Assembly (NCBI RefSeq): GCF_008801925.2
Contig: NZ_CP062803.1
Span: 4,278,001-4,342,000 of the forward strand
DNA from: Cupriavidus basilensis
Lineage (GTDB): Bacteria; Pseudomonadota; Gammaproteobacteria; Burkholderiales; Burkholderiaceae
DNA: 64,000 nt
Reading direction: 5' to 3'
Below are positions 1-64,000 of the stretch, piece by piece. A program made the position numbers and the translations under genes. Every line of letters starts with the position of its first letter. Within the stretch, counting starts at the first letter, position 1. The notes below the pieces were generated by a model. It saw nothing but the letters and a program-made list of their open reading frames with translations, did not search any database and had not been told where the DNA came from.

Positions 1-531
1 CTGCAGCGACTGGGGGCTGCACAAGTCGAACTCCGTATCACACTCTCCTACTTCGTCGAGCCGAATCCGAGTTCGCGTGGCTGGCAGAGCAAATTTCGCT
101 ACCAGTCTTATGCGCTGCGCTTCGCTGTCAAAGCGGCGACGGAAGATGACGACCAGTTCAAGCGCCGAATTAACAAGCTGGAACGCGTTCCCGAGGAAGA
201 CGCCGCGTTCAACGACCCGGACGTCGGGCAGTGGAGGTATGGTGCTCAGCTGCGTGCCCGCGGTTCGCTGCACTCGGACATTTGGACTGGAACTGCCGCG
301 CAGCTTGGCTCAAAATCCAAGATAGCAGTGTTTCCGGTCGGCGGATGGTGGAAGGACTGGAAGGAGGCGAAGCAGTACGACTCCGAAGCGAGGTACTCCC
401 TAATTGTATCTCTACGGGCCAGCGACGACATAGACACGGACATCTATGCACCAATCGCCGCCATCGTCGAGCAGGAGGCCGTGATTGCTGTTGATGTTGA
501 TGTCGGCTCTACAGACGCAGACCTTGCGTAG
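1..531 (+). CDS. S8 family (subtilisin-type) peptidase, C-terminal part only
   Basis: This reading frame is open from the first base of the window and ends with TAG, giving the last 176 residues of a protein whose start lies to the left. It contains LSYFVEPNPSSRGW, RYQSYALRF, GSLHSDIWTGTAA and a GWWKDW segment. As I recall, this combination occurs in the C-terminal region of large bacterial S8 serine peptidases that are often encoded next to an AAA ATPase in defence-type islands. The catalytic Asp/His/Ser domain would be upstream and cannot be seen, so the enzyme class rests on tail similarity only. The next gene begins 124 bases downstream on the same strand. Moderately sure of the family; whether it is intact is unknown. 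Confidence 0.65.
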   Translation: MQRLGAAQVELRITLSYFVEPNPSSRGWQSKFRYQSYALRFAVKAATEDDDQFKRRINKLERVPEEDAAFNDPDVGQWRYGAQLRARGSLHSDIWTGTAAQLGSKSKIAVFPVGGWWKDWKEAKQYDSEARYSLIVSLRASDDIDTDIYAPIAAIVEQEAVIAVDVDVGSTDADLA

Positions 532-655
532 CGACGAACGCTTCAAATAGCCTGCAAAGCAATTGCGTTCAGTCGGTGCACGATTTGCCTACTACTGTGC
601 GCGAGGCGGGATGCCATCTATTCACTCCATTCCAGGCAATTTTTCCGAGTGACCA

Positions 656-1771
656 ATGCCTATTGACCTGTTTGCAGACCTCGGTCGGCCGAACTCTGAG
701 TTGCATCCACAGTTCGTAGCCCTCAGGGACCTCCCTGGCTATGCGCCCGCTAGAGGATTGATTCGAGAACTGCAGGAGCACTTTGTTGACGCGGACGGAA
801 ACTTTGTCGAACAGTTTCAAACTTTCGCGTTTGATGCAAGAACCTTTGAGTTCTACCTAGCCGCAATGTTTAAGGCGATAGGACACGAAATTGACCGTAG
901 CGTTGACAGGCCCGACTTTCTCATCAGCAAGAACGGAGTTACGGCGGCAGTAGAGGCTGTGACTGCCAACCCGCCCCCTGGGAAAGGCATACAGCCGTAC
1001 TCCGCACTCGTGAAAGACTTATCACCTGATGAAGTAGTTCAACATTTTGAAAACACGGTACCCATCCGTCTTGGCAGCCCGCTATTTTCAAAGTTGAAGA
1101 AGCAGTACTGGTTACTCCCCCACGTGGCTGGTCGCCCATTAGTTTTGGCAATCCAGGACTTTCACACGGCGGGGTCCCTAATGTCCTCTAGTGCTCCTCT
1201 GATGCGCTACCTGTACGGACTCGGACACCAATGGTGGCACGACGCAAGTGGGAAACTCGTCATTGAAGGATACGAACTGGTTGAGCACCAGCTAGGTACA
1301 AAAAAGATACCCTCTGGATTTTTTTTCCAACCGGACGCAGAGTACATATCAGCGGTACTGTTCTGCAACAGTGGAACCATCCCTAAGTTCAACAGGATGG
1401 GGCACCAAGGGAAGTACCAAACTAAAGGTGTACGTATGCTCCGTTGTGGAACGTGTTACCGCCACGACCCTAATGCGACGATGCCAAAACCTTTCGTATA
1501 CGAAGTAGGTTCCCCCGATAGAGAGCCAGAAACGTGGGCCGAAGGTACGGTCTTGCTTCGAAATCCCAATGCCTTGCACCCCTTGCCTAGCGAATGGCTC
1601 GGTGCCTCAGCCGAAGAAAACCTAGTCGACGGAACCGTTGTCACGACATTTGCAGAGCCATTCCTCCCGTATATGTCAATGACGAAGATATTCCATGGCG
1701 CGTCCAGAGGTGACTTGCGGAAAGAGGCTGAGAAGCTGGCCAAGGCTTTGCTATCCATTTTTCCCTCGTGA
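656..1771 (+). CDS. Hypothetical protein, possible PD-(D/E)XK-like fold
   Basis: A 371-residue protein I do not recognise by function. Around residues 83-103 it reads EIDRSVDRPDFLISKNG followed by a hydrophobic strand ending in VEAVTANP. This resembles the D...ExT/ExK core of restriction-type nuclease folds but lacks a clean ExK. A CGTCYRH segment sits near residue 263. There is no signal peptide or membrane segment. It lies between an S8 peptidase tail and a type I restriction operon, all on the plus strand, so a defence role is plausible but inferred only from position. The ATG at 656 is preceded by a weak GAGTGA. About 230 bases without a gene separate it from hsdM. Confidence 0.6.
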   Translation: MPIDLFADLGRPNSELHPQFVALRDLPGYAPARGLIRELQEHFVDADGNFVEQFQTFAFDARTFEFYLAAMFKAIGHEIDRSVDRPDFLISKNGVTAAVEAVTANPPPGKGIQPYSALVKDLSPDEVVQHFENTVPIRLGSPLFSKLKKQYWLLPHVAGRPLVLAIQDFHTAGSLMSSSAPLMRYLYGLGHQWWHDASGKLVIEGYELVEHQLGTKKIPSGFFFQPDAEYISAVLFCNSGTIPKFNRMGHQGKYQTKGVRMLRCGTCYRHDPNATMPKPFVYEVGSPDREPETWAEGTVLLRNPNALHPLPSEWLGASAEENLVDGTVVTTFAEPFLPYMSMTKIFHGASRGDLRKEAEKLAKALLSIFPS

Positions 1772-2001
1772 CTGTTCGCGACGGATTCCACCAAATCGAC
1801 TCGCACGTAACTGCATTCGCGTTTCTCGGTGTTCCCGCCGCATCGACATACCGGACGGGTGGGCTGCCAGACCCGGGAATACCGCCGCCCACAATGTAGA
1901 ATCTGAACACCTTCTGTACCGTCGCCGGAAGCCGTGCGCAAAAGCACAACTTCCGAGCGGCGGCCATCGTAGAACGAGTAAGAGGCATAGGCCCCGAATC
2001 A
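1772..2001. other. Intergenic stretch upstream of hsdM
   Basis: These 230 bases hold no convincing gene. The short open frames across them are shadows of the flanking genes. The region presumably carries the promoter of the hsd operon, but I could not pick out a confident -35/-10 pair. Confidence 0.4.
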
Positions 2002-3840
2002 ATGAATCACCAAGCGCTATCTTCTTTCATCTGGTCCGTCGCCGACCTGCTGCGCGGCGACTACAAGCAATCCGAGTATGGCCGTGTCATTCTGCCTTTC
2101 ACGGTGCTCCGCCGATTGGACTGCGTGCTTGAATCCACAAAAATGGCGGTCTTGGCTGAATTCGACGCCAAGACCAAGGCTGGCCTGAATCCGGCCCCCT
2201 TTCTCACCCGTAAGGCTGGGCAGTCGTTCTACAACACCTCCCCGCTGGACCTGGTCAAGCTGCTGGGGGACCAGGACCACATCCGGCAGAACCTGTACGC
2301 CTACATCCAGGCCTTCTCGCCAGCCGCGCGCGATATCTTCGAGCGCTTCGATTTCCACACCCAGGTCGAGCGGCTCGCCAAGGCCAACCTGCTCTATCTG
2401 GTCACCGAGAAGTTCGCCAATATCGACCTGCACCCCACCACGGTGGACAACGCCCAGATGGGACTGGTCTTCGAAGAGCTGATTCGCAAGTTCGCCGAAA
2501 TCTCGAACGAGACCGCCGGGGAGCACTTCACCCCGCGCGAGGTCATCCGGTTGATGGTCAACCTGCTGTTCATCGAGGATGACGATGTGCTCACGACAGG
2601 CAATGCCGTGGTGCGTACCATCTACGACCCCACGGCAGGCACCGGCGGCATGTTGTCGGTGGCGGGCGAATACCTGCTGGAGCACAACCCGGCCGCCCGC
2701 CTGACCATGTTTGGCCAGGAACTCAACGACGAGTCCTACGCCATCTGCAAGGCGGACATGCTCATCAAGGGCCAGGACGTCGCCAACATCGTCGCGGGCA
2801 ACACGCTGTCGGAGGATGGCCACGGCGGCAGCAAGTTCGACTACATGCTCTCCAATCCCCCATTTGGTGTCGAGTGGAAGAAGGTCGAGAAAGCGGTGCG
2901 CCAAGAGCATGAGCAGAAAGGCTTCGACGGGCGCTTTGGGCCCGGCCTGCCACGCGTGTCCGATGGCTCAATGCTGTTCCTCATGCACCTGCTTTCGAAG
3001 ATGCGTCCCGCCCAGGAAGGTGGCAGCCGCTTCGGCATCGTGCTGAATGGCTCCCCGCTGTTCACCGGCGGAGCTGGCAGCGGCGAGAGCGAAATCCGCC
3101 GCTACGTGCTGGAGAACGACCTGGTTGAAGCCATTATCGGTCTGCCGACCGATATGTTCTACAACACGGGAATTTCCACCTACGTGTGGATTCTGTCGAA
3201 CAAGAAGCCGGATGACCGCAAGGGCTACGTCCAGCTCATCGACGCCTCGAGCTTCTGGCAGAAGATGCGCAAGAGCCTGGGTAGCAAGCGCAAGGAAATG
3301 AGCGACGAGCATATCGACATGGTGACTCGGCTTTTTGGCGGTTTCCTTGAGGCGGAGCTCGCCACAGTACTGGACGCTGAAGGCAAGGAAGTCGGTCGTT
3401 ATGTAGTGGCCGCCACAGCAAACACGCCTGATGCACCTGCTGGCGGCCAGGTCAAACTGGTGCCTATCTCTCGCATCTTCAAGAACGCAGACTTCGGCTA
3501 TACCACCATCACTGTCGAACGCCCGCTGCGAGACGAGCAGGGCCAGGTGTTGCTGGGTGTCAAAGGCAAACAAAAGGGCAAGCCGCAGGCGGATAGCGCA
3601 TTGCGCGATACTGAGAATGTGTCGCTCACCGATAACATCGCCGCCTACTTCAAGCGCGAGGTGCTGCCGCACGCACCGGATTCCTGGATAGACGAAGAAA
3701 AGAGCAAGGTTGGCTACGAGATTCCGTTCAATCGGCACTTCTACGTGTTTGAGCCGCCGCGCGACTTGCACACCATCGATGAAGAGCTGAAAGCCGTGTC
3801 GGCCAACATCATGAGGATGCTCGAGGAGTTGTCGGAATGA
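2002..3840 (+). CDS. hsdM: Type I restriction-modification DNA methyltransferase subunit
   Basis: A 612-residue N6-adenine methyltransferase, the modification subunit that works with HsdS to methylate the recognition sequence and is also needed for restriction. An HsdM-type N-terminal helical domain ([20 protein letters not shown], then VLRRLD) is followed by the SAM-binding motif [10 protein letters not shown] near residues 210-219. The catalytic SNPPFG is near residues 284-289. [14 protein letters not shown] is the usual HsdM lead-in to the methyltransferase core. Its stop overlaps the hsdS start by four bases (ATGA), so translation is probably coupled. It is longer than the classical approximately 500-residue HsdM, with an extended C-terminal part that includes a KGKQKGKPQ linker. 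Confidence 0.95.
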
Positions 3841-5174
3841 GCTTGCCGAGATATCCGAAGTACAAGGACAGCAGGTTCGAGTGGCTAGGGGAGGTGCCGG
3901 CGCATTGGGTGTGCGTCCGTCTCGCCACGCTTTTCCGTGAGGTGAACGAGCCTGGGAATGATGACATGCCTGTCCTGAGCGTTTCTATTCACGATGGAGT
4001 CTCTGATAGAGAGCTTGACGAAAATGAGCTGGAAAGGAAGGTTACGAGGAGTGATGACCGCGCAAAATACAAAGCTGTAGCTCCGGGAGACCTCACCTAC
4101 AACATGATGAGGGCATGGCAGGGCGGATTCGGCACGGTCACCGTATACGGGATGGTGAGTCCGGCCTATGTCGTCGCTCGTCCGATGCGGGACTTCCTGA
4201 CGTCCCACATCGAAATGCTCCTGCGAACACCGATGGCTATATCGGAAATAAGGAGGTATTCGCGAGGAATTACGGACTTTCGCCTTCGTCTGTACTGGGA
4301 GGACTTTAAAGGTCTCCAGATAGCCCTGCCTCCTCTGGCAGAGCAATTAGCTATCGCCTCCTTCCTTGGCCGCGAAACCGACAAGATTGACTCGCTGATT
4401 GCCGAGCAGGAAATGCTCCTCGCCCTGCTGGCAGAAAAGCGCCAGGCGACCATCTCCCATGTGGTCACGCGGGGCCTGAATCCCAACGTGACGATGAAGG
4501 ATTCCGGCGTGGCGTGGCTGGGTGAGGTACCGGCACATTGGGAGGTCACACGGCTCAAGTTTGTCGCGTCAGTTCAAACTGGGATTGCGAAGGGCAAGGA
4601 CACGACAGGCAAGGCAACCATCACTGTGCCTTATCTCCGCGTGGCCAATGTTCAGGATGGATTCCTGGCATTGGACGACATCGCCATGATAGACATCGAG
4701 CCAGAACAATTGGAGAGGTATCGGCTACTACCTGGAGACGTGCTAATGAATGAGGGCGGCGACTTCGACAAATTGGGGCGTGGCGCTATCTGGTATGGTG
4801 AAATTCACGACTGCATTCACCAGAATCATGTTTTTGCCGTTCGTCCTCACGGTGTGGACGCGCGCTGGCTCAATCAAATCACAAGCTCACAGTACGCGCA
4901 GTTCTATTTCATGGGGCGCTCCAAACAGAGTACCAACTTGGCTTCCATATCGTCGTCAAACATCATGGAACTGCCCGTGCTAATCCCCCCTCCCGAAGAG
5001 CAGGGGACCATATTGACGTTCATCGACGCCGAAACCGCCAAACTCGACAATCTTAAAGCCGCAGCCATACACACCATCGAGTTGCTCAAGGAGCGCCGCA
5101 GCGCCTTGATTGCAGCCGCCGTCACCGGCAAAATCGATGTGCGCGAGGCAGTGCCGGAGGAGTTGGCCGCATGA
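3837..5174 (+). CDS. hsdS: Type I restriction-modification specificity subunit
   Basis: A 445-residue specificity subunit that recognises the two halves of the target sequence for the HsdM/HsdR complex. It has the expected two-fold layout. The phrase WLGEVPAHW occurs at the start of each target-recognition domain (near residues 16 and 223). Each domain is followed by a conserved helix: [22 protein letters not shown] and later [21 protein letters not shown]. The start overlaps hsdM by four bases and the stop overlaps the next gene by four bases. Base composition inside both recognition domains is visibly more AT-rich than the helices, as is usual for exchangeable HsdS domains. The recognised DNA sequence cannot be predicted here. 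Confidence 0.94.
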
Positions 5175-6103
5175 GCGACATCCAATTGTTCCGGCTGTCC
5201 AATGGCAGCGCGAGCGAGCTGCCCAGCCGCGCCGCCACGTTGGAGCGCCACTTGCAAGGCCTCATCGAAGCGCAAATGCCGACCTTCCTCGGCGTGCGCT
5301 TCCTGGCCAGCGAATACGCGACAGGCAAGACCCACAAGGGCCGTATCGATTCGCTGGGTCTGGATGAGAACGGCTGCCCGGTCATCATCGAGTACAAGCG
5401 CCACAGCAACGAGAATGTCATCAACCAGGGACTGTTCTATTTGGATTGGCTGCTGGACCATCAGGCGGAGTTCCGCTGGTTGGTGATGGAAAAGCTTGGC
5501 AAGGACGTGGCCGAGCAAATCGAGTGGGCGGGCACGCGCCTGCTGTGCATCGCCGCCGACTTCACGCGCTACGACCAGCACGCCGTGCAGCAGATTCCGC
5601 GCAATATCGAGCTGATTCGCTACAAGCTGTTCGGCGACGACCTGCTGTTGCTGGAACTGGTGAACGCCCAGAGCGTCCCCGACGCTACGGTGGTCAAGCC
5701 GGCGCCAGCCGAAGCATCCACCGAGCCTGAAAAACCAAAACCGGCAAGCAAAGACAAGTCTCTGGAAGAGCAGCTTGCGCTGGCCACACCGGAGATTCGC
5801 GAGTTGTACTCGCAAACGACCAGCTTCCTGACTGCGCTGGGTGACGACGTGCAGGAAAAGCGCCTGAAACTCTATACCGCCTTCCGGCGCCTGAAGAACT
5901 TCGCCTGCGTGATTGCCTACCCGAATCGCCTACTCATCACGCTCAAGCTCGACCCGGCCTCGGTTGCGCTTGAGGAAGGCTTCAGTCGCGATGTCAGCCA
6001 GGTCGGCCACTGGGGCACCGGCGACCTCGAGTTGACCCTCCATAGACTGGCGGACCTCGAACGAGCCAAACCGCTGATAGAGCGCAGTTACGCAGAAGGC
6101 TAA
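5171..6103 (+). CDS. DUF5655/NucS-like PD-(D/E)XK protein inside the hsd operon
   Basis: A 310-residue protein with a nuclease-type core in its first 90 residues: KGRIDSLGLDENG, then VIIEYKR, giving a D60...E74-x-K76 set typical of PD-(D/E)XK folds (NucS/DUF91 relatives). A charged, proline-rich linker near residues 175-195 (EPEKPKPASKDKSLEEQ) leads to a C-terminal domain of about 110 residues (LYSQTTSFLTALGDDVQEKRLKLYTAFRRLKNFACV) that fits DUF5655. It overlaps hsdS by four bases and precedes hsdR by 55 bases, so it is expressed with the restriction system. It may be an accessory nuclease or DNA-end-binding factor. The family is fairly sure; the role is inferred. Confidence 0.82.
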   Translation: MSDIQLFRLSNGSASELPSRAATLERHLQGLIEAQMPTFLGVRFLASEYATGKTHKGRIDSLGLDENGCPVIIEYKRHSNENVINQGLFYLDWLLDHQAEFRWLVMEKLGKDVAEQIEWAGTRLLCIAADFTRYDQHAVQQIPRNIELIRYKLFGDDLLLLELVNAQSVPDATVVKPAPAEASTEPEKPKPASKDKSLEEQLALATPEIRELYSQTTSFLTALGDDVQEKRLKLYTAFRRLKNFACVIAYPNRLLITLKLDPASVALEEGFSRDVSQVGHWGTGDLELTLHRLADLERAKPLIERSYAEG

Positions 6104-6158
6104 GAGGCGCCCCTCGCCTGCCCATCCAAAAATAATATCGAATGCATACGGGTCAAGC

Positions 6159-9100
6159 ATGAGCAACCTGCACCAGGAACACCACTTCGAAGCAGAAATC
6201 TGCCAGTCCCTGGCAGCTAGCGGTTGGTTCTATGCTGAAGGCGATGCGGCTTACTATGACCGCGCCAACGCACTTTTCCTACCCGACCTGCTAGCTTGGA
6301 TTGAGGCGACCCAGCCCGACACCTGGCAACGCCTGACTAAGACCCATGGGCCGGCCCTCAAGGAACGCCTGGCTGAGCGGGTACGTAAGAGCCTGAACGA
6401 GCGCGGGACGCTGGATGTGCTCCGCCGTGGCGTCGAAATGCTGGGGCTGAAGGCGCCACTATCGCTGGTGCAGTTCAAGCCCGCCCTGGCCATCAACCCG
6501 GTCATCCAGCAGCACTACACCGCCAACCGGCTGCGAGTGGTGCGTCAAGTACGGCACTCGCTGAACCATCCGCAAGACGCGCTGGACCTGGTGCTGTTCG
6601 TCAACGGCATTCCGGTCGCCACTGCCGAGCTGAAGTCGGACTTCACGCAAAGCGTGCAGGATGCTGTGGACCAATACCGCTTCGACCGGCATCCCCAGCC
6701 CAAGGGCGGGCAAGCAGAGCCGGTGCTGAGCTTCCCAGGCGGGGCGCTGGTGCACTTCGCCGTGAGCCAGACTGAGGTCACGATGACCACCCGTCTGGCT
6801 GGTCCGGCCACACATTTCCTGCCGTTCAACCGAGGCAACGCAGGCGCGGCGGGCAATGCCCCGAACCCCAATGGCTTCACCACTGCCTACCTGTGGGACG
6901 AGGTGTGGGCGCGTGAGAGCTGGCTCGACATCCTGCACCGCTACCTGATTGGCAAGCGCGACGAGAAGAAGCAGCCAAAGACCGTCATCTTCCCGCGTTA
7001 TCACCAGCTCGATGCGACACGCAAGCTAGTGGCCGATGTACTGGCGCAAGGCCCTGGCCAGCGTTACCTGATTCAGCATTCGGCGGGCTCGGGCAAGACC
7101 AATTCAATTGCCTGGACGGCACACTTCCTCGCCGACCTGCACAACGCCGAACACCAGAAGATGTTCGACAGCGTGCTGGTGGTGTCGGACCGCACAGTGC
7201 TGGACGCGCAGCTGCAGGAAGCCATCTTCGATTTCGAGCGTACCACCGGCGTGGTGGCCACCATCACCAACGAGCACGGCAGCAAGAGCGCGCAACTGGG
7301 CCAAGCGCTCAAGGATGGCAAGAAAATCATCGTCTGCACCATCCAGACCTTTCCGTTCGCCTTGCAGGCGGTGCAGGAGCTGGCGGCGACCGAGGGCAAG
7401 CGCTTCGCCGTCATCGCCGATGAAGCCCACAGCTCGCAGACCGGCGAGGCGGCGGCCAAGCTCAAGCAATTGCTGTCGGCCGAAGAATGGGCCGAGCTGC
7501 AGGATGGCGGTGAAATCGACACCGAGGTCCTGTTGGCCGCCCAAATGGAGGCGCGCACCGGCGCCAAGGGTCTGACCTACGTGGCTTTCACGGCCACGCC
7601 CAAGCTGAAGACGTTGGAGTTGTTCGGCCGGCCCGGCCCCGACGGGCTACCGCAGCCCTTCCATGTGTATTCGATGCGCCAGGCCATCGAGGAAGGCTTC
7701 ATCCTCGATGTGCTGAAGAACTACACGACCTATAAGCTCGCGTTTAGGCTGGCCCACGACGGCCAAGAATACGACGAAAAGCAGGTCGAGCGCAGTACCG
7801 CGATGAAGGGCATCATGCAGTGGGTCCGGCTGCACCCGTACAACATCGCGCAGAAGGTACAAATCGTCGTCGAGCACTACCGCGAGAACGTACAGCCACT
7901 CTTGGAGGGCAAAGCGAAAGCCATGGTCGTCGTGGCCAGCCGCAAGGAGGCGGTGCGCTGGCAAAAGGCCATTCGCGCCTATATCGGAAAGCAGAACTAT
8001 CCGCTGGGCGTGCTGGTGGCGTTCTCTGGCGAAATCGACGACCCTGAGAGCTATCCGGCGCCGGTGACCGAGACCAGCAAGGAACTGAATCCCGGCCTAA
8101 AGGGGCGCGACATCCGCGATGCGTTCGCCGAGCCCGAGTATCACCTGCTGCTCGTCGCCAACAAGTTCCAAACTGGCTTTGACCAGCCCTTGCTGTGCGG
8201 CATGTACGTGGACAAGATGCTCGGCGGCATCCAAGCCGTACAGACGCTGTCGCGCTTGAATCGCGCCCACCCTGGTAAGGACACCACCTACATCCTCGAC
8301 TTCGTCAACGACGCCGGCGAAATCCTCAAGGTGTTCAAGACCTACTACGAGACCGCCCAACTGGAGGCCACGACCGACCCGCATCACGTCTACGACCTGC
8401 GCGCCAAGCTCGATGCCACCGGCCACTACGACGACTTCGAGGTGGACCGCGTGACAAAGGTCGAACTAGACCCGAAGGGAACGCAGGCGCAGCTAAGTAC
8501 TGCCATCGCGCCAGTGGCCGACCGCTTGCTCAAGCGCTACAAGGCTGCACAACAGGACAAGGTTACTGCCGAGGCGCAGCGCGATGACAGGGCTGCCCAG
8601 GCGGCCAAGGACACGCTCGATGCGCTGGTCCTGTTCAAGAACGACATGGGTGCGTTTGTGCGCCTCTACGCGTTCCTATCGCAGATTTTCGACTACGGCA
8701 ATACCGATATCGAAAGGCGCTTCCTGTTCTACAAGCGCCTCATTCCGCTGCTGGAGTTCGGCCGCGACCGCGATACCGTCGACCTGTCCAAGGTGGTGCT
8801 GACCCACCACAGCCTGAGGAACACCGGGCGCCAGCCGTTGAGACTGAATCATGGCGAAGCCCCCAAGCTGCCGCCGATGGACGCCGTCGGCAGCGGAGCC
8901 GTGCAGGACAAGCAGAAGGCCTTCCTTGAGGAAATCATCCAGAAGGTCAATGGCCTCTTCGAGGGCGACCTGACCGATGACGACCAGCTCGTATATGTGA
9001 ACGGCGTGCTCAAAGGCAAGTTGCTGGAGAACGAGACGCTCATGCAGCAGGCCATGAGCAACAGCAAGGAGCAGTTCGCCAACTCACCCGACCTGAAGGA

Positions 9101-9272
9101 CGCGCTTATGCATGCCATCATGGACGCGCTCGACGCCCACAATACGATGAGCACACAGGCGCTGGGTTCGGAACGAGTGCGCGAAGGGCTCAAAGAGATT
9201 CTGCTTGGACCAGCCCAGCTTTACGAAGCCCTAAGGCAGCGCTCGACCGCGAATCGCCCAAGCGCTATGTAA
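6159..9272 (+). CDS. hsdR: Type I restriction enzyme, endonuclease/translocase subunit
   Basis: A 1037-residue motor and nuclease subunit that pulls DNA past the bound complex and cuts unmodified DNA. An N-terminal nuclease domain shows LVLFVNGIPVATAELKSD with D143, E157 and K159. The SF2 helicase core follows, with Walker A HSAGSGKTN near residues 307-315, DEAHSS near 421-426, then FTATP and a C-terminal helicase lobe (LLLVANKFQTGFDQP, QTLSRLNRAHPGK). The tail is helical. The length matches the family and no key residue is missing, so together with hsdM and hsdS the system looks functional. The start at 6159 follows 55 bases of AT-rich spacer. The downstream gene converges on it. Confidence 0.95.
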   Translation: MSNLHQEHHFEAEICQSLAASGWFYAEGDAAYYDRANALFLPDLLAWIEATQPDTWQRLTKTHGPALKERLAERVRKSLNERGTLDVLRRGVEMLGLKAPLSLVQFKPALAINPVIQQHYTANRLRVVRQVRHSLNHPQDALDLVLFVNGIPVATAELKSDFTQSVQDAVDQYRFDRHPQPKGGQAEPVLSFPGGALVHFAVSQTEVTMTTRLAGPATHFLPFNRGNAGAAGNAPNPNGFTTAYLWDEVWARESWLDILHRYLIGKRDEKKQPKTVIFPRYHQLDATRKLVADVLAQGPGQRYLIQHSAGSGKTNSIAWTAHFLADLHNAEHQKMFDSVLVVSDRTVLDAQLQEAIFDFERTTGVVATITNEHGSKSAQLGQALKDGKKIIVCTIQTFPFALQAVQELAATEGKRFAVIADEAHSSQTGEAAAKLKQLLSAEEWAELQDGGEIDTEVLLAAQMEARTGAKGLTYVAFTATPKLKTLELFGRPGPDGLPQPFHVYSMRQAIEEGFILDVLKNYTTYKLAFRLAHDGQEYDEKQVERSTAMKGIMQWVRLHPYNIAQKVQIVVEHYRENVQPLLEGKAKAMVVVASRKEAVRWQKAIRAYIGKQNYPLGVLVAFSGEIDDPESYPAPVTETSKELNPGLKGRDIRDAFAEPEYHLLLVANKFQTGFDQPLLCGMYVDKMLGGIQAVQTLSRLNRAHPGKDTTYILDFVNDAGEILKVFKTYYETAQLEATTDPHHVYDLRAKLDATGHYDDFEVDRVTKVELDPKGTQAQLSTAIAPVADRLLKRYKAAQQDKVTAEAQRDDRAAQAAKDTLDALVLFKNDMGAFVRLYAFLSQIFDYGNTDIERRFLFYKRLIPLLEFGRDRDTVDLSKVVLTHHSLRNTGRQPLRLNHGEAPKLPPMDAVGSGAVQDKQKAFLEEIIQKVNGLFEGDLTDDDQLVYVNGVLKGKLLENETLMQQAMSNSKEQFANSPDLKDALMHAIMDALDAHNTMSTQALGSERVREGLKEILLGPAQLYEALRQRSTANRPSAM

Positions 9273-9290
9273 ATCTAAGTGGAACTGGTC

Positions 9291-9340
9291 GCAGAACTGC
9301 CTTGTTTCTCGCAACCATCTATTTCGGGCGGCAATTCTGC
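9291..9340. repeat. Imperfect inverted repeat between converging genes
   Basis: GCAGAACTGCC (9291-9301) and GGCAATTCTGC (9330-9340) can pair at 10 of 11 positions across a 28-base loop, in the short gap between hsdR and the gene that converges on it. No T-run follows on either side, so it is not a standard intrinsic terminator. It may be a 3'-end hairpin for both transcripts. Confidence 0.3.
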
Positions 9341-9355
9341 CTACTGAAGCCTTTC

Positions 9356-10603
9356 TCAGGAATCCGGCCTTATAGGGGAGCCTACTCTAGCTAGGCTCGC
9401 GTCCATCTCTTGGGCAACTTGAAGCGCCCAAGCGCGCCAACGCTCGTATTCGTCTGCGTTTGCCAGTTGCCCTCCCGATTCGACCCGTGCATCAAGCGAT
9501 GCCACGTATCGCCGCAGCAAGTCAGCTCTCTGCCAGTTCTCAGCTTCTGCAACAAGAGCCACGCGCCGAGCGCGTTCCTCCTCAGCAAGGCGCTCCACCT
9601 CCTTCCGCTTTTTCTCTTCCTCTTCACGACACGCCTGCTGTTCGGCATACACTCGTTTCTGTTCTGCCCACCTTGCGATAGCCGCCTGTGAACACTCGTA
9701 ACGGCGCGCCATGGCTCGAGCAATCTCTTCCATTCGGTCTTGCAGCGGCTGGCCAGGCCGGTCAACAACTTCTGTATGTCCGAGACCTTGTTGCTCGACA
9801 AAAACGGCGAGGCGACCGGTGGGCAGTAGCCGCCTAATCTGCCTAGTCGATTTGTCCCAACTGTTCACCTCCGAACGGGAGCCAACCTCGAACTTCTCGC
9901 TGACCCGAACTGCTATATGTGCCTGCGCTTTAGCGAACTGAATTCGGGAACCGTCATCGCTTGTCCGCACTTCGTAGCCTTCCTTTTCCGCGCGCTCACA
10001 GAGCATGTTCAGGATGGCGAGTCCACGCCGGTAGTGCTTGAGGGAGAGGCGAACGGGAGACTTACGGTGGCGTCCGCCTAGCAGTTGCCCGGCATCGCAA
10101 AAATACTCCCAGCCTCCCCAAATCCGCTCGCGCGACGGATATTGCCTGCCAGGATGCGCTTGCTCCCAATCGTGCTTCGTCTTTAGTTGAGCGGCATTCT
10201 TTGCTTCGGCCTCTAACTCAGACCGCACCTTGCTCAGTACGGCATGCCAGTGCTTAGGCTCAGGAAGCTCGACGAAGGCCGGCTGCGGCTCGCTCGGCCG
10301 CTCCGGCAGTTGTGCCCCATCATCAAGATTCGGCGGGACTTTGCGTGGGCGTCCCACCTTCTTTGCCCGTGTTTCGCGCTCCACCATCTCAAGCAGTGGC
10401 GGTTGAGTTACGGAATATCCCGATTCCAGCTGCATCCAATGCCCCCTGGGCGGCACGGGCACCTGCAGCTTGTCGCACAGCTTCCGAATTGCCGCGCCGG
10501 GTATCCCATATTTGGGCTCAAGCCGACTCATCGGCGTCGCCCATACATCCTCATATAGTGCAGTTCGGTCTACGGATGTTGGCTGCTGAGGTTTAGCTTT
10601 CAT
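9356..10603 (-). CDS. Hypothetical protein with HTH-like N terminus and charged coiled coil
   Basis: A 415-residue protein of unknown function. Residues 12-55 (RTALYEDVWATPMSRLEPKYG, then AIRKLCDKLQVPVPPRGHW) look like a winged or simple helix-turn-helix unit, as seen in several uncharacterised island proteins. The middle is Pro/Glu-rich. Residues roughly 305-370 are strongly charged (CREEEEKKRKEVERLAEEERARR) and should form a coiled coil. There is no signal peptide. It lies on the minus strand, converging on hsdR and downstream of a DUF4365-like gene. The ATG start is clear. A DNA-associated accessory role is only a guess from the N terminus. Confidence 0.6.
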   Translation of the reverse strand: MKAKPQQPTSVDRTALYEDVWATPMSRLEPKYGIPGAAIRKLCDKLQVPVPPRGHWMQLESGYSVTQPPLLEMVERETRAKKVGRPRKVPPNLDDGAQLPERPSEPQPAFVELPEPKHWHAVLSKVRSELEAEAKNAAQLKTKHDWEQAHPGRQYPSRERIWGGWEYFCDAGQLLGGRHRKSPVRLSLKHYRRGLAILNMLCERAEKEGYEVRTSDDGSRIQFAKAQAHIAVRVSEKFEVGSRSEVNSWDKSTRQIRRLLPTGRLAVFVEQQGLGHTEVVDRPGQPLQDRMEEIARAMARRYECSQAAIARWAEQKRVYAEQQACREEEEKKRKEVERLAEEERARRVALVAEAENWQRADLLRRYVASLDARVESGGQLANADEYERWRAWALQVAQEMDASLARVGSPIRPDS

Positions 10604-10754
10604 AGAAGAGAACTAACTTGATTGCCCCGCAGTCTGCACGGGGCCTAGCCTCAAGGCTTCCAGTATCGCGTGGCGCTTCTGGGTTTCTCATCCGAACCTG
10701 ACCGAGCAACTCGCTCTTGACGGCTCGCCGGCGAGCGTCCGGACGCCGCGGCAT
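10593..10754 (-). CDS. Possible 53-residue small protein
   Basis: A short open frame (MPRRPDARRRAVKSELLGQ at its start) fills the 184-base gap between two minus-strand genes and overlaps the start of the 415-residue gene by 11 bases. It is Arg-rich at the N terminus and resembles no family I know. GCGGGA lies just before the ATG. It may simply be read-through sequence; low confidence. Confidence 0.25.
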   Translation of the reverse strand: MPRRPDARRRAVKSELLGQVRMRNPEAPRDTGSLEARPRADCGAIKLVLFYES

Positions 10755-10787
10755 GGTCCCGCCTGAGCGCTCAACGGTAGGCCTCCT

Positions 10788-11384
10788 TCATGTTGTGAAA
10801 CCAGGCTCCGGCACCGCGTCTTCGGTCGCAAGCGCCGGCATGGGTGCTGGCCCATGCGCCTCGCAAACCTCGATGATGCGGTTCGCCAGGTCGTCTGCCG
10901 ACGCGCAGCGGTACGACGAGTACCGGTCTGCGCTGTTATCCGCCTTGCTTGCTCGGATGACCCACTTCCCGGAGATGTCCCGCGCGAGAACCGGTATCTG
11001 AGACATCGGGATGAGCCAGGTCACCTCAAAGCCCGCCAGGGCTTCATCGCATAGTGCGGCAACCAAGTATGCGCGACGAGCCTCGTTGAACGTGGTCTGC
11101 CTGAGTTCGAAGTGAACCAGGTTCCCACGCTCCTTGGTACCCGCCTTGTATAGCGTGACGGTCCGACACTTCAGCTGAATGGCGACAGCGTTGCCAGTCT
11201 CCTTATCGAAGAACAAGACGTCAATGCCGTCGTCATCTGCGAGCGGTTGAAAAGGTGAAAGCCGGCCATCGCTCGCCTTCATGACTGCATTGACGAGCAG
11301 GTTCTCCCCGATGGCACCAATTTGTGTGGAGGACAAGGGCATGAGTCGCAGGTTGTAATGAAACTTCGCCCATTGTCCGGTCAT
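10788..11384 (-). CDS. DUF4365-like PD-(D/E)XK nuclease-fold protein
   Basis: A protein of about 198 residues. TQIGAIGENLLVNAVM is followed by DDDGIDVLFFDKETG and AVAIQLKCR, which is the D...(Q/E)xK core of a restriction-type nuclease fold in the arrangement seen in DUF4365 proteins. The residue before LK is Q instead of E (QLK), which is common in that group. The start was set at the ATG at 11384, although a TTG at 11414 keeps the frame open further. Neither has a strong ribosome site, and an ATG at 11345 just before the conserved block is also possible. It sits among restriction genes on the minus strand, followed by the 415-residue gene. Confidence 0.65.
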   Translation of the reverse strand: MTGQWAKFHYNLRLMPLSSTQIGAIGENLLVNAVMKASDGRLSPFQPLADDDGIDVLFFDKETGNAVAIQLKCRTVTLYKAGTKERGNLVHFELRQTTFNEARRAYLVAALCDEALAGFEVTWLIPMSQIPVLARDISGKWVIRASKADNSADRYSSYRCASADDLANRIIEVCEAHGPAPMPALATEDAVPEPGFTT

Positions 11385-11561
11385 TCTGGTGTGCTTGCCA
11401 AGCGGGGCCGCCAAATGTCACTTTAAGCATCGACGGCCGCGCTATCGACGGTCATCTGTTGGGAGTATCTTGCCGACGTCGGCTGTAAGGTTTGCTTCTC
11501 GCCTTCGCTCGCTGGTAGAGGAGGTGAATTGCCTGCTAGGGCTGGCGGAATTCAGCACGTA

Positions 11562-13185
11562 GTCCGTCCTGCAGAATGTTACGAAGCCAAGCGTGGCAAG
11601 GCCATGGCGAGAATTGGGGTGATGGAGAACTCCCAGAAGGAATATGAATCTGATCCCCTTTCTGGGAGTTTTCGACTTGCCGATGAGCACGCCCGACTTT
11701 TTCCGTAGCCGCCTTGACGCCATGATCGACCTGCGCCATCCGCTGGCGGTTCTGGCCATGCGTATGCCGTGGCCGCAGATCGAGGCGACGTTGGCGCCAG
11801 TGTTCGCACGCCAGGCGCGAGACGGACAGTTGGAGGTGGGCGAGGATCTGTTCGGCCCGACCCTGGCGGTGGCGGGTGCCGGTATCAGTGCCGCGGGTCG
11901 GCCGCGGTTGCCGATCCGTCTGATGGTCGCACTGCTGTACCTCAAGCATGCATACAACGAGAGTGACGAGTCGGTGTGCGAGCGGTGGGCGCAAGACGTC
12001 TACTACCAATATTTCAGCGGCCAGGAATACTTCGAGCCCCGTCTGCCATGTGACCCGACCAATCTGGTGCGCTTCCGGCAGGCATTGGGCGAGGCCGGCG
12101 TCGAGGAGTTGCTGGCGACCACGATTGCCGCTGCCGTGCAGATGGGCGCGATCAAGCCGGCTGAGTTCGAGTGTGTGATCGTCGACACCACGGTCAGGAG
12201 AAGGCCATCGCCTATCCGACCGACAGTCGATTGCTGGATGTGGCGCGTGCCAAACTGGTCCGCCTGGCCAAGCGTGCAGGCCTGAACCTCAAGCAGACTT
12301 TCGAGCGCGAGGGCAAGAAGCTGCGCCGCAGTGCGGGCGGATACGCGCACGCCAAACAGTTCAAGCGACTGCGTCGAGTGCTCAAACGCCAGCGCACCAT
12401 TCTCGGCCGGATCCTGCGGGATATCGAGCGCAAGTTGTCCGGGACATCGGACGCCATGCAAGCCACGATGCAGCCATGGATCGAGCGGGCGTGGCGAATC
12501 TGTCGGCAACGTCCGAAGGACAAGAACAAGCTCTATGCCTTGCACGCCCCGGAAGTCGAGTGCATCTCGAAGGGCAAGGCGCGCCAGCCGTATGAGTTCG
12601 GCGTCAAGGTCAGCCTGGCAGTTACTGCGAGCCAAGGCCTGATCGTCGGTGCACGCAGCTTCCCCGGCAATCCCTACGACGGCCACACACTGCATGCCCA
12701 GCTCGAGCAGACCACCATCCTGCTGCAGGAGCTGCCCGGCGCCCCGAAACCCAACACGGCTATCGTCGATCTGGGATATCGCGGCGTGGATGCCGAGGTG
12801 GCTCCGGTGAAGATCGTGCATCGCGGGCGAATCAAGACGATGAACCAAGTCCAGCGCAGAATGCTCAAGCGGCGCCAGGCTGTCGAACCCGTTATCGGGC
12901 ACGTCAAGGCGGATCACGGACTACGGCGCAACTGGCTCAAGGGCGAAGCTGGTGACGCACTGCATCCGATCCTTTGTGCTGCTGGCTTCAATCTGCGCTG
13001 GCTGCTGCGGGCCATCGTCCGCCTGGGACTGTCGGCGGTATTTTTTGTTTTCCTGCTGCTGCGCTTGCTTGGCCGAACCGTTGTGCCCGTCGGCCAGCTC
13101 GCCCTGCCGAAGCTGCGGGACTGAAACTGCCGGTGCCGCCCTTTATCACCTCTTTTGCAGCTCAAGCCAATTTTGCAGGACCGAC
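11562..13185 (+). mobile_element. IS5-family insertion sequence, copy 1 (transposase frameshifted)
   Basis: A 1624-base element. Its ends are GTCCGTCCTGC on the left and GCAGGACCGAC on the right, imperfect inverted repeats. It is flanked by a 6-base direct repeat CACGTA (11556-11561 and 13186-13191), the target duplication. It is one base shorter than copy 2 (19803-21427, opposite strand), which fits the single-base deletion in its transposase gene. The protein resembles long IS5-family transposases (IS1478-like by recollection). Confidence 0.88.
11644..13124 (+). pseudogene. IS5-family transposase, inactivated by a 1-base deletion
   Basis: The first 185 or so codons match the intact transposase of copy 2 up to FECVIVDTTV. 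One C is then missing after position 12195 (GGTCAGGAG here, GGTCCAGGAG in copy 2). The frame runs into RRRPSPIRP and stops at 12285. The remaining 300 or so codons (QEKAIAYPTDSRLLDVARAK onward) continue intact in the +1-shifted frame to 13124. The break falls at the DTT motif that carries the first catalytic Asp. A programmed frameshift is unlikely because copy 2 is in one frame. Confidence 0.9.
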
Positions 13186-13254
13186 CACGTAAGGTTCGCC
13201 TCGCGACGCCTTGAGCAGTTGCGTCGATTTCCACCTTCCATGCGGCGGTTTGGG

Positions 13255-13545
13255 TTAGAGAGACCGCGCCGTGCGCAAGCATGCGCGACATCGCCTGCGC
13301 CCCCCGCAGGCGCGGCCAAGCTCTTTCCCCGGGTTGCAGCTCTCATCAATACTCAAAGCCGTTGCCAGGTGGCTTGGCGACGCGTCGATGTACCGAAGTG
13401 CGCCCGCACCGAATGGACCGTCCGACCTCAGGTAATAAGCAGCAATAGCCGATTCGACATGTTGCCGTTCAGCTGCGGAATATGCTTCGTCCACATCGTC
13501 CTTGGCAATCTCACGCCATGCATTTGAACGTTTCGACGACGCCAT
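13255..13545 (-). CDS. Hypothetical 96-residue protein
   Basis: A short frame starting MASSKRSNAWREIAKDDVD, with YSAAERQHVESAIAAYYL and a basic Cys/Arg-rich tail (GGRRRCRACLRTARSL). An ATG at 13545 is preceded by AAAGAGAA, a fair ribosome site. It lies 210 bases after the hamB gene on the same strand, between it and IS copy 1. The tail looks like non-native sequence, so the gene may have lost its original end. No family recognised. Confidence 0.4.
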   Translation of the reverse strand: MASSKRSNAWREIAKDDVDEAYSAAERQHVESAIAAYYLRSDGPFGAGALRYIDASPSHLATALSIDESCNPGKELGRACGGRRRCRACLRTARSL

Positions 13546-13755
13546 TGATTGTTCTCTTTCGCACTTGGGCGAACCTGTTGTTCCTCTGGTACTGCCCGGC
13601 ATCAGCCGTGCCGTGAGTGACAGACTCAACGACGGTTCCCAGATGATGCATGATGTGGCGCGCCGTACTGCACGCACGGCTAATGCCTGGGATGTCCTCG
13701 CTTCGTCCGGTGTCGATGCGGACGTGTCAGAGCCCGACTAGTTAGGCCGCCGCCC

Positions 13756-16700
13756 TCAACGCAGCGACTGTAGTACTGAGGAAAAATAGGAAGGGTACGC
13801 TGCCAGCACTGTATCGAACTGCTGTGGGGAATTGCGAGCATGCTCTAAAACGTCGCCCTTCGTCGCAGGTATGCCGGCGCAGATTGGCTTCAAGTCCTGA
13901 GCCAACATGCGGTCCGTAAATCCAGCCTCATGTATTGCGATACTTAGCCGGTCTGGGAGGCCATATTTCAGCTCGCTTTGGAGCAGCTTAAGCCGCTCTA
14001 CGACCAGTTCTTCATTGGCCGTCTCAAAGTAAGTGACAAGCGCTGTGAAATATAGAGAGAATTCATAACCGAAACAGTTGTCACATAGTTCAACCACGTC
14101 ATCCGTGGTGAACTTTCGCGACTGTTCACCATGCTGTTTAGCGATTTTCTCTTGATGTATGGCTTCCTCGGTGTGACGATATGATGCTCCAGAAATCCAT
14201 AGCTGTGCAATTAAGAGTAGGCGCTCGCGTCTAATACAACGCGCAAAGATTTCGCTATCGCCGATAGTGTCAAGTAACGGCCAGATGGTGTCCAATAATG
14301 CGGATTCGGAATCCCGAGAAGAAATAACTACTTTCTCAAAATTATTTTGACACCAGGTGTAAATCCCTTCGAGGACGCCAATGCTTAAAAGTGTGCGGGA
14401 ATTTCTATGTTGAGCTTCGGAATCCGGAACACGGTTATCCACTTCCTCAGCAATTATATTGAACAATCCAATGAGGGAAATTCGCTGACCTACATTTCCA
14501 AGGGCGTAAGCAAGAGTTGACTGTGCCAGCGTCGTCACAGTTAACATAAAATCGTCGAACGATTTTTCCCCTCTATTGGCTTGCAGGAAGCTCGCGACTG
14601 CGGTGACCAGCCGCCACTTCAAATCCACTTGGCGTTTAGCACTTGTCGTCATCCCGAGGCCAGGGGCTCGGGAGATTATTTCTGTTACCAAATCGAACGC
14701 TTGAGTTTTCCCTTCGACAAGGGCACCAATTATTACGGACGTATCACAGATTTTCATCGTCCTGTCGTCGTTCACAATCGGCTCTAGCAACTCAAAAAGC
14801 GAACTGCCACTCGGCTCCATGTTTTCAGCGTCAAGGAGATGCTGTACTCCCCTCCATTTCCAACCGTCGCTGCCGGCTCGTCCGTCATAAAGTCGAGGGT
14901 CAGCGAATATGACGGACCCTTCAATATGCATGCCCGCACGGCCGGTCCGTCCCATGAGATTCTGAAAATCACGAACCTTGATACGCTCCCCAGCTTGGAG
15001 CGTCGTCGGCACTACGAGATATCGCAACGGCAGATTTACGCCCTGTGCTAGAGTGGAGGTGCAAATTACGAGCGGAATAAGCTCCTCCCTCATAGCATGC
15101 TCGACACAGGTGCGAATACCTTGTGGAATATTCCCGTGGTGCATTAGCATACCGAGACGAGCCGCTCCAGACGCAAAGGAATCGACGCCGAAGTGTTTCG
15201 TATGTAGAGTAACGAGCTTACCTAGTTCGGCCGGGTCAGCGAATTGAGCTGGTGAAGCATAAGGCAAATCGCGTCGATAGCAGTCTGCGGCCATTTTCAC
15301 AAGGGTCGAAACGCTGCCTTTCAGTCCGCAAAATATAGCGACGCTACCTTGAGCAGCAAGTTTCAGCCCAAGATATAAAGCAATGCTTAGTGGGTCATCT
15401 TTTTTAGGAAAGTCTCTGTCAAGCCGCTCACGCTTGAACTTTGTGAGTCGTATAGGTTCAATAACCCGAGGCACGAAATACGGGGGGTCATTAGGTCCAC
15501 CGAGTACATCAAATTCCAATGTACCTAGAGCCCGCCGCCAGCTAGCAAATACGACCGAACGCAACATCGGTACAAGACTGTTGCCGGCGACAACGCGAGC
15601 ATGCTTGCCAATAAGCCAGTCTGCGACCGCACGTCCGTTTGCAATGACCGCAGATATAAGCACGACCTGTGCATGCTGCGGAATCAGCTGCTTCAGGGTA
15701 GTCAACAACAACTCGTAAGTCGCGCCGCGACTACCGGAGTCGAACTGATGGCCCTCATCATAGACGACCAGCCCGATTGCATCCGCTAGTTCGGGTTGTT
15801 GCCTGAGGACGTACAGCAATTTCTCTGGGGTGACAACCAGGACCGATGAAGAATATCCGAACGGGTTGCCGAACAGTCCACCCAGCACGTCGCGGAAGTC
15901 CTGTTGCAGAACGTCAGTGAGTTCGCTGACCGAGACCATTTCGCCGGTGAACGCAGCACGAAGCGAGTTGGAAATCTCCTGGCACAACGCTCTGAACGGT
16001 GCTACCACGACCGCGGCCTTTGCGCGACGAGAAATGAAAGCACTACGGATAATCAACTCAATCGCGCGACTCTTGCCGGCACTGGTTGGCATTTGAATGA
16101 CGGCCGAGGCTCCCGCATATAGGCCTTCCTGGCCTAACAAGTGCTGAGCAGGCCATAATTCGCCTACGAAGTTCTTCTTCCGGAGTACATGTGCCCACTG
16201 TTCCTCGTCCAGCCTTGAGTACGCTGGCAACGTGCGTCTGCTGGAGTTGGCGAGCTTCCGAAGTACTATGGCAACCAATAGGTCTGCGTATGCAAGTTCA
16301 TGAGCAGAACCACGAGCGTAGACTTCCTTGCGCAAGGCCGCACAATGCCGAAGGACGAGACGTTCATCAACACCCTCTGTCGATAAGAAGATGCCGGCTG
16401 AGCGAAGAACAAAGCCAATAGCAGTAGCAAAACGGTCACCGGCCTCCGGCATCCAATCTCGCCATCTTTCTGATAGCACGCGGCGAACGACCGCAGCAAG
16501 CGAACCAGAGTTGTCTAGCTGTCGGCTATCAAGCATCCTGCTAATGACCAAGGTGCTTCCGGGTGTCTCTCCTAGATAGAACGACGCGGCAGCCAGGGTC
16601 AGAAGCTCATCATCGATTTCGGAGTCAAACTTAGACTCCACGTATGCATAGAAGAACGAAGCGGCAAACTGCAGACCCTGACGGTCTGCCACCGAAATCC

Positions 16701-16908
16701 GCGTGTACAGCGTTCCTCTCTCAAGGTACTGGTTACAGAGGTTCGCCGCCTCGTCGCCAAGAATTCCTACCGTTAGCAGAAGCAGGTCGGAGGGCTTTGT
16801 CCCTGGAGGAATTCTAATGTGCTCAGCCTCCGGGACCGAGTACTCATACATTCTCGCCTTTGAGCGAGTAATGCTGAATATGCGGCGTGAGTTTGATTCA
16901 GGCCTCAT
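13756..16908 (-). CDS. hamB: Hachiman-type SF2 helicase (HamB-like)
   Basis: A 1050-residue DEAD/DEAH-box helicase. Walker A is QMPTSAGKSRAIEL (273-281) and motif II is YDEGHQ (384-387). Motif III-like ISAVIANGR, then HHGNIPQGIRTCVEHAM, CTSTLAQGVNLPLRYLVVP and a motif VI-like QNLMGRTGRAGMH complete the Ski2-like core. About 270 residues of helical domain precede the helicase and about 380 follow it. It overlaps the upstream DUF1837-like gene by 11 bases. A nuclease of that family followed by such a helicase is the two-gene Hachiman anti-phage layout (the related AbpAB pair looks similar). The genes are clearly less GC-rich than the core chromosome. Helicase certain; system assignment likely. 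Confidence 0.85.
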   Translation of the reverse strand: MRPESNSRRIFSITRSKARMYEYSVPEAEHIRIPPGTKPSDLLLLTVGILGDEAANLCNQYLERGTLYTRISVADRQGLQFAASFFYAYVESKFDSEIDDELLTLAAASFYLGETPGSTLVISRMLDSRQLDNSGSLAAVVRRVLSERWRDWMPEAGDRFATAIGFVLRSAGIFLSTEGVDERLVLRHCAALRKEVYARGSAHELAYADLLVAIVLRKLANSSRRTLPAYSRLDEEQWAHVLRKKNFVGELWPAQHLLGQEGLYAGASAVIQMPTSAGKSRAIELIIRSAFISRRAKAAVVVAPFRALCQEISNSLRAAFTGEMVSVSELTDVLQQDFRDVLGGLFGNPFGYSSSVLVVTPEKLLYVLRQQPELADAIGLVVYDEGHQFDSGSRGATYELLLTTLKQLIPQHAQVVLISAVIANGRAVADWLIGKHARVVAGNSLVPMLRSVVFASWRRALGTLEFDVLGGPNDPPYFVPRVIEPIRLTKFKRERLDRDFPKKDDPLSIALYLGLKLAAQGSVAIFCGLKGSVSTLVKMAADCYRRDLPYASPAQFADPAELGKLVTLHTKHFGVDSFASGAARLGMLMHHGNIPQGIRTCVEHAMREELIPLVICTSTLAQGVNLPLRYLVVPTTLQAGERIKVRDFQNLMGRTGRAGMHIEGSVIFADPRLYDGRAGSDGWKWRGVQHLLDAENMEPSGSSLFELLEPIVNDDRTMKICDTSVIIGALVEGKTQAFDLVTEIISRAPGLGMTTSAKRQVDLKWRLVTAVASFLQANRGEKSFDDFMLTVTTLAQSTLAYALGNVGQRISLIGLFNIIAEEVDNRVPDSEAQHRNSRTLLSIGVLEGIYTWCQNNFEKVVISSRDSESALLDTIWPLLDTIGDSEIFARCIRRERLLLIAQLWISGASYRHTEEAIHQEKIAKQHGEQSRKFTTDDVVELCDNCFGYEFSLYFTALVTYFETANEELVVERLKLLQSELKYGLPDRLSIAIHEAGFTDRMLAQDLKPICAGIPATKGDVLEHARNSPQQFDTVLAAYPSYFSSVLQSLR

Positions 16909-17710
16909 TCGCGGCTAGCTCATATAAGTTGTGGGCCAACGTCATTAGGTCCTGGCCTCTAATGACCAATAGAAGAAGCAAGTCGTCGTCGCCATGGACG
17001 GCCGTGAGAGTCGCCTTAATCTCGTCAACATCAAAGGCCCCGTCGTGCAGCACTGCCGCCGCGCCGATTTGTTCCCTGAATGGCCTGTCTGGCTTACATT
17101 GAAAGCGCTCAACCATCTGCACTCGCTCGCCGTCACCTTTTTCGGCCGCGCGCCTCTTCATCGAGTTCAATGTAAAGGCTTGGCGCAAGCTATCCTTCGC
17201 AGCATCATCTACCGCGTGTTGTAGCCGGGGCTTCGTGGCAAAGCCGTCCGTCAACTTCGCCTTTATTTCAAACGTAGTCAGCGTATCGTGAGCTGCAATT
17301 CCGTCTTTTGCAATCTGCAGGCCGATGACGTCGGTTCCCTTTACAGAGTCGTTGGGCGTCGCCTTGTCCAGATACCTCCATCTGGGGACCCAATGGTTCA
17401 AGACATACTCGAGGAAATCTGCCACGAGAATCTCGGCAAAGTCTCCAGCGCGCACAGAGGGGCCGGGCTTTTGCGTTGCGCTCGGGAAAAGCATGTTTGT
17501 GAGGTACTGAGCCCTCGTCAGGCCCGTTCCTGAACGAAGCATGTCCAGCATGCCGTCTTCGCAGTAATGCTGCCGCAGGTGGCGCGCCCACGCAGACAGC
17601 ACGGCAGCTTCCGGCTGATGCAAGAACTCGTAGACGACCACCTGTTTGCCCTCATCAGTGGTGACCGCCTCACATTCTTGAAGCCAATTGAGATGGTCAG
17701 GGGCAGGCAT
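16898..17710 (-). CDS. hamA: Hachiman-type nuclease (HamA-like, DUF1837)
   Basis: A 270-residue protein. RAGDFAEILVADFLEYVLNHW (E94), VKGTDVIGL (D127) and TTFEIKAKL (E148, K150) make up a PD-(D/E)XK-type site in the order expected for DUF1837/HamA. In Hachiman the HamA nuclease is held in check by the HamB helicase and released on damaged or phage DNA; that is family knowledge, not visible here. The start is the ATG at 17710 with AGGGG upstream, but both the start and the ribosome site lie inside a perfect 24-base palindrome (17698-17721). The stop overlaps hamB by 11 bases, so the two are co-translated. Confidence 0.82.
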   Translation of the reverse strand: MPAPDHLNWLQECEAVTTDEGKQVVVYEFLHQPEAAVLSAWARHLRQHYCEDGMLDMLRSGTGLTRAQYLTNMLFPSATQKPGPSVRAGDFAEILVADFLEYVLNHWVPRWRYLDKATPNDSVKGTDVIGLQIAKDGIAAHDTLTTFEIKAKLTDGFATKPRLQHAVDDAAKDSLRQAFTLNSMKRRAAEKGDGERVQMVERFQCKPDRPFREQIGAAAVLHDGAFDVDEIKATLTAVHGDDDLLLLLVIRGQDLMTLAHNLYELAANEA

Positions 17711-17721
17711 GCCTGCCCCTG
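17698..17721. promoter_or_regulatory. Perfect 24-base palindrome over the hamA ribosome site and start codon
   Basis: The plus strand reads CAGGGGCAGGCA followed at once by its exact complement TGCCTGCCCCTG. On the minus-strand transcript the AGGGG ribosome site and the AUG of hamA fall in it, and the coding bases just after the AUG pair back to the ribosome site. As RNA this gives a stem of about 10 pairs with the CAUG in the loop. It could be a translational lock or a protein-binding operator. Confidence 0.7.
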
Positions 17722-17942
17722 TGAAAAGCTTTACTAAAACTCATACTTTGCAGCGATAGAGTCGGGAATGTCCTAGGGAAGGACTTGCTACTAGTCGAAC
17801 TTCTGCGATTGGCAGAGACGCTCCACATGCTACGCCGACTCAACCTCCGGAGGTAGGGGCGACCGTCGAGAATGGAACTTTCGCAGGTGTTCCGCTCCCG
17901 GCGAACTCAGCGTCGTTCGTATCTGGCTTGACCGGCGATAGA
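17722..17942. other. Intergenic stretch between the Shedu and Hachiman genes
   Basis: Roughly 220 bases between the DUF4263 gene stop and the hamA start. It must hold the hamA promoter on the minus strand. No gene or clear repeat was seen beyond the palindrome at its right-hand side. Confidence 0.4.
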
Positions 17943-19187
17943 TTACCTCATGCGATATAACTGGCATCGGGCCAAATCGATGAATTCGTCGTACGTGAAG
18001 ATAACGGCATTACGACGACGCCTCAGCTTCTGCCGGTCTTCGCTAGAGAAGTCATCGCGATGGCCAACAATCAAATATGTCTGCGGAGTATGAACCTTTA
18101 TATCGTGGGTCTTCTCTAGCCAGCTTCGGTTAACTTCTTGATTACACCACTCATCATATTCATCTACTTGAGCCAAGGCAGATTCGATTACCGCACTTGG
18201 CTTGTGCCGGGTATCTGTGCCGACCATTGGAGCACCCGAAATACGGGGCAGCTTAAATTCCACAATATCCGCGTAGCCGTCCATTTTAACGATAAGGAAA
18301 TCCGGCCTCAAATTGGCCTTTCCTGCTTCATACTGCCACACCAACTCTTTCTCGGGATTGATATCGTTAGCCCCGAACGCGAGCTGAAGAATTTGTGGGT
18401 GCTTGGCCAGATATCGGGTAATTTCTGTTTCCGAAGACGCCCCCGAGCCCACCAGAGAGATGAATTCATTCAAAACCTCGTGGAGCTTGAGCTTGTATCT
18501 CGGAACTTGATAATTTGCGAGGAAATTTCCGAAGTGTTTAAGACTGTCGTCCGTATGATAAGCATATCCATCTTCGTGAATCGGCATTATCTCCGCGAAA
18601 TCTATTCGTCGGGTTCTAATCGCCCCTTCAGAGTCCGACCAGAAGATTGTAACATTCGACATGAAAGTTGGCTCAGTGGCTGTACTGACATCGAACAGCG
18701 TATTGAGCGCGATATCGTTAGGATTCGCAACAACATCATACAAATAGTCGCCCAAAATGGTCATTGCGTCTCCAACGAAGAACTGCATGTTCTCGATATT
18801 ACTCGGAACCTGGAGCATAGGCGTGGAAGGGGTTACTTCAATCCCAAGAAAATCGAATATAGTCTTGTTCGGAGAAAATTCCGCCTGCACCTCATAATTG
18901 TCCTTATCGCTCTCTTGCGGGCCGACATACTCAACCACAAGATGCGTCTTCAATGCGCCAATACGCAATATCTTCGGGTACGGGAATGCCGGGTTCAAGG
19001 TCTCACGTCTACCCGGGAATTTCTGGAGTACGTCGTAAATCTCCCCGAATACATGCTCATCCAAGTTACCAGCCATCTCTTGTACGAATGTCTTAAAATC
19101 GCCTTCTGTCACAATATTCTTCCAATTAATGATTAGAATTCCATGAGGATGAGTGTATTGTAACGGCGACCCTTGAGAGCCTGTCAC
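17943..19187 (-). CDS. sduA: Shedu-type DUF4263 nuclease (SduA-like)
   Basis: A 414-residue protein. The last 150 residues carry the DUF4263 pattern: SETEITRYLAKHPQILQLAFG, LRPDFLIVKMDG, ADIVEFKLPR, ESALAQVDEYDEW and PQTYLIVGHRDDF. The PD...ExK residues (RPDF, EFK) are present, so the nuclease site looks intact. The approximately 260-residue N-terminal part is not recognised and probably senses the trigger. Shedu is a single-gene anti-phage system, which fits its standing alone here between Hachiman and a GHKL gene. The start is a GTG at 19187 with no strong ribosome site. The sequence is AT-richer than the core genome. Confidence 0.85.
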   Translation of the reverse strand: MTGSQGSPLQYTHPHGILIINWKNIVTEGDFKTFVQEMAGNLDEHVFGEIYDVLQKFPGRRETLNPAFPYPKILRIGALKTHLVVEYVGPQESDKDNYEVQAEFSPNKTIFDFLGIEVTPSTPMLQVPSNIENMQFFVGDAMTILGDYLYDVVANPNDIALNTLFDVSTATEPTFMSNVTIFWSDSEGAIRTRRIDFAEIMPIHEDGYAYHTDDSLKHFGNFLANYQVPRYKLKLHEVLNEFISLVGSGASSETEITRYLAKHPQILQLAFGANDINPEKELVWQYEAGKANLRPDFLIVKMDGYADIVEFKLPRISGAPMVGTDTRHKPSAVIESALAQVDEYDEWCNQEVNRSWLEKTHDIKVHTPQTYLIVGHRDDFSSEDRQKLRRRRNAVIFTYDEFIDLARCQLYRMR

Positions 19188-19246
19188 AGTTCATAAAATT
19201 ATGCCATGCTTAGTAGCCGCCAAACAGTTGCAGAAGGAGTGCTCCG

Positions 19247-19333
19247 ATGAAGACTCGGCCAAAGCTAGTCTGCGTTAGCGAAAGCCGGCGCCAAACAAAT
19301 TCTATTCGCATTCCTAGATGTTCAATACGATGA
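19247..19333 (+). CDS. Possible 28-residue leader peptide before the STAS/GHKL gene
   Basis: ATG at 19247 is preceded by AGAAGGAG with 7 bases of spacing, the best ribosome site in this area. The frame (MKTRPKLVCVSESRRQTNS at its start) stops at 19333, overlapping the start of the next gene at 19318, which itself has no ribosome site. This suggests a leader peptide coupled to translation of the GHKL gene. No homology is claimed. Confidence 0.4.
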   Translation: MKTRPKLVCVSESRRQTNSIRIPRCSIR

Positions 19334-19802
19334 TTGTTAGATTTCCTGTAACGCTTGACCGGGACCGATTGCCAAGGCTTTTTGCCGAGCTTGACGCAGC
19401 GCGGGACCAGGACGAAGTCTCAGTGGACTTCGCACCTCTACGGTTCTCCATGCCGACCGGCATGCTCGCTCTGGGTTCCAAGTTGCGGCAGTGGGTTGAT
19501 TACCGGAGGGAGAAGGGCTTCACTTCGTATGCGAACGGAATCGACGAAGGGAAGCAAGCGCATTCGTACCTGATGCATATGGGATTTTTCCATTTCATCG
19601 GCATGGATGCCGGCAAGGACGTTGGCGAGGCTCGAGGGTCCCGGAGCTATGTACCTATTACGCGCATAGGTCGTCCAGACGTCGATGTTGGTCGCCAAGG
19701 CGTGGAGGACTGGTACACGGCAATCGAAGCTGAAGCGAGGCGGATTGCCGGCGTGCTTGCAGGTTCCTTCGACGATTCGCAGCCGCTCAGGACGTATACG
19801 TA

Positions 19803-21427
19803 GTCGGTCCTGCAAAATTGGCTTGAGCTGCAAAAGAGGTGATAAAGGGCGGCACCGGCAGTTTCAGTCCCGCAGCTTCGGCAGGGCGAGCTGGCCGACG
19901 GGCACAACGGTTCGGCCAAGCAAGCGCAGCAGCAGGAAAACAAAAAATACCGCCGACAGTCCCAGGCGGACGATGGCCCGCAGCAGCCAGCGCAGATTGA
20001 AGCCAGCAGCACAAAGGATCGGATGCAGTGCGTCACCAGCTTCGCCCTTGAGCCAGTTGCGCCGTAGTCCGTGATCCGCCTTGACGTGCCCGATAACGGG
20101 TTCGACAGCCTGGCGCCGCTTGAGCATTCTGCGCTGGACTTGGTTCATCGTCTTGATTCGCCCGCGATGCACGATCTTCACCGGAGCCACCTCGGCATCC
20201 ACGCCGCGATATCCCAGATCGACGATAGCCGTGTTGGGTTTCGGGGCGCCGGGCAGCTCCTGCAGCAGGATGGTGGTCTGCTCGAGCTGGGCATGCAGTG
20301 TGTGGCCGTCGTAGGGATTGCCGGGGAAGCTGCGTGCACCGACGATCAGGCCTTGGCTCGCAGTAACTGCCAGGCTGACCTTGACGCCGAACTCATACGG
20401 CTGGCGCGCCTTGCCCTTCGAGATGCACTCGACTTCCGGGGCGTGCAAGGCATAGAGCTTGTTCTTGTCCTTCGGACGTTGCCGACAGATTCGCCACGCC
20501 CGCTCGATCCATGGCTGCATCGTGGCTTGCATGGCGTCCGATGTCCCGGACAACTTGCGCTCGATATCCCGCAGGATCCGGCCGAGAATGGTGCGCTGGC
20601 GTTTGAGCACTCGACGCAGTCGCTTGAACTGTTTGGCGTGCGCGTATCCGCCCGCACTGCGGCGCAGCTTCTTGCCCTCGCGCTCGAAAGTCTGCTTGAG
20701 GTTCAGGCCTGCACGCTTGGCCAGGCGGACCAGTTTGGCACGCGCCACATCCAGCAATCGACTGTCGGTCGGATAGGCGATGGCCTTCTCCTGGACCGTG
20801 GTGTCGACGATCACACACTCGAACTCAGCCGGCTTGATCGCGCCCATCTGCACGGCAGCGGCAATCGTGGTCGCCAGCAACTCCTCGACGCCGGCCTCGC
20901 CCAATGCCTGCCGGAAGCGCACCAGATTGGTCGGGTCACATGGCAGACGGGGCTCGAAGTATTCCTGGCCGCTGAAATATTGGTAGTAGACGTCTTGCGC
21001 CCACCGCTCGCACACCGACTCGTCACTCTCGTTGTATGCATGCTTGAGGTACAGCAGTGCGACCATCAGACGGATCGGCAACCGCGGCCGACCCGCGGCA
21101 CTGATACCGGCACCCGCCACCGCCAGGGTCGGGCCGAACAGATCCTCGCCCACCTCCAACTGTCCGTCTCGCGCCTGGCGTGCGAACACTGGCGCCAACG
21201 TCGCCTCGATCTGCGGCCACGGCATACGCATGGCCAGAACCGCCAGCGGATGGCGCAGGTCGATCATGGCGTCAAGGCGGCTACGGAAAAAGTCGGGCGT
21301 GCTCATCGGCAAGTCGAAAACTCCCAGAAAGGGGATCAGATTCATATTCCTTCTGGGAGTTCTCCATCACCCCAATTCTCGCCATGGCCTTGCCACGCTT
21401 GGCTTCGTAACATTCTGCAGGACGGAC
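19803..21427 (-). mobile_element. IS5-family insertion sequence, copy 2 (intact)
   Basis: A 1625-base element bounded by GTCGGTCCTGC at 19803 and GCAGGACGGAC ending at 21427. The flanking 6-base direct repeat is TACGTA (19797-19802 and 21428-21433). It is nearly identical to copy 1 (11562-13185) but in the opposite orientation and with the frame of its transposase intact. Both copies sit at YACGTA targets. Confidence 0.92.
19864..21345 (-). CDS. IS5-family transposase (intact)
   Basis: A 493-residue transposase. The N-terminal part has RLPIRLMVALLYLKHAYNESDE and DVYYQYFSGQEYFEPRLPCDP. The catalytic region has FECVIVDTTVQEKA (DTT motif), then IVDLGYRGVD and a C-terminal KRRQAVEPVIGHVKADH block with the catalytic Glu. 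It is one continuous frame and is probably active. It could supply transposase for the frameshifted copy 1. The last 80 or so residues are hydrophobic (RLGLSAVFFVFLLLRLLGR). The start at 21345 follows AGGAAT. Confidence 0.92.
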   Translation of the reverse strand: MNLIPFLGVFDLPMSTPDFFRSRLDAMIDLRHPLAVLAMRMPWPQIEATLAPVFARQARDGQLEVGEDLFGPTLAVAGAGISAAGRPRLPIRLMVALLYLKHAYNESDESVCERWAQDVYYQYFSGQEYFEPRLPCDPTNLVRFRQALGEAGVEELLATTIAAAVQMGAIKPAEFECVIVDTTVQEKAIAYPTDSRLLDVARAKLVRLAKRAGLNLKQTFEREGKKLRRSAGGYAHAKQFKRLRRVLKRQRTILGRILRDIERKLSGTSDAMQATMQPWIERAWRICRQRPKDKNKLYALHAPEVECISKGKARQPYEFGVKVSLAVTASQGLIVGARSFPGNPYDGHTLHAQLEQTTILLQELPGAPKPNTAIVDLGYRGVDAEVAPVKIVHRGRIKTMNQVQRRMLKRRQAVEPVIGHVKADHGLRRNWLKGEAGDALHPILCAAGFNLRWLLRAIVRLGLSAVFFVFLLLRLLGRTVVPVGQLALPKLRD

Positions 21428-21947
21428 TACGTACTCTATCCGAGAGGTCATTCGAAACGTCTTTGAACACTCTCAGGCCAACGAGTGTTATATCTGTGGG
21501 CAGCGCTGGTATGACGGGAAAGTCGAAATCGCGATTCTCGACGAGGGTATCGGTATTGCACGCACTCTCTCTGAATTCCACGGAATTGCATCTGATGCTG
21601 ACGCATTGCTGCTCGCGGTTCGTCCAGGCATCTCTCGTACAAGTGGCTACAGCGGTTGGCAAAACATCTACGACAACTCGGGATTTGGCTTGTACGTTAT
21701 GAGTGAGCTTGCTGCAAACTTCGGCTGGTTTGCACTGGGAAGCGGAGATGCGCTGCTGTTCGGATACCAACGGCAGCGCGCAGTGAGCGCTGCCTCATTC
21801 CGAGGTACGTTCTTTGGTATGAAGTTTCTCAACACTCCCGCAGATATCAGGTCCGTTCTTGATGACATCATTGCTGCAGGCGAGGAGGATGCTCAACAAA
21901 CTGGCATCCGCATCCGTGCATCTGGCCGAAGTCGAATCGTGTTGTAA

Positions 21948-22743
21948 TGCGTAACGCCTCGGATTGTCGCTTTCATACCCTTTGGGGAGCTGAAAGACTA
22001 TGTTGCCTCGGGCAAGAAGCGGGTGACGTGGCCTACCCCCGAGTCATGGGGCGCCTTTCCGATTTGATGAATTCCTTCTCAAAACATAAGGACAGACAGC
22101 TCAAAGAGCTGGCAGATTTTGCCGCCTCGCGGCAAGCCAAATGCAATATATCGCTTGGCAGCAGTGCGCTCAGAGTGGGTCGCCCGCGCTTACCGGCTCG
22201 GTTCTGTATACCGCCAGAAATAGTGCGAATGCCGGTGGTGCTTGACCTGCTTCTTCTCAGGGAAGAACCGCACCTTGCCGGCAGGACCGGCGTCGGCCTC
22301 TACTTCCACGTGACTGGCTGCTGTTGAGGTACCGGGCGGCAAGAGGTTCACGGCAGCCGAAGCGTATTGGAACCTGGATGCGCTCGAGAATCCCGTTGGC
22401 TCCCGGGGGCTGGCGGAACGTTCGAGGTGTCCAAGTAAGATGGCACCTTGATGCCAGACGCCTGTTTCCCATGATGCTAATTCTTGATTCCGCGCGGCGT
22501 GGTGCCCATCACATTGCGCGTCGCCCATCAAGTCGGGAAGGTTCTCAAGTATGTGCCAGAGGGCGGCGTGGTGCAGCCTCGCTATAGCTTCTACAAGTGA
22601 CCAGTTTTTCCTCACTCCACGCGCCGGTTATAAGGGGGGCTTCGACCTGCCGACCTCACACAAGGACGGAAGCAAGTGCGGCAGAGTTGCTACCGTTTGC
22701 GCGTGGGGCATTGGGTTCATTCAGGCTCGAAGCCTCGGGTGAG
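21948..22743. other. Degenerate region with gene fragments
   Basis: No complete gene stands out in these roughly 800 bases. Directly after the GHKL stop, in the same frame, a startless stretch (21948-22067) reads IVAFIPFGELKDYVASGKKR and WPTPESWGAFPI before a TGA, like the tail of a lost protein. Near 22499-22600 a plus-strand frame reads RVAHQVGKVLKYVPEGGVV then QPRYSFYK. On the minus strand a frame ending at 22190 closes with KVRFFPEKKQVKHHRHSHYF. These protein-like tails without starts suggest debris from older insertions. Confidence 0.45.
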
Positions 22744-23082
22744 TCACTTCGAGTCCACAACTGGAAGCTGGTAGTACATGTTCCACGCGGCCCGCGCGCG
22801 CCTGGCTGCAATGTGGAACTCAGCTAGCGCAGCAGGGGTTGGGGTGCTAAACGCCTCAAGCCGGTGGAGCGCGGTTTCGGCTGCGGCGTCTAGCCGGGTG
22901 GCCGTTGCAAGCAACTTGGCCTGAGCTTCGCGCAGGGTGATGTCGGCGGTTAAGCCTGCTGCTGACAGGGCGAACTGCCGGGCGTCGTGCTCGGCGCGGT
23001 GCGGCTTGAAACCGGGAATCGGTTCGTGAAGCAGTTTTGAAGTCAGCGCGGCTAACGCGCGTTCAACGTCCAGGCTCAGCAT
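22744..23082 (-). CDS. Hypothetical 112-residue protein, end of the HAD operon
   Basis: A small, mostly helical protein (ALAALTSKLLHEPIPGFKPHR, TLREAQAKLLATATRLDAAAE, AEFHIAARRARAAWNMYYQL). No family recognised. The ATG at 23082 lies inside the end of the 54-residue gene (20-base overlap) and is preceded by GTAGGAG, so it is translated together with it. It is the last gene of the minus-strand operon that begins near 26311. No signal peptide or membrane segment. Confidence 0.55.
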   Translation of the reverse strand: MLSLDVERALAALTSKLLHEPIPGFKPHRAEHDARQFALSAAGLTADITLREAQAKLLATATRLDAAAETALHRLEAFSTPTPAALAEFHIAARRARAAWNMYYQLPVVDSK

Positions 23083-23227
23083 CTCCTACGTCCTTGGCAA
23101 ATGTGAAATAGGTGGCATCAAGCGCCTCTGGCTCACCAATCGATTGGATTTGATGCGCTGTCGGGAGCGTGTTGAGCACCCAAGCGAGGCGTCCTTCTGC
23201 TAGCCCAATGCTCCATTCGTAAGTCAT
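23063..23227 (-). CDS. Hypothetical 54-residue protein in the HAD operon
   Basis: A small protein beginning MTYEWSIGLAEGRLAWVLN and continuing HQIQSIGEPEALDATYFTF. Its ATG overlaps the stop of the upstream HAD gene in an ATGA (23224-23227), and it overlaps the next gene by 20 bases. This tight packing supports it as a real coding gene although it is short. No family recognised. Confidence 0.55.
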   Translation of the reverse strand: MTYEWSIGLAEGRLAWVLNTLPTAHQIQSIGEPEALDATYFTFAKDVGDAEPGR

Positions 23228-23685
23228 GAGTCACTGCGGACCAAACGTGTCAACCTGAAGCGCAGTTTCGATTGAGGACCTGCAGCTGCAATACCGGTTT
23301 CTGGCTCGCAAGCGATGTATCGTTCGTCTCTTCGGCTCGCGCTGACCACACTAGGATGGTCGTCAATAGCCAACCATTGGGTCAACCTTCGCCTGTGAGC
23401 TTCCGCCATGATTTCGTCAGCGCGAGAAGACCTATATGTTTCGACGACACCTTCAAAGCGGCTGCCGAGTGGTCCTAGCAGGCGAATAAGGGCCTTGTCA
23501 TCAAAAAGTCGCCGCCAGTCAGAACTGACAACAATCCGGACCGCAGGGTACGGAGCGAGCAGTGAGTCGAGTATCGGCAGCCAGACAAACAGATTTGGAT
23601 TGCCGATGAGACGGAAATTTTCATCTACGGCCTGCTCCCCATAGGGATGGAGAACGCCGTCGAAATCTAAAAAGATTACCTGCAT
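23224..23685 (-). CDS. Small HAD-fold phosphatase-like protein 1 (HAD_SAK_2-like)
   Basis: About 153 residues. HAD motif I is FLDFDGVLHP, motif II is IVVSSDWRR and motif IV is WLAIDDHP, so all acidic catalytic positions are present. The short form with DFDGVLHP and no large cap fits the small HAD family named for RNA-repair fusion proteins (HAD_SAK_2). Likely chemistry is phosphate-ester hydrolysis on a small molecule or nucleic-acid end; the substrate is unknown. I chose the ATG at 23685 over the GTG at 23694. The stop overlaps the 54-residue gene by four bases. Two more HAD genes of the same type lie upstream in the operon. Confidence 0.78.
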   Translation of the reverse strand: MQVIFLDFDGVLHPYGEQAVDENFRLIGNPNLFVWLPILDSLLAPYPAVRIVVSSDWRRLFDDKALIRLLGPLGSRFEGVVETYRSSRADEIMAEAHRRRLTQWLAIDDHPSVVSASRRDERYIACEPETGIAAAGPQSKLRFRLTRLVRSDS

Positions 23686-23765
23686 GCTCACCACGTGTCG
23701 CTAGAATCCAAGAGCTCGCAATTGATGCCGCGGTGTTAAACGACGGACCTTCCGAGCCCAGCCGG

Positions 23766-23942
23766 CTACGGAACAGCCAGTTCATGCGGCCCAATATCTC
23801 CCCCGGAGACCAGGATATCGAATTCGAGGTCGGATGGAAATGCGTACGGGGTCGAAATCCTAGTGCAGGTCGGACAGTACGTGTATGGACGGTGGTCTCT
23901 GGGCCCAGAGTATGCCTCCAGTCTCCAGCGGAGACATTGCTG
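23766..23942 (-). pseudogene. Startless CxxC-containing frame between two HAD genes
   Basis: The 273-base gap between HAD genes 2 and 1 contains a minus-strand frame without a start codon. It reads RWRLEAYSGPRDHRPYT, YCPTCTRISTPYAFPSD and LEFDILVSGGDIGPHELAVP before TAG. The composition and the CPTC pair look like a real protein end, perhaps a small zinc-binding protein that lost its start. Alternatively it begins at an unusual codon. Low confidence. Confidence 0.3.
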
Positions 23943-23958
23943 CTAGAGTTCATTTCTG

Positions 23959-24438
23959 TCATCCTTGATGTGGCTCGCCAATGGCCCACGCTCGGATGCG
24001 GTTTCGAACCGAGGCGTCCCAAATACCGAGTTCGGGGTCACATAAGACGACTTCGGAGGGGAGTGGGTCAGGGAACTGCGAAGCGTGGTCGTCCAGCACG
24101 CACCACTCGCCTTCGTTAAGGCTCAATTGCGCTACCGCATGCCTTATTCCATTCCACCGCGTCAGTTCGAAATTTGTAACGCCACAGTAGCGAGCGGCTA
24201 GCAGCCCAAGGTATTCGAGTAGCTCTGGCTCGCCGACGAGTCGACGCCATGCGCTGTGCACGATAATGTGGACATCTGAGCCGTGCAGCAGCTCTTCGAG
24301 TATCTGGGTCCAACGGAACAGTCTTCCCTGCTGAATCGCGGCGCGTCGAGGCATGCGCATAGCAAAACTCTGCAATGCAGAAACCGGGTGTAGCACGCCA
24401 TCGAAATCGAGAAACAAGTACTTGCGGCGCGCCATCAT
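23959..24438 (-). CDS. Small HAD-fold phosphatase-like protein 2
   Basis: A 159-residue protein with motif I FLDFDGVLHP, motif II IIVHSAWRR and motif IV CVLDDHASQFP. It is clearly related to HAD proteins 1 and 3 in this operon but diverged in sequence, so the three are not recent duplicates. The start at 24438 (or the adjacent ATG at 24435) follows the stop of the 74-residue gene with no spacer, which indicates coupled translation. The catalytic residues are intact. Substrate unknown. Confidence 0.78.
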   Translation of the reverse strand: MMARRKYLFLDFDGVLHPVSALQSFAMRMPRRAAIQQGRLFRWTQILEELLHGSDVHIIVHSAWRRLVGEPELLEYLGLLAARYCGVTNFELTRWNGIRHAVAQLSLNEGEWCVLDDHASQFPDPLPSEVVLCDPELGIWDASVRNRIRAWAIGEPHQG

Positions 24439-24663
24439 TCAGTTTGTGCATCCGAAGATGCGCCGGTGCTGACAGTACGCGATGAGTTGCTCTGCCAAGT
24501 CCTGACACATTAGATAGCGTTCATGCACTTCGGCCTCTGTGGAACCAAGGACGTACTTGCCATCAATCAGGCGCGCCAAAAACTTTGATTGTGCACTTGG
24601 CACTGCGCTGAGCGTTGTCTCGCTAAGAAAGTCGGGGGGAACTGTTTGCTCTACTGTATTCAT
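24439..24663 (-). CDS. Hypothetical 74-residue protein in the HAD operon
   Basis: A small acidic protein (MNTVEQTVPPDFLSETTLSA, then SKFLARLIDGKYVLGSTEAEV and CQDLAEQLIAYCQHRRIFG). It abuts HAD protein 2 with zero spacing and follows HAD protein 3 by 40 bases. The VLGSTEAEVHERY segment looks like a short helical domain. No family recognised; kept because of operon packing and the clean ATG. Confidence 0.55.
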   Translation of the reverse strand: MNTVEQTVPPDFLSETTLSAVPSAQSKFLARLIDGKYVLGSTEAEVHERYLMCQDLAEQLIAYCQHRRIFGCTN

Positions 24664-24703
24664 CTATTTCGCCTTGGTTTTCTGCTCGCGGACTCAAGCA
24701 GCC

Positions 24704-25222
24704 TCAATCGTTTGCTTTGTTTGCTGCAGGCATATGGCAGTGCATCACCTTGAGCTTGAGCTGAAGTTCAAGCAGAACGCCAGGCTCCGCGATGCCAAAA
24801 ACCGGATGCGTGCGCACAAGCCTATCCCTGCACCAGGCTGGCCAATGCTCATAGTCGTCATCGAGTGCGAGCCAGCCGTGCGGACAGCGACGCTGAACAT
24901 CGGTCCAGATTTGCAGACCTCGTGGCGTCTCGACATACTCGTCGCGCCTCGTGTAGCGTTTGTGGTAAGTCGCACCGATGACTCGCTGCTGCAATGCGGG
25001 TGAAAGCTGTCGCTTTGCGTAACTATATCCGCCGCGCCACAGCAACCAGGCCGTGGAGAGAATTATGCGGACAGCTGGATAAGGCGCCAGAACTTCCTCG
25101 AGAATTCCCTCATTCTCGAACAATTTGTGGTCGGGTGTTTGCAGCCACGGACCCTTGCTTGTGCGATATACGCACTCGGGATGGAGAACCCCATCGAAGT
25201 CCAAGTAAAGCACGAACGACAT
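24704..25222 (-). CDS. Small HAD-fold phosphatase-like protein 3
   Basis: About 172 residues. Motif I is YLDFDGVLHP, motif II is IILSTAWLL and motif IV is WLALDDDYEHWP. An insertion with RRDEYVETPRGLQIW sits between motifs II and IV, so it is the largest of the three. The ATG at 25222 lies five bases after the stop of the upstream 135-residue gene and is preceded by AGGGTGA; the longer frame to 25279 would overlap that gene heavily. Catalytic positions are intact. Confidence 0.76.
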   Translation of the reverse strand: MSFVLYLDFDGVLHPECVYRTSKGPWLQTPDHKLFENEGILEEVLAPYPAVRIILSTAWLLWRGGYSYAKRQLSPALQQRVIGATYHKRYTRRDEYVETPRGLQIWTDVQRRCPHGWLALDDDYEHWPAWCRDRLVRTHPVFGIAEPGVLLELQLKLKVMHCHMPAANKAND

Positions 25223-25227
25223 GTTTT

Positions 25228-25635
25228 TCACCCTGCCAAAGCGTGCAAATCCCATACTTCCTGGGTGACGCTTCGCCACCGCGAGACTCGGTAACGCTTA
25301 CACCACTCTCGCCACAACCATGCCCCTTCCTCACACACGCCGGGCTCTTCTACCAGTTGGTATAGACGTCCACTGGCCGTGCAACCAGACATTGACGCAA
25401 GGTCGAACCAGGAAATGGCGCTACTAATTCGCGCACGAGAGTAGACAGTGCTGCCTACAACGTGCCATTGACCCGCTGGGCGCTCATAGATGCCCCATGC
25501 GCTTAGCTTCGAGATGGGTTCGCGCTCTGGAGTGGGCGGCTTGCGGATAACTATGACTAGCCCGTTCGCTATGTCAACGCACGTAGCTATCTTAAGAGCA
25601 TCGATAGAGTCTTGCCCGTCTCTGCAGCGTGTCAT
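25228..25635 (-). CDS. Hypothetical 135-residue protein in the HAD operon
   Basis: It begins MTRCRDGQDSIDALKIATC and contains GLVIVIRKPPTPEREPISKL, WGIYERPAGQWHVVGS and CEEGAWLWREWCKRY. The ATG at 25635 overlaps the stop of the upstream gene in an ATGA, which fixes this start over the longer open frame. It is rich in Trp and Cys in its C-terminal half. No family recognised. Confidence 0.6.
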   Translation of the reverse strand: MTRCRDGQDSIDALKIATCVDIANGLVIVIRKPPTPEREPISKLSAWGIYERPAGQWHVVGSTVYSRARISSAISWFDLASMSGCTASGRLYQLVEEPGVCEEGAWLWREWCKRYRVSRWRSVTQEVWDLHALAG

Positions 25636-26069
25636 CTTTGGGGGGAGGATGAAACGATATTCACATATCGTTCTTGCAACGCGTCCCACGTTGAATGCAC
25701 ATGGTCAACGAGCCGTGCCCTGGCTTCCGGGGCGCCGGTAGGGGACCAATCCAGGCGTTGAAGCGTGGAACTCGCTGCGTCCACGACCAAATCCGCCTCT
25801 AACTGATGTAGGTTGGATTCGGCTACCAATGCCTGTTTTGTGCGCTCCAAGTACGCCATGAGTTCCTCTCTCGGGAGCCACATTAGGTCGAGCACAACCT
25901 TAGTGATGTACCAGTGCAGCATGTCAACACGCCACTCGACTTCACCGGGTAGCTCGTATGGCGACACGCTAATTTTCGTGCCGTCGACGCTGGCCACCAC
26001 CGAAACGCCGAATCTTGCAAGGGCGGCCCGCGTGGTTGCAGGAACATAGCTGGCGCGTGCTGTTCTCAC
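25632..26069 (-). CDS. Hypothetical protein, second of two tandem paralogues
   Basis: A 145-residue protein from a GTG at 26069 with AGGAG eight bases upstream. The GTG overlaps the stop of the previous gene (GTGA). Its first 60 residues match the preceding 81-residue protein: SYxPxTxRxxLxxF, then ELPGEVxWRxDxLxW. The extra C-terminal part (PREELMAYLERTKQALVAE, RLVDHVHSTWDALQERYVN) is helical. No family recognised. Confidence 0.6.
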   Translation of the reverse strand: MRTARASYVPATTRAALARFGVSVVASVDGTKISVSPYELPGEVEWRVDMLHWYITKVVLDLMWLPREELMAYLERTKQALVAESNLHQLEADLVVDAASSTLQRLDWSPTGAPEARARLVDHVHSTWDALQERYVNIVSSSPQR

Positions 26070-26311
26070 CTTGTCTCCTGAAAAGATTTGAGCGCAGCCA
26101 TACGCCACCGCAGGAGGTCGGTGCGCCAATCTACTTCGCCTGGCAACTCGATTGCCGACAATTCGTGAGCGTCTTCACCGAAGTGGCAGAGCTCCCATCG
26201 CCTAAATTTAGAAAGCACAAGCCGGAGCGTTGGTGGGATATAGCTAGTCAAGGATGGACCTCTGCGGAGCACAGCACCTCCGGCCATTCCGGGGGGAGGT
26301 AGCACCTGCAT
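26066..26311 (-). CDS. Hypothetical 81-residue protein, first gene of the HAD operon
   Basis: It starts MQVLPPPGMAGGAVLRRG and carries SYIPPTLRLVLSKFRRW and ELPGEVDWRTDLLRWRMAA, the same pattern as the next gene. It is the first gene after the operator region and so probably the start of a minus-strand operon of at least nine genes running to 22744. Its stop overlaps the GTG of the next gene. Function unknown. Confidence 0.55.
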   Translation of the reverse strand: MQVLPPPGMAGGAVLRRGPSLTSYIPPTLRLVLSKFRRWELCHFGEDAHELSAIELPGEVDWRTDLLRWRMAALKSFQETR

Positions 26312-26337
26312 CGCATCAGTACGGCGGCAATTGTAGG

Positions 26338-26375
26338 CATATACGTTGTATATGTAAACGTCAACAACGTATATG
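26338..26375. promoter_or_regulatory. Perfect 12-base inverted repeat, probable operator of the HAD operon
   Basis: CATATACGTTGT (26338-26349) and ACAACGTATATG (26364-26375) are exact inverted copies separated by 14 bases, in the AT-rich gap between the HAD operon and the divergent double-XRE gene. A further partial copy (GCGTTGTAAT) lies near 26403-26412. XRE-type regulators bind such palindromes, so this is the likely autoregulatory operator controlling both directions. Confidence 0.75.
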
Positions 26376-26452
26376 GCTACAACTCCCATGCTATAGACGT
26401 CAGCGTTGTAATCATGGATATATCGTCACTTTAGAACTGACGGTTCCATGGC

Positions 26453-26908
26453 ATGGTGTCGCTCCGGCAGACCTTCGCTCACAACCTAAGGAGACTCCGC
26501 GAGGAGCGAGGTTGGTCACAGGATGACCTGGCTGCGCTCATCCAGTCGGACCGGACCTCTATAAGCCGCATCGAGCGGCTAGCGCCAAACGTTGCGCTTG
26601 ATAAAGTTGCGCTGTTGGCGACGGCCCTGGGGGTTGATGCTCGCCGCTTGCTGTCCGCGGGAAGCCGTGATGCGAGGACTACCGCAACCCGGGGGGTATC
26701 GCCAACGCCGCAACTCGTTGGCGCGGCCGTTCGCCGCCACAGAGAGTCGGCGGGAATCTCGCAACGAGAGCTAGGCGATAGGGTCGGTCTTGACCGCAAT
26801 CACATATCGAGAATCGAGGTGGGTTCGACAAATATTGCCTTGGACACCTTTGAGAAAGTGGCAACCGCTTTAGGAGTATCGGCCGCAGACTTGCTCGGGC
26901 TGAAATAG
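26453..26908 (+). CDS. Transcriptional regulator with two XRE helix-turn-helix domains
   Basis: A 151-residue protein made of two Cro/C1-type domains. The first is FAHNLRRLREERGWSQDDLA with SDRTSISRIERL (about residues 7-67). The second is VGAAVRRHRESAGISQRELG with LDRNHISRIEVG (about 87-150). A Ser/Thr/Arg-rich linker joins them. Having two DNA-binding domains and no separate sensor domain suggests binding of a split operator such as the inverted repeat just upstream. It is transcribed away from the HAD operon and probably represses it. Confidence 0.88.
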   Translation: MVSLRQTFAHNLRRLREERGWSQDDLAALIQSDRTSISRIERLAPNVALDKVALLATALGVDARRLLSAGSRDARTTATRGVSPTPQLVGAAVRRHRESAGISQRELGDRVGLDRNHISRIEVGSTNIALDTFEKVATALGVSAADLLGLK

Positions 26909-27491
26909 CTTGAAAGCGTGAGAACTTCTAGAAAGTTGCTACTGTGCTCACTCGGAAACCCCATGGCTTCCGCCGTTCGCGAGCAACTGCGTCGCGCGAT
27001 ACCTGATGGCGTCTTGGGGTGCCGAAACTAGCACCGCCGCTTTCGCATCTCGCGTTTAACGGGTGTGACCGCTTACGACGAAGTGACCCCAGAAGGGGAC
27101 GCGCTGGGCTCTATCGACCTGCCCGCCCAGTGATTCGGCACCAATTGAAAGGTTGGGTGGATTACCTATACTCATCCGCGAGAGTCGAAGTTTTTTCTGG
27201 GTCCCGGCACCCGTCGTCTCGCGCGCCATGTGGCGTATGGTGAACCACCGGTTTTTGGTCGATTCTCACTTCGTTTATTGGATGCATCCGCCGGCAATGC
27301 GAGCACCCTGCGGCATGATGAGCTCTTGGAGGCTTGTTATGCCCGGCATTTGCCTTGCGCCAGCGGACCGCTTGTCCGCCCTTTATTCCTTCCCTGTAAG
27401 TAGTCGTTATTTCGAGCATAGACGACGCGTGCGCGTGCCCGCTTGCTGCAAACGCGCGCCGTAGGCGGCTGCAAAGTAGTACCGAAGCAAC
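26909..27491. other. Gene-poor stretch before the recombinase region
   Basis: No complete gene supported. One startless plus-strand frame (about 27150-27390) reads RRLARHVAYGEPPVFGRFSL, LRLLDASAGNASTLRHDELL and ACYARHLPCASGPLVRP before TAG, which looks protein-like and may be a remnant. Nothing else recognisable. Confidence 0.4.
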
Positions 27492-27740
27492 ATGTCCCGG
27501 CGGCAAACAATCACTTTGTCGTTCCGAGGGGCACGAATTCGCGTGCGGCTTGTAAGTGCCTATAGCGACACTCACCTCCTTCCCGGCGAACGTGAGGTGC
27601 TCATCGCTCTATTAACCTGCTACGCAGTCTCACTGGCTACTGTGCAAGATGATGACGAGCAAAAAGGGGAAACGTCCAATATTCGACCGAAAAACCATCG
27701 TTGCCGCGCAGAGAAAGGCCACATTTGGAGTCAGGTATGA
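27492..27740 (+). CDS. Hypothetical 82-residue protein
   Basis: It begins MSRRQTITLSFRGARIRVRL and has GEREVLIALLTCYAVSLATV. Its stop overlaps the ATG of the decayed recombinase fragment (ATGA at 27737-27740), suggesting that the two were once translationally coupled. The last 30 residues fall inside the degenerate tandem duplication, so the native C terminus is uncertain. No family recognised. Confidence 0.4.
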   Translation: MSRRQTITLSFRGARIRVRLVSAYSDTHLLPGEREVLIALLTCYAVSLATVQDDDEQKGETSNIRPKNHRCRAEKGHIWSQV

Positions 27741-28116
27741 AAATCGCCCTATATGTCCGCTTCGGCACACGCGGTCAAATGGAAGAAGTGTCGATGAAGC
27801 CCAGATTGCGGCCTGTAGGAGGTGGGCTAAGAAAAAAGGACATACCTCGCTCGCGAAGGCGCAATGTGATGCCGCACAAAATGACGACGGATAAATATCG
27901 GCGACGGCCAATAAACGACCCCAAAAGAATCCCGCACCGCAGTGTGGCGAAGACTGGCCATTGGAGAAAGATATGAGAATCGTTCTATATGTCCGCGTCT
28001 CCACCGACCGTCAAGCGGAACAAGGAATGTCGATGGAGGACCAGATTGCAGCCTGCAAGACGTGGGCCAAGGAAAAAGGACACGTAATCGTGGAGATTTT
28101 CCAGGAGCGGGGGGCA
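27650..28116 (+). repeat. Two diverged tandem copies around the recombinase start
   Basis: Bases from about 27650 to 27850 align with about 27880 to 28090. Shared stretches include the upstream CCAAT...CGACC, the TTGGAG before the start, the ATG with CTATATGTCCGC, GTCGATG, CAGATTGC and AAAAAAGGACA. The offset is 236 bases at the ATG and 240 at the end, because copy 1 has lost about four bases inside the gene. The copies differ at many positions, so the duplication is old. Confidence 0.75.
27737..27850 (+). pseudogene. Decayed 5' fragment of a serine recombinase
   Basis: It reads MKIALYVRFGTRGQMEE where the intact gene has MRIVLYVRVSTDRQAEQ. The catalytic Ser (VST) has become FGT. A small deletion then shifts the frame, and the matching DEAQIAACRRWAKKKGH continues in another frame (intact gene: EDQIAACKTWAKEKGH). 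The homology ends near 27850. It is a remnant, not a working gene. Confidence 0.75.
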
Positions 28117-29643
28117 TCAGCATTTGCGCTCGAAAAAAGGCGTCCCGAATTTGACCGCATGATTGCCGCCGCACTATCCGACGCGAAGCCGTTTGACCTC
28201 ATTGTTGTCCACATGCAAAGTAGGTTTTACCGGCGAAATGCGGACAGAGAATTACTAGAGAGGCAACTGGAAAGCAAGGGCGTCCATGTGGTAACACTTG
28301 GCCAGCCTCGTCCGGAAGACGAAACGTCTTCTTTCATTGTACGAAATGTCACTGGAATCGTCGATGAAGCTCAGAGCATAGCAAGCGGGAAGCGCGTGGC
28401 CCAATGCATGGCAGCAAATGCCAAAGCCGGCTACTTCAACGGGTCAAGGGCTCCATATGGGTACAAAACAAAAGCGACAGACATTCCCGCTCGTAGCGGG
28501 GTAAAGAAGATTCTCGTAGTCAACGAAGATGAAGCGGATACTGTCCGCAGAATCTTCGCACTAGCCCGATTTGGGAAGAACGCCATGGTGATGGGGATGA
28601 AGCGAATTGCAGAGGAACTGAATGCAAACGGAACTCTCCATCGAGGCACACAGTGGACAATCAGACATGTGGAAGGTGTACTCAAAAATTCCGTTTATTA
28701 CGGAAAGCTAGTCACGTTTCGAAGAAACTCGAGAACTGGAGCGAATAATCCGCCTTCGAAATGGGTTACCACGAACGTTCCGCCGATACTGGACAAAGCC
28801 ATTTTCGACGACGTCCAACACAATCTAGCAGAACGAAAACCACCTAACACTGAAAATCGAGCATCCCAGGTACCGACATTGCTAACGGGTCTGCTTATCT
28901 GCAATCACTGCAAAAAAGGGCTGATGCTAGTGACAGGAAAATCGGGCAAGTACAAGTACTACCGCTGCCTCTCCAAGCAAAAGGTCAGCCCTGACGCGTG
29001 TACCTGCCCAAATTTTCCAAAAACTGATTTGGAGAAGGTTGTACTCACGGCCGTGGTCGAGCGGGTTTTAGACCCGCAACGCGTGAGTCGCCTCGTGGGT
29101 GAACTGGGAGAGATATGGAAAGATGCGAGGAAGCCTGATGCCGGGCATCTGCGCACACTGCGGACCCGTGCATCTGCCCTAGAGGCCTCCTTGGCTCGCA
29201 TCTATGAGGAACTCGATAAGCAGCGCCTAGACCTTGATTCAACGTTGCAAGACTTCATCCGAGCGAAGCAACAGGCGCGGGCGACGGTCATCGAAGAGTT
29301 GCGAGTGCTCGACGCACGCCAGCATCTTCCATTTCGAAAATTCGGACGAGACCAGATTAAGAGCTTCGTTGCAGCAGCAAAAGCAGCGCTTAGTGACCCG
29401 GCAAACCCTCTTGCAAGACAATTCCTGCATGCGGTGGTCACGGAGATTTGTGTGGACGCGAAAAAATGCCGGATTCGGGGCAATCGAGCCCAGCTAGCTT
29501 CGACCATTTCGCGGTGGAAAGGCAACGAAGAAGAAGTGCCCAGTGACCTATCAGATTGGTGCGCCCGGCTGGGATCGAACCAGCAACCCCTGCCTTCGGA
29601 GGGCAGTACTCTATCCATTGAGCTACGGGCGCACAGGGTATGA
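27973..29643 (+). CDS. Large serine recombinase (island integrase)
   Basis: A 556-residue serine integrase, the probable enzyme for insertion and excision of the island. The catalytic domain begins LYVRVSTDRQ with Ser10. The recombinase domain follows (NAKAGYFNGSRAPYGYKTKA), then a zinc ribbon (LLICNHCKKGLML, YRCLSKQKVSPDACTC) and a long coiled coil. The ATG at 27973 follows GGAGAAAG; the frame opens earlier at a TTG. The last 25 or so residues (CARLGSNQQPLPSEGSTLS) are encoded antisense to the tRNA-Arg gene, so the C terminus is supplied by the attachment site. Confidence 0.92.
   Translation: MRIVLYVRVSTDRQAEQGMSMEDQIAACKTWAKEKGHVIVEIFQERGASAFALEKRRPEFDRMIAAALSDAKPFDLIVVHMQSRFYRRNADRELLERQLESKGVHVVTLGQPRPEDETSSFIVRNVTGIVDEAQSIASGKRVAQCMAANAKAGYFNGSRAPYGYKTKATDIPARSGVKKILVVNEDEADTVRRIFALARFGKNAMVMGMKRIAEELNANGTLHRGTQWTIRHVEGVLKNSVYYGKLVTFRRNSRTGANNPPSKWVTTNVPPILDKAIFDDVQHNLAERKPPNTENRASQVPTLLTGLLICNHCKKGLMLVTGKSGKYKYYRCLSKQKVSPDACTCPNFPKTDLEKVVLTAVVERVLDPQRVSRLVGELGEIWKDARKPDAGHLRTLRTRASALEASLARIYEELDKQRLDLDSTLQDFIRAKQQARATVIEELRVLDARQHLPFRKFGRDQIKSFVAAAKAALSDPANPLARQFLHAVVTEICVDAKKCRIRGNRAQLASTISRWKGNEEEVPSDLSDWCARLGSNQQPLPSEGSTLSIELRAHRV
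29557..29632 (-). tRNA. tRNA-Arg (anticodon CCG)
   Basis: On the minus strand the 76-base gene starts GCGCCCGTAGCTCAATGGA, has the anticodon arm CTGCC-CTCCGAA-GGCAG (anticodon CCG) and the T arm GGTTCGATCCC, and closes with CGGGCGCACCA. The acceptor stem pairs fully and CCA is encoded. Its 3' end faces the island, as is usual for tRNA attachment sites, and the recombinase gene overlaps it completely on the other strand. Confidence 0.95.
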
Positions 29644-30020
29644 CGGGGTACAACGCGGGCAGCGCGCGAGTGCCGCTGCCGGAAAGGCGCATAGCATACC
29701 GTGTTTGTCGAACGACGTCCACGCCGGGCTGAAAAGTGCAGCCAGATGACGTCTCTTGCAAGCCGCTTTTGCCTCCATACGGTAGGTCTTTGGGGCTATA
29801 ATCGCGAGTTATTTGTGTAAAAAAAGGGCTGCGCAACGTCCACATCAGGTCCGGGGATGATGGTGCCGCGCCCTGCTGGCTGGCCCGTTTCGGGGCAGTT
29901 GGCACCGGATAATAGTCCGATGCGCGCAATTGGCCAGGGGGAATTGGCCACCGAGCAAGCGGCCACATAAGCAGCCGATCGCGAGCGGCCACAGGTTTCC
30001 TGCAAAATTGAGAGTTGAGT
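29644..30020 (+). promoter_or_regulatory. Intergenic region upstream of the cytochrome gene
   Basis: About 375 bases without a gene. A TATAAT at 29797-29802 is a good -10 candidate, but no matching -35 at the right distance was found, so the promoter is tentative. The long leader (over 200 bases) before the ATG at 30021 contains no recognised riboswitch. Confidence 0.3.
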
Positions 30021-30878
30021 ATGAGCGACGTCCATAACGCACAAGACGAACACGAGTCTCCCATCAAGACCCCCAAGCAGCTGATCGCTGTGGTGATTGC
30101 CGCCTTCCTGGTGCCAATCATCGTGATCATCCTGCTAGTCAACTTTGTCGGACACGGTGCCAAGGAAGGCGCGGGTTCTACCGCTACCGTGGAAGCTGTC
30201 AATGACCGCATCAAGCCGGTCGCCTCGCTCGAACTGAAGGACCCGAACGCACCGCGCGTCTACAAGACGGGCGAGCAGGTCTATAAGGAAGTCTGCGCTG
30301 CCTGCCACGCCACCGGTGCTGCCGGCGCGCCCAAGTACAGCAATGCTGGTGACTGGGCTGCGCGTATCGGCCAGGGCTTTGACGGCCTGCTGAACTCCGT
30401 GCTGCATGGCAAGGGCGCCATGCAAGCCCGCGCCGGCACCACCGCCGACGACTACTCCGATTACGAACTCGGCCGTGCCGTGGTCTATATGGCCGACGCC
30501 GGCGGCGCCAAGTTCCCGGAACCGGCTGCGCCCGCCGCCGCTGCGGCTACGGCTGCTGCCTCGGACGCCGCTGCGCCTGCCGCAGCCGCTGCTCCGGCCG
30601 CTCCCGCAGCGGCACCTGCAGCCGCCGCACCGGCTTCCGCCGAAGTGGGCAAGAAGGTCTACGAACAAGTCTGCGCCGCCTGCCACGCGGCCGGTGTTGC
30701 CGGTGCGCCGAAGTTCGGCGACAAGGCAGCCTGGGCGCCGCGCCTGAAGGAAGGCATGGACGCCGTGCATGCCTTCGCCCTGAAGGGCAAGGGCGTGATG
30801 CCGCCGAAGGGTGGCTACGCCGGCCCCGATGCCGACGTGATGGCCGCAGTGGACTACATGGCCAACGCTTCGAAGTAA
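30021..30878 (+). CDS. Membrane-anchored dihaem cytochrome c (c5 type)
   Basis: A 285-residue electron carrier. One N-terminal membrane segment (LIAVVIAAFLVPIIVIILLVN, about residues 22-42) anchors it with the rest in the periplasm. Two cytochrome c5-like domains each have a CAACH haem site (VCAACHATGAAGAPKY and VCAACHAAGVAGAPKF). They are joined by a linker of about 50 residues made almost only of Ala and Pro. Likely part of the aerobic respiratory chain. The ATG at 30021 was chosen; a TTG six bases earlier is in frame. A strong terminator follows. Confidence 0.93.
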   Translation: MSDVHNAQDEHESPIKTPKQLIAVVIAAFLVPIIVIILLVNFVGHGAKEGAGSTATVEAVNDRIKPVASLELKDPNAPRVYKTGEQVYKEVCAACHATGAAGAPKYSNAGDWAARIGQGFDGLLNSVLHGKGAMQARAGTTADDYSDYELGRAVVYMADAGGAKFPEPAAPAAAAATAAASDAAAPAAAAAPAAPAAAPAAAAPASAEVGKKVYEQVCAACHAAGVAGAPKFGDKAAWAPRLKEGMDAVHAFALKGKGVMPPKGGYAGPDADVMAAVDYMANASK

Positions 30879-30896
30879 GCGCAAGCAGCTCTCAAC

Positions 30897-30927
30897 AAAA
30901 AAGCCCGCGGCATGCCGCGGGCTTTTT
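30897..30927 (+). terminator. Intrinsic terminator after the cytochrome gene
   Basis: The stem GCCCGCGGC/GCCGCGGGC with a short AT loop is preceded by A's and followed by TTTTT. It ends the cytochrome transcript, and the A-run lets it also serve the converging hemN transcript. Confidence 0.92.
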
Positions 30928-30942
30928 GCTTTCCGGTGTGAC

Positions 30943-32550
30943 TTAAACCACGCGCGAGTAGCGCGTTGGCATCGGCAAAGGCGTACCCGCATCAGCGCTC
31001 CGGATGGCAGCGGGCTCGGTGCGCCGGGCATCCTCGCGCAGGAAGCCGTCGAACACCATGGCCAGGCGGCGCACCAGCAAACGCCCCAGCGGTGTCACCT
31101 CGATGCGGCCTGGCTCACAGCGCACCAGTCCGTCTTCGGCCAGCTGCGCCAGCTCCGCCAGCTCGTGCGCGAAGTGCCCGGCAAAATCGATGCGGTGGCG
31201 CGCTTCGACTGCCGCCATGTCCAACACGCCATTGCACATCAGCGCGCCGATCACATCGCGCCGCAAGCGATCTTCGTCACGCATGGCGAAGCCGCGCATC
31301 ACCGGCAGCACGCCGGCGTCGAGGCCACTGTAGTAGTCATCCAGCGTGCGGGCGTTCTGCACGTAACGGCCCGCCACTGCGCCGATTGACGAAACGCCGA
31401 AGCCGAGCTGGTCATGGCCGGCGTGGGTGGAATAGCCCTGGAAGTTGCGCTGCAGCCGGCCCTCGCGCTGGGCCACGGCGAGCGCGTCGTCCGGCAGCGC
31501 GAAGTGGTCCATGCCAATGTAGACGTAGCCCGCGGCGGTCAGCTGCTCGATCGTGGCGACCAGGATGTCGAGTTTTTCGGCGGCGGCCGGCAGTGCGCGT
31601 TCGTCGATGCGCCGCTGCGGCTTGAACACGTGCGGCAAGTGCGCGTAGCTGTACACCGAGAGCCGGTCCGGGCGCATTGCCAGCACTTGTTCCACGGTGG
31701 CGGCAAAACGCGCCGTGGTCTGGTGCGGCAGGCCGTAGATCAGGTCCATGCTGACCGAGCGGAAACCCAGCCGGCGCGCGGCGTCGACGACCGCCTGCGT
31801 CTCGGCCAGCGATTGCACGCGGTGGATGGCGCGCTGGACCTCGGCGTCGAAATCCTGCACGCCCAGGCTGATGCGGTTAAAGCCAAGTTCCGCCAGCAGC
31901 GCCATCTGCGCGTCGCCGATGCGGCGCGGGTCGATCTCGATCGAGTGCTCGCCCTCGGGCAGCAGGCGGAAGTGCTGGTGCAGCGCGTCCATGACGCGGC
32001 GCATCTCGGCGGGATCGAGGAAGGTCGGCGTGCCGCCGCCCCAGTGCGACTGCACTACCTCGCGCCGCGTGCCGAGCTGCTGCGCCACCAGCGCCATCTC
32101 GCGCGCCAGGTAGTCCACGTAGCGGGCGCTGCGGCGGTGGTCCTTGGTGATGATCTTGTTGCAGCCGCAGTAGTAGCAGATGTTCTCGCAGAAAGGCACG
32201 TGCACGTACAGCGAGAGCGGCGCGGCGGCTTTGGCCGTGCTGGCGGCGTGGGTGGCGCTGGCAGCGCAATCGGCCAGCGCCTGCTGGTAGTCCTGCGCGC
32301 CGAAGCCGCCGTGGAAGCGGTCCGCCGTCGGGTACGAGGTGTAGCGCGGGCCGTTGATATCCATGCGCCCCGCCAGCGCGCGAAAGTCGGACAAGGCATG
32401 CGGGCCCGGCGCGGCTGCGCCGCGTCCCGCCGGCTTGCCGGTGCAGGCGGCGCCGCACTTGCCGGAGCAAGTGCGGGACTGGCCCGAGACGGCAACGCCA
32501 ATGGGAACGGACATTGCATTGGGAAACGGGGCGGGGGCAGTCGCAGCCAT
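30943..32550 (-). CDS. hemN: Oxygen-independent coproporphyrinogen III oxidase (radical SAM)
   Basis: A 535-residue HemN that makes protoporphyrinogen IX for haem without oxygen. The radical-SAM iron-sulfur site is [10 protein letters not shown], preceded by [22 protein letters not shown] and the C-terminal HemN domain ([17 protein letters not shown]) are typical. The first 55 or so residues before SYPTADRF are Cys/Ala/Gly-rich and not conserved. The ATG at 32550 was taken over 32583. An FNR-type box 60 bases upstream suggests induction at low oxygen. Confidence 0.93.
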
Positions 32551-32609
32551 GGGGCGGCCTTTGTCGTGGATTCGATGGCCCATCGTAGGGCGCGCCGCCC
32601 GTGCCTGCG

Positions 32610-32623
32610 TTGACCGGGGTCAA
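32610..32623. promoter_or_regulatory. FNR/ANR-type box upstream of hemN
   Basis: TTGAC-CGGG-GTCAA is a perfect palindrome with the spacing of the FNR consensus (TTGAT-N4-ATCAA), with C/G instead of T/A at the inner position. It lies 60 bases before the hemN start, which fits activation of an oxygen-independent haem enzyme in low oxygen. Confidence 0.65.
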
Positions 32624-32769
32624 GCCGCGGCCCATGACATGCGGCGCGTTACGGCCGCGACATGCCAATGACATGCCCGGCGTCATGCCAGCGTCACCTG
32701 GGCCGGATAGGCTGCGCGGCGCTCTCCCCCAATCATGCAATTGCTCTGTACCTGGCCTCGCGGATTCCC

Positions 32770-33912
32770 ATGCACGCTTCTTCCCTGATCGCCAACCCCG
32801 CACGGCCGCCGCGCCGCCGGGTCCTGGCCGCGCTTGGCAGCGCCATGCTGGCGCCCGCCTCCTTGCTGGCGCAGGTGCCGCCGCGCCGCCCGCTGGTGAT
32901 CGGCCACCTGGTGGACCGGGGCGGCGCCCAGGCCGACCTGGCGCGCGACTACCTGGCGGGGGCCAAAGTGATGTTCGATGCGGCCAACGCCGGCGCGCGC
33001 GAGCCGCGCGTGGTGCATGTGGTGCGCGAGGTCGACGCCGATCCGCGCGCGGCCACCGCGCAGGCGCTGTCGCTGGTCGACGGGGAGCGGGCGGAATTGC
33101 TGTTCGGCCCCAGCGATGCGCTGCTGCCGGTGTTGGCCGCCTCGCCCGAGCTAGCCCGGCGCGGCGTGCAGATCGTGGCGCCGCTGTCGGGGCTGTCGCT
33201 CGCGGCGGATCACGTCTGGTACACGCGGGCCGACTACCGCAGCGAGCTGGATGCGGCCATCCGGCAGTTGCGCAGCTATGGCCTCAAGCAACTGGTGCTG
33301 GCCGTGGCGCCGGATTTTGCGGCCGGCAGCCTGGCTAGCGGCACGCCGTGGCGGCGCCAGGCCGAGCAGGAACCGGGACTGCAGGCACTCACGCTGGATA
33401 CGGGCAAGGGCGGCGACACCGGCGCGGTGGCGCAACGCATCGCCGCCGCGCGCCCGGCCGCGGTGATCGTGGCGGGCGATACGCTGGCTTATGGCAATCT
33501 CGGCCGCGCGCTGGCGGCGCGCGGCTGGTACGGCTTCCTGGTGGGCTTGTCGGCGGTCAATTCGCTGGCGGCACGCGAAATTCTTGGCGCCGGCTACGTC
33601 GGCGGCATCGTGCTGACGCAGATCGCCCCGGGACCGCAGGACCTGACCCTGCGCGTGGTCAAGGAGCACGTGGGCCGGATGAAGCAGTTCCTGGACGAAC
33701 CCGCCTCGCCGGCCACGCTGGCCGGCTATATCGGCGCGGCCTGGCTGGTGCGCACGGCGCTGGCCGCGCCGCGCGGGGCCGGCCCGGCGGACCTGCGGCG
33801 CGCGCTGCAGGCCCGCGTCGACGTGGGCGATTTCGTGCTGGATTTCACGCGCGGCTCGCGCGGCTCGCAGTATGTGCAGCTTGCGGCGATGGGTGGCGGC
33901 ACCGCGCGGTGA
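32770..33912 (+). CDS. Periplasmic branched-chain-amino-acid-type binding protein
   Basis: A 380-residue protein of the Leu/Ile/Val-binding fold (type 1 periplasmic binding). PRRRVLAALGSAMLAPASLLA is an export signal with an Arg-rich N region. RPLVIGHLVDRGGAQADLARD, YLAGAKVMFDAANA and LLFGPSDALLPVL follow the family pattern. No transporter permease or ATPase genes lie beside it, so it may be an orphan sensor or binding protein. The ATG at 32770 opens right at the signal peptide; the frame runs further upstream without reason. It converges on the two-component genes. Confidence 0.8.
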   Translation: MHASSLIANPARPPRRRVLAALGSAMLAPASLLAQVPPRRPLVIGHLVDRGGAQADLARDYLAGAKVMFDAANAGAREPRVVHVVREVDADPRAATAQALSLVDGERAELLFGPSDALLPVLAASPELARRGVQIVAPLSGLSLAADHVWYTRADYRSELDAAIRQLRSYGLKQLVLAVAPDFAAGSLASGTPWRRQAEQEPGLQALTLDTGKGGDTGAVAQRIAAARPAAVIVAGDTLAYGNLGRALAARGWYGFLVGLSAVNSLAAREILGAGYVGGIVLTQIAPGPQDLTLRVVKEHVGRMKQFLDEPASPATLAGYIGAAWLVRTALAAPRGAGPADLRRALQARVDVGDFVLDFTRGSRGSQYVQLAAMGGGTAR

Positions 33913-33949
33913 GCGGTAACGGTAGCGTTGGCACCGGGCCGCCCGGGGC

Positions 33950-35089
33950 TCAGGCGCGCGGCAGCACGATGCGCACCCGCAGGCCGCCTTCCGCCCGGTT
34001 GGCCAGGCTGAGCTCGCCGCCGTGGCGCGAGACGATATCCGCGGCGATCGACAGGCCCATGCCGACCCCGCCGGTGGCACGGTTGCGCGAGGATTCGAGC
34101 CGGTAGAACGGCTCCAGCACGCGCGCCATTTCCTCCGGCGGAATGCCGGGGCCGTTGTCGCACACATCGATCACCACCCGCTCGGGGCTGTCCACCAGTT
34201 CAATGCACGCGCTGCCGCCGTAGCGGTGCGCGTTCTCGACCAGGTTGACCACGGCCCGGCGCAGTTCGGCCGGATAGGCCAGCAGCGGCTCGGCGTCGCC
34301 AGACAAGGTGACGTCCTGGCCGACTTCCGTGGCATCGTCCACCACGGCTTGCAGCAAGGCATGCACGTCCACCCGCTGGCGCGGCGCGGCAGCGCCGTCG
34401 CGCTCGCGCAGGTAATACAGGGTGGCATCGATCAGACCGTTCATCTCCGCCAGGTCCTGGCGCAGGCGATAGCGGACCTGGTTGTCGTCGACGCCTTCGA
34501 TGCGCAGGCTCATGCGGGTGAGCGGGGTGCGCAGGTCGTGGGACACGGCGGCCAGGAAACGCGATTGCTGTGCCAGCTGGGTGCGGATGCGCTGCTGCAT
34601 GTGGTTGAAGGCCTTGGCTGCGGCGCGGGCCTCGGCCGGGCCGCTGTCTTCGTCCAGCGGCGGGGCATGCACGTCCTGGGCCAGCCTGCCGGCGCTGCTG
34701 GCCAGGCGCTGGACCGGCCTGGCCAGCAATCGTGCGCCCACCCAGGACGCGGCCACAATGGCGGCGAGCTGGAACAGCTGGCCCAGGCGCGGCGGCCCAA
34801 GACCGTGGGTGCGGCGCGGGCGGCGTGGCGGCACTGGGGCCCCGGCCCCGCCTTGGCCGTTGTCCGCGCGCGCCTCGGCATCCGGGGGCGGCGGCGGCAT
34901 CTCGTCGCCGGGGACGAAGGTGAAGCCGGTATGCCCCGGGCGCGGGAACACGCTCTCGATGACCGTGACGCCGAGCAGATGCACGGCCAGCATGATCGCG
35001 GCCATCACCAGGAACAGCCGGATGAACATGGAGTCGTGGCGGGCTACCCAGCCCGCGCGCTCAGGCTTCGACGGCACCGGTGAAGACAT
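33950..35089 (-). CDS. Sensor histidine kinase (EnvZ/RstB type)
   Basis: A 379-residue membrane sensor. Membrane segment 1 is FLVMAAIMLAVHLLGVTVI (about residues 26-44). The periplasmic part is Pro-rich, and segment 2 is near LFQLAAIVAASWVGARLLA. HAMP follows, then the H box AAVSHDLRTPLTRM, the N box VVNLVENAHRYG and the G boxes DNGPGIP and GVGMGLSIA. It phosphorylates the regulator encoded just upstream; the two overlap by 29 bases. The periplasmic loop is short (about 70 residues), so the signal is probably envelope stress or an ion. The divergent LTXXQ gene is a likely target. Confidence 0.92.
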   Translation of the reverse strand: MSSPVPSKPERAGWVARHDSMFIRLFLVMAAIMLAVHLLGVTVIESVFPRPGHTGFTFVPGDEMPPPPPDAEARADNGQGGAGAPVPPRRPRRTHGLGPPRLGQLFQLAAIVAASWVGARLLARPVQRLASSAGRLAQDVHAPPLDEDSGPAEARAAAKAFNHMQQRIRTQLAQQSRFLAAVSHDLRTPLTRMSLRIEGVDDNQVRYRLRQDLAEMNGLIDATLYYLRERDGAAAPRQRVDVHALLQAVVDDATEVGQDVTLSGDAEPLLAYPAELRRAVVNLVENAHRYGGSACIELVDSPERVVIDVCDNGPGIPPEEMARVLEPFYRLESSRNRATGGVGMGLSIAADIVSRHGGELSLANRAEGGLRVRIVLPRA

Positions 35090-35792
35090 AGCCCTCGCCT
35101 CGGACGGTACGGATCAGCGTCGGGTCGCGCGGATCGTCGCGCAGCTTCTGGCGCAGGCGCGAGACCAGCAGGTCGATGCTGCGATCGAAGACATCGAGAT
35201 CGCGGCCGCGCGCCTGGTTGATCAGCAGCTCGCGATCCAGCACGCGGTTCGGGTGCTCGATAAACGCCAGCAGCAGCCGGAATTCCGCATTGGACAACGG
35301 CACCACGGTTTCCTCGCCATCCACCAGCTGGCGCAGCGTGGTGTTCAGGCGCCAGTTGCCGAAGCGCAGTTCATGGCCGCCCGCCGCCGCCGGGCGTTTC
35401 GCGCCGCCGCCCCGGACACGGCGCAGCACGGTGTGGATGCGCGCCACCAGCTCGCGCATCTCGAAGGGCTTGGTGACATAGTCGTCGGCGCCCACCTCCA
35501 GCCCGACCACGCGGTCGGCCAGTTCAGTGCGCGCGGTGAGCATGATTACCGGCAGGTCGCTGCGCTCGCGGATCTCGCGGCACAGCGTCAGGCCGTTTTC
35601 GCCGCGCAAAGAGAGGTCGAGCACCACCAGGTCGTACTCGCGCGTGGCCATGGCGGCGCGCATGGCGGCGCCGCCCTCGGCGCCGTCGGCTTCGATGCCA
35701 AAGGTGGATAGGTACTCGGCCAGCATGGCGCGGATCTGCGGATCGTCGTCGACGATCAGCAAATGAAGGGGCGAGGCGGGAGAATGGTCCAT
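35061..35792 (-). CDS. OmpR-family response regulator
   Basis: A 243-residue regulator. The receiver has the acidic pair IVDDDPQ, the phosphorylated Asp in VVLDLSLRGENG, and the TAR and KPFEMRELVARI positions. The C-terminal winged helix has LRFGNWRLNTTLRQLVDG, LSNAEFRLLLAFIEHPNRVL and SRLRQKLRDDPRDPTLIRTV. It is the partner of the kinase gene that overlaps its end. It probably controls the divergent gene at 36226 through the inverted repeat at 35965-35996. Confidence 0.95.
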   Translation of the reverse strand: MDHSPASPLHLLIVDDDPQIRAMLAEYLSTFGIEADGAEGGAAMRAAMATREYDLVVLDLSLRGENGLTLCREIRERSDLPVIMLTARTELADRVVGLEVGADDYVTKPFEMRELVARIHTVLRRVRGGGAKRPAAAGGHELRFGNWRLNTTLRQLVDGEETVVPLSNAEFRLLLAFIEHPNRVLDRELLINQARGRDLDVFDRSIDLLVSRLRQKLRDDPRDPTLIRTVRGEGYVFTGAVEA

Positions 35793-35964
35793 CGGGTTTC
35801 GTCGTGCTTTGCAGCGGTTCGCCGCGTCGTGCGCGGCAGGTTGGTGCGCCGGCAGGCCGTTATTGCAGCGGATTGGTGGGGCGGATCAGGGCGGCCCCGG
35901 CAAGCCGCCGCCGCCAGGGATTCACTCTACCAGCCCGGCGCGGCCGCCTGATAGGCAGGGTGTG

Positions 35965-35996
35965 GCCGCTTTGTACCGGGCTTGATACAAAGCGGC
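35965..35996. promoter_or_regulatory. Perfect 11-base inverted repeat between the regulator and LTXXQ genes
   Basis: GCCGCTTTGTA (35965-35975) and TACAAAGCGGC (35986-35996) are exact inverted copies around a 10-base spacer. A further GCTTTGTACGG lies at 36011-36021. It sits in the 433-base gap between the response regulator and the divergent periplasmic gene and is a likely operator. The rest of the gap (35793-36225) holds no gene. Confidence 0.6.
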
Positions 35997-36225
35997 TCGC
36001 CGGGCGGCCCGCTTTGTACGGCATTGCTTCCGCACGCTGACCAAGCGCTCAAGCAATAGTGGGCCGGCCTTTCTAAGATGTCATGTCGTTATTTCGCCGC
36101 TTTTGTGCCTGCCAGTTCCTGACCGGCGGGCCACGGCAGCCCGGCGCCCCCGCTATGCTCGAAGCCATCGGCATCACGTTAGCAAGCCCGGGCCTCTCCC
36201 CGCATGACCTCCATGGAGAATCCTT

Positions 36226-36858
36226 GTGACCCAGCCCCAAGCCTTGCTGCCCCGCCTCCGCGCCTTGCTGTCCCTTGCCGTGCTGTGCGGCGCCTGCGCC
36301 TTGACGCTGCCGGCGCACGCGCTGCAGACCAGCCCGCTGGCGGATGCCGGCCCCGGCCGGCCGGCGGCGCCCACGTCGCTGCGCGACGCGCTGGCGCTTA
36401 CGCCTGCCCAGGCCACCCTCTGGCAAACCGCCGTGGACGCGGCGCGGGAAGCGCATGCGCACGCGCTGGAACTGCAGGCGCGCTTTATCCGCGAGGGCGG
36501 CGGCCCTGGTCAGCCGGAGGGTCCCGGGTCGTCGCTGCGCGCCCACGCGGAGCGGGAAGACCGCCTGCGCGATGCGCTCGATAAGGATCGCCGCGCCGTG
36601 CGCGATCGCTGGATCACATTTGAAGAAAGCCTGGATGCTGGCCAGCGCAAGCGCCTGCGCGACATGCCGGAGGGCCGATTGGCGGGTTCGCCGTGGGGTG
36701 CATTCGGCCCCGGCCCCCACCCCTTCCCCGGCGGCATGGCAGGCCCGATGCCCGGCCGCGGACCAGCGCCCATGCCATGCGCCTTCGGCGCGAACGGCCC
36801 ATTCGGCGTACCCGGCGCTGCGGGGCCTCACCAACAAGGAACGCCAGATGCCTGGTAA
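36226..36858 (+). CDS. LTXXQ-motif periplasmic protein (CpxP/Spy-like)
   Basis: A 210-residue exported protein starting at GTG 36226, with GGAGA upstream. Signal peptide LLSLAVLCGACALTLPAHA. The LALTPAQATLW segment is the LTXXQ motif, followed by charged helices (AREAHAHALELQARFI, RDALDKDRRAVRDRWITF), the helical-hook build of CpxP, Spy and related metal- or stress-sensing proteins. The C-terminal 50 residues are Gly/Pro-rich with low complexity. Its position divergent from a two-component pair suggests a stress-induced chaperone or feedback inhibitor of the sensor. Confidence 0.75.
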   Translation: MTQPQALLPRLRALLSLAVLCGACALTLPAHALQTSPLADAGPGRPAAPTSLRDALALTPAQATLWQTAVDAAREAHAHALELQARFIREGGGPGQPEGPGSSLRAHAEREDRLRDALDKDRRAVRDRWITFEESLDAGQRKRLRDMPEGRLAGSPWGAFGPGPHPFPGGMAGPMPGRGPAPMPCAFGANGPFGVPGAAGPHQQGTPDAW

Positions 36859-37206
36859 GCCCCTCGACCACGCGAGCTCGATAACTGCTAACGGCGGCCG
36901 CTGCCGCTTCCGCGGCGGTGTACTGGGCATCGCGCGCGCCTGACGGCCACGGGATCTGGCGGATTCCCTAAAAAAAACGCCCCCGGACCCAAGTGCGGAG
37001 GCGCAGAACAGGGAAGAAGTCGGGCGTGCTGCCCGGCCACGCCAATCCGAAGGGACGGAACAGCGCGGCGCCTGGTCCAAACCTCGGGCCAGGCACCGGC
37101 GATGTTAGTCAGACATCGGGCGGGGGTCATGTCCCGCTTGTAGGCTAATGTATCGACTTTGTACGATTGGCACCGGGATGGGGCACGCAACACCCGCCGG
37201 GGCCGG
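36859..37206. other. Intergenic stretch between the LTXXQ gene and rep
   Basis: No gene supported. It holds the probable rep terminator at 36969-37003 and nothing else recognised. Confidence 0.5.
36969..37003 (-). terminator. Probable intrinsic terminator of rep
   Basis: On the minus strand CGCCTCCG and CGGGGGCG can form an imperfect stem (one mismatch) around a 10-base loop, followed by a run of eight T's. It lies about 200 bases beyond the rep stop. Confidence 0.6.
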
Positions 37207-39303
<2,097 letters not shown>

Positions 39304-39556
39304 GCGAGGGCTGGTGAGGGCTGGTGGTGGTGCTGGGTGGCGGGATGGCCGGCAAGGCGGGCGCGGGCTTTTGCGCATGGCAAAGGCAGCACATGCACGG
39401 GCGCGGCCAAGGCCACGGGTGAAGCCTGTGGCACAGCAAAAGCCATCGGAGCCGCAGATGTTAACACGCCGGCCAGCCGGCCCGCGGCTGCCCCCGGGCT
39501 GGCGCGCGAGCGCGTTGACAAGCCCCCGAGGCTGGCTGTAGAGTCGCGCCATCCGA
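39304..39556. other. Intergenic stretch upstream of rep and the glycine riboswitch
   Basis: About 250 bases between the divergent rep gene and the riboswitch. It should contain both promoters. No gene seen. Confidence 0.4.
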
Positions 39557-39807
39557 CCGGGAGAGCGCGCAGATCTTGCGCCGCCGAAGGGGTATCACCC
39601 GAAAACTCTCAGGCACCATGGACTGGTTGGATCGGCTTGCAACATGCACACGATGCACGCCGTACTCTGGAGAGCGGCACCCGCCACTGATCGATTCCGT
39701 CGACAGCCTTGGTGAGCGTGCCCACCGAAGGGGCGCGCAAGGTTTGGATTTCCGGCAGTTCAATTGGAATCCCGCCTTGTAATCTCTCAGGTATCGAGGA
39801 CAGAGGG
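39557..39807 (+). ncRNA. Tandem glycine riboswitch
   Basis: Two glycine aptamers in a row. Aptamer 1 runs from GGGAGAGC near 39559 through CCGAAGGGG to AACTCTCAGGCA near 39615. Aptamer 2 runs from CTCTGGAGAGC near 39664 through CCACCGAAGGGG to AATCTCTCAGGTA near 39793 and GAGGACAGAGGGG. These conserved blocks define the class. It lies directly upstream of gcvT, and in this class glycine binding normally turns the glycine cleavage genes on. Confidence 0.93.
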
Positions 39808-39810
39808 GTC

Positions 39811-39873
39811 ATCCGCCGCAGCGGATCTGGCAGCGCCATGGCGCGCCGAATCCTGCGGCGGATGGCCCTTTTT
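39811..39873 (+). terminator. Expression-platform terminator of the glycine riboswitch
   Basis: ATCCGCCGCAG and CTGCGGCGGAT are an exact 11-base stem around a long loop, followed by GGCCC and TTTTT, just after aptamer 2 and about 40 bases before gcvT. This fits control by transcription termination: without glycine the stem forms and transcription stops. Confidence 0.8.
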
Positions 39874-39911
39874 CGTTTTCGAACCGAGATTTGCCTTCCC
39901 CCGAGGATTCC

Positions 39912-41051
39912 ATGACGCTCCAGGCCACGCCCCTCAACGCCATCCACCGCGCACTCGGCGCCCGCATGGTCGACTTTGGCGGCTGGGACATGCCGGTCAA
40001 CTACGGCTCCCAGATCGAGGAACACCATGCCGTGCGCAGCGATGCCGGCATGTTCGACGTCTCGCACATGTGCGTGGTCGACCTCAAGGGCGCCAATGTG
40101 CGCCCCTTCCTGCGCGGCCTTCTGGCCAACAACGTCGACAAGCTGCAAACGCCGGGCAAGGCGCTGTACTCCTGCATGCTGGATGAGAAGGGTGGCGTCA
40201 TCGACGACCTGATCGTCTATTTCTTCGCCGAGGACTACTTCCGCCTGGTGGTGAACGCCGGCACCGCCAACAACGATATCGAATGGATCGCCGCGCGCAA
40301 CGCCGCCACCAATAGCGGCGTGCGCATCACGCCGCGCCGCCACGACAATGCGCCCGACGGCGTGGACCCGCTGGCCATCGTTGCGGTGCAGGGCCCGAAT
40401 GCCCGCGCCAAGGTGTGGAGCGCCTTCCCCTCGACGCAACCCAGCGAAGCCCTGAAGCCGTTCAACGCCGTCGTGGTGCAGGACCCCGCCCTTGGCGAAG
40501 TCATGGTGGCACGCACCGGCTACACCGGCGAAGACGGGTTCGAGCTGGTGGTGCCAGCCGAGAACGTGGCCGGCCTGTGGGAAAAGCTGATCGCCGAGGG
40601 CGTGCGCCCGGCGGGCCTGGGCGCGCGCGACACGCTGCGCCTGGAGGCCGGCATGAACCTGTACGGCCAGGACATGGATATCCACACCTCGCCGCTCAAC
40701 GCCGGCCTGGGCTGGACCGTGGACCTGCAAAGCGAACGCGACTTCACCGGCAAGGCGGCCCTGGTCGCCGGCGGCAAGACCCAGCAGTTCGTCGGGCTGA
40801 TCCTGCGCCCGGCCAACGGAAAAGCGGGCGGCGTGCTGCGCGCCCACCAGAAGGTCATCACCCCTGCTGGCGAAGGCGAAATCACCAGCGGCACCTTCAG
40901 CCCCTCGCTGTCCCAATCCATCGCTTTTGCCCGCCTGCCGCTCGACGTTGCGCTCGGCGCCGAGGTGCAGGTCGAGATCCGCGACCGCAAACTCGCCGCG
41001 ACTGTGGTTAAACTGCCGTTTGTGCGCAATGGCAAGGCACTCGTGAGCTGA
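39912..41051 (+). CDS. gcvT: Glycine cleavage system T protein (aminomethyltransferase)
   Basis: A 379-residue enzyme that moves the methylene unit from the H-protein arm to tetrahydrofolate, releasing ammonia. Typical parts are [46 protein letters not shown] and the C-terminal [18 protein letters not shown] 39912 follows CGAGGA; the TTG at 39891 is not a likely start. It is the first gene behind the riboswitch, followed by gcvH at 101 bases. Confidence 0.96.
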
Positions 41052-41151
41052 ACGCTCGCACCGGTCACAGCGCGCCCGCCGGCGGTTACCCCGTCGAACA
41101 TCGACACCCCCCGGCGGGCGCTGAATAACAAATTGAATCTGGAGCAATCCC

Positions 41152-41532
41152 ATGAATTTCCCCGCCGACCTGAAATACACCGAGTCCCATGAGTGGGTGC
41201 GCGTCGAAGCCGACGGCACGCTGACCATCGGCATCACCGACCACGCGCAGGACGCGCTGGGCGACATCGTCTTCCTGGAACTGCCGGAAGTGGGCAAGTC
41301 GGTCGGCGCCGGCGACGCGCTGGCCGTGGTGGAGTCGGTCAAGGCCGCATCCGACATCTACGCTCCGGTGGCAGGCGAAGTGATCGCCATCAACGACGCC
41401 GCCGCCGCCTCGCCGGAAAGCGTCAATGCCGACGCCTTCGACGCCTGGCTGTTCAAGCTCAAGCCGGCCAACAGCGACGACGTGAACGGCCTGATGTCGG
41501 CCGACGCCTATAAGGCCAACGTCGGCGCCTGA
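41152..41532 (+). CDS. gcvH: Glycine cleavage system H protein
   Basis: A 126-residue lipoyl carrier. [19 protein letters not shown] holds the lipoylated Lys. [19 protein letters not shown] and [19 protein letters not shown] are standard. The arm carries the aminomethyl group from GcvP to GcvT. TGGAGCAAT precedes the ATG. gcvP follows about 100 bases later. Confidence 0.97.
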
Positions 41533-41633
41533 TGCCAGATCGTCATTCCCGCGCCACGGGAATGACGGATAAAGACTGCCGCGACGCGGACCGGGCCGAC
41601 CACCCGCCGCACCGCTTCCACGAGATTCTTGCC

Positions 41634-44555
<2,922 letters not shown>

Positions 44556-44668
44556 GCTGGCATGAGGCCGGGGCGGCTGCGCGTTGCGGCGGCCCCGGCG
44601 CATCGCCCTCGCGCTATGCTCTGTGTGGATGCGCGGCCACCCGGCCGTGCCCGGAACACGGAGCACGC

Positions 44669-45211
44669 ATGTGGAATCTCAGCGCCCCATGGTGGGAATT
44701 CGTCCTGCGCGGACTGATCGTCTACGGCAGCCTGCTGGTGCTGCTGCGACTGTCTGGCAAGCGCCAGATCGGGCAGCTTACCTCGCTCGACCTGGTACTG
44801 CTGCTGGTACTGTCCAACGCCGTGCAGAACTCCATGAACGCCGGGGACAACTCGGTCACGGCCGGGTTGATTCTGGCGGTGACGCTGGTCGGCGCCAACC
44901 TTGTACTGGCGTGGCTGAGCTGGCGCAGCCGGCGCTTCGAGAACGTCGTCGAGGGGCGCCCGCAGGTATTGATCCACGACGGCATGGTCTTCGGTGACGT
45001 GATGAAGCGCGCTTTCGTGACCCGCGACGACCTGCGCAAGGCACTGCGCCATGCAGGGTGCGAGCGTGTCGCCGATGTGCATTTCGCGATCCTCGAGAAC
45101 GACGGCACCATCAGCGTGCTGGTCAAGAAAGACGCGCCACCCACGCCGCCCAATGCGGCGGGTTCGCTGTGGCGCGCCCCCATCAATCAGGACACGGACG
45201 CGCCGGTCTGA
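44669..45211 (+). CDS. DUF421 (YetF-type) membrane protein
   Basis: A 180-residue protein with three N-terminal membrane segments ([51 protein letters not shown]) and a soluble DUF421 domain ([48 protein letters not shown]). The function of this family is unclear. The ATG at 44669 fits the first helix. It sits between gcvP and sdaA, 113 bases after gcvP. Confidence 0.88.
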
Positions 45212-45242
45212 TCCCGGCGCGAGCCAACCCCAGGAGCCTACC

Positions 45243-46619
<1,377 letters not shown>

Positions 46620-46714
46620 GGCCGGCCCGCCAGCGCAAGCGAATGCGCGCTTTCTGCTACGCTTGCCGGGCATTCACCCCAATCCAATCCAATCCGATCC
46701 AACTGGAGTCCGGC

Positions 46715-47038
46715 ATGATCAAGATCAGCTTTCTCTATCCGCACAGCAAGGGCGGCAAGTTCGACATGGATTACTACCTGCAGCGCCACATGCCCCGCGC
46801 CATCGCGCTGTTTGGCGCGCACCCGGGCTATCGCGGCGTGGCGGTGGAACGCGGTCTGGGCGCGGGCGCGCCGGGTTCCGATCCGGCCTTCACGGTGATG
46901 TGCCATTTCCTGTTCGAGTCCGTGCCTGACTTCGTGGCTGCCGCCAAGGCAGCCGGCAACGAGCTGCAGCTCGACATCCCCAATTACACCGATGCGGTTC
47001 CCGTGATGCAGATCAGCGAAGTGCTGACGATCGGCTGA
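46715..47038 (+). CDS. EthD-family small protein
   Basis: A 107-residue ferredoxin-like-fold protein: MIKISFLYPHSKGGKFDMD, YYLQRHMPRAIALFG and FLFESVPDFVAAAK, ending DIPNYTDAVPVMQISEVL. The EthD group is small and of unclear function. The upstream AATCC repeats (near 46679-46700) are simple sequence. Confidence 0.85.
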   Translation: MIKISFLYPHSKGGKFDMDYYLQRHMPRAIALFGAHPGYRGVAVERGLGAGAPGSDPAFTVMCHFLFESVPDFVAAAKAAGNELQLDIPNYTDAVPVMQISEVLTIG

Positions 47039-47086
47039 TTGCGCACGCTGGCGGCGCTATCATGTAGCGTTTCCCCACTAGCGGGC

Positions 47087-47830
47087 ATGGCCATGCAGAC
47101 CTTCCATCAGCTGTTTGACGAAACCTCGTCCACCTACACCTACTTGCTGATCGATGCCGCCACGCGCCAGGCGCTGCTGATCGATCCGGTGGACCACCAG
47201 CTGGAACGCGACATGGCGCTGCTGCAGGCCTGTGGCGCCACGCTGGCGTGGGTGGTCGAAACCCATGCCCATGCGGACCACATCACCTCGGCCGGCCATG
47301 TTGCACTGCAAACCGGTGCACGTACCGCAGCCCCCTCGGGCTGCGACATCCAACCCGCGCAAAAGCAGCTGATCGACGCAGACACGCTGCAGTTTGGCAC
47401 GCAGACGCTGCGCGCCATCCATACGCCGGGGCACACCGCCGGCAGCATGAGCTACCTGTGGGAAGAGCCCACGCCCGCCGGCCCGGTGCGCCGCGTCTTC
47501 ACCGGCGACGCGCTGCTGATCGACGGTTGCGGCCGCACCGACTTCCAGTCCGGCGACGCCGGCACGCTGTACGACAGCCTCACGCAGAAACTCTTCGCCC
47601 TGCCTGACGACACCGTGGTCTACCCCGCGCACGACTACAAGGGCCGCACCGCATCCACCATCGGCTTCGAGCGCGCCAACAACAGCCGCGTGGCCGGGCG
47701 CACGCGTACCCAGTTCATCGAGATGATGGGGCAACTGAACCTGCCCAAGCCGAAGCTGATCGATGTGGCGGTCCCCGCCAACCAGCGGCTCGGGCTGCGG
47801 GATGGCGAAAGCGTGCCGCACGGGGCGTGA
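47087..47830 (+). CDS. MBL-fold hydrolase, persulfide dioxygenase type (ETHE1-like)
   Basis: A 247-residue metallo-beta-lactamase-fold protein. The metal motif is VVETHAHADHI, then IHTPGHTAGSMSY, FTGDALLIDGCGRTDFQSG and VVYPAHDYKG. The DGCGRTDFQ segment is typical of persulfide dioxygenases, which oxidise glutathione persulfide to sulfite. The start could be ATG 47087 or 47093. Good family match; substrate inferred. Confidence 0.88.
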   Translation: MAMQTFHQLFDETSSTYTYLLIDAATRQALLIDPVDHQLERDMALLQACGATLAWVVETHAHADHITSAGHVALQTGARTAAPSGCDIQPAQKQLIDADTLQFGTQTLRAIHTPGHTAGSMSYLWEEPTPAGPVRRVFTGDALLIDGCGRTDFQSGDAGTLYDSLTQKLFALPDDTVVYPAHDYKGRTASTIGFERANNSRVAGRTRTQFIEMMGQLNLPKPKLIDVAVPANQRLGLRDGESVPHGA

Positions 47831-47921
47831 CGCACGCGTGCGAGAAGCGACAGGCAATCGGTATCTGGTCTTCGGTAACCGGTATCCGGCCTTGGCAGGC
47901 AATTGAATGGAGAGAGAAGAC

Positions 47922-48401
47922 ATGGCCCAGTACACCGCAGAGATCCTCTGGCAACGTGGCGAGCAGGATTTCCTCGGCAATCGCTATAGCCGCAAGCACC
48001 TGCTGCGCTTCGACGGCGGCGTGGAAGTACCCGGATCCTCATCGCCCCATGTCGTGCCCCTGCCCATGTCGGACGCCGCCGCCGTGGATCCCGAAGAAGC
48101 CTTCGTTGCCTCGCTCTCCAGTTGCCACATGCTGTGGTTCCTTTCCATCGCCGCCAAGCACAGGTTCTGCGTGGACCGCTACTTCGATGCCGCGGTCGGC
48201 ACCATGGCGAAGAACGCGGAAGGCCGGATGGCCATGACGGTGGTCACGCTCAGGCCGGAGGTCACCTTCAGCGGCGAGCGCCAGCCGACCCGGGAGGAAC
48301 TGGCACACCTGCATCACACGGCGCACGAAGCCTGCTTCATTGCCAACTCGGTGAAGTCGGAGCTGCGCTGCGAGCCGGTGTACGTGGGCGCGCAGGCGTA
48401 G
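47922..48401 (+). CDS. OsmC-family peroxiredoxin-like protein
   Basis: A 159-residue protein with the two reactive cysteines of the OsmC family in FVASLSSCHMLWFLSIAAK and HEACFIANSVKSEL. Such proteins reduce organic peroxides. ATG 47922 follows GGAGAGAAG. It is convergent with ybdK, with adjacent stops. Confidence 0.88.
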   Translation: MAQYTAEILWQRGEQDFLGNRYSRKHLLRFDGGVEVPGSSSPHVVPLPMSDAAAVDPEEAFVASLSSCHMLWFLSIAAKHRFCVDRYFDAAVGTMAKNAEGRMAMTVVTLRPEVTFSGERQPTREELAHLHHTAHEACFIANSVKSELRCEPVYVGAQA

Positions 48402-49517
48402 TCAGCCAGCCCAGCTGTCGCAGGTCTGGCGTACCGTTTCGCGCAGGCTGCGCGTGGTGCTTTCGATCTGGCGCACGCGCTCCGCGTCACCGTTCCGGCT
48501 TTGCGCCAGCGCGCGGATGTTGGCCAGCGCATCGAGCGAGCCCAGCGCTTCGGCATGCGGCACCAGCGCGTCGCAGATCGAGATGATGTGGTCGGCGATG
48601 GGCATCCGGGTTAGCTCATTGGGGTGCACGTACTCGCCTTCCAGCCCGAAACGGCAAGCCTGGAAGCGGTTGAAGGTGTAGACCAGGTAGTCGTCTTCCT
48701 GCGGCATGAAGGGGCGCGACAGCAGCAGGTAGCGCGCGAGCGCCTGGATGTAAGCGGCGATATCGCAGGCGCGCCCGACGGTCAGCGGCGTGTCCATCAC
48801 GCGGACTTCGATGGTGCCGAACTCCGGCTTGGGACGGATATCCCAGTAGAAGTCCTTCATGCTCTCGATCACGCCCGTGTTGCGCATCTTGTTGAAGTAC
48901 GCGGTGAAGGCGTCCCAGGTGAGCAGGTACGGCGCGCGCCCGCTCATGGGGAAGGCGGCAACGGAATTCAGGCGTGCCGAGGCGAAGCCGGTGTCCACCC
49001 CTTGCACATAGGGAGAGGAGGCGGCCAGCGCGATGAAATGTGGCACGTAGCGGCCGATAGCGTGCAGCAGGAACAGCGATTCGTCGGCGCTTGGGCAGCC
49101 GATGTGCACGTGCTGGCCGAACACCGTGAACTGCTTGGCCAAATAGCCATAGAGCTCGGAAATATACTGGTAGCGCGGCGAATCCGAGATGGTGCGGTCG
49201 GCCCATTGCTGGAACGGGTGCGTGCCGCCGCCGCAGATGCCGAGGTTGAGCGAGCGCGAGGCGTCGACCATCAGGTCGCGCATGGTGCCCAGCTCGTCCA
49301 GCGCCTGTGCATAACTTTTGCAGATGCCGGTACTGATCTCGATCATCGAAGGGCTGATCTCGGGCTTGATGTCGCCGGCGTGCTGCGCGCCTTTCAGCGC
49401 ACGCAGCAAATCCGGCGCGAACGGCGCGAGGTCGTAGTCATGCCGGTTGACGAGCTGCAGTTCCAGTTCCACGCCAAACGTCAGCGCCTCGGAATGCTTG
49501 AACGGTTCGAGTGACAT
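48402..49517 (-). CDS. ybdK: YbdK-type carboxylate-amine ligase (glutamate-cysteine ligase 2 family)
   Basis: A 371-residue enzyme, the length of the family. [40 protein letters not shown] and [18 protein letters not shown] are diagnostic; [15 protein letters not shown] follows. Family members have weak glutamate-cysteine ligase activity; the true substrate is unknown. The ATG at 49517 overlaps the upstream stop by one base, so it is coupled to the antiporter gene. Confidence 0.93.
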
Positions 49518-50731
49518 CAGCGCCCTCCTCCATTGCGTCTGACCTCGCCCGCATAGCGAAGTGCCCAGCCCGCCAGCGTAGGCCCAAGCAACTGCTCCAT
49601 CGCCAGCGTGCACAGGATGATGGCTGCCAGCGGCTCACCCGTGGCGGGATACAGCAGCGCGATATCGCTCATCAGCAAGTACGCGAGCCCCGACATGGGT
49701 GCCAGCGCAAGCCCGAGGGCCACGCACTGCTTCATGCTCAGGCCCGAGAACGAACCCAGCGAGACGACACCTGCCAGCTTGGCAATGTGACGCAGCAGTA
49801 CCAGCACACAGGCGGCGCCACCACCGATGGCCCAGTCGTGCGCCGTCAGCGGCAGGCCAAGCGAGACCACCATCACGATGATCAGCAAGCTGCCCGCGCT
49901 GCCGAAGTGCGCCGGCCATACGCGCGGCTGGCTGTCCTGGTGCTTGAACACCACACCGGCCAGCATCAGCGTAAGTGGCATCGACAGCTTGAGCACGCGC
50001 GTGAGCGCCAGCGTGAACAGCACCAGCCCCACCAGCACCAGGAAGCTGTAGTGATCGTCCGTTTCCATGCGCGCATAGATCGCGTGGCCCAGCTTGCCAA
50101 CGCCCCAGGCCAGCAGGCAGGAACCCACCAGCAGATAGAGCGGATGCAGCAGCGCCGCACCCAGGTTGCCGTATTCGGAATGCAGCCAGCCGGTGGCGAC
50201 CTGGACGATGGCGGCGGCGTAGATGCTGTTCAGCGCGGCCATGGCGAGCAGCCGCTCGGTCACCTGCCCTTCGGCGCGCAGCTCGTTCTTGAGCTGCAGC
50301 ACGATGGTGGGCGAGGTGCTCACGGCAATGCCGCCGGCCAGGATGGCAACCGCCGGGCTCACGCCGATCCATTGCAGCACGGCGGCGACCAGGCCCCAGG
50401 TCAGCAGGCTTTCAAAGGCGCTGGTGAAGAGCAGCCAGCGATTGGCCCGCAGCCAGGTGAGCGAGAGCCGGTGCCCGAGCTCGAACAGGGCGAGCGCCAG
50501 CGCCATGTCGATCAGGATGCGGGTCTGCGCGATCATGTCCTCGTCCACGATGCCGCGGCCGAGCATGCCAGCGGCGAGGCCCGTGGCCGCGTAACCGACG
50601 ATGCGGGGCAGCCGCAGGTACATGCGGCATACCTCGCCCGCCAGGCCGGCGCCCACCAGCGCCAGCCCGACCCAGAAAAGCCCGCCCGGTGCCAGCGGCA
50701 GGCTTGGAAACAATTGGCTCAGTCCATTCAT
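49517..50731 (-). CDS. Cation:proton antiporter (CPA2/Kef type)
   Basis: A 404-residue membrane protein with about 12 helices. [17 protein letters not shown] and [19 protein letters not shown] are followed by [20 protein letters not shown], a conserved ion-site region. No RCK/TrkA-N domain follows, so it is the transporter part only. It overlaps ybdK by one base, which suggests a shared transcript. Confidence 0.85.
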
Positions 50732-50823
50732 GGGCTATATGGTAACGGAGCCACATGACATTCCATGTCGGAGTTTGTCCGACAGAGGCACGGAATTTGC
50801 TGTCAACGTGACGCGTTCACACG

Positions 50824-50860
50824 TAAAAAAACGCCATCTTACAGGGATGGCGTTTTTTAT
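50824..50860. terminator. Intrinsic terminator, both directions possible
   Basis: ACGCCATC and GATGGCGT form the stem around a short loop, with A's before and T's after, so it works on either strand. It probably ends the TPR gene transcript (minus). Its stem is nearly the same as the terminator at 54494-54525. Confidence 0.88.
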
Positions 50861-50896
50861 CGTAACCGGGCCGGTGATGCCGCTGGCCCCCGCCGG

Positions 50897-52810
50897 CTAC
50901 ACGCCCCAGAACTTCCACCCCGGACGCGTCGCCCGCAGGCCGGTTTCCATGCGGGCATAGAGTGAGCGCGTCTTGCCCTGCGCGGCGCCGCTCGCGCGGG
51001 CCTTGTCGAAGTAGCCCAGCGCGGTCTCGCGCTGCTCCAGGCCCAGCGCGGCCTCGACGGCGCCAAGATACGCCTCGCCATCCCAGCCTTTGCGCGCGGC
51101 AAAGGCGGCCTCGAAGTCCGTCAGCGCTTCGGCGTATTGCTTCTCGCCGTTGCGGATCAGCGCACGCTGCAGGCGCGGGAAGGCCTGGTCCGCAGGATCG
51201 TCGGCGGTCAGCGCGATGGCTTGCTCGAACAGTGGCAGCGCGCGCTCCGGCGCGCCCAGGCCACGCCAGACCATGCCGAACTGGTTGCACAGCCATGCGT
51301 CCTCGATCAGCAGCGCACGGCGCTGCAGTGCCTCGATCTCGGCCTGCGCGTCGGTGCGGTCGTGCTGGTCCATGCTGTCCATGGCGTTGCGCAGCAGCCC
51401 CGCGAAGTGCGCGCGGGCGTGGGCCAGCGCGTGCGCGGTCTGGCTGCGTTCCTCCACCGGCAAGGCGTCGGCGCGCGCATCCATGTGCGCCAGCGCATCA
51501 CGGGCCGCTGACGTCACTTCCGTGCCGCCAATGGCCTTCCAGGTGCTCATCAGCCGGCTGAAGATCCAGCCCACGTTGGCCGGATCGCGCTCCAGCGGAT
51601 AGCGGTTGAGCACGTCGCCCGCGACTTCCACGGCTTTGCCGTGCTGGCCGGCCGCCTCGAGGCACTCGAGCAGGTCGATCCAGTGCTCGATGAATTCGCT
51701 GACCGCGATGCCCTTCTCGTGCAGCGCGATGCGCTCCGCGCGGTTGCCCTCGCCTTCCAGCCGGGTGGCCAGGTTGTGGCACAGCAACGAGTAGATATGG
51801 GGATCGGCGTCGTCGTAGCCGCCCTCGCCGGTGGCGAAGTAGGCTTCGAAGCGCGCCAGGCCCAGGCGATAGGCCTTGATCAGGTGCGGCATCAACGCCG
51901 CCTCGGCGGCCGGCACCGCGTCCATGAACTCAGCCAGCGCCACGCCCGCGTTGTAGTAGCCGGTCGCATCCGTCGCGCCCTCGACAAAGGCAAAGCGCAG
52001 CCAAGGCTCGGCCTCGCCGGACTGGTGGCGCCATTCGAGCTCGCGCACCTGCGCCTTGGGGTCCGGCGCCTTGCGCTGGTAGGTGGCGAAATCGTCCCAG
52101 GCACCATCGAGCTCGCCCGCGCGGTAGCGCAGCGGCGCGCGGATGCGGCGGGCATGCGGGTGGTCTGGCTGGCTGGCCAGCACGATGGCGGCCTGCTCGG
52201 CGGCCAGCGCATCGCCCGCAGCCTCGTCGAGCTCCAGCAGGTCAGGGTTGTCCAGGCCGATCCGCGCCAGGCACAGGCGCAGCATCGGCTCGGCCTCGTC
52301 GCCGGCGGCCTTCACGTGGGCCAGCGCCTGGCCCAGGATGTCTTCGGCGCCAAGATCCGGCGCGCGATAAAGCAGGTCATACCAATAAGCGCCGGCCGCG
52401 GCGAAATTGCCCAGCCGGTAATGCACCAGCCCGGCATGCAGGCGGGCGCTCCACTCGCCGGAGGACAAGCCGTTGCGCAGCGCGGCCTCTTCCAGCCAGG
52501 GCAGCGCCTCCTGCAAGCGCTCCATCCCCATCAGCAGCATGCCGTAGCGATGCGCGATCACGCCGCGCGAGGACCAGCGGTGCGCCGGGTGCAGCGGCAG
52601 CCCGGGCAGCTTGGCCAGCGCCGCATCGAGCACGGCAAAGGCGGCCTGCGCGTCGCCGCGGTCAAAATGCAGGCGTGCCCGCAGGCAGTCGAAATCCACC
52701 ACTTGAGGCTGCGCCTGCGAAAGCTGGTCGAGAATGACCAGCGCTTCATCGTAGCGCTCTGCGTTGGCTAGCTCGATGGCGTGGTCGTAGCTGACTTCCT
52801 GCACGGACAC
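50897..52810 (-). CDS. Tetratricopeptide-repeat protein
   Basis: A 637-residue helical protein with TPR-like repeats: YDHAIELANAERYDEALVIL, ARLHFDRGDAQAAFAVLD, QFGMVWRGLGAPERALPLFE, LIRNGEKQYAEALTDFEAAF and ALGLEQRETALGYFDKA. It has no export signal, so it is probably a cytosolic scaffold. The start is GTG 52810 with AAGGAG six bases before. Specific role unknown. Confidence 0.85.
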   Translation of the reverse strand: MSVQEVSYDHAIELANAERYDEALVILDQLSQAQPQVVDFDCLRARLHFDRGDAQAAFAVLDAALAKLPGLPLHPAHRWSSRGVIAHRYGMLLMGMERLQEALPWLEEAALRNGLSSGEWSARLHAGLVHYRLGNFAAAGAYWYDLLYRAPDLGAEDILGQALAHVKAAGDEAEPMLRLCLARIGLDNPDLLELDEAAGDALAAEQAAIVLASQPDHPHARRIRAPLRYRAGELDGAWDDFATYQRKAPDPKAQVRELEWRHQSGEAEPWLRFAFVEGATDATGYYNAGVALAEFMDAVPAAEAALMPHLIKAYRLGLARFEAYFATGEGGYDDADPHIYSLLCHNLATRLEGEGNRAERIALHEKGIAVSEFIEHWIDLLECLEAAGQHGKAVEVAGDVLNRYPLERDPANVGWIFSRLMSTWKAIGGTEVTSAARDALAHMDARADALPVEERSQTAHALAHARAHFAGLLRNAMDSMDQHDRTDAQAEIEALQRRALLIEDAWLCNQFGMVWRGLGAPERALPLFEQAIALTADDPADQAFPRLQRALIRNGEKQYAEALTDFEAAFAARKGWDGEAYLGAVEAALGLEQRETALGYFDKARASGAAQGKTRSLYARMETGLRATRPGWKFWGV

Positions 52811-53194
52811 GGACTGCTCCTTCGGGGTGGATGTGCGAGTGCGGGATTATGCGCCATCGTGGCCCCCTCCTGCTCGTGAGAAAAAGGGGCGATTCCCATC
52901 CCAGCCGCAACGCTGGACAACGGCTTTGCCCCAATGTATGCAGAAACGGCAACGCCACCTTCCGGCCAGCCGCCAGAACGAGGATATCTGTCGGGTTTTC
53001 GTTGTCGCGGACCAGGTAGACCAGCCGGCACCCGACCTCACGCCGCCTGGAAGCCGCACCTGCACCAAGCAGAAATTTCCTGCCCCAATTTCAGAAAGTG
53101 CCGATTGAGGTAACCCGGGCAACTCATCTACTTTGTGCGCATGGCACCGATCCCGCCGCACCAGAGAGGCGTTGAGCTAAAGAAGAAGTAGGAA
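52811..53194. other. Intergenic stretch between divergent genes
   Basis: About 380 bases between the TPR gene and the frameshifted gene at 53195. It must hold both promoters. No gene or clear regulatory site seen. Confidence 0.4.
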
Positions 53195-54432
53195 ATGCAG
53201 AAAAATATATTAATACGACTCACCGTGGGCGGACTTGCCGTCATTGTGGTGTTAGTCGGAATACGCGCGTTGTCCGCTGAAGACTCGTCCGAACAACCCA
53301 ACACTCAGACCTTGACGGAACGGCAATCGGTGCTGGGTGCACCTGCCACGCCCCCACGGCAAATGGCTGTCGCGAAGCCGGTGTCGAATCAGGCCGCCCT
53401 TGGCGAGAAGGCCGATCTTGAAAGCCTTCAGCGCTATACGCAACGCATTGTCTCGGATGCAAGCCTCACACCGGAGCAAAAATTCGATTGGCTTTGGCGT
53501 GACTTCGAGGCCACTCATCTTAGCCCGACAAGTGCCCAGTACTTGTTGGATACGATCAGATTGTTGCCACTTCCGCCCAGTGCCAGAACGGCGTTGCGGA
53601 TTGAAGCCAGTCTGTACGGGACCGTCCACGCCGAGCAGGTCAAACGCGCTCTGGTCAACTTGATGGCATCGCAATATGAAACCGACCTGGCCTTGTCTGC
53701 CGCCGAGCAATCTCGCCTCGGGGCTAATCCTCAGGTCGCAGCCATGCTCGCAAAGGCGGCCCGCTCATCTGACACTGAAATTGCACATCAGGCGGTCATG
53801 CAATATGCGCGACTAGGCTTGTTCCCCGATAGCATCCCCATCTTGAACGCCGCTCTGTCAGGCGGCACCATAAGCCGAGCCGAGTACGCGAAGGAACTGG
53901 GTTTCCTCCTGCCCTTGATCCAGGAACCCAAGGCTCAGCGCGTCAGGCACTGCAGGCCATTGGGCATGCAGGTGTACCCAGTGGGCTCCTGGCTGAGGAT
54001 CTTGCCGCTATGGTCCTGTTGCCGCATGCGCTTTCGTCGCTCCACCTGGAGACCCTGCGCCCGCTCCAGGAACTCCTCACGCAAGGCCAGCCGACTTTCG
54101 CCAACGACTCCGGCTCGATTGATTTTCTCGATTTAGCTCGCTACAACGACTGGCTATCCGCCACCGCCGCGATCGACGCAAGGCTTTCAGGCGGAGGGGC
54201 GGCGGATCACATTGCCACGCTTGTCATGCGAGAGGATGCAGATCCGCGTGGACTTATCGCGATTGTCGCTTCCCCTTTGGCGGAACAGGTGATCCGTATC
54301 CTGGCACAGCGCGGACAGATGGAGGCCGCTCAACAACGGCTCGCCGGCCTGGCACAGGGTGTGCCCAATGACATCACCGCACTCCGCATGATCGAAGAGG
54401 CTCGAAACCGCATCGCACAAGGACGACCGTGA
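53195..54432 (+). pseudogene. Exported or membrane-anchored hypothetical protein, frameshifted
   Basis: The N-terminal membrane anchor (LIRLTVGGLAVIVVLVGIRAL) and helical regions run to LLPLIQEPKA near 53935. The protein then continues one frame away: GSARQALQAIGHAGVPSGLL, HLETLRPLQELLTQGQPTF and DHIATLVMREDADPRG, ending at 54432. A single base lost around CCCAAGGCTC (an extra A or G would read EPKGSARQ) explains it. It may be a real mutation or a sequence error. Whole length would be about 412 residues. Family unknown. Confidence 0.75.
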
Positions 54433-54493
54433 CTTGGCGCCAGGTCGCCCACGTCTTGCCGCCTGACGGCGCATGGCGAATTCGCCTGCCGCA

Positions 54494-54525
54494 AAACAAA
54501 AAACGCCATCCCACTGGGATGGCGT
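54494..54525 (-). terminator. Intrinsic terminator of the LivK-like gene
   Basis: ACGCCATCCCA/TGGGATGGCGT stem with a run of T's on the minus strand, just after the binding-protein gene. Confidence 0.88.
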
Positions 54526-54566
54526 CAGATGCAGGACGCTAATGGTGCCTTGGCGGGCGCAATAGC

Positions 54567-55718
54567 TTACTTGCCGCCAACCGTCTCCAGCACGGTCCAC
54601 TTGCCGCCAACCACCTTGTAGACGGTGATGCCGCCGTCCTTCAGGTCGCCGCGCGCGTCGTAGGCCAGGGTCTTGGTGGTCACGCCTTGCATGTTGGTGG
54701 CCGCCAGCACCGGCAGGTAGCGCGCCGGATCGGCCGAGCCCGCCTTGATCATGGCGGTCATCAAGGCGGTGGCGCCGTCATAGGCGTACGGCGAGTAGGT
54801 CTGTACCTTGCTGCCGAAGCGCTTCTCGTACTTCTTCTCGTAGGCGGTGCCACCGGGCATCTGCTCCAGCGGCAGGCCGGCCAGCGAGACGACCGTGCCC
54901 TCGGCGGCAGGGCCGGCCAGCTTGAGGAAGTTGTCGGTCTTCGACATTTCGCCTGACACCACCGGCGACTTCATGCCGAGTTCCTTGACCTGCTTGGCCA
55001 TCGGCGCGGATTGCGTCTCGGCGCCGCCAAAGAAGATCACGTCCGGGTTGCTGCGCTTGATGTTGGTCAGCACGGCCTTGAAGTCCACCGCCTTGTCGTT
55101 GGTGAACTCGCGGCGCACGATCTTGCCGCCGGCGGCCTTGGCGGCCTTCTCGAACTCGTCGGCCAGGCCTTGGCCGTAGGCCGTGCGGTCGTCGACGATG
55201 GCGATGTTCTTGGCACCCAGCTTCTTCACCACGAAGGCACCGATCACCGAGCCCTGCTGGGTGTCGGAAGTCATCATGCGGAAGGTGGTCTTGAAGCCCT
55301 GGCGGGTGTACTCAGGTGCCGTTGCCATGGCGATCTGGGGAATGCCCGCGCGGTTGTAGACCATCGACGCCGGGATGCTGGTGCCCGAGTTGAAGTGGCC
55401 CAGCATGCCCTGGATGCCGTTATCGACCAGCTTTTGCGCGACCACCGAGCCGGTCTTGGGGTCGGCCGCGTCGTCTTCAGAGAGCAGTACGAACTTGACG
55501 TCCTTGCCGCCGATCTTGGGCTTGGTCGCGTTCATTTCCTCGATGGCGAGGACAACGCCGTTCTGCATGTCCTTGCCATATTGCGCCTGGCCGCCGGTCA
55601 TCGGCGCGGCAAAGCCCAGCTTGATTTCCTGCGCCTGGGCGAAGGCGGCCGAGGTGGCGCACAGGCCAGCGACGGACAGGGCGACGGTGAGGGCCGTCTT
55701 GTGGAAAGTCGAGTTCAT
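54567..55718 (-). CDS. Branched-chain amino acid ABC transporter substrate-binding protein
   Basis: A 383-residue periplasmic protein of the LivJ/LivK type. Signal peptide TALTVALSVAGLCATSAAFA, then EIKLGFAAPMTGGQAQYGKD, QNGVVLAIEEMNATKPKIGG and GSVVAQKLVDNGIQGMLGHF. It delivers Leu/Ile/Val or a related ligand to an ABC permease not encoded beside it. ATG 55718 follows AAGGAGA. Confidence 0.93.
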   Translation of the reverse strand: MNSTFHKTALTVALSVAGLCATSAAFAQAQEIKLGFAAPMTGGQAQYGKDMQNGVVLAIEEMNATKPKIGGKDVKFVLLSEDDAADPKTGSVVAQKLVDNGIQGMLGHFNSGTSIPASMVYNRAGIPQIAMATAPEYTRQGFKTTFRMMTSDTQQGSVIGAFVVKKLGAKNIAIVDDRTAYGQGLADEFEKAAKAAGGKIVRREFTNDKAVDFKAVLTNIKRSNPDVIFFGGAETQSAPMAKQVKELGMKSPVVSGEMSKTDNFLKLAGPAAEGTVVSLAGLPLEQMPGGTAYEKKYEKRFGSKVQTYSPYAYDGATALMTAMIKAGSADPARYLPVLAATNMQGVTTKTLAYDARGDLKDGGITVYKVVGGKWTVLETVGGK

Positions 55719-55863
55719 CTGTTCTCCTTGGTAGCTATTCTCGATAGCCTTTGCTGCGTTTTTGGACGCGTCCGGGTGTGGCGCGAAACGCTCCCCGATT
55801 TTCAAATACGCGAGGTTTGCGGGATCACCGCTGCCTCGCGTCGCTTCGATCGACGCCCGGCGG

Positions 55864-58800
55864 TTAGCCGATCGTCATCAAACTCGCATTGCCACCCGCT
55901 GCCGCCGTATTGACGGACAGCGAACGCTCGATCAACAAACGCTCGATGGCGATATTTGGTTCACCATGTGCCAGGCCTTGCACCGAAATGATCGGGCCGG
56001 GGCGCGTGGCCAGCTGTTCGCACACAGCGCGCAGCTGGTCCGAGTCGCCATGGTGAAGAACGGCGTCGAAGCTGGTGTCGCCGGCCGACCAGTCGGCCAC
56101 CAGGCTGACGCGCGATTGTACTGCCTTGGGCAGGCGCGCAAACAGGGCCCGGGCCATGGGGCTTTCAACCCACACGGCCTGGCTGCCAGCCGCCAGTACC
56201 GCCGCCAGTTGCACGGCCAGGTCGGTCTCTTGCTGGGCCAGGCACAGCACGGCGGCACGTGGCAGCAGCGTGTAGGTGTTGCGCTCGCCGGTGGGGCCGG
56301 GCAGCGTGACCGACAGGCCGGCCGCCGAGGCCGCGGCAAAACGCTCGCACGCCGCCGCCAGCCCGGGCAGCGCCGCGCTCTCGTGCTGTGCCCATTCCTT
56401 GAGCGTAGCCAGTGCCTCGGTCAGCGTGCGGCGCACCGGGCTGGTCTCGTCGGCGCCGCCGAGGGTGTCTGAGGCGCGCACCACGCGGGCCACGGCGTCC
56501 TGCGGGCAGACCGACAACAGGCGGTGCAGGTACAGTGGGCCGCCCGCCTTGGGGCCAGTGCCGGACAGGCCTTCGCCGCCGAAGGGCTGCACGCCCACCA
56601 CCGCGCCCACGATATTGCGGTTGACGTAGAGATTGCCCACTTCCGCGCGTTCGACGATGTGCTCGATGGTTTCGTCGATGCGGGTGTGAATGCCCATGGT
56701 CAGGCCATAGCCGGTGCCGTTGATCTGCGCTAGCAGCGTGTCGAGGCCGGCTCGCGGGTAGCGCACCACGTGCAGCACGGGGCCAAAGACTTCGCGCTGC
56801 AGCTCTTCGATGCTGTCGAGCTCGATCAGCGTTGGCGATACAAACGTGCCATTGCGGCAGGCCGCGCTGGCCGCGCCGTTCGGGTCGGCCTGGTGGACGC
56901 GGCGGCCCTTGGCGCGCATGGCGTCGATATGGCGCACGATGTTGCCGCGCGCCTCTTCGTCGATGACCGGGCCGACGTCGGTGGACAAGCGGTCCGGGTT
57001 GCCCATGGTGAGCTCATCCATGGCGCCCTTGAGCATTTCCAGCACGCGGTCGGCCACTTCTTCCTGCAGGCACAGCACGCGCAGCGCGGAACAGCGCTGG
57101 CCGGCCGAGTCGAAGGCGGAGTTGACCACATCGCCAACCACCTGCTCGGCCAGCGCGGAGGAGTCCACGATCATCGCATTCTGGCCGCCAGTCTCGGCGA
57201 TCAGCGGCACCGGGCGGCCAGCCGCGTCCAGCCGGCCGGCCACGCTGCGTTGCAGCAGGCGCGCCACTTCGGTGGAGCCGGTGAACATCACGCCCTTGAC
57301 GCGAGCGTCGCCTACCAGCGCGGCACCCACGGTTTCGCCGCGGCCCGGCAACAGCTGCACGGCGCCAGCCGGCACGCCAGCCTCACGCAGCAAGCGCACG
57401 GCCTGGGCGGCAATCAGCGGGGTCTGCTCGGCGGGCTTGGCCAGCACGGTGTTGCCGGCGGCCAGCGCGGCCGCGACCTGGCCGGTGAAGATGGCCAGCG
57501 GGAAATTCCACGGGCTGATGCAGACCACCGGCCCGAGCGGACGATGGGTATCGTTGGAGAAGGTCTCACGCACTTGCGCGGCGTAATAGCGCAGGAAGTC
57601 CACGGCCTCGCGCACTTCGGCGATGGCATTGGAGAAGGTCTTGCCGGCCTCGCGCACGATGATGCCCATCAGGGACTGCATCTGCGCTTCCATCAGTTCC
57701 GCGGCGCGCTCCAGCGCGGCGGCGCGCACATCGGCCGGGGTCGCCTGCCAGATCGGCGCGGCGTTCACTGCGGCCTGCAGCGCGGCTTCCACCTCGGCCA
57801 TGCTGGCTTCGGTGACATGGCCGACCACGTCGCGCAGGTCGGACGGGTTGCGCACGGGTGCCGGCCGATTGGCGTCGTCGCCACCGGCGGTTTCCGTGCC
57901 TAGCAGCGGCACGGCGCTGACCGCCTCGCTCGTGCCGGCCAGTAGCGCGGACGACAGCGAGGCCAGGCGATGCTCGTTAGAGAGGTCGATGCCGGCAGAA
58001 TTGGCGCGCGACTCGCCATACAGCGTGCGTGGCTGCGGAATACGCGGATGCGGCAGGCCAAGCGCGCCCTCATCGGCATGCATCTGCTCGACCACGGCCA
58101 CCGGGTCGGCCACCAGTTCGTCCAGCGAGATGGTGTCGTCAGCGATCCGGTTGACGAAAGATGTGTTGGCTCCGTTTTCCAGCAGGCGGCGCACGAGGTA
58201 AGCCAGCAGCGTCTCATGCGTGCCGACCGGCGCGTAGATCCGGCAAGGGCGGTTGAACTTGCCATCAGCCAGCGGGCCGACCACCTGGTCGTACAGCGGC
58301 TCGCCCATGCCGTGCAGGCACTGGAACTCGTACTGGCCGGGGTAGTAGTTGTGGCCAGCGATCTGGTAGATGGCCGCCAGCGTGTGGGCGTTGTGGGTAG
58401 CGAACTGCGGGTAGATTACGTCCGGCACCGACAGCAACTTGCGCGCGCAGGCCACGTAGGACACGTCGGTATAGACCTTGCGCGTGTAGACCGGATAGCC
58501 CTCCAGCCCGTCCACCTGGGCGCGCTTGATCTCGCTGTCCCAGTACGCGCCCTTGACAAGGCGGATCATCAGGCGGTGACGGCTGCGGCGGGCCAGGTCG
58601 ATCAGGTAGTCGATCACGAACGGGCAGCGCTTCTGGTAGCCCTGCACCACGAAGCCGATGCCGTTCCAGCCGGCCAGCTCGGGCTCGAAGCACAGGCGCT
58701 CCAGCAGGTCGAGCGAGATTTCCAGGCGGTCGGCTTCCTCGGCGTCGATATTGATGCCGATGTCGTACTGGCGGGCCAGCAAGGTCAGCGACTTGAGGCG

Positions 58801-59865
58801 GCCGTACAGCTCGCTGATGACGCGCTCATGCTGCGCGCGGCTATAGCGCGGATGCAGCGCCGAGAGCTTGATCGAGATGCCGGGGCCTTCATAGATGCCG
58901 CGCCCGCGCGAAGCCTGGCCGATGGCGTTGATGGCCTGCACGTAGGAGGCCAGGTAGCGTTGCGCGTCGGCCTCGGTCATGGCCGCTTCGCCCAGCATGT
59001 CGTAGGAGTAGCGGAAGCCCTCGGCCTCGTACTTGCGTGCGTTGGCCAGCGCCTCGGAAATGGTCTCGCCGGTGACGAACTGCTCGCCCATCAGGCGCAT
59101 CGCCATGTCCACGCCCTTGCGGATCAGCGGCTCGCCGCCCTTGCCGATGATGCGGGTCAGCGCCTTGGACAGGCCGGCCTCGGTATGGGTGGCCACCAGC
59201 TTGCCGGTGAACAGCAGGCCCCAGGTGGCGGCGTTGACGAACACCGACGGACTCTGGCCCAGGTGCGACTGCCAGTTGGCGCCGCTGATCTTGTCGCGGA
59301 TCAGCGCGTCGCGGGTGGCCTTGTCGGGAATGCGCAGCAGTGCCTCGGCCAGGCACATCAGCGCCACACCTTCCTGCGAAGACAACGAGAACTCCTGGAT
59401 CAGGCCCTGCACCAGCCCTTCGCGTCCGGTGCCGACCTTGCGCTCGCGCAACCGCGTGGCCAGGGTTCGGGCCATGGCGAGAGCGGCTTCGGCCTGCTGA
59501 TGTGGCAGGCGAGCCTGCTCAAGCAGCACCGGCACACACTCGGGCTCCGGGCGGCGATAGCCGGCGGTGATGGCCGCGCGCAGCACCGATTGCGGCTGCA
59601 CGCTCTGCGCAAACTCGAGGAAAGGCTGTATCGCGCCGTCACCAGCCGCGCCGTCAAAGGCGTCGGCACCATCCGCCGCACCCTCGCCCCCTGTACCGGC
59701 GGCGCTGGTCTCATGCGGGATGTTGCCCCGTTCGACCTGCTCCAGGTACGTGAAGATCGCCTGCTTGATCAGCCAGTGCGGTGTGCGGTCGATCGACTGC
59801 GCAACACGCTTGAGGCGCTCGCGGGAGGCGTCGTCGAGTTTGACGCCGAGGGTGGTGGTGGCCAT
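55864..59865 (-). CDS. putA: Bifunctional proline dehydrogenase / P5C dehydrogenase with RHH repressor domain
   Basis: A 1333-residue PutA that oxidises proline to glutamate in two steps. The first 45 residues (TTLGVKLDDASRERLKRVAQ) form a ribbon-helix-helix DNA-binding domain, so it may also repress its own promoter. The proline dehydrogenase barrel contains GINIDAEEADRLEISLDLLE and MIRLVKGAYWDSEIK. The aldehyde dehydrogenase part has the catalytic Glu in AETGGQNAMIVDSS and Cys in SAGQRCSALRVL. The ATG at 59865 follows CGGAGAAT. Confidence 0.97.
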   Translation of the reverse strand: MATTTLGVKLDDASRERLKRVAQSIDRTPHWLIKQAIFTYLEQVERGNIPHETSAAGTGGEGAADGADAFDGAAGDGAIQPFLEFAQSVQPQSVLRAAITAGYRRPEPECVPVLLEQARLPHQQAEAALAMARTLATRLRERKVGTGREGLVQGLIQEFSLSSQEGVALMCLAEALLRIPDKATRDALIRDKISGANWQSHLGQSPSVFVNAATWGLLFTGKLVATHTEAGLSKALTRIIGKGGEPLIRKGVDMAMRLMGEQFVTGETISEALANARKYEAEGFRYSYDMLGEAAMTEADAQRYLASYVQAINAIGQASRGRGIYEGPGISIKLSALHPRYSRAQHERVISELYGRLKSLTLLARQYDIGINIDAEEADRLEISLDLLERLCFEPELAGWNGIGFVVQGYQKRCPFVIDYLIDLARRSRHRLMIRLVKGAYWDSEIKRAQVDGLEGYPVYTRKVYTDVSYVACARKLLSVPDVIYPQFATHNAHTLAAIYQIAGHNYYPGQYEFQCLHGMGEPLYDQVVGPLADGKFNRPCRIYAPVGTHETLLAYLVRRLLENGANTSFVNRIADDTISLDELVADPVAVVEQMHADEGALGLPHPRIPQPRTLYGESRANSAGIDLSNEHRLASLSSALLAGTSEAVSAVPLLGTETAGGDDANRPAPVRNPSDLRDVVGHVTEASMAEVEAALQAAVNAAPIWQATPADVRAAALERAAELMEAQMQSLMGIIVREAGKTFSNAIAEVREAVDFLRYYAAQVRETFSNDTHRPLGPVVCISPWNFPLAIFTGQVAAALAAGNTVLAKPAEQTPLIAAQAVRLLREAGVPAGAVQLLPGRGETVGAALVGDARVKGVMFTGSTEVARLLQRSVAGRLDAAGRPVPLIAETGGQNAMIVDSSALAEQVVGDVVNSAFDSAGQRCSALRVLCLQEEVADRVLEMLKGAMDELTMGNPDRLSTDVGPVIDEEARGNIVRHIDAMRAKGRRVHQADPNGAASAACRNGTFVSPTLIELDSIEELQREVFGPVLHVVRYPRAGLDTLLAQINGTGYGLTMGIHTRIDETIEHIVERAEVGNLYVNRNIVGAVVGVQPFGGEGLSGTGPKAGGPLYLHRLLSVCPQDAVARVVRASDTLGGADETSPVRRTLTEALATLKEWAQHESAALPGLAAACERFAAASAAGLSVTLPGPTGERNTYTLLPRAAVLCLAQQETDLAVQLAAVLAAGSQAVWVESPMARALFARLPKAVQSRVSLVADWSAGDTSFDAVLHHGDSDQLRAVCEQLATRPGPIISVQGLAHGEPNIAIERLLIERSLSVNTAAAGGNASLMTIG

Positions 59866-60057
59866 GCGCTTGATTCTCCGTAAGACGCGGACGCCCGTTT
59901 CCCGGCTGCGGGGAAACCGGCAGATTGGCGCGATCATACTCTCGGGCAAACCAAAGGTGCAACTAGGTACAACCACTCAGATACATCAGGAAAAGTGGTT
60001 GCACCGTACCTTGTGCTGCACTGCCCCTGGCGCAACCGGACCCCACTCAGGTTCCAC

Positions 60058-62364
60058 TCAGATGCGCAAGGGATCGATCTCCAACTGCCAGCGCACGCCC
60101 TTGGCATCCCCTAGCGCCTCGCCAAAAGTTTGCACCCACTCGCTGATAAACCTTTGCAGTGCAATGCGCGAGGTACTTTCCACCAGCATTTGCGCACGCT
60201 CCCGGTTAGCCACCCGCACCATCGACATCGGCACCGGGTCATGGAGTTGCACCTCCGGCGCCATCCGGCACGCATCGGCCCGATTCCGCGCGCTCTGGAG
60301 GAAGGCCAACGCACGCTCCAGTTCGGCATGGTCGGCCGTGACAAGCACCTGGTAGGCAAACGGGGGCAACCCGGCCTGGCGGCGCTCGCGCAACTGGGTA
60401 GCCGCGAATCCATCATAGTCATGGCGTACCAATGCCTGCAATGCCGATGCATCGGGATAGCGGGTCTGGATCAGCACCTCGCCCGCCAGCCCGGCCCGAC
60501 CGGCCCGTCCGGCCACCTGCATCAGGGAGGCAAACAAATGCTCGGCCGCGCGAAAATCGTGGCTGAACATGGCGGCGTCCGGATGGACGATGCCGACGAG
60601 GGTCACGCGCTGGAAGTCGTGCCCCTTGGCCACCATCTGCGTGCCCACCAGGATGTCGACCTCGCCCGCGTGGACCTCATCGAACATGGCCTGCGCGCTG
60701 CCCTTGCGGCGCGTGGAGTCGGCATCGATGCGGGCGATGCGCGCTTGCGGGAAGCGTGCCGCCAAGGCCTCCTCGATGCGCTGGGTGCCTCGACCAAGCG
60801 GTGCAACATCCACGTTGCCACAATCCGGGCAATGGTGCGGCACCGGGGATTCCAGCCCGCAATGGTGGCAGCGCAGGCGGCGCTCCGGCCGGTGTAGCAC
60901 CATATAGGCCGAGCAGCGCGGGCATCCGGAGAGCCAGCCGCAGCTATCGCAGGCCAGCACCGGGGCGTAGCCGCGCCGGTTCAGGAACAGCAGGCTCTGC
61001 TCGCCGCGCTGCAGGCGGGCCTCGATGGCGTTGAGCAACGGCACCGACAGCCCCTCATAGAGGGCTCGCTGGCGCTGGCGTTCCTGGTTGATGTCGATCA
61101 GCCGCACGGTGGGCAGCGTGGCATCGGTCTGGGCCCGCTCACGCAGCACCAGCTTGCGGTAGGTGCCCTGCTCAGCACGCCACCAGGACTCCATGGACGG
61201 CGTGGCGGAGCCCAGCACCACGGCCGCGCCGAGTTGCTTGGCCCGCCATACGGCCAGGTCGCGCGCGGAGTAGCGCAGGCCTTCCTGCTGCTTGTAGGAT
61301 GTGTCGTGTTCCTCGTCGACCACGATCAGCGCCAGGTGCGGCAGCGAGGCCAGCACCGCCAGCCGCGTGCCCAGCACGATGCGGGCCTCGCCGCGGTGCG
61401 CGGCCAGCCATTGCAGCGTGCGCTCCTGGTCGGCCAGGCCGCTATGCAGCACCGCCAGCGGCAGATGCGGAAAGCGCGACGCAATGCGGCCCTGCAGCTG
61501 GGGCGTGAGATTGATTTCAGGCACCAGCATCAGCACCTGCGCCTGCGCATCGCGCGCCAGCACCTCGGCCATGGCGTGCAGGTAGACTTCGGTCTTGCCG
61601 CTGCCGGTGACGCCGTGGAGCAGGAACGGCGCGAATCCCTTGGCCTGCCCGATGGCTTCCACGGCCACACGCTGCTCTTCGTGCAGCGGTGGCGCGATGG
61701 ACGGCTCGGCAGCCGAGGGCGCGCCCAGCAAGGGCTGGTCGGTCGGCTCGGAGATCACCCAGCCGGCCTCGGCCCACTCCGCCAGGCGCGAGGGCGCCGC
61801 GCTGCATAGCACACGCGCCTCGGCGGCGGATACCGCCCGCCCTTCCCCGGCGGCTGCCACCAGCGCCTGAGCCAGCGCCAGCACGGTGCGGGCGCGCGGC
61901 GGCACCGCCGCCAACAGCGCCTCGCCCTGCCCCGGGGCCACGCGGTAGTGTTCGCTGCGGGCACGCAGTGCCAGCCGCGCCCAGCCGTCGGCCTCGCGCA
62001 GGGCCGGAGGCAGCGCGGGCAGCATGACTTCGCCAAGGCAGCGGTGGTAATAGCGTGCGGCAAAGCCCGCCAGCGCAATCCAGTGGGCGCCAAGCGGTGG
62101 CAGCCAGTCCAGGCGCTGTGCGACAGAACGCAGCTTGTCCGCGGGTACATCGGAGTGCGCGCAACGCGATACCGCTACGCCAACCAGCGTACGGCGGCCG
62201 AACGGCACCGTGACCAGTTCGCCGGGCTGGACTTCCGGGCCAGCGAGGTAATCGAAGACATCGTCAGCCGGCGTATCAAGTGCCACCCGCACGACGGCAA
62301 GCGGTGCGCCGTCGGTCGGTTCCGCAGCCAGCGCGGCTTGCTCGGGGATCGCCGGTGACGTCAC
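60058..62364 (-). CDS. priA: Primosomal protein N' (PriA helicase)
   Basis: A 768-residue 3'-5' DNA helicase for replication restart. Walker A HGVTGSGKTEVYLHAM, motif II VDEEHDTSYKQQEGLRYS, then ATPSMESW. Zinc motifs are CDSCGWLSGCPRC and CHHCGLESPVPHHCPDCG, and the later helicase motif is QMVAKGHDFQRVTLVG. The start is set at GTG 62364, with GGGAGG six bases upstream; the frame opens further to a TTG at 62433 without support. It is downstream of hemE on the same strand. Confidence 0.95.
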   Translation of the reverse strand: MTSPAIPEQAALAAEPTDGAPLAVVRVALDTPADDVFDYLAGPEVQPGELVTVPFGRRTLVGVAVSRCAHSDVPADKLRSVAQRLDWLPPLGAHWIALAGFAARYYHRCLGEVMLPALPPALREADGWARLALRARSEHYRVAPGQGEALLAAVPPRARTVLALAQALVAAAGEGRAVSAAEARVLCSAAPSRLAEWAEAGWVISEPTDQPLLGAPSAAEPSIAPPLHEEQRVAVEAIGQAKGFAPFLLHGVTGSGKTEVYLHAMAEVLARDAQAQVLMLVPEINLTPQLQGRIASRFPHLPLAVLHSGLADQERTLQWLAAHRGEARIVLGTRLAVLASLPHLALIVVDEEHDTSYKQQEGLRYSARDLAVWRAKQLGAAVVLGSATPSMESWWRAEQGTYRKLVLRERAQTDATLPTVRLIDINQERQRQRALYEGLSVPLLNAIEARLQRGEQSLLFLNRRGYAPVLACDSCGWLSGCPRCSAYMVLHRPERRLRCHHCGLESPVPHHCPDCGNVDVAPLGRGTQRIEEALAARFPQARIARIDADSTRRKGSAQAMFDEVHAGEVDILVGTQMVAKGHDFQRVTLVGIVHPDAAMFSHDFRAAEHLFASLMQVAGRAGRAGLAGEVLIQTRYPDASALQALVRHDYDGFAATQLRERRQAGLPPFAYQVLVTADHAELERALAFLQSARNRADACRMAPEVQLHDPVPMSMVRVANRERAQMLVESTSRIALQRFISEWVQTFGEALGDAKGVRWQLEIDPLRI

Positions 62365-62935
62365 ACCGTGCCTCCCGGGCCGATCGCCCAGCGCAGCGGT
62401 GGGTACGGTCCAGATTGGGGCGAGCAAGCCCAATGCATGTGCAGACCGAGGCTGAGCCGCTTTCCAGACAAACTCAGTGTGCGCTGCAACATCAACTTAA
62501 AGTAACGCTTCAAATGTGCCCCTAAGTCGATGATAGATGGCTGGTTTTCCCGGCCCCGGGCAGCGCCTGTGGATAACTTTGTTGAAAACTCGTCCGGAGT
62601 TCCCGGCAAGCCCCGTAAAACAAGGCTCCCACGGGCATTCCAGCTTGTGCGTGGCCAGATGCAATGCCTTGTAAATCAAGGACTTGGCGATATCCCTCAG
62701 ATGAGTTAGGGACTAACCCGCTCTTGCACTGCGGAAAACCCATTGATGTGCATAAGTCAAGCCTTGACAAGCGCGAACCAGCACCGAAAGGGCGAAATAT
62801 TGCAAAATAGTTTACTTGACAGCGCTTCGGGCAAGCCTCCCCCGGCACCCGCCCGCCCGGCTGCGGCGCGCGAGGCCATCTCGCTGCGCCGCACAGGCGG
62901 CACCCCCGGGTGGGAGGGAAGACGTGCACCAGCTG
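62365..62935. other. Intergenic stretch between hemE and priA
   Basis: About 570 bases without a supported gene. It contains a single perfect DnaA-box match (TGTGGATAA, 62568-62576, TTATCCACA on the other strand). No box cluster was seen, so not an origin. Confidence 0.5.
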
Positions 62936-64000
62936 TCACCTTGCCACGGTACGCAGCTGCCGGCTGTAGCGATGCACCTCGTCCACCAGCACCGTCACAT
63001 TCTCGGGCGGGGTGAACTGGGAAATGCCGTGGCCAAGGTTGAAGACGTGTCCGTCGCAGCCGCCGCCGGCCGCATAACTGTCGAGCACGCCACGCACCTG
63101 CTCGCGAATCGCGGCTTCCGGCGCAAACAGCACATTGGGGTCGATATTGCCCTGCAGCGCCACCTTGCCGCCGGTGCGGCGGCGCGCCTGCGTCAAGTTG
63201 ACAGTCCAATCCAGGCCGAGCGCATCGGCACCGATCTCGGTGAGCGCCTCCAGCCACAATCCGCCGCCCTTGGTGAACACGATGGCCGGCACCTGCTCGC
63301 CGTTGTGCTCGCGCTTCAATCCGGCCAGCACCTTGCGCATATAGGCCAGGGAGAACGTCTGGTACATGCCGTCGGCCAGCGTGCCGCCCCAGGTGTCGAA
63401 CAGCATCACGGCTTGTGCGCCTGCCTCGATCTGCGCATTCAGGTAGGCCGACACGGCCTGCGCGTTGATCTCCAGGATGCGGTGCATCAGGTCGGGGCGG
63501 CTGTACATCATGGCCTTGACCGTGCGGAAATCGGAGGAACCCGCACCCTCGACCATGTAGCAGGCCAGCGTCCAGGGGCTGCCCGAGAAGCCGATCAGCG
63601 GCACGCGCTGGCGGCCGTCCTGCACCAGTGCCCGGCGGATCTCGCTGACCGCGTCGAACACGTAGGACAGCGAGGCCATGTCCGGCACCGCCAGCTTCTT
63701 GACGTCGCCTTCGGTGCGCAACGGGTGGGCAAAGCGCGGACCCTCGCCTTGCGCAAACGACAGCCCGAGGCCCATGGCATCGGGCACGGTCAGGATGTCG
63801 GAGAAGAGAATGGCCGCGTCGAGCGGATAGCGCTCGAGGGGCTGCAGCGTAACTTCCGTGGCGTAGGCCGGGTTCTTGGCCAGGCCGAGGAAGCTGCCGG
63901 CGCGAGCACGCGTGGCGTTGTATTCGGGCAGGTACCGCCCCGCCTGACGCATCAGCCACAGCGGGGTGTACTCGGTCGGTTGCCGGCGCAGCGCGCGCAG
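62936..64000 (-). CDS. hemE: Uroporphyrinogen decarboxylase, 5' end outside the window
   Basis: A haem-pathway enzyme that removes four carboxyl groups from uroporphyrinogen III. The visible 354 residues include [37 protein letters not shown] (with the key Asp), [18 protein letters not shown] and FDTWGG. The frame is open through base 64000, so only about 10-15 residues and the start codon are missing. Confidence 0.96.

Follow-up and report, generated by a model that had tools for sequence, protein, structure and literature searches.

A partly recurrent XRE-headed operon with three small HAD proteins and a predicted SANTA-like protein on a mobile island of Cupriavidus

In the Swiss Army Knife RNA-repair system an RNA ligase or kinase partner is linked, and HAD_SAK_2 (PF18143) is the corresponding HAD family. 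XRE-controlled divergent operons, such as those of restriction control proteins and of phage or HipB-type repressors, combine a divergent helix-turn-helix (HTH) regulator with an intergenic inverted repeat. The SANTA domain (PF09133), described from eukaryotic M18BP1/KNL2, carries a C-terminal GFxxxxxxxFxxGFPxxW motif, as given in PMC9210943.

The window analysed here is a stretch of 64,000 nt from Cupriavidus basilensis (NZ_CP062803.1). Between positions 22744 and 26311, its minus strand carries ten closely spaced ORFs (Table 1), three of which encode intact HAD_SAK_2 proteins, in agreement with an original prediction of at least nine short genes. The further statement that most of these genes overlap by ATGA or GTGA was too strong: such overlaps exist at four of the nine junctions (A/B, B/C, HAD2/E and HAD3/F), and the others are longer overlaps (E/HAD3 and F/G) or gaps that range from 0 to some 40 nt. 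No ligase, kinase, nuclease or HipA domain was recognised by a domain search of the ten operon ORFs, which differ in this respect from the Swiss Army Knife system with its ligase or kinase partner. No title on the operon itself was found among the matches listed for literature on HAD_SAK, the Swiss Army Knife HAD domain, BPSL0761 and RNA repair in biological conflicts.

Table 1. Features of the operon and its surroundings (positions in the window).
Feature	Position	Strand	Description
Hachiman HamB + HamA	13756..17710	-	same island
orfG	22744..23082	-	112 aa, no confident match
orfF	23063..23227	-	54-aa open frame
HAD3	23224..23694	-	HAD_SAK_2 protein, catalytic motifs present
orfE	23621..23962	-	113-aa open frame, doubtful gene, overlaps HAD3
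HAD2	23959..24438	-	HAD_SAK_2 protein, catalytic motifs present, long branch
orfD	24439..24663	-	74 aa
HAD1	24704..25222	-	HAD_SAK_2 protein, catalytic motifs present
orfC	25228..25635	-	135 aa, unnamed family, SANTA-like predicted fold
orfB	25632..26069	-	145 aa, ELPGEV protein
orfA	26066..26311	-	81 aa, start uncertain, partial paralogue of orfB
Inverted repeat, probable operator	26326..26387		arms 26326-26349 and 26364-26387
Double-XRE regulator (two HTH)	26453..26908	+	two XRE stretches; divergent from operon
Large recombinase ORF	27961..29643	+	serine-recombinase type by eye, not profile; runs into tRNA gene
tRNA-Arg(ccg)	29557..29632	-	right edge of inserted DNA

The operon sits on a mobile island of Cupriavidus, about 40 kb of DNA inserted at a tRNA-Arg gene. 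An exact copy of the tRNA end of at least 14 bases was found neither in the 60 kb to the left of the window nor in window positions 1-29700. The defence-island setting proposed earlier is upheld by the Hachiman genes and by type I restriction-like ORFs, the latter identified by eye.

Both elements expected at the head of the operon, a divergent double-XRE regulator and a perfect 12-base repeat, were found. The inverted repeat, located between the XRE gene and the operon, extends beyond this perfect core (26338-26349/26364-26375) to 24-nt arms that are 88% complementary. The window contains its pattern, taken from the same site, a single time, and none of 100 shuffles contains it. A promoter-like TTTACA-17-TACAAT (26358-26330, minus strand) overlaps the repeat, the scan giving two such sites against 2.6 expected by chance. 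The regulator matches generic control-protein and regulator models of PADLOC, reaches 71.1 bits with the HipB-coupled model (just below the cut-off of 71.65), and shares 38% identity with the regulator at the head of another orfC-HAD operon, that of locus L043. The operon is probably under XRE control. In contrast to the known divergent operons, the regulator here precedes HAD and orfC genes and not a restriction enzyme or a recognised toxin.

The three HADs score 98.9, 63.6 and 86.7 bits (HAD1, HAD2 and HAD3) against PF18143, two to four times the cut-off of 27.5, and keep the motif I DxDG, the motif II Ser/Thr and the motif IV Asp pair, as seen by eye in the alignment. Three diverged HADs with full catalytic motifs had been predicted, and their kinship to RNA-repair HADs is confirmed at the level of the family. 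Compared to that family's description, the HADs are here stand-alone and in three copies, no ligase or kinase being recognised in the operon, and their link to RNA repair lies solely in the name of the family. Judged by their sequences, the three are old paralogues: HAD1 stands apart in the HAD tree, HAD3 groups with HADs of loci L042 and L103, and the larger group that includes HAD3 also contains HAD2, as a long solitary branch. It is noted that the motif I Asp is absent in 26 of 64 classed HADs and was lost at least three to four separate times among related HADs, which implies that some of them act without catalysis. From sequence, HADs lacking this residue cannot be ordinary HAD phosphatases. 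With the catalytic Asp lost time and again among close relatives, the family offers a clean case for telling catalytic from scaffolding roles.

No sequence match linked the HADs to a solved structure. The predicted HAD1 model resembles the capless MDP-1, SCP/Fcp1 and KdsC-type phosphatases at 11-16% identity. Its Foldseek ranking opens with KdsC/YrbI-type enzymes beside MDP-1 (E values of about 7e-4 to 9e-4), and T4 polynucleotide kinase-phosphatase is not among the best 50 matches listed. The substrate of KdsC/YrbI-type enzymes is a small sugar phosphate, and their leading position weakens the argument, made below, for a macromolecular substrate.

The orfC protein belongs to an unnamed protein family, whose members gave only weak, scattered matches, none of them confident, in Pfam and NCBIfam; two members examined had no match in PHROG. 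The M18BP1 SANTA domain is the top match of the predicted orfC model, with Foldseek as well as with VIA, and the stretches LxxW, V-G, S-I and TxSGxxYxL occur in the same order in the alignment of the two. The hhalign score of 20.4 (E 0.0052 for a single comparison, yet with a probability of 7%) exceeds those of 200/200 shuffles and 400/400 decoy segments. Based on the predicted model, orfC seems to fold like the SANTA domain of eukaryotic centromere proteins. The Pfam profile PF09133 matched one of 38 family members, below cut-off (E 0.19). Searched in 150 genomes, it gave 28 weak places in 27 genomes, none above cut-off and none at orfC. The GFxxxxxxxFxxGFPxxW motif of PMC9210943 is not seen in the family alignment. 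The orfC family further differs from the known SANTA domain in being bacterial and mostly stand-alone, and no title reporting a bacterial SANTA domain appeared among the matches listed for literature on the domain. If the resemblance is real, a eukaryotic centromere-protein domain has a bacterial counterpart on mobile elements.

In related bacteria, parts of the operon are again found together, which makes it a genuine module, though an uncharacterised one. A HAD lies within 5 kb at 28 of 65 orfC loci, one being a single-frame fusion (L039) with a below-cut-off helix-turn-helix match between its orfC and HAD parts. The remaining 37 loci have no HAD within 5 kb, contig ends cutting some of them. 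Starting from the HADs, a search of 150 genomes gave 58 PF18143 matches, of which 13 have orfC nearby. Once the chromosomal Cupriavidus family is excluded, 16/26 HADs are preceded by a divergent XRE gene, and orfD is found near orfC in L029, L031, L036, L052, L061 and L104. It should be mentioned that gene maps were made with a home-made caller using a codon model derived from long ORFs of the loci analysed, an earlier model trained on core genes having missed most island genes; as the caller overlooked orfC both in the window and at several loci, orfC and HAD counts were taken from profile searches of all ORFs. A HAD family named only by analogy with RNA repair is now tied to a regulator and to a small protein family without a confident Pfam or NCBIfam match, and since one operon joins them, both families can be tested together.

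Starting from the observed gene set, motifs, operator-like repeat, recurrence, fusion and inserted DNA, we tentatively favour, at somewhat less than an equal chance of being right, a repressor-controlled module in which the HADs dephosphorylate a macromolecule, perhaps nucleic-acid ends, and orfC is an adaptor. As its anatomy suggests, the double-XRE protein would bind the inverted repeat and hold transcription low until repression is lifted, and upon induction the three small HAD phosphatases would be made. Since their size and closest folds suggest no cap domain, they would most likely act on a macromolecule. Going by their family, we favour 3'-phosphates or other phosphorylated nucleic-acid ends, which is a guess, with a phosphoprotein as the main alternative. 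An adaptor or docking partner is the most likely role for orfC, to judge by the orfC-HAD fusion and by the recurring proximity of the two genes; a part in conflicts with invaders may be guessed. It is also possible, if rather doubtful, that the orfC family constitutes a SANTA-type domain of prokaryotes, found on mobile islands and megaplasmids, which docks small HAD phosphatases as well as HAD pseudo-enzymes, among them the ones next to Tn7-like transposases. In that case, bacterial mobile elements would carry relatives of the SANTA, and perhaps the DNMT1 RFTS, chromatin modules of eukaryotes.

The HADs could instead be protein phosphatases that reverse phosphorylation by a HipA-type toxin kinase, or other regulatory phosphorylation, the operon being a control or rescue module. 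A HipA-like cluster, whose one tested member has HipA_C and Couple_hipA, occurs near HADs in L154, L163, L166 and L167, so that a phosphoprotein substrate fits equally well, and both the MDP-1 and SCP/Fcp1 resemblance and the near-threshold HipB-coupled score point the same way. However, the cluster is absent at the other 23 of the 27 HAD loci mapped and the window operon has no HipA domain, and we regard this explanation as unlikely. Alternatively, orfC and the HADs may chiefly regulate mobile elements or serve them as adaptors, such as at the ends of Tn7-like transposons, catalysis being a relic in many. In favour of this, 12 of 55 loci have a TnsB-like cluster no more than 5 kb from orfC (Pfam on the L053 and L060 members). 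Ten of these 12 loci have a HAD, and all ten are represented in a single clade of 19 HADs that lack the motif I Asp; the helix-turn-helix match within the L039 fusion also fits. This reading appears improbable, given that the motifs are kept in all three window HADs, that the TnsB cluster has no member at window positions 18000-31000, and that nine of the 19 clade HADs come from loci outside the TnsB list.

Antiphage or anti-defence phosphatases acting on nucleotide signals would suit the island shared with Hachiman and the type I restriction-like ORFs, the match of all three HADs to phrog_1818 (a phage protein family of unknown function) and the small-molecule phosphatases among the first HAD1 matches. 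Yet the island evidence concerns location only: PADLOC 2.0.0 gave no model match for six of seven operon proteins and a weak one for orfG (E 0.015). A phage origin of orfC is unsupported, as a scan of IMG/VR contigs limited to one peptide pattern returned 15 stretches and no relatives. We consider such a function quite improbable. A co-regulated phosphatase module had been proposed, and this stands in so far as the genes are co-oriented, probably XRE-controlled and recurrent together; that it acts on nucleotides or nucleic-acid ends when phages attack was not borne out, in view of the missing operon ligase or kinase, the nearly empty PADLOC result and the catalytic Asp lost in many related HADs. 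Finally, a mobile island may have picked up small, unconnected cargo genes by chance. A search of 250 genomes of the order found the ELPGEV protein orfB in none but its own, plasmid records gave no match, and orfA, orfE, orfF and orfG matched only the window among 34 loci. This is very unlikely, and chance grouping is rejected by the recurrence of orfC, HAD and XRE and by the orfC-HAD fusion; orfD recurs as well, and the orfC label has to change at least 11 times on the HAD tree, a number biased by the many loci chosen for orfC. The expected conservation of neighbours with the HADs elsewhere thus held for orfC, HAD, XRE and orfD and failed for the ELPGEV pair.

Within that pair, a stretch of orfA matches residues 6-56 of orfB at 37%. 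Five relatives of orfD are 125-144 aa long, and the orfD of the window therefore looks like an N-terminal half only.

The window is part of contig 1 in the 8.94-Mb genome of Cupriavidus basilensis. The ten ORFs of the operon are, in reading order, orfA, orfB, orfC, HAD1, orfD, HAD2, orfE, HAD3, orfF and orfG, with ATGA or GTGA overlaps at four of the nine junctions. The three HAD_SAK_2 (PF18143) matches, HAD1, HAD2 and HAD3, score well over the curated cut-off, and each has the motif I sequence DFDGVLHP, the motif II Ser/Thr and the motif IV Asp pair. The orfA frame is a partial copy of orfB, which encodes the 145-aa ELPGEV protein. Set against its five relatives of 125-144 aa, orfD seems to correspond to the N-terminal half alone; it is doubtful that orfE, which overlaps HAD3, is a gene. 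The double-XRE gene is divergent from the operon, and in the inverted repeat between them the arms are 24 nt long and include a perfect 12-nt core. Given this divergent gene and its two-armed repeat, autoregulated repression by the double-XRE protein is the natural reading.

Coordinates of the operon and of other features in the window
Feature	Position	Strand	Remark
Operon	26311 to 22744	minus	ten ORFs
ORF downstream of orfG	22190-22615	minus	141 aa
Double-XRE regulator gene	26453-26908	plus	divergent
Transposase, first apparent copy	11644-13124		by eye; split, two frames
Transposase, second apparent copy	19864-21345		by eye
HsdM-like type I restriction N-terminus	2002-3840		by eye

A divergent XRE gene is common beside PF18143 HADs, beyond the window too. 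Among 150 genomes of the family, 38 contain PF18143 matches, 58 in all, and 43 further regions around such matches were analysed. Thirteen of the 43 hold a distinct HAD family of Cupriavidus whose gene neighbourhoods are largely shared and which the HAD profile barely detects or misses (12 of these loci are L172, L174, L175, L177-L183, L188 and L189). This family is chromosomal, its proteins are about 200 aa long, and no XRE match was scored. The remaining regions gave 26 rows to the HAD tree, with the identical L152/L153 counted once, the near-copies L184/L185 counted twice, and L190, L191 and L193 excluded as too short or late-starting. An XRE gene lies upstream, on the opposite strand and within 4.5 kb, in 16 of the 26 rows; orfC is near one. 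The full set of 66 rows contains 24 XRE-HAD pairs, of which 20 are upstream-divergent (three from the window), four are downstream on the same strand, and none falls in the other two orientation classes. These counts are the basis for calling the divergent arrangement common. Five loci (L157, L158, L169, L190 and L193) share the order of a ~160-aa gene of unknown type, a HAD and an exonuclease-like gene with a weak Rv2179c-like match; a divergent XRE heads four of them, and an HTH-cluster gene takes its place in L157.

The 135-aa orfC product belongs to an unnamed family with a SANTA-like predicted fold. SANTA is a module described from eukaryotes, and no report of a bacterial SANTA domain was found in the literature, judged by titles among the matches listed. 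Excerpts of PMC13294675 and PMC9210943 treat the SANTA domain. In a single-protein search, orfC relatives were found in 29 of the same 150 genomes, the window's own included, and ten plasmid records matched. Scanning a collection of 84,980 species genomes with one pattern yielded 32 orfC loci, among which Burkholderia, Cupriavidus and Caballeronia account for 21. Across the phylum the orfC profile matched in 7 of 398 genomes, six of the same order; the seventh match is weak, runs antisense to other genes and is probably spurious. Removal of six near-copies from 71 loci left 65, window included, which are not phylogenetically independent. Six Cupriavidus loci (L047, L096, L100, L102, L115 and L121) each show three consecutive orfC-family matches.

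A HAD profile match lies within 5 kb of orfC in 28 of the 65 loci, 12 of them on the same strand and at most 1 kb apart; one of the 28, L113, has a HAD without readable motif I. The other 37 have no such match within 5 kb, and some of these loci are truncated at contig ends. Viewed from the HAD side, 13 of the 58 PF18143 matches have orfC within 5 kb (three in the window), as counted from places compared between the searches plus the profile match of L165; a hand estimate from 33 orfC places and 150 genomes of ~6 Mb gives ~0.02 expected neighbours. A HAD directly follows orfC in L065, L109 and L126, the last from another family within the order, and in L039 orfC and a HAD are parts of a single 403-aa frame that also has a weak helix-turn-helix match. 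Relatives of orfD occur near orfC in L029, L031, L036, L052, L061 and L104. Outside its own genome orfB was not found among 250 genomes of the order or in any plasmid record, and orfE, orfF and orfG had no match beyond the window among 34 loci compared. Of 55 loci, 28 (including L026, L028, L032, L034, L040 and L041) have a ~170-aa gene cluster close to orfC; its members in L041 and L044 match DUF6471. A small BPSL0761-type gene (one member tested) often adjoins orfC, on either side.

A quickly built tree of 66 HADs has 26 rows without the motif I Asp among the 64 that were classed; L065 and L042, unclassed by pattern, retain it by eye. At least four changes of Asp state are needed, three forced by well-supported branches. 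A TnsB-like gene cluster lies within 5 kb of orfC in 12 of 55 loci, namely L116, L117 and ten HAD-bearing loci (L034, L040, L041, L044, L048, L053, L056, L057, L060 and L064), and ten of the 12 have pseudo-HADs, i.e. relatives without this Asp. All ten are represented by a HAD in one Asp-less clade of 19, whose other nine rows are from L042, L098, L102, L104, L110 and L194. The second HADs of L044, L048, L056 and L057 fall in other Asp-less groups. TnsA-like, rve and TniB domains were confirmed for members of L053 and L060, and a TniQ-cluster gene (one member tested) precedes orfC in L027, L030 and L036. The extra gene between XRE and HAD in L165, L168, L170 and L171 looks by eye like a degenerate HAD; one member searched had no Pfam match.

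Two substrates can be weighed for the HADs. The family name, HAD_SAK_2, points to RNA ends. Phosphoproteins are suggested by the MDP-1/SCP-like folds together with HipA-type neighbours, seen in 4 of 27 mapped HAD loci. An exoribonuclease-like gene (match under cut-off) and a calcineurin-like phosphoesterase also occur in related operons. Large substrates are common for capless HADs, whereas those of the KdsC type act on a small sugar. We rank nucleic-acid ends first, narrowly ahead of phosphoproteins. The whole reading, a repressor-controlled HAD module that would act on a macromolecular substrate with orfC as adaptor, is tentative and somewhat more likely to fail in some part than to hold throughout; this estimate already allows for sugar phosphatases, which are among the Foldseek matches of HAD1. 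RNA repair in phages and mobile elements is treated in excerpts of PMC7824862 and PMC5512222.

A large recombinase ORF starts 1.05 kb from the XRE gene end and runs into a tRNA-Arg gene. Fifteen of the 16 genomes in the genus sample, including the window's own, retain the DNA right of this tRNA gene; the remaining one, G769, is roughly half complete and gave short matches only. In two relatives, G026 and G138, the core sequence on the left side of the tRNA gene corresponds to a part of the window's contig ~10 kb before the window's left end, and the flanking core matches are ~2.9 kb apart in these relatives versus ~39.6 kb in the window genome. The ~39.6-kb stretch is taken for one island; it also contains Hachiman genes and ORFs that by eye resemble type I restriction genes. 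The window contains what appear to be two copies of one transposase. Its HsdM-like N-terminus is near-identical to L073:1-305, found in another genome (G009) at most 8 kb from the orfC operon there.
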